From a virus: a DNA stretch of 25,327 nucleotides. This document shows, one piece after another, positions 1 through 25,327 of this stretch. The stretch lies in the IMG/VR virus record IMGVR_UViG_3300009420_001717, positions 1-25,327 of that record. One strand, given 5' to 3'. Within the stretch, counting starts at the first letter, position 1. Each line of letters starts with the position of its first letter. The notes under the pieces were generated by a model that had not been told where the DNA came from, did no database searches, and saw only the letters and a program-made list of their open reading frames with translations. A program made the position numbers and the translations under genes.

Positions 1-7
1 AATAACA

Positions 8-679
8 TTATACTTTAAACCTAAGCATTAAACTCTTTCTTACACCTTGTGTAATCACAGGTGCTTGATGCCAACTGTCTTTAGAGTTCACAGTACAGAA
101 CATACTGTTAGGTTGGAAAGGTACACTTCTACTATGTTCAAACTTATCTAGTTTATCATGTCTTGCTTGGTGTGGATACTTAGTACCTTCGTCCTGATTA
201 GCATCTTCTTCTATATTGTCTCCAACATATCTATATAACTTTGTGCCTAGATTGATTTGACTTTCATCATTTGGCAAATATATTTGACAACTAATAGTTA
301 AGTCTGTATCGTAGAATGCATCTGTGTGTATGTCTGTTATAGTAAATTGCTCCGAGTCTTCCCAGAACGTAGCAGTACAACCAACTTGTTCGTCTGTTAC
401 TTTACCTAGTCTAAATTTCTTACATAGCTCTTGGAATAGTTTATTGCTTTCTTCTTCCCATATCCATGCATCATTGTTATCTATAATTCTGTATTCTTTT
501 CTACCATGCAAGTCAGACATCTCTAAATCATTGTGTGCATTTAGTTCTGTGATACTTCTGTATGCATCATATGATATAACTTCTCTTATAAACAAATGTC
601 TGAACGGAACTTCCTGTAGTTCAGATTGTTTAACTGAGTCTGTTATAGATTCAAACTGTTTTATAATATCCGTAAACAT
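8..679 (-). CDS. 2OG-Fe(II) oxygenase-like protein, second of a tandem pair
   Basis: This 223-residue protein probably belongs to the 2-oxoglutarate/Fe(II) dioxygenase superfamily. The C-terminal half shows the facial triad pattern: H118-T-D120, then H204 in the motif SWHQAP, with R214 about ten residues later in the position that binds the 2-oxoglutarate carboxylate. The N-terminal 100 residues carry no motif I know. Its start overlaps the end of the upstream paralogue by 29 bases on the minus strand, so the two are probably cotranscribed and translationally coupled. Such oxygenases are frequent in the structural regions of marine T4-like phages. Their substrates are mostly unknown; hydroxylation of a capsid, tail or host protein is possible. 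The stop codon lies seven bases from the window edge, so the next gene is not visible. Confidence 0.72.
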   Translation of the reverse strand: MFTDIIKQFESITDSVKQSELQEVPFRHLFIREVISYDAYRSITELNAHNDLEMSDLHGRKEYRIIDNNDAWIWEEESNKLFQELCKKFRLGKVTDEQVGCTATFWEDSEQFTITDIHTDAFYDTDLTISCQIYLPNDESQINLGTKLYRYVGDNIEEDANQDEGTKYPHQARHDKLDKFEHSRSVPFQPNSMFCTVNSKDSWHQAPVITQGVRKSLMLRFKV

Positions 680-1445
680 GATTCCTCGTCATAGGTTTAT
701 CTAATATTGGACTAGAGTGCCAACTGTATTTACTTCTAGGCATAACATAACATAGATTATGTTGGAAAGGCAATTGTTTTATTAGTGTACAATCCTCTCT
801 AACCAAACTTACTTCCATGTCTGCCTCACAGTTTGGACTCCAAAATTGTGTGCCGTATTGTGTAATAGAATTGTCCTGTGGCATGTATAAGCCAAATGTT
901 ACGTCAAACTCTTTGTAATCTACATGCACATCATTTACTGTAAACTTTTCTGTGTCTTGCCAGAGCCAGCAGTCTGCTTTATATTCTTCTTGTAAACCAA
1001 ACTTATCTGCTATTGCACATTTAATATATTCATCGTCAAATATCTTTTGGAATAGTGTAGCAAATACAGTATTACAAAACATATCCTTTTGATATCTACC
1101 TTCAACATCTATTGTGTCCATCTCTGTGGGCCAATGATCTATGCATCTAGTGTAAAGAACTGGATGTATAAAGTTTTGCATTACAATCATGCCGTTGGTT
1201 TTGTTTATTTCTGAGTCTACTATTGCTTGTAAACTCCATTCGGTGTATTCGGATAGTGTGAAATCATCTATACTTTCTACCATACCGCCTTCAATAAGTA
1301 TTGGTAGTCTTGGGTACCATGGTTCCATATCTATTTGACCGTGTGAACAACTATTCATTAGTCCACATTGTTTACATTTAAGTCTGGGAAAGTCTGGATT
1401 ATATTCCGAAGGGTGAAACGGAATGCCGTCTAAGTCTCTAGCCAT
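651..1445 (-). CDS. 2OG-Fe(II) oxygenase-like protein with N-terminal Cys cluster
   Basis: This 264-residue protein is the likely paralogue of the next gene on the minus strand. The iron-binding pattern is H174-V-D176 and H243 (motif SWHSSP), with R254 as the likely 2-oxoglutarate ligand. Local context is shared with the neighbour: an aromatic/Asp-rich stretch ahead of the HxD, a YxP strand after it, and SWHxxP. The N-terminus differs: C24, C27 and C33 form a short cysteine cluster that might bind a metal, followed by a Pro/Trp-rich stretch. It starts one base after the stop of the acidic protein gene and belongs to the same late-type minus-strand operon. Peptidyl hydroxylation of a virion or host protein is an inference; the fold assignment is fairly safe. 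Confidence 0.72.
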   Translation of the reverse strand: MARDLDGIPFHPSEYNPDFPRLKCKQCGLMNSCSHGQIDMEPWYPRLPILIEGGMVESIDDFTLSEYTEWSLQAIVDSEINKTNGMIVMQNFIHPVLYTRCIDHWPTEMDTIDVEGRYQKDMFCNTVFATLFQKIFDDEYIKCAIADKFGLQEEYKADCWLWQDTEKFTVNDVHVDYKEFDVTFGLYMPQDNSITQYGTQFWSPNCEADMEVSLVREDCTLIKQLPFQHNLCYVMPRSKYSWHSSPILDKPMTRNHVYGYYKTV

Positions 1446-1446
1446 G

Positions 1447-1761
1447 CTATATTTCTATAGAGGCTTCGAAAGTAAAGTTCTCCAAGTCTGGAAACGTTAG
1501 TGCTAGTTCATCTGATATAGCATTACCTTCGATTTCATCTATTTCTTCATCTAGCACAATCTCGTGAATAAAAATAGTGCCGGTTTCATCTTCATCTGTA
1601 TAAATTACTACATCAATTGCAACTTTCTTTGCATCGTCTGTAATACCTTTAACAATTTTACTCGCACAAACACTTTGAACAATATCAAAATACTCTATGA
1701 TATCATCCTCCTCGATTTCTTCTCTTGTGTTCCATCGAACAAAATTCTTTACAAATGCCAT
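1447..1761 (-). CDS. Small acidic protein of unknown function
   Basis: This 104-residue protein is strongly acidic, with several Glu/Asp clusters (for example around residues 14-24 and 70-78). It has a predicted alternation of strands and one helix, and no membrane segment. It lies six bases downstream of the membrane protein gene and one base upstream of the first oxygenase gene, so it is part of the late-type minus-strand operon. A purine-rich GGTGGAT lies upstream of its ATG. I do not recognise the family. A virion accessory or chaperone-like role is possible from context only. Confidence 0.75.
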   Translation of the reverse strand: MAFVKNFVRWNTREEIEEDDIIEYFDIVQSVCASKIVKGITDDAKKVAIDVVIYTDEDETGTIFIHEIVLDEEIDEIEGNAISDELALTFPDLENFTFEASIEI

Positions 1762-1767
1762 AATTTA

Positions 1768-2067
1768 TTATCCACCGTCTTTTTTACTTGTTCCTGCATA
1801 CAGTCCGAACCATGCCGCACCTGCTCCTACTATAATACTTATCAATCCTGATTGCTCTAGGCTAGGACTTTCTAGTTCCATAAACCACATTACTGAGTAA
1901 TACAACAAAAATATGTATACACTTAGGAATGCTCTTGGGAAAATTCTCCAGGCATCTATTGCCTTTGCTAAGTCAATCCATGGTTGATATTTATTTTTAC
2001 TACTATCAACAAGAGTTGTGTCTACTTCTAGTTCTATTTGTACTATTTTCTTTTCTACATCTGTCAT
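1768..2067 (-). CDS. Small two-helix membrane protein, holin-like
   Basis: This 99-residue protein is the first gene of the minus-strand operon. The N-terminal 40 residues are soluble and charged. Two hydrophobic segments follow: about residues 45-62 (FLSVYIFLLYYSVMWF) and 74-91 (ISIIVGAGAAWFGLYAG), then a short Lys/Gly-rich tail. Size, the two helices and the charged C-terminus fit phage holins or other small inner-membrane proteins, and similar glycine-rich second helices occur in marine T4-like phages. No endolysin gene is visible next to it, so the holin call is only an inference. An AGGAG ribosome binding site sits upstream of the ATG, preceded by a late-promoter-like GATAAATA box. Confidence 0.7.
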   Translation of the reverse strand: MTDVEKKIVQIELEVDTTLVDSSKNKYQPWIDLAKAIDAWRIFPRAFLSVYIFLLYYSVMWFMELESPSLEQSGLISIIVGAGAAWFGLYAGTSKKDGG

Positions 2068-2092
2068 CTTGCTATCTCCTGTGTATATAGTG

Positions 2093-2100
2093 TATTTATC
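2093..2100 (-). promoter_or_regulatory. Late promoter-like box GATAAATA (minus strand)
   Basis: On the minus strand this reads GATAAATA, followed by AC, 26 bases before the ATG of the membrane protein gene. It matches the NATAAATA/TATAAATA element that T4-like phages and cyanophages use as a gp55-type late promoter. Position, orientation and the late-type gene content downstream support it. The motif is short and AT-rich, so chance matches are possible. Confidence 0.55.
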
Positions 2101-2107
2101 TTTTTTA

Positions 2108-2136
2108 TTGACTTATTCAGGATTTGAATATATAAT
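2108..2136 (+). promoter_or_regulatory. Sigma70-type promoter upstream of the DsbA-like gene
   Basis: TTGACT at 2108-2113 is separated by exactly 17 bases from a perfect TATAAT at 2131-2136. Transcription would begin near 2143, leaving a leader of about 43 bases with an AGAGGG ribosome binding site before the ATG at 2186. It drives the rightward replication genes and lies back to back with the minus-strand late box. Confidence 0.85.
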
Positions 2137-2185
2137 ACTTAAACTAACATAAATATATTTTACACAGCAATACACAGAGGGCAAC

Positions 2186-2452
2186 ATGGCATTTAACAAA
2201 ACATTCAACACAGAAGAAGTCGGAAGACTTAAAAGACTCATTCAAGAAGGCGACCAAGTATTATACGAGGTAGACGCATTACAAACAGGACTTAGAGAAA
2301 CCGTCAAAGCAATAGCAGAAGAGATGGAAATTAAGCCTGCAATCCTAAACAAAGCAATTAAGGTAGCTCACAAGGCAAACTTTGGAGAAGAATCAGATAA
2401 ATTCGACGAGCTAGAAACAATTTTAGCGGCAGTCGGCAAAGATCAACTTTAG
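2186..2452 (+). CDS. dsbA: DsbA-like double-strand DNA-binding protein (late transcription)
   Basis: This 88-residue protein matches T4 DsbA (89 residues) in length and layout: a short N-terminus, a helix beginning near LKRLIQEGD, a central charged helix, then a segment around residues 50-66 (IKPAILNKAIKVAHKAN) followed by an acidic C-terminus with FDELETIL. In T4 this small protein binds double-stranded DNA and enhances late transcription. The gene is the first downstream of a strong sigma70-type promoter and has an AGAGGG ribosome binding site. It lies 25 bases ahead of the DNA polymerase gene. The assignment rests on remembered similarity to the T4 family, not on an alignment. Confidence 0.7.
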   Translation: MAFNKTFNTEEVGRLKRLIQEGDQVLYEVDALQTGLRETVKAIAEEMEIKPAILNKAIKVAHKANFGEESDKFDELETILAAVGKDQL

Positions 2453-2477
2453 TTCACACGTTTAGGAGAAGTAATTA

Positions 2478-5174
2478 GTGAGTTATGTAGACGCATTCCA
2501 CGACAGGACTAAAGACATTATACATGTATCCGAACGGATAAATGGTAAACGTGTATTAGTTCAGCACAAACCAGAATACAATTTCTATTATGCAGACCCT
2601 AAGGGTAGATCCAGAAGTGTGTATGGTGATCCTGTATCAGAAGTAGTTTGTAGAAACAACAAAGACTTCAAAAAGAACGTAGCAATTAACAGAGCAAGTG
2701 GACAGTTATATGAAACTGACATTAAGCCTGTAAACAAAACGTTAGCAAAACATTACCTAGGTGTAGACCAACCTAAACTGCATACAGCATTTTTTGATAT
2801 TGAGGTAGACTTTGATCCTATTAGAGGATTTAGTTCACCTGAAGATGCATTCATGCCTATTACTGCTATTGGTGTTTATTTAGATTGGATGGATGCTATG
2901 GTATGTTTGGCAGTACCACCTAAGACATTAAGTTGGGAACAAGCACAAGAGATTGCAAAGCCATTACCAGAAGTCATGTTGTTCAGAGATGAAGCACAGA
3001 TGATTAAAACATTCCTACAACTAATAGATGATGCAGACATACTTAGTGGCTGGAACAGTGAAGGTTATGATATTCCTTATACAGTTAATAGAACTATAAA
3101 AGTCTTAGGTAAAGCAGAGACTAGAAAGTTTTGTCTGTTTGACCAATTCCCTAAAGAACGAACTTATGATAACTTTGGTAGTGAAAGACAGAGTTATGAC
3201 TTGATAGGTAGAGTGCATTTAGATTACATGCAACTGTATAGAAAGTTCAACTATGAAGAACGACACAGTTATAGGTTAGACTTTATTGGTGAGATGGAGT
3301 TAGGTGAAAAGAAAGTAGCCTATGAAGGAAGTCTAGATAGATTATATAATCATGACTTCCACAAGTTTTTAGAATATAACATACAAGATGTTATGTTGAT
3401 TGCTAACATGGATACGAAGTTACAGTTCATTGACCTTGCTAATACTATTGCACATGACAATACTGTATTACTATTTACTACAATGGGTGCTGTAGCAACT
3501 ACTGAACAAGCAATCATTAACGAAGCACATAGACGTGGCATGTGTGTTCCAGATAGAAAACGTAGTAAGCCTGACCCAACTAGTACAGCGGCGGCTGGTG
3601 CCTTTGTGGCAACTCCTAAGAAAGGATTCCATGAATGGATAGGCTCAATGGATATTAACTCCCTATACCCTAGTGTGTTCCGTGCATTAAATATGGCACA
3701 GGAAACTATTGTAGGACAGTTAAGGCAAGACTACACAGAAGAAGAACTAACAAACAAAATTAAGTTAGAGAAGATGTCCTTTGCAGATGCTTGGTTAGGT
3801 AAGTTTGGTACTAACGAATATGAAATGGTAATGGACAAAGATGTTAACCATGTAATGAAGTTAGATATGGAAGATGGTTCCGAACTAGATGTTACTGGAG
3901 CAGATGTTTATAACTTGATATTCAACAGCGGACAACCTTGGTGCATTAGTAGTAACGGCACAATATTTAAAACAGATGTAGCAGGAGTTATTCCAGGCTT
4001 ACTTGAACGTTGGTATAAGGAACGACAAGAGTTGCAGGCTAAGAAGAAAGCCGCCACAACTCCAGAAGATATAGCATTTTGGGATAAGAGACAGTTAGTT
4101 AAAAAGATTAACCTGAACAGTTTATATGGTGCGGTATTGAATCCAGGCTGTAGGTTCTTCGATAAACGAATTGGTCAAAGTACAACTTTGACGGGTAGGC
4201 GAATCACTCGCCACATGGGAGCAAAAGTGAATGAGTTGCTCACAGGAAGTTACGATCATACAGGTGAATGCATGATTTATGGCGATACAGACTCTGTGTA
4301 TTTCACAGCCACACCGGCTATGCCAGATGATATGTCCTTAGATATGGACGGAGCAATCAAACTGTATGACCGTATCAGTGACCAAGTTTCAGATACGTTC
4401 CCTGACTTTATGTACAAGGACTTTAATTGTCCAATGGCATTAGGTAGTATTATTAAAGCAGGTAGAGAAGTAGTTGGTAAGTCAGGATTGTTTATTACTA
4501 AGAAAAGATATGCTATCAAATGTTTAGACATAGAAGGATATCAACCAGAGGGTGGTAAACTAAAAATAATGGGAATGGATATCAAACGTAGTGATACTCC
4601 AGAGTTTGTACAAGACTTCCTAGAAGAAATACTAGACTCTACATTGGAAGGTGAAGGTGAAGAACAAGTTATACAAATGATTAAAGACTTTAAAGCAGAC
4701 TTCAAGTCATTAGATCCTTGGAAGAAAGGTATGCCTAAACGTGTTAATAACTTGACCAAGTACACTAACAAGCTCAACAATCAAATTAAAGGTCCTGGGC
4801 CAAGCATAACATTACATAAGTTAGATGCATTGAAAGGTGAGAAAGAAAATAAAATGATTCCAGGACATGTTAGAGCAAGTATTAATTACAACAACATGAA
4901 GTTTGCTAACAGCGACAACTATAGTTTAAGTATAATGGATGGTGCAAAAGTTGTAGTGTGTAGATTAAAGAACAATGCTATGAACTATGCCAGTATCGCT
5001 TATCCTACAGATGAGTTAAAGATACCACAATGGTTTAAAGACTTACCGTTTGATGAGGATGCCATGGAAGCCGCAGTATTAGATAAGAAAATAGGAAACG
5101 TATTAGGAGTTATGAATTGGGATCTGAATAGAGCCAACAATGCAGAAACTTTAGATGCGTTCTTTGAATTTTGA
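2478..5174 (+). CDS. 43: Family B DNA polymerase (T4 gp43-like)
   Basis: The replicative DNA polymerase, 898 residues, the same length as T4 gp43. The 3'-5' exonuclease motifs are visible: D107-x-E109 (Exo I, FFDIEV), N193 to D198 (Exo II, GWNSEGYD) and YNIQD with D304 (Exo III). Polymerase motif A is D392 in DINSLYPS, motif B is around KKINLNSLYGA, and motif C is YGDTDS with D603 and D605, followed by KKRYAIK. All catalytic carboxylates are present, so the enzyme should both polymerise and proofread. The start is a GTG at 2478 with a good AGGAGAA upstream. The stop TGA overlaps the ATG of the next gene by one base. Partners would be the clamp encoded downstream and a clamp loader outside the window. 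Confidence 0.97.
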   Translation: MSYVDAFHDRTKDIIHVSERINGKRVLVQHKPEYNFYYADPKGRSRSVYGDPVSEVVCRNNKDFKKNVAINRASGQLYETDIKPVNKTLAKHYLGVDQPKLHTAFFDIEVDFDPIRGFSSPEDAFMPITAIGVYLDWMDAMVCLAVPPKTLSWEQAQEIAKPLPEVMLFRDEAQMIKTFLQLIDDADILSGWNSEGYDIPYTVNRTIKVLGKAETRKFCLFDQFPKERTYDNFGSERQSYDLIGRVHLDYMQLYRKFNYEERHSYRLDFIGEMELGEKKVAYEGSLDRLYNHDFHKFLEYNIQDVMLIANMDTKLQFIDLANTIAHDNTVLLFTTMGAVATTEQAIINEAHRRGMCVPDRKRSKPDPTSTAAAGAFVATPKKGFHEWIGSMDINSLYPSVFRALNMAQETIVGQLRQDYTEEELTNKIKLEKMSFADAWLGKFGTNEYEMVMDKDVNHVMKLDMEDGSELDVTGADVYNLIFNSGQPWCISSNGTIFKTDVAGVIPGLLERWYKERQELQAKKKAATTPEDIAFWDKRQLVKKINLNSLYGAVLNPGCRFFDKRIGQSTTLTGRRITRHMGAKVNELLTGSYDHTGECMIYGDTDSVYFTATPAMPDDMSLDMDGAIKLYDRISDQVSDTFPDFMYKDFNCPMALGSIIKAGREVVGKSGLFITKKRYAIKCLDIEGYQPEGGKLKIMGMDIKRSDTPEFVQDFLEEILDSTLEGEGEEQVIQMIKDFKADFKSLDPWKKGMPKRVNNLTKYTNKLNNQIKGPGPSITLHKLDALKGEKENKMIPGHVRASINYNNMKFANSDNYSLSIMDGAKVVVCRLKNNAMNYASIAYPTDELKIPQWFKDLPFDEDAMEAAVLDKKIGNVLGVMNWDLNRANNAETLDAFFEF

Positions 5175-5413
5175 TGACATATGATAAGAAACAAGCATTC
5201 AAGGAGTCTACAATCGATACAGGATTAGCTCTACTGATTAACTTTCCACTGAACATATTGCTACTGAACATAGCATATTGGGGAGAACTAACAATATTTG
5301 AGACTTCGGTCTTTTTAACAATAGTATTTACAACCTTTGCTATTGTTAGAAAAACTTATACAAGGTTGTATTTTGATAAAAGAAATCAAAGAAAAACGGT
5401 AAAAAATACTTGA
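5174..5413 (+). CDS. Small membrane protein after DNA polymerase
   Basis: This 79-residue protein starts at an ATG that shares its A with the polymerase stop (TGATG), a typical translational-coupling overlap. Two hydrophobic segments (around residues 15-34 and 38-55) suggest two membrane helices. The C-terminus is very basic (Lys/Arg-rich). The hydrophobic part resembles short DUF2061-like membrane domains, but I cannot confirm this. Its TGA stop lies inside the -35 element of the clamp promoter. Function unknown. Confidence 0.75.
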   Translation: MTYDKKQAFKESTIDTGLALLINFPLNILLLNIAYWGELTIFETSVFLTIVFTTFAIVRKTYTRLYFDKRNQRKTVKNT

Positions 5414-5438
5414 CTTATCTAAATAACAAGTGTATAAT
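5410..5438 (+). promoter_or_regulatory. Sigma70-type promoter for the sliding clamp operon
   Basis: TTGACT at 5410-5415 and TATAAT at 5433-5438 are separated by 17 bases. The predicted start site is near 5445, giving a leader of about 23 bases with CGGAGAA before the clamp ATG at 5468. The -35 hexamer overlaps the TGA stop of the preceding gene. Confidence 0.85.
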
Positions 5439-5467
5439 ACTTAAAAGAATATTCTATCGGAGAAATT

Positions 5468-6220
5468 ATGAATAATTATATTAAAGATACTATGAAAGAT
5501 GTTATTCGTCATACACATGACTTAGGCATTTATGAAATGGTAAAGATTAAAGGCACAGCAGAGACAACTGAGATTGAGACTGTTGATGCTGACAAAACAG
5601 TTATCCTTAAAGGTATCATGAACAATCCTGTTCCAGACTTTATTGATTCAACTGTTGGGTTATCAAGAATGGGTGTACTAAAAGGTTACTTGCAGTATCC
5701 AGACTTTGATGATGATGCGGCAACTGTTAATGTACAGACACAAGACAGGAATGGTGAAATAGTTCCTACTGAAGTAGAGTTTGTTAGTGCAACTGGTACA
5801 GATGCACATTATAGATTCATGTTAGCAGATGTTATTAACCAACAACTTAAAGATATTAAGTTTAAAGGTGCTGAGTTTGATGTAAACATTATTCCTACAC
5901 AGAAAATGATGAAGGACTTGACATACTTTAATACAGTACTTGCGGCATATGAAGCCAACTTTAGTCCTAAGACAGACAACGGTGCTTTATACTTCCATGT
6001 TGGAGATGGCGGCAGTGACAGAACAAAGATCCTAATTGACAATAATGTTGAAGGTGAGATTACTACAGATTGGAAATGGCCTTTAGATGTTGTGTTAAAG
6101 ATTCTGAGACTTGGAGACAATTCAACGTTGGTTATGAGCTTCAACAATCAAGGCTTACTACAAATTAAAGTAGATAGTGGTATGGGAATTTATACTTACT
6201 TACTTCCTGCGAGGTCCTAA
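5468..6220 (+). CDS. 45: Sliding clamp (T4 gp45-like)
   Basis: This 250-residue protein has the features of a T4-type processivity clamp. It has two similar halves rich in beta strands, an N-terminal helix (residues 1-17), a KGIMNNPVPDF loop, an interdomain stretch and a C-terminal strand LLQIKVDSGMGIYTYLLPAR resembling the end of PCNA-type domains. T4 gp45 is 228 residues. The clamp would form a trimeric ring that tethers the polymerase and, in T4, also activates late transcription with gp33 and gp55. It has its own promoter, 55 bases after the upstream gene, and its stop overlaps the transglycosylase start by one base (TAATG). That places a nucleic-acid modification enzyme in direct translational linkage with the replication clamp. 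Confidence 0.85.
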   Translation: MNNYIKDTMKDVIRHTHDLGIYEMVKIKGTAETTEIETVDADKTVILKGIMNNPVPDFIDSTVGLSRMGVLKGYLQYPDFDDDAATVNVQTQDRNGEIVPTEVEFVSATGTDAHYRFMLADVINQQLKDIKFKGAEFDVNIIPTQKMMKDLTYFNTVLAAYEANFSPKTDNGALYFHVGDGGSDRTKILIDNNVEGEITTDWKWPLDVVLKILRLGDNSTLVMSFNNQGLLQIKVDSGMGIYTYLLPARS

Positions 6221-7782
6221 TGAGAGATTTATCCTCAAAACACAGCGATTATGCTACATTCCTGCCAGCGATAAGTGGCTTCTTTACAGAGCTATTAGGT
6301 AGATGTAATAGTGTAGAAGGATATATTCCAGAAGTAGACGGAAGAAGCAGAGTTCCTAAAGGTTTTGAACATGGCATGGAAGGTATGAACTTTTTAGATA
6401 AAGAGAAAGGTTACTACTATTACAACAAAGCACTTTATAGTGCCGGTCATGCTTACTTAGACTTAGATAAGTCTGCTGTAATGGAACACATTATACAAGG
6501 TAGAGATAGAACTAATACAACTATTGTTGGAGACTCAGGTGGTTTCCAAATTGGTAAAGGTGTTATTAAGTTTGACTGGGAAAACTTCTTTGAGAAACCA
6601 GGCGATGCGAATTACAAGGGCGATGCCGATAGAGTCCGAGCAAAGATACTAGCATGGTTAGAAGGAACAGCAGATTGGAGTATGACATTTGATGTACCAA
6701 GTTGGGCATGTAAGCCTGGCTTTAGAGAAAAGACAGGACTAAACAACTTTGATGAGTGTTTAAAGTGTACTACATATAACTTAGATTGGTTTAAAGATAA
6801 TCGTATAGGCAATACAAAGTTCCTAAATGTATTACAAGGAACGTATTGGGACGATGCAGAAGAATGGTATCAAACAGTTAAGCCTTACTCCCAAGGTCCA
6901 GATGGATTAGAAGGTTGGGGCATGGGTGGTAACAACATTCGTGATATGCATATGGTACTCAAACGTATTATGATTATGCGAGACGATGGCTTACTACATG
7001 ACAAGGACTGGATTCACTTCTTGGGTACTAGTAAACTTGAATGGGGTGTAATGCTCACAAGCATACAAAGACAAATAAGAGAACACATCAATCCAAATAT
7101 CACAGTTAGTTTTGATTGTGCTAGTCCATACATTAGTAGTGCAAACGGATTAGTGTATACTAGAAACAAGATTACATCAGGACAAATGAGTTACATTATG
7201 GAGAAGTGTTTTGATAACAAAGCATTCAGTCACTTTAGTCCAGGCAACATATCTGAAAATCCTTTCCCTTGGGAGAGTGAGATTGGTAGTAGACTTACAA
7301 CTGGTGATGTTAATTGGTATGCTCCTGGTATGTTGAACAAGATACACAAGGAAGGCAAGACTTCATGGGATAGTTTCACATACGGCTTACTGATGTCTCA
7401 CAATGTATACATGCATATTAGAGCAGTACAAGAAGCAAACAGCCTAGCAACAATGGAATGTGAGAACTATCAATTAGATTGGAGAAACTGGCAGAAGAAA
7501 GGTAAGAAACTTAATCAAGAAAGTTTATACACGCCTAGGAATATGTTAATGTTTGATACATTTGTTAAAGAACTATTCACAAGTTCCGACCCTTATAAAT
7601 TATTAGAAGATGCCAGACCATTCTTAGATGATGTTAGTAATAACAAACACAAGGATCACGATAGTGCATTTAAAAATAGTACGGCTAGTATGTTCTTTGA
7701 TGAGGAAGTTGAGCAACAGGTTGAAGAGGAGTTTGGTGCAATCCAAGAGAAGGCACTTGATAATTTAATTGAGGAACTGTAA
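6220..7782 (+). CDS. dpdA: TGT/DpdA-like guanine transglycosylase
   Basis: This 520-residue protein carries the core signature of (t)RNA-guanine transglycosylases. DSGGFQ at 105-110 has the substrate-binding aspartate (D105). FDVP at 157-160 holds the second base-contacting aspartate (D158). LQG at 205-207 and GMGG at 234-237 line the base pocket. FDCASP at 298-303 has D299, the expected nucleophile. It is longer than bacterial Tgt (about 375) and lacks the CxCxxC...H zinc site that follows the nucleophile in Tgt. DpdA proteins are Tgt paralogues that exchange guanine for 7-deazaguanines in DNA and occur in phages. With folE and queE in the same window and the clamp gene coupled upstream, DNA is the more likely target, but a tRNA target is not excluded. 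Which precursor it accepts cannot be told. Confidence 0.82.
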   Translation: MRDLSSKHSDYATFLPAISGFFTELLGRCNSVEGYIPEVDGRSRVPKGFEHGMEGMNFLDKEKGYYYYNKALYSAGHAYLDLDKSAVMEHIIQGRDRTNTTIVGDSGGFQIGKGVIKFDWENFFEKPGDANYKGDADRVRAKILAWLEGTADWSMTFDVPSWACKPGFREKTGLNNFDECLKCTTYNLDWFKDNRIGNTKFLNVLQGTYWDDAEEWYQTVKPYSQGPDGLEGWGMGGNNIRDMHMVLKRIMIMRDDGLLHDKDWIHFLGTSKLEWGVMLTSIQRQIREHINPNITVSFDCASPYISSANGLVYTRNKITSGQMSYIMEKCFDNKAFSHFSPGNISENPFPWESEIGSRLTTGDVNWYAPGMLNKIHKEGKTSWDSFTYGLLMSHNVYMHIRAVQEANSLATMECENYQLDWRNWQKKGKKLNQESLYTPRNMLMFDTFVKELFTSSDPYKLLEDARPFLDDVSNNKHKDHDSAFKNSTASMFFDEEVEQQVEEEFGAIQEKALDNLIEEL

Positions 7783-7934
7783 TGAAAATGACTAGGGACG
7801 AGTTTAGAACATTCACACAAGGATTGGAACTATTAGAGCAGGAAGGTGCAGTACCTCCCTTTGTAGTAGAACATGATAGTGAGGAAGATACATTCGAAGT
7901 TAAGTTGATAAGTGATAATGAACCGAGATTTTAA
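7782..7934 (+). CDS. Small acidic hypothetical protein
   Basis: This 50-residue reading frame starts at an ATG overlapping the transglycosylase stop by one base (TAATG). It begins MKMTRDEFRTF and ends in a Glu/Asp-rich stretch with VKLISDNEPRF. One amphipathic helix and a short hairpin of strands are plausible. I do not recognise it. Tight coupling on both sides (17-base overlap with the next gene) supports it as a real gene. Confidence 0.6.
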   Translation: MKMTRDEFRTFTQGLELLEQEGAVPPFVVEHDSEEDTFEVKLISDNEPRF

Positions 7935-8088
7935 AAGAGAAGAACTAGAATATGAATTACGACACGAAGACAAGATGTGGTTCCATGTTTGCAAAGACGC
8001 TGGACCAACTCATACTGCAAAGGGTGAGCCTTGTAACTGGTGTAACTTTAAAGAACCCATACAAAGGGATTGGACAACTATAAGATGA
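7918..8088 (+). CDS. Small zinc-ribbon-like protein
   Basis: This 56-residue protein starts MNRDFKREELEYELRHEDKMWF. It has one cysteine at about residue 25 and a pair CNWC at residues 39-42 with a nearby histidine (THT), which suggests a small zinc-binding knuckle. It overlaps its upstream neighbour by 17 bases and the oxidoreductase start by four bases (ATGA). Function is unknown; similar tiny Cys-pair proteins are common in T4-like marine phages. Confidence 0.62.
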   Translation: MNRDFKREELEYELRHEDKMWFHVCKDAGPTHTAKGEPCNWCNFKEPIQRDWTTIR

Positions 8089-8969
8089 AAGCAATACTAG
8101 TAGGTACAGGAGGAATAGGTAAGAACGTTTACCTACCACAACTACAAGCCCAAGGGTTTGATGTAACTACATGCGACTTGTATGACGCTACAGCGGACTA
8201 CAATAACCCTACAGATATTAAAGGTAAGTTTGAAGTTGGAGTAATTTGTACTCCTAACTTCTCACATGAACTAATAGCAAATCAACTTGCTGATAAATGT
8301 AAAGTAGTGTTAGTAGAGAAGCCTGGATTACCTAGTGCTGATATGTGGAATGCATTATGCGATGAGAATCCAAAGACTAAGTTTGTTATGTGCAAGAACA
8401 ATATGTACAGGAATAACTTAGGAGCAATACAAAAGTGGAAAGACTCAGAAGAGAAGCCATTGCGTATTGAGATCAACTGGTTAAACAAAAACAGAGTACC
8501 CAACCCAGGTGGATGGAGTACTAATAGAAAGACTGCATGGGGAGGAGTTGCATTAGACTTATTCCCACACTTATACACACAACTAATAAACATAACTCCA
8601 TTAGATAGTTTAGAACGTAATGGTCACAGTATGGCACAACAATGGCAACTATCAGACTTAATGGATGGCGGCAGTGACTATGGTGAGATTAAGTCAGATG
8701 GTGTGTATAATGTTTGCGACTTTGCAGAAGAGAGTTGGGTAATGAATAGTGTTACTCCAATTACACTTAGAGCAAGTTGGAAAGCAGGATACGATGACCA
8801 AAGTATTAAAGTTATTACAGCAGATAGCGAATACATTTGGCACTTTGGATTATGTCCAGACTATGCTTATGGTGAGATGATTCATAAAGCAATGACAGAA
8901 GATTACAATATGCATAGATACTTTGATACATGGATTCACAAGCAGTTGGAGGCATATCATGAAGGTTAA
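8085..8969 (+). CDS. Gfo/Idh/MocA-family oxidoreductase
   Basis: This 294-residue protein begins with a Rossmann fingerprint, MKAILVGTGGIGKN, at residues 1-14 for NAD(P) binding. ICTPNFSHE is typical of the strand-loop after the nucleotide site, and VEKPG matches the conserved EKP motif containing the catalytic lysine of the family. The C-terminal part would be the beta-sheet substrate domain. Members oxidise or reduce sugars and inositols. I chose the ATG at 8085 because it gives the canonical Rossmann N-terminus and overlaps the upstream stop as ATGA; an earlier in-frame ATG at 8070 would add five residues. The next gene, a zinc-type dehydrogenase, overlaps by 11 bases, so the two probably act in one pathway. 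Substrate unknown; nucleotide-sugar or exopolysaccharide chemistry is plausible. Confidence 0.85.
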   Translation: MKAILVGTGGIGKNVYLPQLQAQGFDVTTCDLYDATADYNNPTDIKGKFEVGVICTPNFSHELIANQLADKCKVVLVEKPGLPSADMWNALCDENPKTKFVMCKNNMYRNNLGAIQKWKDSEEKPLRIEINWLNKNRVPNPGGWSTNRKTAWGGVALDLFPHLYTQLINITPLDSLERNGHSMAQQWQLSDLMDGGSDYGEIKSDGVYNVCDFAEESWVMNSVTPITLRASWKAGYDDQSIKVITADSEYIWHFGLCPDYAYGEMIHKAMTEDYNMHRYFDTWIHKQLEAYHEG

Positions 8970-9900
8970 ATTATTACATACAACAGGTAATCAAGACATA
9001 TTAGAAACTATATGGGATAAGCCTGAGCCTGCTAAAGATGAAGTAGAAGTTAAATCAGTACTGACTGGAGTATGTAGTAGTGACGTTGCTATGTACAATG
9101 GAGACTTTCCTACACTACCACAAGAGATACAAGGGCATGAAGGGTTAGGTTTAGTTACTAAGGTTGGTAGTTTGGTTAATGCAAACATGGGTATAAAAGT
9201 AGGCGACATGGTTGCTACAAGAGGCGAGCCAGGCTTTGCAGATTACTACAATGCCAAACAAGGAACATTTGTTAAAGTACCAAACAAAGCAGACCCTAAG
9301 TGGATATTAGAACCAGTTGCATGTGGCATTAATGTTGCTAATGCAGTTTACAATGCAGACAATCAAGATAAGAATCAAAGCATAGCAATTATAGGCACAG
9401 GCTTTCTTGCAAGAGTTACACACTATGCATTAAAACGTAATGGGTATACAAACTTTACAGTATATGGCAAAGCATATCCTGAGTATTGGGACAACGAAGA
9501 CGTTACTCAGATGAAGCACTCAGGCTTTCATTTAGAGATGCCAGCAGGAAAAGGTACAGAAGGCTTTGATGCATTTATAGATTATAGCAGTAAGCCACAA
9601 TACATGACAGGCAACTATGTAAATGAGAACGGCATCTATGTATGTGCGGCAGAAAAGAAAGTAGACAATATAGACTTCAGTAGGTACCTTTGGAAGAACA
9701 TTACAATTAAATTTCCTAGTCCAAGAGACAAAACATTTATAGAGTCAATGAGATATGCTAGGGAATGTATTAAGAGTGGCAGTTTAAATGTTTCTGATAT
9801 GTGGTGTAAAGCATACAATAGAGATAATGCCAAGACAGCATTTGAGAACAAACTAAACGGCACAGACAAGGGCAGGAGTTATTTAATATGGATGAGTTAA
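8959..9900 (+). CDS. Medium-chain (zinc-type alcohol) dehydrogenase-like protein
   Basis: This 313-residue protein has an MDR layout. The catalytic domain has C39 in GVCSSD and H60-E61 in GHEGLG as expected zinc ligands, and LEPVACGIN supplies the residues before the cofactor domain. The Rossmann loop is IAIIGTGFLAR at about 142-152. The structural-zinc four-cysteine lobe is absent, as in polyol and glucose-dehydrogenase-like MDR enzymes with a single zinc. The ATG at 8959 gives a normal MDR N-terminus and lies inside the end of the upstream oxidoreductase gene. An upstream extension to 8923 is possible but adds residues with no MDR similarity. It probably acts with its neighbour on a sugar or polyol; the substrate is not evident. 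Confidence 0.84.
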   Translation: MKVKLLHTTGNQDILETIWDKPEPAKDEVEVKSVLTGVCSSDVAMYNGDFPTLPQEIQGHEGLGLVTKVGSLVNANMGIKVGDMVATRGEPGFADYYNAKQGTFVKVPNKADPKWILEPVACGINVANAVYNADNQDKNQSIAIIGTGFLARVTHYALKRNGYTNFTVYGKAYPEYWDNEDVTQMKHSGFHLEMPAGKGTEGFDAFIDYSSKPQYMTGNYVNENGIYVCAAEKKVDNIDFSRYLWKNITIKFPSPRDKTFIESMRYARECIKSGSLNVSDMWCKAYNRDNAKTAFENKLNGTDKGRSYLIWMS

Positions 9901-10073
9901 TTACAATAGATTTTATTTTATTTGCAATCGGAGTATCAATTATGATATTCATGATTTTGTATGTATTAGTAAAAGAACTTCCTGCAGGAACAAAAGGTAT
10001 TACAGATGAGTATACAAGCAAGTCAGGTGTTAAACGAACAGCAAAGAAAGAACGTGAGGATCATATAGTATGA
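9888..10073 (+). CDS. Single-pass small membrane protein
   Basis: This 61-residue protein has one hydrophobic helix (about residues 8-28, FILFAIGVSIMIFMILYVLV) and a basic, Lys/Arg-rich cytoplasmic tail. It overlaps the dehydrogenase end by 13 bases and the next gene start by four (ATGA), so it is read as part of the same operon. Function unknown. Confidence 0.68.
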   Translation: MDELITIDFILFAIGVSIMIFMILYVLVKELPAGTKGITDEYTSKSGVKRTAKKEREDHIV

Positions 10074-10588
10074 AAGTAGAAAATAGAGAAAATTTTGGAG
10101 ATAATCCTAATTATTTTATAGGTGTAGAAGTAGAACGCAGTCCGCTGTTTGGTATGAATACATTGTTTGTAGTAGGAAAACAGAATCCTAAAGAGATACT
10201 ACAACGTATGTTAGACAACGGCATCGAGCATGTTTACTTAGGATGTGGTTACACATTTAATCCAGAGACTCCACAAGATTGGCAAGCCTGGGACTACATA
10301 GTACATGAACTTATTAAAGCAGATGTTTGGGTTACACTAGACTTCAATGCAAAATACTGTGAACAAGTATTAGAGTCAGGGTATGATGAGTACAACAAGT
10401 TCGTAGCAATGATAAGTGTACCTATGCCATATGTTAATCAGTTTAATTATAATGCTACATTGAAGATAGATGATAAGGCATTCAAAGGTCCCAATGGTGG
10501 AGTTTGGTGTCATAGTATACACAATTTAAGAAACAGGACCAGCTATACTGATTGGTCCGCATACGTTGGAGATAAAGTCATTGACTAA
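10070..10588 (+). CDS. Conserved-looking phage protein of unknown function
   Basis: This 172-residue soluble protein has an alternating strand-helix pattern: HVYLGCG, then a helix around WDYIVHELI, then VWVTLDFNA, then a further helix. The C-terminus holds CHSIHNL and TDWSAYVGD. The pattern recalls half of a TIM-type barrel, and two cysteines lie near predicted strand ends, but no catalytic motif is clear. It closes the operon that began at the clamp promoter: the next gene has its own promoter 17 bases downstream. I do not recognise the family. A role next to the oxidoreductases or in the 7-deazaguanine pathway would be a guess. Confidence 0.75.
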   Translation: MKVENRENFGDNPNYFIGVEVERSPLFGMNTLFVVGKQNPKEILQRMLDNGIEHVYLGCGYTFNPETPQDWQAWDYIVHELIKADVWVTLDFNAKYCEQVLESGYDEYNKFVAMISVPMPYVNQFNYNATLKIDDKAFKGPNGGVWCHSIHNLRNRTSYTDWSAYVGDKVID

Positions 10589-10604
10589 TTACCAAAAAGA
10601 ATGG

Positions 10605-10633
10605 TTGACATTGGTAACGAATTAGTGTAATAT
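10605..10633 (+). promoter_or_regulatory. Sigma70-type promoter
   Basis: A perfect TTGACA at 10605-10610 is followed after 17 bases by TAATAT at 10628-10633. It lies in the 53-base gap after the 10070-10588 gene and just before the ATG at 10642. The transcript would begin at about 10640, leaving almost no leader for the first small gene. This resembles the arrangement at 14032-14067. Confidence 0.75.
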
Positions 10634-10641
10634 ATACAAAC

Positions 10642-10764
10642 ATGAAGATAAAAATAGATATAGAGATTGATACTAAAGAAGATATGAACGAGATAGAATC
10701 AGTCATAGAAGTAATTACAGAGTTTAGAGATAAGCTCATAGAGATGCAGGAGTATGATGATTAA
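10642..10764 (+). CDS. Small acidic helical protein
   Basis: This 40-residue reading frame starts MKIKIDIEIDTKEDMNEIES and continues as a charged helix ending EYDD. It is the first gene after the promoter at 10605 and overlaps the next gene by 11 bases. There is no Shine-Dalgarno sequence in the few transcribed bases before the ATG, so it may be read from a near-leaderless mRNA. Function unknown. Confidence 0.55.
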   Translation: MKIKIDIEIDTKEDMNEIESVIEVITEFRDKLIEMQEYDD

Positions 10765-10951
10765 TACATTAATAGGAATACTACTAGTTATAGGCTCAGC
10801 CATGTTTGCATTCATGACGAATCATATCATTGCAGAGCGTAAAGCGAACAAGACATTACCTCTACCTTGGGAGAAGGGCAGAAATCCTGACCTAGGTAAA
10901 GGCAAATTCGATAAGCAAAGAGTTGTTTATCGAGACGGAGATAACACTTGA
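10754..10951 (+). CDS. Small membrane protein with basic tail
   Basis: This 65-residue protein has an N-terminal hydrophobic helix (residues 4-22, NTLIGILLVIGSAMFAFM) followed by a basic soluble tail with LPLPWEKGRNPDLGKG. It fits a signal-anchored inner-membrane protein. An alternative ATG one codon later is equally possible. An AGGAG precedes the start, inside the upstream gene. No family recognised. Confidence 0.68.
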   Translation: MMINTLIGILLVIGSAMFAFMTNHIIAERKANKTLPLPWEKGRNPDLGKGKFDKQRVVYRDGDNT

Positions 10952-10973
10952 TTATTCAAGTAACACAGATTTT

Positions 10974-11014
10974 GAAGGAATTACCCTTTGGAAGTAACGA
11001 AGGAAATACCCTTC
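10974..11014 (+). repeat. Tandem small hairpins in the cold-shock gene leader
   Basis: Two near-identical 16-base units lie 25 bases apart. The first is GAAGG, AATTAC, CCTTT (10974-10989) and the second is GAAGG, AAATAC, CCTTC (10999-11014). The second can form a perfect five-pair stem with a six-base loop and the first a four-pair stem. They end 18 bases before the cold-shock ATG. They could be an RNA element controlling translation or a protein-binding repeat; the sequence does not say which. Confidence 0.5.
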
Positions 11015-11032
11015 ATAATATAGGAAGATAGA

Positions 11033-11230
11033 ATGGCAACAGGAACAGTAAAATGGTTTAATACATCTAAAGGTTTTGGATTTATTACACCCGACGAAGG
11101 CGGAAAGGATGTGTTTGCACACTTTTCAGCAATTAAAACAGATGGATATGCATCACTTGAAGAAAATCAACAAGTGACGTTTGATATCGAAGAAGGCCCG
11201 AAAGGACCACAAGCAACTAATATTGTTTAA
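11033..11230 (+). CDS. csp: Cold-shock-domain protein (CspA family)
   Basis: This 65-residue protein is a complete single cold-shock domain. TGTVKWFN opens the first strand. RNP1 is KGFGFI (residues 13-18) and RNP2 is VFAHF (27-31). The end, [11 protein letters not shown], is the standard final strand. These proteins bind single-stranded nucleic acid and act as RNA chaperones or antiterminators. In a phage it could aid translation of phage mRNA or remodel host transcription. The upstream gap of 81 bases contains two small hairpins and a GGAAGA ribosome binding site. The next gene follows after nine bases, so they are probably cotranscribed. Confidence 0.95.
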
Positions 11231-11239
11231 GGACATAAA

Positions 11240-11671
11240 ATGAGAAGTATTTGGGTTACATTTAGTAAGGAAGGCATACATAAGTATCCAGCGGCATTGG
11301 ACGATCCAATGTTAGCAACGGGTGATGAGTATGACGTTAGTTTCTTAGGATATGCACACCGACATATATTTCATTTTAAAGTATGGATAGAAGTGTTTCA
11401 CGATGATCGTGACATTGAATTCATACAGTTTAAAAGATGGTTGGAGAAACTTTATAATGAAGCAACTCTCCAACTAAATTTTAAAAGTTGTGAAATGATT
11501 GCAGAGGATTTATATCTTGCAATCGCAAAACGATACCCTGGCAGATTTGTCAAGATATCAGTAGCCGAAGATAATGAAAACGGTTGCGAAATTGACTATC
11601 CAGTTCATAGTAGACCTATTAACAGATTCCAAGAAGGAAATGTTGATGTATCTACGAACGAAGGATGTTAA
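11240..11671 (+). CDS. Tunnelling-fold (QueD/PTPS-like) protein
   Basis: This 143-residue protein resembles the 6-pyruvoyl-tetrahydropterin synthase/QueD fold. H14, H40 and H42 or H45 in YAHRHIFHFKVWIEV occupy the places of the zinc histidines and following strand. DIEFIQFKRWL resembles the DFG-LK segment. SCEMIAEDLYLAIAKRYP resembles the PTSENLAxxL helix, and ISVAEDNENGCEI resembles the strand with the pterin-anchoring glutamate (E110). However, the catalytic Cys of QueD and the Asp-His pair are not obvious, and the loop that should hold them is short. It may be a divergent QueD converting the FolE product to carboxy-tetrahydropterin, or a non-catalytic relative. The presence of folE and queE in the window favours a pathway link. 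The family assignment is from pattern only. Confidence 0.5.
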   Translation: MRSIWVTFSKEGIHKYPAALDDPMLATGDEYDVSFLGYAHRHIFHFKVWIEVFHDDRDIEFIQFKRWLEKLYNEATLQLNFKSCEMIAEDLYLAIAKRYPGRFVKISVAEDNENGCEIDYPVHSRPINRFQEGNVDVSTNEGC

Positions 11672-11698
11672 AACAAACTTTATATAAAGGAGAAAGTT

Positions 11699-11881
11699 AT
11701 GAGTAGTGAAACACATTTACAAATAAAAGCACAGATGGAAGCCTATCTAGAAGAAAGTGCTAAGTTCGAAGACAATGGCGTGAAAGCGGCGGCGACTAGA
11801 GCAAGAAAGGCATTAGGCGAACTAGGTAAACTAGCTAAGTCTAGACGTGCAGAAATCCAAGACAAAAAGAACGCAATGTAA
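11699..11881 (+). CDS. Small basic helical protein, histone H1-like
   Basis: This 60-residue protein has two predicted helices. The second is rich in Ala, Lys and Arg (KAAATRARKALGELGKLAKSR, residues about 29-49), a pattern seen in small histone H1/Hc1-like DNA-binding proteins carried by many marine T4-like phages. It has an excellent AAGGAG ribosome binding site seven bases before the ATG, suggesting high expression. It could bind phage or host DNA. It lies two bases ahead of the glycosyltransferase gene. Confidence 0.62.
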   Translation: MSSETHLQIKAQMEAYLEESAKFEDNGVKAAATRARKALGELGKLAKSRRAEIQDKKNAM

Positions 11882-11883
11882 TT

Positions 11884-12954
11884 ATGAAAGTATTTTTAGT
11901 TGAATTAGAACCAGTAGAGACAAGATATACAGCTCAGTGGAAGAAGTATTTGCCTGAGCAAATGCAACTTGCTGGACTGGAAGTCGAAGTTATTGAAGGT
12001 CCTAGTGATGCTCCAACGGACACAACCCCCGGAGCATTCTTAAACTTTAGTGGTACAAACTACTGGAAGTCAGAGCAACTAAAAACTATCAGTATGTTGT
12101 TTGCAGAAGGTAAAGTTAGTGATGGCGATTACTTCCTTTATACAGACGCATGGAATCCTACTGTAATACAACTTAAATACATGGCAGAACTGTTAGGAGT
12201 TAAAATACAAGTTGGCGGCTTATGGCATGCCGGCTCGTATGATCCTGCAGATTTTCTTGGTCGATTGATTGGAGATGCTCCTTGGGTAAGACATGCTGAA
12301 CGCAGTATGTTTGAAGTCTTTGACAACAACTTCTTTGCTACTGACTTTCATATAGACATGTTCTGTAGAGAGTTTGGGTATGAGAAGTTTGAGTTATTGA
12401 ATTCAGGCAAAGCGGCTATAGTAGGTTGGCCCATGGAGTATCTACAACATGAATTAAAAGAATATGATAGTGCATTCAAAGAGAACATTATCTTATTCCC
12501 ACACAGATTGGCTCCTGAGAAACAATTAGATATATTCAAAGACTTGGCTGAGACAATGCCGGAGTATGAATGGATTGTATGTCAGGAACAAACACTAACA
12601 AAGGATGAATACCATTCATTGTTAGGTAGAGCAAAGATTGTCTTTAGTGCAAACACACAAGAAACACTAGGCATTAGTTGTTATGAAGGAGCATTGGTAG
12701 GTGCTAATCCAATGGTTCCAGACAGACTAAGTTATTCAGAGATGTTTACTGGAGAGTTTTTATATCCAAGTGAATGGACAGAAGACTTTGAAAGTTATAA
12801 GATGAATAAAGATTTAGTAATAGCACACATTAAAAAAGTGTTAGGAGAGAACGACAAAGGTAAGATTGACTTACAAGCGGCAAGCCTAACACACAACTTC
12901 TTTAGTGGCAAAGCACTTTATGAAGTAATCCGAGGTAAGATAGATGGACAATAA
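11884..12954 (+). CDS. GT-B fold glycosyltransferase (GT4-like)
   Basis: This 356-residue protein starts MKVFLVELEP and shows the second-domain signatures of GT4-type retaining enzymes: FPHRLAPEKQLDIF (206-218), where Arg and Lys bind the nucleotide diphosphate, and an EX7E element with E260 and E268 (ETLGISCYE). GALVGANPMVPDRLSYSEMF is the typical following loop. The donor is probably a nucleotide sugar. The acceptor could be modified phage DNA, a virion protein or a host glycan; nothing in the sequence decides. The neighbour downstream is a nucleotide-sugar epimerase-like gene overlapping by up to 11 bases, so donor supply and transfer appear linked. Confidence 0.82.
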   Translation: MKVFLVELEPVETRYTAQWKKYLPEQMQLAGLEVEVIEGPSDAPTDTTPGAFLNFSGTNYWKSEQLKTISMLFAEGKVSDGDYFLYTDAWNPTVIQLKYMAELLGVKIQVGGLWHAGSYDPADFLGRLIGDAPWVRHAERSMFEVFDNNFFATDFHIDMFCREFGYEKFELLNSGKAAIVGWPMEYLQHELKEYDSAFKENIILFPHRLAPEKQLDIFKDLAETMPEYEWIVCQEQTLTKDEYHSLLGRAKIVFSANTQETLGISCYEGALVGANPMVPDRLSYSEMFTGEFLYPSEWTEDFESYKMNKDLVIAHIKKVLGENDKGKIDLQAASLTHNFFSGKALYEVIRGKIDGQ

Positions 12955-13924
12955 TATGGAAAAAGCAGTTGTAATAACTGGAGGTAGTGGCTTTATAGGC
13001 TCTAACGTATGTAAACTATTTGTAGAGAGTGGCTTTAATGTCATTAACATTGATAGGAAGAAACGTGAGATACCAGGTGTTACACAATATCCGTTTGAGA
13101 TAGATAACAAACAAGTAAAAGGTATAATAGAACTAATTAAACCATATGCTGTTATTCATATTGCGGCAGATAATAGTGTACCTAAGAGTGTACTTGATCC
13201 TATGCCTACTTACACAGACAATGTATACCAAACTATTAGTTTGCTGAATACTTGCGTTGGTGCTAAGGTACCTAACTTTATATATGCTAGTAGTTCTAGT
13301 GTGTATGGTACAAGTATAAATGAAGATGGTTCTTTCAAAGAAACAGATCCTTGTGGACCTGTTAATCCTTACGGTAGAACAAAACAAATGGCAGAGAATA
13401 TTATTAAAGACTATGCTGAAGTGTATGGCTTTAACTATGCTAACCTTAGACTATTTAATGTAGCAGGTAGTAACAATGGCAAGTATGGATATCAGAAAGA
13501 TCCGTTAGTCCATGTACTGCCAATTCTTACCCAAGCAGGTTTAAATGGAGACGAGTTTGTAATCAATGGCGATGATTATAACACACCAGACGGAACTTGC
13601 GTTAGAGATTATACTCATGTTAACGATGTAGCAAGAGCATTTCTAAGCACGGCTTACTATATGTTTGACCAACATGAAAACATTACAGTAAACATTGGTA
13701 ATAGTAATCCAATTAGTATGAAAGAACTAATAGGTGCAGTAGGCGATGAAATAGGCACTCCAATTGAAACCTCAATGGGTACTAGTAGAGCCGGAGACAT
13801 GATACAGACTCATGCAGATATAACACTAGCACAAGATTTATTAGGGTGGGAGCCAACCAACTCTATACATCAAATTATACTTGATGAAATTAAATGGCAA
13901 AAGACTAAAATCAAGAAGAGGTAG
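12944..13924 (+). CDS. NAD-dependent epimerase/dehydratase (GalE-like)
   Basis: This extended short-chain dehydrogenase has up to 326 residues. The Rossmann glycine motif is TGGSGFIGS (12-20). YASSSSVYG (114-122) holds the catalytic Ser/Thr region, and Y143 with K147 in YGRTK is the catalytic pair. LRLFNVAG and an RDYTHVNDVARAF segment match UDP-glucose 4-epimerase. It would interconvert nucleotide sugars in the cytoplasm. Two starts are possible: the ATG at 12944, which overlaps the glycosyltransferase end and has GAGG upstream, and the ATG at 12956, which gives the more usual MEKAVVITGG N-terminus. The exact sugar substrate is unknown. Confidence 0.88.
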   Translation: MDNNMEKAVVITGGSGFIGSNVCKLFVESGFNVINIDRKKREIPGVTQYPFEIDNKQVKGIIELIKPYAVIHIAADNSVPKSVLDPMPTYTDNVYQTISLLNTCVGAKVPNFIYASSSSVYGTSINEDGSFKETDPCGPVNPYGRTKQMAENIIKDYAEVYGFNYANLRLFNVAGSNNGKYGYQKDPLVHVLPILTQAGLNGDEFVINGDDYNTPDGTCVRDYTHVNDVARAFLSTAYYMFDQHENITVNIGNSNPISMKELIGAVGDEIGTPIETSMGTSRAGDMIQTHADITLAQDLLGWEPTNSIHQIILDEIKWQKTKIKKR

Positions 13925-13926
13925 TT

Positions 13927-14007
13927 ATGAACGATAGATGGGGAAGAGCCTTTATATGGATAGGCTTAATCTTATTTGCTGTTTTGATTGTAATTCCAGT
14001 TAATTAG
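13927..14007 (+). CDS. Transmembrane microprotein (26 residues)
   Basis: A short frame beginning two bases after the epimerase stop encodes MNDRWGRAFIWIGLILFAVL followed by IVIPVN. It is one hydrophobic helix with a basic N-terminus, and a GAGG precedes the start. It is small enough to be chance, but the clean helix and tight spacing argue for a real microprotein. Confidence 0.45.
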   Translation: MNDRWGRAFIWIGLILFAVLIVIPVN

Positions 14008-14019
14008 TAGGAGAAATAA

Positions 14020-14070
14020 ATGAGATATTACTTGACATTTGCCACAAAATCCGGTATAATAAACCTATGA
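14020..14070 (+). CDS. Leader microORF (16 codons) coupled to the phosphoribosyltransferase gene
   Basis: An ATG with a strong TAGGAG ribosome binding site six bases upstream opens a 16-codon frame, MRYYLTFATKSGIINL. Its TGA overlaps the ATG of the phosphoribosyltransferase gene as ATGA. The codons also encode the TTGACA and TATAAT promoter elements. On readthrough transcripts it would deliver ribosomes to the downstream start, which has no ribosome binding site of its own. Confidence 0.45.
   Translation: MRYYLTFATKSGIINL
14032..14060 (+). promoter_or_regulatory. Consensus sigma70 promoter, near-leaderless
   Basis: A perfect TTGACA (14032-14037) and a perfect TATAAT (14055-14060) are separated by 17 bases, the best match in the window. 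The -10 box ends six bases before the ATG at 14067, so the predicted transcript starts on or next to the start codon. It would drive the phosphoribosyltransferase, folE and queE block. Confidence 0.85.
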
Positions 14071-14558
14071 GCAAAGTATATTACACATGGTCAGATGTTG
14101 ATAAGATGATGTCTAACATCACACAACAAATGGCAGTTCAAAAATATAGCCCAGATGTTATATTAGGACCTGGTAGAGGTGGATATGCAATAGGTGTTAT
14201 GCTCAGTCATTACTATGATGTTCCATTCCATGGATTTGAATGGCAAACAAGAGATGGCGAAGTCGAAGATTCTAGAACATTAGAACAACTTTTGTCTAAA
14301 TACATAGGTAAGAATATTGTTATTATAGATGACATTAATGACACAGGTAAAACACTTACAGGTATTCATAGTGTTGCTTTAGGCATAGAACAAGATTCAA
14401 ATGAGTCAATGTTTTTCTTGCAAGAAGGCTTAAAATATGTTACATTATTTGATAAGTTATCAAGTAGTTTTGGTGAAGTATCTATTACTGCCAAAGAACT
14501 TGATGAAGTAGAAGGACAACAATGGATAGTATTTCCTTATGAGGAGTGGTGGAAGTGA
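14067..14558 (+). CDS. Phosphoribosyltransferase-like protein
   Basis: This 163-residue type I phosphoribosyltransferase-like protein has the PRPP-binding signature IVIIDDINDTGKT at residues 84-96 (two acidic residues followed by DTGKT). The upstream loop LGPGRGGYAIGVML (33-46) fits the pyrophosphate loop. These enzymes couple a base to PRPP or hydrolyse the reverse. The closest layout is the xanthine/hypoxanthine-guanine type, so it could act in purine salvage for phage DNA synthesis. Heading an operon with folE and queE, it might also handle a deazaguanine base, which is speculation. The start overlaps a leader microORF (ATGA) and lies at the predicted transcription start. Confidence 0.82.
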   Translation: MSKVYYTWSDVDKMMSNITQQMAVQKYSPDVILGPGRGGYAIGVMLSHYYDVPFHGFEWQTRDGEVEDSRTLEQLLSKYIGKNIVIIDDINDTGKTLTGIHSVALGIEQDSNESMFFLQEGLKYVTLFDKLSSSFGEVSITAKELDEVEGQQWIVFPYEEWWK

Positions 14559-14824
14559 TTCAATTAGAATTATTTGAGGATATAGATAGAGATTTTAACA
14601 CAATGAAGAACAAAATTAAAGGTACAACTGAACGTAGCTCAAGAGTATTAGAAACTACTTGCTGGCAAGTTGAGATGTATGAGGATAATGTTCTCATTGA
14701 AACAAGAGAGTTACCAGGTAAAAGTATACATTATGCAAATGATTGTGCTGAAAATTGGAACAACGGAATTATAGAAAAAACAACCAAACATTACTTAGAT
14801 GATTGGCCTGGAGGGATAGGATGA
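14555..14824 (+). CDS. Small hypothetical protein between phosphoribosyltransferase and folE
   Basis: I chose the GTG at 14555, which overlaps the upstream stop (GTGA) and has AGGAG eight bases before it; GTG codons at 14546 and 14549 are less well placed. The 89-residue product begins with a short hydrophobic/acidic stretch (IQLELFEDI) that could serve as a peptide docking motif. It then carries a strand-rich segment (CWQVEMYEDNVLIETRELPG) and a helix with CAENW. The ATGA overlap with folE ties it to that operon. Function unknown. Confidence 0.68.
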   Translation: MIQLELFEDIDRDFNTMKNKIKGTTERSSRVLETTCWQVEMYEDNVLIETRELPGKSIHYANDCAENWNNGIIEKTTKHYLDDWPGGIG

Positions 14825-15513
14825 GTACAAGCGATATAATAAAAGCAAGAATTAAAAAAGCAGGAGCAAAGTTTTGGGCTGGTGATAACATCAGTGAGTT
14901 CCTACATGAAGGTGATAAGCAATTACTAGTAGATGAGTTGACTCCTAAGTTTGAAGCAGTACTAGATGGACTAGTAATTGACATTGAGAACGATCCTAAC
15001 AGTAACCAGACTGGTAAACGTCTAGCAAAGATGTATATCAATGAACTAATGACTGGTAGGTATGATCCTATCCCTAATGCTACGGCATTCCCTAACCATG
15101 TAGAAGATGGTTACAAAGGTATGATTGTAATTAGAAGTGAGATTACAAGTATGTGTTCTCATCATCACCAAACAGTTAAAGGTGTAGCATACATAGGTGT
15201 TATTGCAAGTGATAAACTAATAGGTTTGTCTAAATATACTAGAATAGCACAATGGTGTGCAAGTAGAGGAACACTACAAGAAGAACTATGCAATGATATT
15301 GCTAGAGAGATTAAGAAAGCATGTGTAACTGACCATGTAGGAGTTTACATACAAGCCACACACGGTTGCGTAGAGAATAGAGGTGTACAAGCACACAGCA
15401 GTCTTACACAAACGACTGTATTAGAAGGCGCATTTAAAGAAGAGGCTAAAGTACAACAGGAGTTTATGGATAATATTAAACTTCAACAGCAATTTGCAAA
15501 CGGTAAAGGTTAA
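14821..15513 (+). CDS. folE: GTP cyclohydrolase I
   Basis: This 230-residue enzyme converts GTP to 7,8-dihydroneopterin triphosphate, the first step of both folate and 7-deazaguanine (queuosine/preQ0) synthesis. Zinc ligands are visible: C112 with H114/H115 in MCSHHHQT and C183 in THGCVENRGV, followed by AHSSLTQT. The GLSKYTRI segment after the first zinc motif is family-typical. Length matches E. coli FolE (222). The ATG at 14821 has GGAGGGATAGG upstream and overlaps the previous stop (ATGA). A folate role for nucleotide synthesis is possible, but queE three genes away and the transglycosylase in the same window point to deazaguanine synthesis. Confidence 0.95.
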   Translation: MSTSDIIKARIKKAGAKFWAGDNISEFLHEGDKQLLVDELTPKFEAVLDGLVIDIENDPNSNQTGKRLAKMYINELMTGRYDPIPNATAFPNHVEDGYKGMIVIRSEITSMCSHHHQTVKGVAYIGVIASDKLIGLSKYTRIAQWCASRGTLQEELCNDIAREIKKACVTDHVGVYIQATHGCVENRGVQAHSSLTQTTVLEGAFKEEAKVQQEFMDNIKLQQQFANGKG

Positions 15514-15515
15514 AT

Positions 15516-16046
15516 ATGATAGAACGTAGACAATCAGGATTCGTAACAACAAATGGATTAGTTCCAGTAGATACTATATGTGCAAACATAGGTAAAGGTA
15601 AAACACTTGATGCCTTAACTAGAATATATCCTAAACTTACACACGAAGATGTCTATGAGGCTATTCACTTTTACTCGGACAATACTAATATCCCAATGGC
15701 GGATACAGATAAGATATTACAATTAGTAAACGTGGGCAAAGGTGCAGAAGATACTGTTATCGAAGTAACCAACCTACACCAAGTGGTATACATTAAACTA
15801 GTAGCAAAAGGACATTACTTTTATCCACAGGAAGGTAACTTTGCTAAACTAATGAATCAAGGATTAAGAATCTGTTGTTTAGATAATGTTATAACAGTAG
15901 AAGAAGAAAGAGAGTTTGATTCAGAATTACATGTATTAGTTAATGAGGCATTGCATAGAGCAGTACCAGATATACTTACAGACATTGATAGAACTAAGAA
16001 AGACTTAGACTATGATGAATACATACAAAGAAGAAATAATGATTGA
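15516..16046 (+). CDS. DUF433-like N-terminal domain protein
   Basis: This 176-residue protein lies two bases after folE and overlaps queE by eight. Residues 14-52 (ending TLDALTRIYPKLTHEDVYEA) resemble DUF433, a helix-turn-helix-like domain known from VapB45-type antitoxins, where the phrase hPxLTxEDVxxAL is diagnostic. The second half has strands and a basic/hydrophobic segment (VVYIKLVAKGHYFYPQ) that I do not recognise. The C-terminus is highly charged. It could be an operon regulator, an antitoxin-like protein or a pathway accessory. No PIN-domain toxin partner is adjacent. Confidence 0.65.
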   Translation: MIERRQSGFVTTNGLVPVDTICANIGKGKTLDALTRIYPKLTHEDVYEAIHFYSDNTNIPMADTDKILQLVNVGKGAEDTVIEVTNLHQVVYIKLVAKGHYFYPQEGNFAKLMNQGLRICCLDNVITVEEEREFDSELHVLVNEALHRAVPDILTDIDRTKKDLDYDEYIQRRNND

Positions 16047-16968
16047 AGTAAAGAAATTTGACAGTAAAGTTAAGAAGGAACCTAAGTTAAGGTACTCCGA
16101 AGCATTCTACTCCGTACAAGGAGAAGGACGTTGGGTAGGTGTGCCAAGTATATTCTTAAGGACTTTTGGTTGTAACTTTGAATGTGCAGGATTTGGACAG
16201 CCACGTGGAGACATCATAGCGAAGGAAAGTATGCCTTACCTAACTGATGAACGTGCAGACAAGAACCATCCCAATGCTTATAAAAGCATTGAAGATTTAC
16301 CTGTTACCCCTATAGGGTGTGACAGTAGTGCCAGTTGGGCGGCGAAGTATAAACACTTACAGATGACAAAGTCAGTAAGTGAAGTGGTTAATCACATCAC
16401 ATCGCTTTTACCCAATGGCACATTCCAGGGCCGGCACGGCGAAGACATTCACTTGGTGATTACAGGTGGTGAACCGCTACTAGGGTGGCAACGTGTCTGG
16501 CCCGACCTTATTGATATATTACATTCTGACTATGGATTAGTTAATGTAACATTTGAAACTAATGGCAGTAAGCATTGTGAAGATAATATGACTGAATACT
16601 TTAACAATGAAGGCAGAGATGTACATGTTACTTGGAGTACATCACCTAAACTAACTATTAGTGCAGAGAAGTTAGAAGATACACTTATACCAGATGCATT
16701 AGTTAGTATGAACAAAGTAGAGAACAGTTTTTTATATAATAAATTTGTTGTTAGAGACAAGACTGACTTTGATGAAGTTGATATGTTTGTAGATGCATAC
16801 AAGAAAGCAGGAGTTAAGATAGATTCTATTTACTGTATGCCAGAAGGTGCAACGTTTGAACAACAAGAGCTCACAGAGAAAGATGTTGCAGAAGCATGTA
16901 TGCAGACAGGATACAAGTTTAGTCCTAGATTGCATATTAGTTTGTTTGGTAATGCGTGGGGTACTTAA
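16039..16968 (+). CDS. queE: 7-carboxy-7-deazaguanine synthase (radical SAM)
   Basis: This 309-residue enzyme would turn carboxy-tetrahydropterin into 7-carboxy-7-deazaguanine (CDG). YSEAFYSVQGEG at 19-30 is the QueE substrate loop. C45 and C49 (CNFEC) are two of the [4Fe-4S] ligands. The third is probably C94 in IGCDSS, equivalent to the CD[ST] end of the usual cluster motif, so about 44 residues separate the second and third cysteines. GGEP at 143-146 binds SAM, and FETNGS and CMPEG follow. It is longer than E. coli QueE (223). I prefer the ATG at 16039; an in-frame ATG at 16012 is possible. The first half of the gene is about 46% G+C by hand count and the second about 32%. E. coli QueE also inhibits cell division, an alternative role to bear in mind. 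Confidence 0.88.
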   Translation: MIEVKKFDSKVKKEPKLRYSEAFYSVQGEGRWVGVPSIFLRTFGCNFECAGFGQPRGDIIAKESMPYLTDERADKNHPNAYKSIEDLPVTPIGCDSSASWAAKYKHLQMTKSVSEVVNHITSLLPNGTFQGRHGEDIHLVITGGEPLLGWQRVWPDLIDILHSDYGLVNVTFETNGSKHCEDNMTEYFNNEGRDVHVTWSTSPKLTISAEKLEDTLIPDALVSMNKVENSFLYNKFVVRDKTDFDEVDMFVDAYKKAGVKIDSIYCMPEGATFEQQELTEKDVAEACMQTGYKFSPRLHISLFGNAWGT

Positions 16969-17117
16969 TGAATAGAGTTATTGTTTTGATATCATTATTA
17001 CTACTAGCATTGTTTAGTTTCACAACGTACTGGCAGTATGCAAATTGTACAACGGAATTTACAGAGCATGGACATCCTATTACAATTTGTAAGCCAATGG
17101 AGTATAGAGATCGATGA
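16968..17117 (+). CDS. Signal-anchored small protein
   Basis: This 49-residue protein starts one base inside the queE stop (TAATG). Residues 4-22 form a hydrophobic segment (VIVLISLLLLALFSFTTYW) that could be a signal peptide or anchor. The rest contains two cysteines (CTTEF and TICKPM), which could form a disulfide if exported. It overlaps the next gene by four bases (ATGA). Function unknown. Confidence 0.6.
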   Translation: MNRVIVLISLLLLALFSFTTYWQYANCTTEFTEHGHPITICKPMEYRDR

Positions 17118-17272
17118 AATATTATTGGAAGCTCTGGGCAATGAGTCTAGGAGAGAAAGCATCAGACGATTCAGTTACAGCAGACAGGGTAGCAATTATA
17201 CGAAGTATAGTTGTATTAGTAAACTTTATAACATGTTTCTTTATTATAGCAGGAAACATAAGGCATTGGTAG
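17114..17272 (+). CDS. Small membrane protein (MKYYWKLWAMSLGE family)
   Basis: This 52-residue protein has an N-terminal amphipathic segment, a charged ADRVAIIR stretch and one membrane helix near the C-terminus (about residues 31-47, IVVLVNFITCFFIIAG). I recall closely similar proteins in many T4-like marine phages, with no known function. It is embedded in a chain of overlapping genes (ATGA upstream). Confidence 0.65.
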   Translation: MKYYWKLWAMSLGEKASDDSVTADRVAIIRSIVVLVNFITCFFIIAGNIRHW

Positions 17273-17273
17273 T

Positions 17274-17417
17274 ATGAGATATTGTAGCAGTTGCAACAAA
17301 TTACTCATGCTAGATATAAAATATCACACAGCAGATGGAAGTCATGTGTTCTGTGATGCATACTGTTCACATGATTGGCACAGTAAACAAAAGACGGAGA
17401 AGAAAGATGGCGAATAA
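17274..17417 (+). CDS. Small zinc-ribbon-like protein
   Basis: This 47-residue protein begins MRYCSSCNKLL and has a second cysteine pair CDAYC at about residues 27-31, close to histidines. The CxxC...CxxxC spacing of about 20 residues suggests a treble-clef or ribbon-type zinc site. It lies one base after the upstream stop and overlaps the next gene by 11 bases. Function unknown. Confidence 0.6.
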   Translation: MRYCSSCNKLLMLDIKYHTADGSHVFCDAYCSHDWHSKQKTEKKDGE

Positions 17418-17898
17418 ATTAATACCATTTGGAATGACCCCTAAGGGTTTGACTACAAAAGGTAAAGCAAGAGAGATTGCACAGGCAAAGTATGAACTTG
17501 ATGGCATTGAGTTGAAGAAAGCATTGGCAATTATTGAGTGTAATACTGATGAAGAGAAGGCGAAAGCTGAAACTAAAGTAGAACTAGAAGAAGGTGTGAT
17601 TACACCGAAAGAAGCAGAGAAACGTGATGCTATCATTGACAAAACTCCTTGGGTAGATGTTAAAAAGATGGATGTGAACGTTGATGATCCTAAACAAGGC
17701 TACATGGAACTAGATTGGAACGATGAGTTTGTTGTTATGTTACAGGGTAAAGGTTACATTGGTGAAACTGATGAAGCAGTAGTAAACAAATGGTTCAATG
17801 ATATCTGTAGAACAGTTTTACTACAAGAGATAGAGGATCAAGACTACGGACTAGAAGTTCAGGAAGATGTCATTACAATTAATGACGAAGCAAAGTAA
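17407..17898 (+). CDS. Conserved phage protein of unknown function
   Basis: This 163-residue protein starts at the ATG at 17407 (MANKLIPFGMTPKGL). I prefer it over an upstream in-frame ATG because it matches the usual N-terminus of this marine-phage family and lies behind AGAAGAAAG. The middle is a long charged coiled-coil-like helix (KKALAIIECNTDEEKAKAE). The C-terminal part has DWNDEFVVMLQGKGYIG and a VNKWFNDICR helix. I recall relatives in T4-like cyanophages and pelagiphages, without function. Its stop overlaps the next start by one base. Confidence 0.78.
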   Translation: MANKLIPFGMTPKGLTTKGKAREIAQAKYELDGIELKKALAIIECNTDEEKAKAETKVELEEGVITPKEAEKRDAIIDKTPWVDVKKMDVNVDDPKQGYMELDWNDEFVVMLQGKGYIGETDEAVVNKWFNDICRTVLLQEIEDQDYGLEVQEDVITINDEAK

Positions 17899-18167
17899 TG
17901 GCAAACATTGATAACACAGTAGCAAAGGCAAAACTAGCCAAGTTCGTTAACGAACATATGGTACCTAGTATTGCAGAATTTGTACAATCGTTATCAGATG
18001 AAGAGATAGTAGACTTACTAGGCAGTTTCAAAGTAATGAATATTGACCTAATGAAAGACTTGACAGATGCGGCAAAAGAGCGTAAAATACAAAGTAATCA
18101 ATGGACAGAAGATAGTCCGTTTGATGCTTTTATGGAAGGCGGCATAGCAGATAGGGAGAAGTCATAA
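17898..18167 (+). CDS. Small conserved-looking helical protein
   Basis: This 89-residue all-helical protein begins MANIDNTVAKAKLAKFVNEH and has a central helix SLSDEEIVDLLGSF. It is one-base coupled to both neighbours (TAATG on each side). The composition is typical of the rest of the window. I recall relatives in marine T4-like phages with no assigned role. Confidence 0.72.
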   Translation: MANIDNTVAKAKLAKFVNEHMVPSIAEFVQSLSDEEIVDLLGSFKVMNIDLMKDLTDAAKERKIQSNQWTEDSPFDAFMEGGIADREKS

Positions 18168-18499
18168 TGCAGAAAGTTCATATGAATGACATTGGTGGAG
18201 AAGTTATCAAGGATACTAGTGTTTATAAGTTAAAAGACAACCCATTTGGTAATAATTTAGTATTAAGTAGTACCTTTTTAAGAGAGAATCAAGAAACAAG
18301 TGGACATAGACATGAAGGACAGGAAGAAGTATACTTTTTTGTATCAGGCACAGGTGAGATGGAGATAGACCACAGACGGTTTAAAGTCGAGCCTAATGAT
18401 GTTATTTGTATTAATGACGGAGAGTTCCATAAAGTTTATAACACAGGAAAGTTGGGACTGTATTTTGTATGTGTATTTGATGGAGCGAGGAACCACTAA
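18167..18499 (+). CDS. Cupin-domain protein
   Basis: This 110-residue protein is a single cupin barrel. Motif 1 is GHRHEGQEEVYFFVSGTGE (residues 46-64) with metal ligands H47, H49 and an E at 53-54. Motif 2 includes VEPNDVICINDGEFHKV with H88. Small cupins of this type include sugar isomerases, dioxygenases and sensors. In context it might act on a nucleotide sugar with the epimerase and oxidoreductases, but those genes are several kilobases away, so the substrate is unknown. One-base overlaps with both neighbours place it in the same long operon as the nuclease gene. Confidence 0.88.
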   Translation: MQKVHMNDIGGEVIKDTSVYKLKDNPFGNNLVLSSTFLRENQETSGHRHEGQEEVYFFVSGTGEMEIDHRRFKVEPNDVICINDGEFHKVYNTGKLGLYFVCVFDGARNH

Positions 18500-19488
18500 T
18501 GAATTATTTACTTGTTGATGGATTGAATATGTTTATGAGAGCCAAGCATGTTGGTGGCAGAGGTGCTGACATCGATACTAAGATTGGTATGGCTATGCAC
18601 ATTATGTTTAACAGCATTAACAAGTGCTGGAGAGAGTTTGATGGCAATCATATTGTATTATGTTTGGAAGGTCGTTCATGGCGTAAGGACTTTTACACTC
18701 CTTACAAAGCAAACCGTAGAGTAATAGCAGACAGTAGAAGTGTTAGAGAACAGGAAGATGATGAGCTATACTTTGAAGCATACGATAGTATGGTACAGTT
18801 CTTTGCTGAAAAGACTAATGTGTCTGTAGTAAGATGCGAAACAGCAGAGGCAGATGATATGATTGCTGTATGGATTCAACAACATCCAGATGATAATCAT
18901 TACATAGTTAGCACAGACAGTGACTTCTATCAGCTACTAGCACCCAATGTAACGCAGTACAACGGCACAACGGATCAAGTAGTTACATTAGAAGGTTGGA
19001 AAGATTTAAAGAGTGGAAATGAAGTTATAGATAAGAAAACTAATGCACCTAAGACTCCAATTGTCCCTGCGTGGGTATTGTTTGAGAAGTGTGTTAGAGG
19101 CGATAGTTCAGACAATGTGTTTGCGGCATACCCTGGTGCTAGAGTAAAAGGTACTAAGAACAAAACAGGTATGAGAGAAGCCTTTGATGACAGAAACACA
19201 GGTGGCTATAACTACAATAACTTTATGCTACAACGTTGGGTCGACCATGAAGGAGACGAACATAGAGTTCGCACAGACTTTGAGCGTAACATGACATTAA
19301 TAGACTTAACTAAGCAACCTGATGACGTTAAAGAGTTATGTGTACAACGTATGAACGAAGGCAAGAACAATGATCCTGTCTCTAACATAGGTATACACTT
19401 TATGAAGTTTTGTTCTAAGTGGAACTTACAACGTATGAGTGATAATGCTCAGACATATAGTGGAATGTTAAATGGACGAGCTGGATAA
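18499..19488 (+). CDS. rnh: T4 RNase H-like 5'-3' exonuclease (FEN family)
   Basis: This 329-residue flap-endonuclease-family protein resembles T4 RNase H (305 residues), which removes RNA primers from lagging-strand fragments. Metal-binding carboxylates are visible: D7 in LLVDGLN, E117, D119 and D120 in ETAEADDMI, D140 and D142 in STDSDFYQL, and D202 and D205 in RGDSSDN, preceding a helix-hairpin-like region. It would act in the cytoplasm with the polymerase and clamp. It overlaps the next gene by 17 bases. The C-terminal region after residue 210 has an insertion-like Gly/Asn-rich stretch, but no key residue appears missing. Confidence 0.9.
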   Translation: MNYLLVDGLNMFMRAKHVGGRGADIDTKIGMAMHIMFNSINKCWREFDGNHIVLCLEGRSWRKDFYTPYKANRRVIADSRSVREQEDDELYFEAYDSMVQFFAEKTNVSVVRCETAEADDMIAVWIQQHPDDNHYIVSTDSDFYQLLAPNVTQYNGTTDQVVTLEGWKDLKSGNEVIDKKTNAPKTPIVPAWVLFEKCVRGDSSDNVFAAYPGARVKGTKNKTGMREAFDDRNTGGYNYNNFMLQRWVDHEGDEHRVRTDFERNMTLIDLTKQPDDVKELCVQRMNEGKNNDPVSNIGIHFMKFCSKWNLQRMSDNAQTYSGMLNGRAG

Positions 19489-19633
19489 AGATATAGATAA
19501 GATGATGAAAGAAATTAAGAAGCCAACGAAACAACGTTGGATATTTGAGAGAGCCGGTGATAAGGTTTACAAAAGAGAATTTGGTGCTGAACCTAGCACT
19601 AGAGTTTTAATCAATCCTGAGGAGGTAAAGTAA
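19472..19633 (+). CDS. Small conserved phage protein
   Basis: This 53-residue protein starts MDELDKDIDKMMKEIKKP and continues KQRWIFERAGDKVYKREFGA, a helix followed by a strand-rich tail. I recall the RWIFER...VYKREFGA pattern from other marine T4-like phages. It begins inside the end of the nuclease gene and ends one base into the next start (TAATG), so expression is coupled. Function unknown. Confidence 0.65.
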   Translation: MDELDKDIDKMMKEIKKPTKQRWIFERAGDKVYKREFGAEPSTRVLINPEEVK

Positions 19634-20157
19634 TGATTAAGTTCAAACAGCAAGTAAAGTTGCAAAAGATAAGTGAAGATGCATGGATCGTTAATGATAA
19701 CGAGAAACGTGTAGGTATACTTCACAAAACAGTCCAAGACAAATACACATACTTGGACAAAACGGAAACGATACTATTCGAGAACAGAGATGAAGTTCAA
19801 GAAGCATTTAAGAATCAATTTGTATTTGATAATGAAGTAGAGTTAGACATTAATCAACCAGCAACATTCTATATCAAAGGGTATAGTGTAGACTATCCTA
19901 ATCCTGTTCCAGTTGAAGTGGATCATGAGGATTACATGGAAGAGATTCCATTGTTTGCTAAAACAGAAAACAGTAATGTTTACTATGCGGCAGGTTGGTA
20001 TGCTATTAATTTTGAGAAAGGTTGGAAGCACGGTAACTGTCCAAAACTTAATACACTTATAACATATGGTTATGAAGGTCCTTTCAAGACTAAGTTAGAA
20101 TTGAAACTAAGACTAAAAGTATTAAACAAAATTAAACGTAAAGCATCTAAGTCATAG
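19633..20157 (+). CDS. Conserved phage protein of unknown function
   Basis: This 174-residue, strand-rich protein starts MIKFKQQVKLQKISEDAWIV. Landmarks are FYIKGYSVDYPNP (82-94), VYYAAGWYAINFEKGW (115-130), CPKLNTLITYGYEGPFKT and a basic C-terminal helix. I remember this layout as a recurring protein of T4-like marine phages without known function. The basic tail might contact nucleic acid. The AGGAGG upstream of the ATG is a strong ribosome binding site. Confidence 0.75.
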   Translation: MIKFKQQVKLQKISEDAWIVNDNEKRVGILHKTVQDKYTYLDKTETILFENRDEVQEAFKNQFVFDNEVELDINQPATFYIKGYSVDYPNPVPVEVDHEDYMEEIPLFAKTENSNVYYAAGWYAINFEKGWKHGNCPKLNTLITYGYEGPFKTKLELKLRLKVLNKIKRKASKS

Positions 20158-20159
20158 TA

Positions 20160-20342
20160 ATGGACTCTCCGTTACAACAATTCATAGATAGGGTTAATGC
20201 TTTAACTAAAGAAACGAAACGTGGAGAGACTGTATTCGACTTACATTTCTTATACAAAGTAGTAAAAGAGATAGAGCAACAAGGCAACAATGAACCAGAG
20301 GAACAGATAGTAACAGGTGGAACTTTTAAGGAAAATGATTGA
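20160..20342 (+). CDS. Small helical hypothetical protein
   Basis: This 60-residue frame begins two bases after the upstream stop (MDSPLQQFIDRVNALTKETK) and is predicted to be two helices with an acidic tail. It overlaps the next gene by eight bases. The start lacks a clear ribosome binding site but lies close enough to the upstream stop for coupling. Function unknown. Confidence 0.58.
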   Translation: MDSPLQQFIDRVNALTKETKRGETVFDLHFLYKVVKEIEQQGNNEPEEQIVTGGTFKEND

Positions 20343-20652
20343 CAAGGCATTGGGTGGTACTCCTCAGACCAATGGTATGAAACAATCTGCCGATGTAGAG
20401 TGGAGAGAAGACTGTGGCTACAATAAGTTCTTTGAACACGAACTAGTTTGGCAACAAGGATACTACGATGGCAAAGACGAAGACTGGAGCCAGATTGGCA
20501 TACCCCATACCCTACTATCCGATATAAATACTAATGCAAAAGGAAAGTATGGATGGCATTTCAATGTTGTTCGTGATACTAAATATGCGATAATAACATT
20601 TGAAGATGAGGATGATGCATTATGGTTCCGTCTTACAAAAAATAAGGAATAA
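20335..20652 (+). CDS. Conserved phage protein of unknown function
   Basis: This 105-residue protein runs from the ATG at 20335 (TAAGGAA upstream). The C-terminal half, KYGWHFNVVRDTKYAIITFEDEDDALWFRLTKN, is a strand-helix pattern I recall from many T4-like marine phage proteins. The same EDDAxWF ending recurs in the 22031-22396 product, so the two may be distantly related. Function unknown. Confidence 0.72.
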   Translation: MIDKALGGTPQTNGMKQSADVEWREDCGYNKFFEHELVWQQGYYDGKDEDWSQIGIPHTLLSDINTNAKGKYGWHFNVVRDTKYAIITFEDEDDALWFRLTKNKE

Positions 20653-20653
20653 T

Positions 20654-20893
20654 ATGATAGTAGAAATTTACAGTAAACCACAATGCCCATACTGTGATAT
20701 GGCAAAGAACTTAGCAACACAAAAAGAATACGATTTAACAGTTAAAATGTTGGACGAAGACTTTGACAGAGAAGCACTAATGGAAACATTTCCAGGTGCA
20801 AGAACTTTCCCACAGATTATAGTTGATGGCGAAAAGATTGGCGGCTACCAAGAGTTTAAAACATTAGTAATGCGTGAAGGCTTAGGTAAGTAA
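20654..20893 (+). CDS. grx: Glutaredoxin (dithiol, CPYC)
   Basis: This 79-residue classic glutaredoxin has active site C11-P-Y-C14, the cis-proline motif TFP (ARTFPQIIV) and GGYQEF for glutathione binding. It would reduce disulfides with glutathione, for instance in ribonucleotide reductase, in the cytoplasm. The ATG at 20654 gives the normal N-terminus MIVEIYSKPQ, one base after the upstream stop region; a longer frame from 20600 is not needed. Its stop overlaps the cytochrome gene start by one base (TAATG), so the two are tightly coupled. Confidence 0.95.
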   Translation: MIVEIYSKPQCPYCDMAKNLATQKEYDLTVKMLDEDFDREALMETFPGARTFPQIIVDGEKIGGYQEFKTLVMREGLGK

Positions 20894-21363
20894 TGAGAGA
20901 ATTAGGTTTAGTATTAGGTGGCATTGCTGTATTCACAGTCTTTTTTGTAGGGGTTATATATCCAAACGTAGAGTACAAAGGCTATGCAAGTAATCATAGT
21001 TGCACAGGCGAATGCTACGAGCAGTATGTTGCAGACAATGGTACAGTTGGAGAACAAATACAAGAACAAAAGGCTATAGCAATAGCCAAAGAAGAAGCAG
21101 GCATAGTTGATGTGTTTGAAAACATCAGAGGACTATGGGCAGGTTGTGCCGCATGTCATGGTGCACAAGGACAGGGACAAGGTATGTTTCCTAAGTTAGC
21201 AGGACAAAGTTCAGACTATATAGCAGGCAGGCTAAATGCTTACAAAAATAGAGAAAAAATAGGAATGAACAGTACGATGATGTGGGGTCAAGCCGCAGGA
21301 CTATCGGACAAACAAATAGAACAGTTAAGTCTGTTCGTAGAAGAGGGATTTCCAGATGAGTAA
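20893..21363 (+). CDS. Membrane-anchored c-type cytochrome
   Basis: This 156-residue protein has an N-terminal hydrophobic helix (residues 5-23, a signal anchor), a linker of about 60 residues containing C37 and C41 (CTGEC), and a class I cytochrome c domain. The haem motif is C85-A-A-C88-H89, followed by GAQGQGQGMFPKLAGQSSDYI as in c4/c553-type cytochromes. A likely axial methionine is M129 or M130 ahead of AAGLSDKQIEQLSLFV. Haem would be attached in the periplasm by the host maturation system. A phage cytochrome c is unusual. It might carry electrons in the host respiratory chain during infection. Coupled by short overlaps to a glutaredoxin on each side, which supports a redox cassette and argues against contamination. 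Confidence 0.9.
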   Translation: MRELGLVLGGIAVFTVFFVGVIYPNVEYKGYASNHSCTGECYEQYVADNGTVGEQIQEQKAIAIAKEEAGIVDVFENIRGLWAGCAACHGAQGQGQGMFPKLAGQSSDYIAGRLNAYKNREKIGMNSTMMWGQAAGLSDKQIEQLSLFVEEGFPDE

Positions 21364-21664
21364 TACAAAAGAACAATTAGAACAAATAATCAAAGACAAC
21401 GATATTATATTGTTTATGAAAGGCGACCCACATCAACCAAGATGCGGATTTAGTGCTACTGTAGTAGATATATTAAAAGAGCATAAAGCACAATTCAGTT
21501 ATTTCGATATACTAGAAGATAACGAAGTCAGAGCAACACTTCCTGAAGTTAGTGATTGGCCCACATTCCCACAACTGTTTGTAAAGGGTGAGCTGATAGG
21601 TGGCTGTGATATTATCACAGAGATGCATGAATCAGGTGAATTAAAAGCAGTCTTACTAGATTAA
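21356..21664 (+). CDS. grxD: Monothiol glutaredoxin (CGFS, GrxD-like)
   Basis: This 102-residue protein has the monothiol active site C30-G-F-S33, preceded by ILFMKGDPHQPR, the typical lysine/proline loop. SDWPTFPQLFVKGELIGGCDI carries the cis-proline TFP and the GG-CD glutathione/cluster motif. CGFS glutaredoxins bind and deliver [2Fe-2S] clusters and interact with BolA; E. coli GrxD has 115 residues. It overlaps the cytochrome end by eight bases. It could supply iron-sulfur clusters to phage enzymes such as QueE, or take over host iron homeostasis. It is the last gene before a late-promoter-like box. Confidence 0.95.
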   Translation: MSNTKEQLEQIIKDNDIILFMKGDPHQPRCGFSATVVDILKEHKAQFSYFDILEDNEVRATLPEVSDWPTFPQLFVKGELIGGCDIITEMHESGELKAVLLD

Positions 21665-21699
21665 ACATAGTTATAACACCAATTAAAACTAGTTTTATT

Positions 21700-21707
21700 G
21701 ATAAATA
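21700..21707 (+). promoter_or_regulatory. Late promoter-like box GATAAATA
   Basis: GATAAATA at 21700-21707 lies in the 62-base gap after the glutaredoxin gene and 20 bases before the ATG at 21727. It is the same octamer as the minus-strand box at 2093-2100. A GGAG ribosome binding site follows. It would start the late-type transcript of the genes to the right. Confidence 0.5.
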
Positions 21708-21726
21708 AGTGTATGGAGATACACTT

Positions 21727-22044
21727 ATGTCAAGACCAAAACCAAAGATATTGCTAGAAGCAGTACACAAAGACACTTACAAAGCAGACCAGATACTAGC
21801 CGCTGAGGCAATATTCAGTGTGTTTTATCAAGGCAACCCAATCAATTTACGAACACTTAATAAGTTAGTATCCTATCCTGGACCCAAATATAAAAAAGTG
21901 TCATTCAGTAACAGTGGACATGCATTTAACTTAGCAGAAAAATTAAACAAAACGTTTAGCACTTCCGAATTCCAAGTAATCAAACTAACATCAGGCGATG
22001 TTATCACTGAAGATGATATGGAATCTGGACATGTTAACGGATAG
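21727..22044 (+). CDS. Hypothetical protein, possible late gene
   Basis: This 105-residue protein begins MSRPKPKILLEAVHKDTYKA; the ATG at 21727 follows GGAG. It has mixed strands and helices (ILAAEAIFSVFYQGNPINLRTL, YKKVSFSNSGHAFNLAEKLNKTF) and a basic middle. The YPGPKYKKVSF and SGHAFNLAEKLN stretches look conserved but I cannot name the family. It follows a late-promoter-like box and overlaps the next gene by 14 bases. Several DNA-contact residues (Lys/Arg near the N-terminus) are compatible with nucleic-acid binding, not evidence for it. Confidence 0.68.
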   Translation: MSRPKPKILLEAVHKDTYKADQILAAEAIFSVFYQGNPINLRTLNKLVSYPGPKYKKVSFSNSGHAFNLAEKLNKTFSTSEFQVIKLTSGDVITEDDMESGHVNG

Positions 22045-22396
22045 TCTACAATTTAAAATAGCCCAAAAGATGCAAAGTGAACACGAGTCACTTGGGCAAT
22101 ACCCTCCCCTAGATGTGTGTTATATGCTGTTTAAGAACTTTCAATTCAGTGACGAAACATGTAGTGGACTTAGGTTAACTAAGTTAGGTTGGAACTTAAT
22201 GAAGCCAAAGTATGATGCATACAAGTTTCCAATAGACGAAGGCTTACACAAGAACATACTATTACGTTTACACGAACACATGTCTTGGCCCTATTATTTA
22301 GATAAAAAAGCACTAATACTATTCAGTGAAGATGATGCTATGTGGCTTAAGATGATGAGTAATGACGTCGAAAAATTTGCAAAAGGATTAGATTAA
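22031..22396 (+). CDS. Hypothetical conserved-looking phage protein
   Basis: This 121-residue protein uses the ATG at 22031, which gives MLTDSLQFKIAQKMQSEHES and overlaps the upstream stop by 14 bases. It has an amphipathic N-terminal helix, VCYMLFKNFQFSDETCSGLRLTKLGWNLM in the middle, and a C-terminal ILFSEDDAMWLKMM stretch resembling the EDDAxWF end of the 20335-20652 product. I recall relatives in T4-like marine phages without a function. Confidence 0.7.
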   Translation: MLTDSLQFKIAQKMQSEHESLGQYPPLDVCYMLFKNFQFSDETCSGLRLTKLGWNLMKPKYDAYKFPIDEGLHKNILLRLHEHMSWPYYLDKKALILFSEDDAMWLKMMSNDVEKFAKGLD

Positions 22397-22406
22397 TAAA
22401 TAAATA
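22395..22406 (+). promoter_or_regulatory. Overlapping late promoter-like boxes (AATAAATA twice)
   Basis: Two overlapping AATAAATA copies (22395-22402 and 22399-22406) fit the NATAAATA late-promoter pattern and lie just ahead of the SGNH gene ATG at 22412. The spacing leaves only about five bases before the start, and no ribosome binding site is visible, so a leaderless or readthrough transcript is possible. The AT-rich context makes this tentative. Confidence 0.35.
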
Positions 22407-22411
22407 ATACT

Positions 22412-23317
22412 ATGGGACATCTAAATTATAACACATTAAGACCTATTTCAAGCGAACTAGGACAACTACCAAGACTACTACAACCACAGAAAGATACCAA
22501 TGGTCAAATACGTGGTAAAGGGATAGATGGTACCAACCTTTCCTTTCAATACCAACCATCGGATCATCCAACCCATTGGAAAGATGGTGGTAATTTAGTA
22601 GATTACACAGAAGATCAACTGTTATATACTGTTAATCAGCAAGGCTTCAGAGGCTCTGACATTATACAAACAGACTCAACACTAATGACAGCAGGCTGTA
22701 GCCACACATATGGTATAGGTGTTAGTGATAACGAAGTATGGGGAAGTAAACTCGCAGAACAGTTAGACATGTATCATATTAATATAGGTTGTGGCGGAAT
22801 AGGTTGTGATGCTGTAGCATTACTAATAAAACAATTCTTTGAACAAGGCATAGTACCAGATACATTAGCAGTATTTTGGCCCGATGTAAATAGAAAACTA
22901 ATAGTTTCAGAAAAGGTAAAGAATGTAGATGCACAAATAACTGACTTCATATTAGAAAATAAAGAATCAGTTGAACCCTATGTATTTCAATTCCGTGCAA
23001 TGAAAAATTTAGATACAGGACACTTACCCAGCAATGTTTTATCTGCTGTCAAAGGACAGTTATTACAAAGTGAACAACAATTATTATTAGAATTTTGTGT
23101 ACACCGAGAACTTGTTATTGCATTGTGTGGCAAACATAATGTAAAACTCATAGAAGGATTTATAGAGGACACTACATTAAATTTTGTTAGAGAGAAATGT
23201 AATCAGAAGATACCGAGAATACAATATAAAATATGGCCCGACTTTGCTAGGGACAATATGCATTTCGGACCTAGGTCACATACACAATTAGCACAACTTT
23301 TTAAAGAGTTATTGTAA
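22412..23317 (+). CDS. SGNH-hydrolase-like protein, first of a tandem pair
   Basis: This 301-residue protein has block I AGCSHTYGIG with the nucleophile serine S97, an INIGCGGIGCDAV segment like block II/III, and the C-terminal DxxH pair D281 and H284 (RDNMHFGPRSH). Together these suggest a GDSL/SGNH lipase-esterase fold. Substrates in phages include acetylated polysaccharides, so deacetylation of a host surface glycan or a tail fibre role is plausible. The first 90 residues, ending LYTVNQQGFR, are shared with the following gene. Context is late type. The stop overlaps the next start by one base. Confidence 0.72.
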   Translation: MGHLNYNTLRPISSELGQLPRLLQPQKDTNGQIRGKGIDGTNLSFQYQPSDHPTHWKDGGNLVDYTEDQLLYTVNQQGFRGSDIIQTDSTLMTAGCSHTYGIGVSDNEVWGSKLAEQLDMYHINIGCGGIGCDAVALLIKQFFEQGIVPDTLAVFWPDVNRKLIVSEKVKNVDAQITDFILENKESVEPYVFQFRAMKNLDTGHLPSNVLSAVKGQLLQSEQQLLLEFCVHRELVIALCGKHNVKLIEGFIEDTTLNFVREKCNQKIPRIQYKIWPDFARDNMHFGPRSHTQLAQLFKELL

Positions 23318-24333
23318 TGTCAGTGTTACAGAAAAACACAGTTAAACCATTTAGAACACATTCAGATATATTACCAGAGACTGACTTTGGTCCACACCTT
23401 AAAGATAAACTCGCACCAGTACATCAAGCAAATCATGGTAAAGTACAACACATTGGCGATTTAACTAGCATTCAGTATATACCAATGGATAGTCCTGTGT
23501 TCCCTCAAATGATAGAACAGACATTAGGTATTGACATAAATGATTTCAATGGAACAGACGAAGAAACACGAATTCTTAAAGACAATTGGCAAGCAAATAC
23601 TAAAGATTACACTAAGGAAGATATACTTTATACTGTAAACAAACAAGGTTGGAGAGCAGATTCTATGTCAAAAGGAGATGATGCTATAATGTTTTTAGGA
23701 GACAGTTTTACATTTGGTATTGGGGTCTCAGATGCTGATGTGTGGACTCGTAAAGTTTCAACTAAACTAGGCAAAAAGTGTTGGAATTTAGGCAACCCAG
23801 GAGGAAATAATCAAGAAATACTGTTGGTGCTACAATCATTTATAGAAAGCGGATACATTCCTGACCAAGTAGTTGTTATGTGGTCACATCCTGGTAGAAA
23901 ACTTATATTCTCTGACACCAAATTCAACAACAACGCACTTCACCCAGCTATAGACGACATAGATAGTAGTAGCGATTATCAAGACAAAGTAAACGGATTC
24001 ATACCACTCTTCAGTTCTATGGAGGACGAAAATCAGAAAGCATGGACAATAATGCATGAAAACCACATGTGGTTTGATTTTTACATGCAAAGACAATTCT
24101 TACTGTATTTTTGTGCTTCACAAGGCATTAAACTAACAGAAATGCATTACATGAAGGAATCTGCAGTATTTTGTTATCAAATAGACAACAACCCACAACT
24201 AAAACCTTACACATGGCCCAATAATATGTGCCAGGCTGTGCCCGGAGATATGGGCCGTGATGGCCTTCATTGGGGTCCTAAGGGACACCATTCTGCATAC
24301 ATAAACTGCATAAATCTAATAAAAAACGGTTGA
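23317..24333 (+). CDS. SGNH-hydrolase-like protein, second of a tandem pair
   Basis: This 338-residue paralogue of the upstream gene has a more canonical block I, FLGDSFTFGIG, with S130. CWNLGNPGGNNQEILLVLQ is the glycine/asparagine-rich block. The C-terminal dyad is D315 and H318 in GRDGLHWGPKGH. Both copies carry LYTVNxQGxR before the catalytic domain. Its longer N-terminus (about 100 residues) may be a virion attachment or assembly domain. The stop TGA overlaps the -35 box of the next promoter. The last 100 bases are richer in G+C than their surroundings. Confidence 0.75.
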   Translation: MSVLQKNTVKPFRTHSDILPETDFGPHLKDKLAPVHQANHGKVQHIGDLTSIQYIPMDSPVFPQMIEQTLGIDINDFNGTDEETRILKDNWQANTKDYTKEDILYTVNKQGWRADSMSKGDDAIMFLGDSFTFGIGVSDADVWTRKVSTKLGKKCWNLGNPGGNNQEILLVLQSFIESGYIPDQVVVMWSHPGRKLIFSDTKFNNNALHPAIDDIDSSSDYQDKVNGFIPLFSSMEDENQKAWTIMHENHMWFDFYMQRQFLLYFCASQGIKLTEMHYMKESAVFCYQIDNNPQLKPYTWPNNMCQAVPGDMGRDGLHWGPKGHHSAYINCINLIKNG

Positions 24334-24357
24334 CAATACGCCTAAAGAGTGTATAAT
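24330..24357 (+). promoter_or_regulatory. Sigma70-type promoter
   Basis: A perfect TTGACA (24330-24335) and a perfect TATAAT (24352-24357) are separated by 16 bases. The predicted start is near 24364, giving a leader of about 28 bases with a GTAGGA site before the ATG at 24392. The -35 box overlaps the stop codon of the SGNH gene. Confidence 0.85.
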
Positions 24358-24391
24358 ATACACATATTAACGCAAAAAGGGTAGGACTTTT

Positions 24392-24736
24392 ATGGGCTAT
24401 TATACTTATACACAAGATCCAATAGGCAACTTCATCGAGAAGGAGCATGGTAATAACTTTGAATACTGACTGAACAATGAGCAGGATGACTACTCCAAGA
24501 GCATTGTGGAGAACTATCCACATAAAGTATGGGTTGGCTCAGGTCAGATAGGCGGCGACAGTGGATGGCGTTATGCGAACGTGAAGAAGACCGTGGCTTA
24601 CATCATAGTAGACGAAGATGAGGGTGGACCTGTGTTAGAACGGTGGTTTCTCAAGTCAAATCAGCAATATTTCAACAAAGAAGTGGTAGAGATCAATCTC
24701 TCCATGATGGCACACTTAGCCAACTCTAATTCATAA
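24392..24736 (+). pseudogene. Gene interrupted by one in-frame TGA (possible readthrough)
   Basis: From the ATG at 24392, 25 codons (starting MGYYTYTQDPIGNFIEKEHG and ending in FEY) are followed by TGA at 24467-24469. The same frame then stays open for 88 more codons to TAA at 24734-24736. The downstream part includes VWVGSGQIGGDSGWRYANVKK and a LERWFLKS stretch with protein-like composition. One base change would make the TGA a TGG tryptophan codon, giving a 114-residue protein. The stop is followed by C (TGA-C), a leaky context in bacteria. It may be a nonsense mutation, a sequencing error or regulated readthrough. A strong promoter and a ribosome binding site precede it. Internal GTG starts such as 24506 exist but have no good ribosome binding site. 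The 24481-24600 stretch is about 50% G+C by hand count, unlike its neighbours. Confidence 0.6.
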
Positions 24737-24763
24737 AAAAACCACTTTTTCTGGTAGAAAAAG
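24735..24763 (-). terminator. Weak hairpin, possible minus-strand terminator
   Basis: Perfect seven-base arms CTTTTTC (24745-24751) and GAAAAAG (24757-24763) flank a five-base loop. Seven consecutive A residues (24735-24741) precede it on the plus strand, which on the minus strand is a hairpin followed by a U-rich tract. The stem is AT-rich and there is no minus-strand gene nearby, so this is tentative. It abuts the -35 box at 24765. Confidence 0.3.
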
Positions 24764-24764
24764 G

Positions 24765-24793
24765 TTGACTTACCCCCCAAAATACCGTATAAT
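24765..24793 (+). promoter_or_regulatory. Sigma70-type promoter
   Basis: TTGACT (24765-24770), 17 bases including a run of six C residues, then a perfect TATAAT (24788-24793). The start site would be near 24800, with a leader of about 30 bases containing GTAGGAG before the ATG at 24830. The C run in the spacer is notable in such AT-rich DNA. Confidence 0.85.
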
Positions 24794-24829
24794 ACATGTA
24801 TTAGTTAATAAAGAAGTAGGAGTTTTTAT

Positions 24830-25252
24830 ATGACAACATTTGTAATAGTAAATAAACATAACGATAGTATGTTTTCTGAGCCAAGCAGACCATCTTGGAA
24901 AGGCATGTCTTATGCATCAGAAGGTGCGGCTAAGGCTGGTATAACTAGAACTATGAAGCATTATGCGAAGGCTAAGGCCCAAGTTGCTGAAGTAGTTGCT
25001 AATGGTGAATCACCATATATGGCTAACATGTATAATGCATATCGTGATGCTACTGAAAAGCAGTTAGGCAGAACGCATTTAGCAGACAGAGATAACTACA
25101 GAGTTATGGCGTCTGAAGAGTATGCTTTGATTGAGCCTATGATTACTACAACTGGCATGTGCCCAGGTAGTGGTAAAGAAATTACGCACACAGCGTCAAT
25201 TAATCAACCACATTATTTAAGTCCTTTGAGCGAAAGCTACTGGGCATCATAA
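24830..25252 (+). CDS. Hypothetical protein with own strong promoter
   Basis: This 140-residue protein begins MTTFVIVNKHNDSMFSEPSR. The middle has a helical Ala/Lys-rich region (GAAKAGITRTMKHYAKAKAQ) and the C-terminus contains TGMCPGSGKEITHT and ends in SESYWAS. The N-terminal half recalls short proteins of T4-like marine phages that begin with a VVN strand and an AAKxAIT helix, but no function is known to me. It has a near-perfect promoter and an AGTAGGAG ribosome binding site, suggesting strong early expression. Confidence 0.72.
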   Translation: MTTFVIVNKHNDSMFSEPSRPSWKGMSYASEGAAKAGITRTMKHYAKAKAQVAEVVANGESPYMANMYNAYRDATEKQLGRTHLADRDNYRVMASEEYALIEPMITTTGMCPGSGKEITHTASINQPHYLSPLSESYWAS

Positions 25253-25254
25253 GA

Positions 25255-25327
25255 ATGATTAAGAATAGAAATACAGCAGTCCTAAGCTCTAAGTATCAGT
25301 CAGATGACGATATGAAAGAGTTTATGA
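25255..25327 (+). CDS. Start of a gene cut by the window edge
   Basis: The ATG at 25255, two bases after the upstream stop, opens a frame that runs to the end of the window with no stop: MIKNRNTAVLSSKYQSDDDM continuing with KEFM. Only 24 codons are visible, so the product cannot be named. Confidence 0.45.
   Translation, partial: MIKNRNTAVLSSKYQSDDDMKEFM

Follow-up and report, generated by a model that had tools for sequence, protein, structure and literature searches.

What does a phage do with a guanine transglycosylase that is encoded next to its replication genes, and which base would such an enzyme handle? The question is raised by a viral sequence of 25,327 nucleotides (IMG/VR record IMGVR_UViG_3300009420_001717, positions 1 to 25,327), here called the window. 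A first-pass annotation proposed that the phage modifies its DNA with a 7-deazaguanine, the base perhaps being 7-carboxy-7-deazaguanine (CDG) or a host-supplied preQ0. The sequences support a 7-deazaguanine DNA-modification system, predicted to be built round a DpdA-like transglycosylase (TGT) with FolE and QueE and adjoining replication genes; the identity of the base, simply CDG or host preQ0, finds no support in the form first given. The genes considered are as follows.

2478..5174, + strand, DNA polymerase, 898 aa (homologues so annotated in PA5oct and Phosso)
5468..6220, + strand, probable sliding clamp, 250 aa (position and annotation of the Phosso homologue)
6220..7782, + strand, DpdA-like guanine transglycosylase, 520 aa (fold, catalytic Asp pair, profile matches)
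8070..8969, + strand, accessory oxidoreductase, Gfo/Idh-like by eye (library matches weak)
8923..9900, + strand, accessory zinc alcohol-dehydrogenase-like protein (PHROG, 7.2e-16)
10070..10588, + strand, orf172, conserved protein, function not assigned (49 of 63 TGT loci)
11240..11671, + strand, QueD-like zinc protein, 143 aa (hhalign to QueD, 9.3e-6)
11884..12954, + strand, GT4-type glycosyltransferase (GT), 356 aa (GT-B fold, conserved catalytic residues)
12944..13924, + strand, NAD-dependent sugar epimerase, overlapping the GT gene (Pfam Epimerase, 3.9e-46)
14067..14558, + strand, purine-type phosphoribosyltransferase (Pfam Pribosyltran, 1.6e-12)
14803..15513, + strand, FolE, GTP cyclohydrolase I (Pfam, 2.7e-38, over cut-off); the open reading frame as listed, whose real start may lie further in
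15516..16046, + strand, accessory DUF433 protein (Pfam, 3.9e-7)
16012..16968, + strand, QueE, CDG synthase of the radical SAM type (PHROG 'QueE-like', 2.2e-50)

The transglycosylase and the replication genes

The 520-residue protein carries the motifs read from it at first pass (DSGGFQ at residue 105, FDVP at 157, LQG at 205, GMGG at 234 and FDCASP at 298). Its AF2 model (pLDDT 88.4) has the barrel fold of the guanine transglycosylase superfamily: the top three Foldseek matches in the PDB are TGTs (best E 2.7e-7), and VIA alignment with a PDB TGT gives Z 19.3 and an rmsd of 4.6 over 302 residues. D105 of DSGGFQ is present in 40/40 phage sequences and in 16 of 18 further family members, the other two having gaps there, and D299 of FDC is present in all 40 and all 18. 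The reported lack of a zinc motif also proved correct, as CxCxxC...H occurs in none of the 40 or the 18; E. coli Tgt has its CxCxxC at 302, and the DpdA proteins of phages 9g and nt-1 do without the motif.

Where does this family belong? By hhalign it is equally distant from E. coli Tgt and from nt-1 DpdA2 (5e-6 each; for DpdA2 4.9e-6, over residues 102-303). The nt-1 protein R9TGF0 is a structural match in BFVD (3.4e-8), and a search of the nt-1 genome with the TGT profile at E 10 did not detect DpdA2. A protein of phage ACP17 bridges the two families. Clear DpdA2 homologues are found in ACP17, X1 and BUCT-ZZ01 (hhalign to nt-1, 9e-33 to 2e-28), and in these phages they adjoin GT and QueD-like genes. 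The TGT appears, from sequence comparison, to belong to a large phage family that is far from DpdA2 yet linked to it. Its nearest isolates are the PA5oct-like jumbo phages (Arenbergviridae), which carry the same cassette; homologues of the TGT, the QueD-like protein and the GT occur in the cultured Pseudomonas aeruginosa phages PA5oct, MIJ3, Callisto and Paride.

Among 104 TGT loci, a DNA polymerase gene is found in 96 and a clamp-family gene upstream of the TGT in 103, with a gap of at most 50 bp in 65 and of 1,379 bp at the largest. The clamp had been described as gp45-like. Its position and the Phosso homologue, annotated as a sliding clamp (hmmsearch 1.2e-75), agree with a clamp, but the gp45 likeness finds no profile match: searches of Pfam, of PDB profiles and by hhalign with gp45 returned no clamp. 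The one-base overlap between clamp and TGT genes, from which coupling to replication had been argued, is real here (5468-6220 and 6220-7782) but is not conserved, being present in 15/103 loci, or 20/103 if overlaps of any length are counted, both with longest-ORF starts. Clamp followed by TGT is a conserved gene order; the one-base overlap is not. In these phages, a 7-deazaguanine is predicted to go into DNA, and we consider this quite probable.

A QueD-like protein and a glycosyltransferase

Both folE and queE, noted earlier on the same strand, are real genes by their Pfam and PHROG scores (2.7e-38 and 2.2e-50), although NCBIfam QueE scores the latter product below the equivalog cut-off (1.2e-10). 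FolE is found in 44, QueE in 39 and the phosphoribosyltransferase in 38 of the 51 TGT loci with 9.9 kb downstream; the BUCT-ZZ01 homologue of the last is annotated as a xanthine-guanine phosphoribosyltransferase (5.4e-41). As first reported, no QueC is seen in the window, none being named among the proteins scanned (ten in each of two scans). On a 119-kb contig with a 100% identical TGT, the QueC match is weak and below cut-off.

The protein at 11240 had been offered as a QueD-like candidate. The likeness stands at the profile level (hhalign 9.3e-6, against 0.19 or worse for eight controls; QueD of 9g itself gives 0.084) but does not extend to the QueD catalytic residues. H14, H40, H42, C84 and E110 are invariant in 21/21 phage and 13/13 further QueD-like sequences, and H14, H40 and H42 meet the three zinc histidines of QueD, the zinc role being assigned from this alignment. 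Leu (L36) occupies the site of the catalytic Cys, four residues ahead of the HxH motif, in 34/34 sequences, and the aligned stretch has no Asp-His pair.

Of interest is the GT gene at 11884-12954, which the first-pass annotation did not list. The AF2 model of its product (pLDDT 93.9) matches GT4-type enzymes (Foldseek 5e-11, VIA Z 26.6). R208, K213 and E268, the Glu of EX7E, are conserved in 40/40 and 19/19 sequences, and position 260 is E or D in all 59, giving the R/K...EX7E pattern of GT4. The modelled fold reveals neither acceptor nor donor; it resembles a wide range of GT4-type enzymes with scores close together, tetrahydrobiopterin glucosyltransferases included. Against T4 alpha-GT, hhalign of the family stays at noise level (0.17). 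The C-terminal motif presumably resembles that of QTMAN/GTDC1, as judged by eye; DUF3524, which we take to be the N-terminal domain of QTMAN/GTDC1, had no Pfam match at E 1 among 40 family members. In PhiXhv-12, a distant GT relative lies beside genes annotated as GlcNAc-malate metabolism, with no deazaguanine genes there.

Distribution in phages and cellular genomes

Of the 63 TGT loci with at least 8 kb downstream, 61 have the GT and the QueD-like gene together. The two exceptions are Vibrio phage 2.275.O, with neither, and Phosso, with both at a distance: a polymerase-clamp-QueD-like-GT-FolE-QueE cluster lies about 167 kb from its TGT. Less constant in the same set are orf172, which had no informative match in Pfam or PHROG, and the oxidoreductase and zinc alcohol-dehydrogenase-like genes (25/63 each); the epimerase is found in 33/62. 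When the search starts from the GT alone, 72/72 viral loci contain TGT, FolE, QueE or the QueD-like gene, as a raw count, and at least nine of these contigs are already in the TGT set. Of 21 non-phage-like GT loci in cellular genomes, 18 have a TGT, 12 a QueD-like gene and 9 a Vut_1-like protein.

How does QueC fit into this picture? QueC over cut-off is absent from 16/18 phage records with the QueD-like protein, and the three full-QueC phages examined all lack both the QueD-like protein and the GT. Such a distribution would fit replacement of QueC better than its loss. One record, G006, has the QueD-like protein together with a QueC match over cut-off (25.5 bits); in another, G010, a match of 22.5 bits has its neighbours in frame, and the reading frame resembles NAD synthase by eye. 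QueF and Vut_1 exceeded the cut-off only in 2.275.O, among eight records. The pattern suggests a separate branch in which a QueD-like protein, usually with a GT, takes the place of QueC. We lean towards the QueD-like protein standing in for QueC in the reaction as well; whether the GT adds a sugar to the deazaguanine base is evenly poised.

Alternative explanations

Could the base be left without a sugar? It would then be CDG, or 7-deazaguanine made with the QueD-like protein, and the GT would act elsewhere, on the host surface, the virion or a small molecule, which are common targets of GT4 enzymes. CDG and 7-deazaguanine have both reportedly been seen in phage DNA. Four phages (RHph_I1_18, Ahp1, Bakedbeans and phiST) have the QueD-like protein without a GT, so this branch can exist without one. 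The GT nevertheless keeps company with deazaguanine genes in all 72 viral loci and in the separate Phosso cluster, and with a TGT in 18 of the 21 non-phage-like cellular loci, and this alternative is unlikely, though the strongest of those considered.

The earlier proposal of preQ0 or a derivative, with phage CDG converted by host QueC, fares less well. In its favour are the queuosine pathway of hosts such as P. aeruginosa and the QueC-like frame of 221 aa in G006, but 16 of the 18 QueD-like records lack QueC over cut-off and 3/3 full-QueC phages examined lack the QueD-like protein and GT; we consider it distinctly improbable. A tRNA target is less probable still. The fold and motifs match tRNA Tgt, and E. 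coli Tgt is as near as DpdA2, but the gene adjoins polymerase and clamp, and the enzyme lacks the zinc motif of E. coli Tgt, as the 9g and nt-1 DpdA proteins do. DpdA of 9g-type phages, reported to put preQ0 into DNA (PMC6884629), also adjoins a clamp gene in 9g. Finally, a pterin glycoside as in cyanobacteria, made by FolE, the QueD-like protein and the GT with QueE and TGT as a separate pathway, is barely credible: two tetrahydrobiopterin glucosyltransferases match the GT structure (Z 22.2 and 21.5), but not above sucrose-phosphate synthase, MshA and BshA (23.9 to 26.6), and in 17/18 TGT-bearing non-phage-like cellular loci GT and TGT occur without FolE in the stretch examined.

A possible route and its parallels

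A QueC-less cassette in a jumbo-phage replication module, with a glycosylated base, is to us the best explanation as a whole, held at even confidence. FolE, a QueD encoded elsewhere in the genome, and QueE would yield CDG, which the QueD-like zinc protein would process instead of QueC, most likely by decarboxylation. The DpdA-like TGT, perhaps recruited by the clamp encoded alongside, would swap guanine in newly copied DNA for the CDG-derived base, and the GT4 enzyme would glycosylate that base before or after insertion. The neighbouring epimerase possibly supplies the sugar donor, and the phosphoribosyltransferase possibly salvages the guanine released by the TGT. Unsubstituted 7-deazaguanine is not an obvious O-acceptor; the sugar might be joined by an O-link to a derivative, or even by a C-link at position 7.

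Parts of this scheme have parallels. DpdA2 of nt-1 shares the guanine-transglycosylase barrel and the lack of CxCxxC and works with FolE/QueD, but nt-1 has QueC and neither the QueD-like protein nor a GT, and the TGT here is longer (520 aa) by a C-terminal extension. In phage 9g, 8 bp separate the DpdA gene from that of the replicative clamp; the polymerase lies on the clamp's other side, and folE, queD, queC and a QueE-like (radical-activating) gene are close by. The transcription order is the reverse, with DpdA upstream of the clamp; neither DpdA nor clamp has a detectable profile match here, and 9g lacks the GT and the QueD-like protein. PMC6884629 reports that 9g makes G+ through Gat-QueC and that DpdA of 9g-type phages inserts preQ0 into DNA.

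In T4 and its relatives, which would be the functional analogue, the base is modified first and then glycosylated by a phage GT (hydroxymethylcytosine), but base, pathway and GT are others. QTMAN/GTDC1, the mannosyltransferase of tRNA queuosine, acts on a 7-deazaguanine nucleoside; the acceptor here would be without the cyclopentenediol. Cui et al. 2023 are said to describe DpdL, which decarboxylates CDG, and phages that contain dDG or dCDG. In logic, the step taken by DpdL would be the one suggested here for the QueD-like protein, and the two proteins may or may not be identical. Phage phiST, which holds a QueD-like homologue, is a Cellulophaga phage.

A deazaguanine synthesis and incorporation system was predicted earlier in PA5oct (Iyer et al. 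2021, PMC7824862); section 19 of that paper is silent on the GT, its QueD-like partner, the missing QueC and the cellular modules. No published account of the GT and QueD-like module was found in the accessible literature.

Significance

Taken together, the reading is that phage DNA carries a glycosylated 7-deazaguanine made by a QueC-free route, with a repurposed QueD fold and a clamp-linked DpdA, and that the TGT-GT pair, with a QueD-like protein or a Vut_1-like transporter, forms a small mobile module in the genomes of alphaproteobacteria; as a conjunction we hold it tentatively, at somewhat less than even confidence. To our knowledge, the sugars documented on phage DNA are borne by pyrimidines. 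Glycosylated 7-deazaguanine would combine two strategies already known and add a bulky base of a new type to the major groove. It also offers a simple explanation for PA5oct, whose DNA measures about 375 kbp by PFGE and has a sequence of 286,783 bp: bulky bases could be the cause, or terminal redundancy or marker error could be.

The TGT-GT finding points to uncharacterised modules in bacteria. DNA modification in cultured P. aeruginosa phages, among them Paride, which kills dormant cells (PMC10761892), bears on restriction, CRISPR targeting, and phage sequencing and engineering. The glycosylated base, if real, would give phage DNA a novel form of armour, presumably protective, and one open to testing in cultured phages.

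The window and its relatives

The ORF, Pfam and PHROG scans recovered every feature named in the first-pass annotation, which had proposed a 7-deazaguanine modification system with its guanine transglycosylase (TGT) coupled to the sliding clamp. The genes of interest in this 25,327-base IMG/VR fragment are:

5468-6220, probable sliding clamp
6220-7782, plus strand, 520-aa DpdA-like TGT
10070-10588, orf172
11240-11671, QueD-like zinc protein of 143 aa
11884-12954, GT4-type glycosyltransferase (GT)
14067-14558, phosphoribosyltransferase (PRT)
16012-16968, QueE

Seen by eye are two minus-strand ORFs resembling 2-oxoglutarate-dependent hydroxylases (8-1445), a cytochrome-c-like ORF (CAACHG) between two glutaredoxin-like ORFs (20600-21664), and in QueE an insertion of about 50 residues that seems to displace the third cluster Cys (GCNFEC, then GCDSSASW).

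An identical TGT is carried by a 119-kb contig (L085/G002), and that of a 340-kb contig (L093/G001) is 84% identical. The nearest isolates by TGT are 11 PA5oct-like Pseudomonas phage records (39.7% identity), followed by Phosso (28%) and Vibrio phage 2.275.O (26%).

A total of 104 TGT loci, which are not independent, comprise the window, three isolates and 100 viral contigs; clustering of 98 full-length TGT ORFs at 75% identity gives 40 groups. The genes typically run polymerase, clamp, TGT, orf172, QueD-like, GT, FolE and PRT, QueE. Many loci are incomplete, and the counts are polymerase 96, clamp 103, orf172 76, QueD-like 82, GT 80, FolE 63, PRT 54 and QueE 48. Where at least 9.9 kb lies downstream, FolE is found in 44 of 51 loci, PRT in 38 and QueE in 39. 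An oxidoreductase and alcohol-dehydrogenase pair sits between TGT and orf172 (8070-9900 in the window) in 25 of 63 loci, and might alter a sugar or base.

Identity of the transglycosylase

None of Pfam, PHROGs, NCBIfam and PADLOC names the TGT, and a PADLOC scan of ten proteins gave no informative match. The AlphaFold2 model, built with 37 aligned relatives, has a mean pLDDT of 88.4, with low confidence at the C-terminus (residues 476-513). Its best three PDB matches are TGTs; in VIA, the matches listed (50) are all TGTs, with Z of 18.0-19.3. Among viral models it matches the Motura TGT, a mycobacteriophage TGT and the nt-1 protein R9TGF0. We infer that R9TGF0 is nt-1 DpdA2, because both have 464 aa; in the relevant part of Hutinet et al. 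(PMC6884629) the DpdA2 gene is given as YP_008125322, whose product is of that length.

A 58-member TGT profile scores the same against E. coli Tgt as against nt-1 DpdA2 (5e-6, hhalign), and eight other comparisons gave 0.09 or worse, including 9g DpdA1 at 0.092. A phage-contig profile searched at E 10 found no DpdA in the 9g, nt-1, Motura, CP220 or phiST genomes. ACP17 has a DpdA2 homologue intermediate between the window-type TGT and DpdA2. Wherever the family alignment covers them, both catalytic Asp are invariant, and no row has the zinc motif; two of the 'bact' rows (L159-L179 of the cellular GT scan, including one phage-like locus, L178) have gaps at D105. The guanine-transglycosylase identity, with catalytic Asp kept and zinc motif missing, thus stands as first proposed. 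Given the structure matches, the 5e-6 profile scores and the lack of a DpdA match in the genome search, the protein is a TGT-superfamily enzyme and plausibly a divergent relative of DpdA2. Sequence-profile searches of the PDB, started from the alignments of TGT, GT, QueD-like protein and clamp, were uninformative.

A pathway with no QueC?

No QueC had been noticed in the window. Does the absence hold beyond it? It does in most cases: QueC over the cut-off is absent from 16 of 18 records with the QueD-like protein, namely contigs G001-G006 and G008-G010, which are possibly incomplete, and the isolates PA5oct, Phosso, ACP17, RHph_I1_18, X1, BUCT-ZZ01, Ahp1, Bakedbeans and phiST. The exceptions are G006 (25.5 bits, cut-off 22) and G010 (22.5 bits with neighbours), the latter's ORF resembling NAD synthase by eye. 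The matches in G001, G002, G007 and G010 are partial (model positions 2-61); the first three, which have the same model positions and ORF size as G010, were set aside, and G010 is kept as an exception. X1 has one match below the cut-off. Phages with a full QueC (9g, nt-1 and 2.275.O) have neither QueD-like protein nor GT (0/3 each), and both are absent from Motura and CP220. GT occurs in 14 of the 18 QueD-like records; phiST is one of those where none was detected. Around the QueD-like gene in seven isolate regions, FolE is nearby in all seven, QueE in six and GT in three.

The QueD-like family keeps three His at the QueD zinc positions and the C-terminal Glu, with Leu replacing the catalytic Cys and the Asp-His pair missing. 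Of 13 records searched, 11 also encode a distinct PF01242 protein, which can supply CPH4. Because its catalytic residues are lost and CPH4 has this other source, the QueD-like protein would act after QueE. By eye, in an alignment, the PF01242 proteins of L115 (G002:110416-110811), L114, L116 and L117 keep the catalytic Cys and Asp-His and have altered zinc His, a mirror image of the QueD-like protein; the two might conceivably form a mixed complex. A bacterioferritin match to the QueD-like alignment, from the PDB profile search, was taken as chance.

Linkage of the glycosyltransferase

The GT model (AlphaFold2, pLDDT 93.9) has a GT-B fold and matches GT4-type enzymes, and the catalytic residues are conserved across the alignment (40 phage rows, and 19 from L159-L179). 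Where a TGT locus has at least 8 kb downstream, GT and QueD-like are each found in 61 of 63. Of the exceptions, 2.275.O lacks both, and Phosso has them about 167 kb away from its TGT, in company with polymerase, clamp, FolE and QueE. Identity to the window's GT is as low as 19-28% in 10 of 40 representatives, so enzymes of differing specificity may occupy this position. A sugar epimerase ORF (12944-13924) shares 11 bases with the GT gene and occurs in 33 of 62 loci. A by-eye suggestion that the GT is QTMAN found no backing in Pfam.

Starting from GT gives the same association. Viral contigs scanned with the Phosso GT yielded 72 loci, at least nine of them on contigs that the TGT set had included. 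Every one of the 72 has one or more of TGT (60), FolE (62), QueD-like (58) and QueE (57). Among 20 isolate records with GT matches, four (PhiXhv and Ep032 type, 27% identity; one of four examined) were rejected as a different family; the others are 11 PA5oct-like records, PA5oct alone examined, Phosso, ACP17 (2), X1 and BUCT-ZZ01.

In cellular genomes the GT alignment picked out 27 loci; six of them have polymerase and clamp and resemble phage contigs that ended up in MAG bins. The remaining 21 have TGT in 18, QueD-like in 12, a protein of one cluster with sub-threshold Vut_1 matches in nine (3.4e-5 and 0.01 in the two members scanned) and one or other of the last two in 19; FolE and QueE are found in two each. 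Vut_1 includes the queuosine-precursor transporter YhhQ. TGT and GT are co-directional in 16 non-phage-like loci. Nine of the 21 are, by record title, from isolates (Methylobacterium, Devosia, two Magnetospirillum, Azospirillum, Aurantimonas, Shimia, Sulfitobacter and Pelagibacterium), and several others are short MAG contigs of uncertain cellular origin. Of the 19 loci that were clustered, 11 have a tyrosine-integrase-type ORF (a single one was put through Pfam), so the bacterial TGT-GT loci may be mobile elements or prophages. Among plasmids, one bacterial GT found no match and one bacterial TGT a single 25% match (Azospirillum sp. B510). CoiA-like nuclease proteins near two modules (L160:3477-4697 and L165:6321-7880; one matches Pfam CoiA_nuc at 5.4e-6, the other CoiA_N at 0.015) are possible restriction partners. 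MASE1 sensor histidine kinase-type proteins lie upstream in eight loci (L162-L166, L170, L171 and L173; one member scanned).

Clamp and replication

The proposed clamp-TGT adjacency is general, the clamp ORF lying upstream of TGT in 103 of 104 loci (Phosso is the exception), but the one-base overlap is not. By longest-ORF starts, the spacing is at most 50 bp in 65 loci and reaches 1,379 bp, with overlap in 20 loci and exactly one base in 15. Phage 9g likewise has a beta-clamp gene 8 bp from DpdA1, with polymerase on one side of the pair and folE-queD-queC on the other, although clamp and DpdA1 are transcribed in the reverse order. As two pairs with no detectable homology share this neighbourhood, coupling of TGT to replication is a reasonable hypothesis; common expression would explain the neighbourhood too.

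Comparisons of the clamp family with gp45 and the 9g beta-clamp gave noise, and a ribosomal L24 match to the clamp alignment (PDB profile search) was taken as chance. Two clusters of large proteins near bacterial modules (c12 and c60) were dropped as clamp-like candidates, being far from significant (hhalign 0.062 and 0.019; cysH and queA controls 0.31 to 0.54).

Prospects

The general idea is not new, as Iyer et al. 2021 (PMC7824862) state, in their passage on PA5oct, that this phage has a deazaguanine synthesis and incorporation system. Of interest is its DNA size: about 375 kbp by PFGE, as given in PMC3936114, and 286,783 bp by sequence (NC_071039; PMC6950013). The MIJ3 paper (PMC6892783) remarks on the difference, unexplained in the passage concerned. 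Hypermodified DNA or a large terminal redundancy fits the gap; phage PAU was mis-sized by electrophoresis owing to DNA modification, according to the passage on it in Iyer et al. (PMC7824862). In four papers on PA5oct-like phages queuosine is nowhere mentioned, and deazaguanine is likewise absent from the two in which it was looked for. Among the open-licence titles listed on the subject, none names a GT with DpdA or a glycosylated 7-deazaguanine. CDG and DG were reportedly described in phage DNA in a 2023 paper.

The finding first made on the window is real. The GT is strongly linked to the deazaguanine system; any chemistry on the deazaguanine base is putative. The best-supported reading is a predicted QueC-free 7-deazaguanine modification of DNA.
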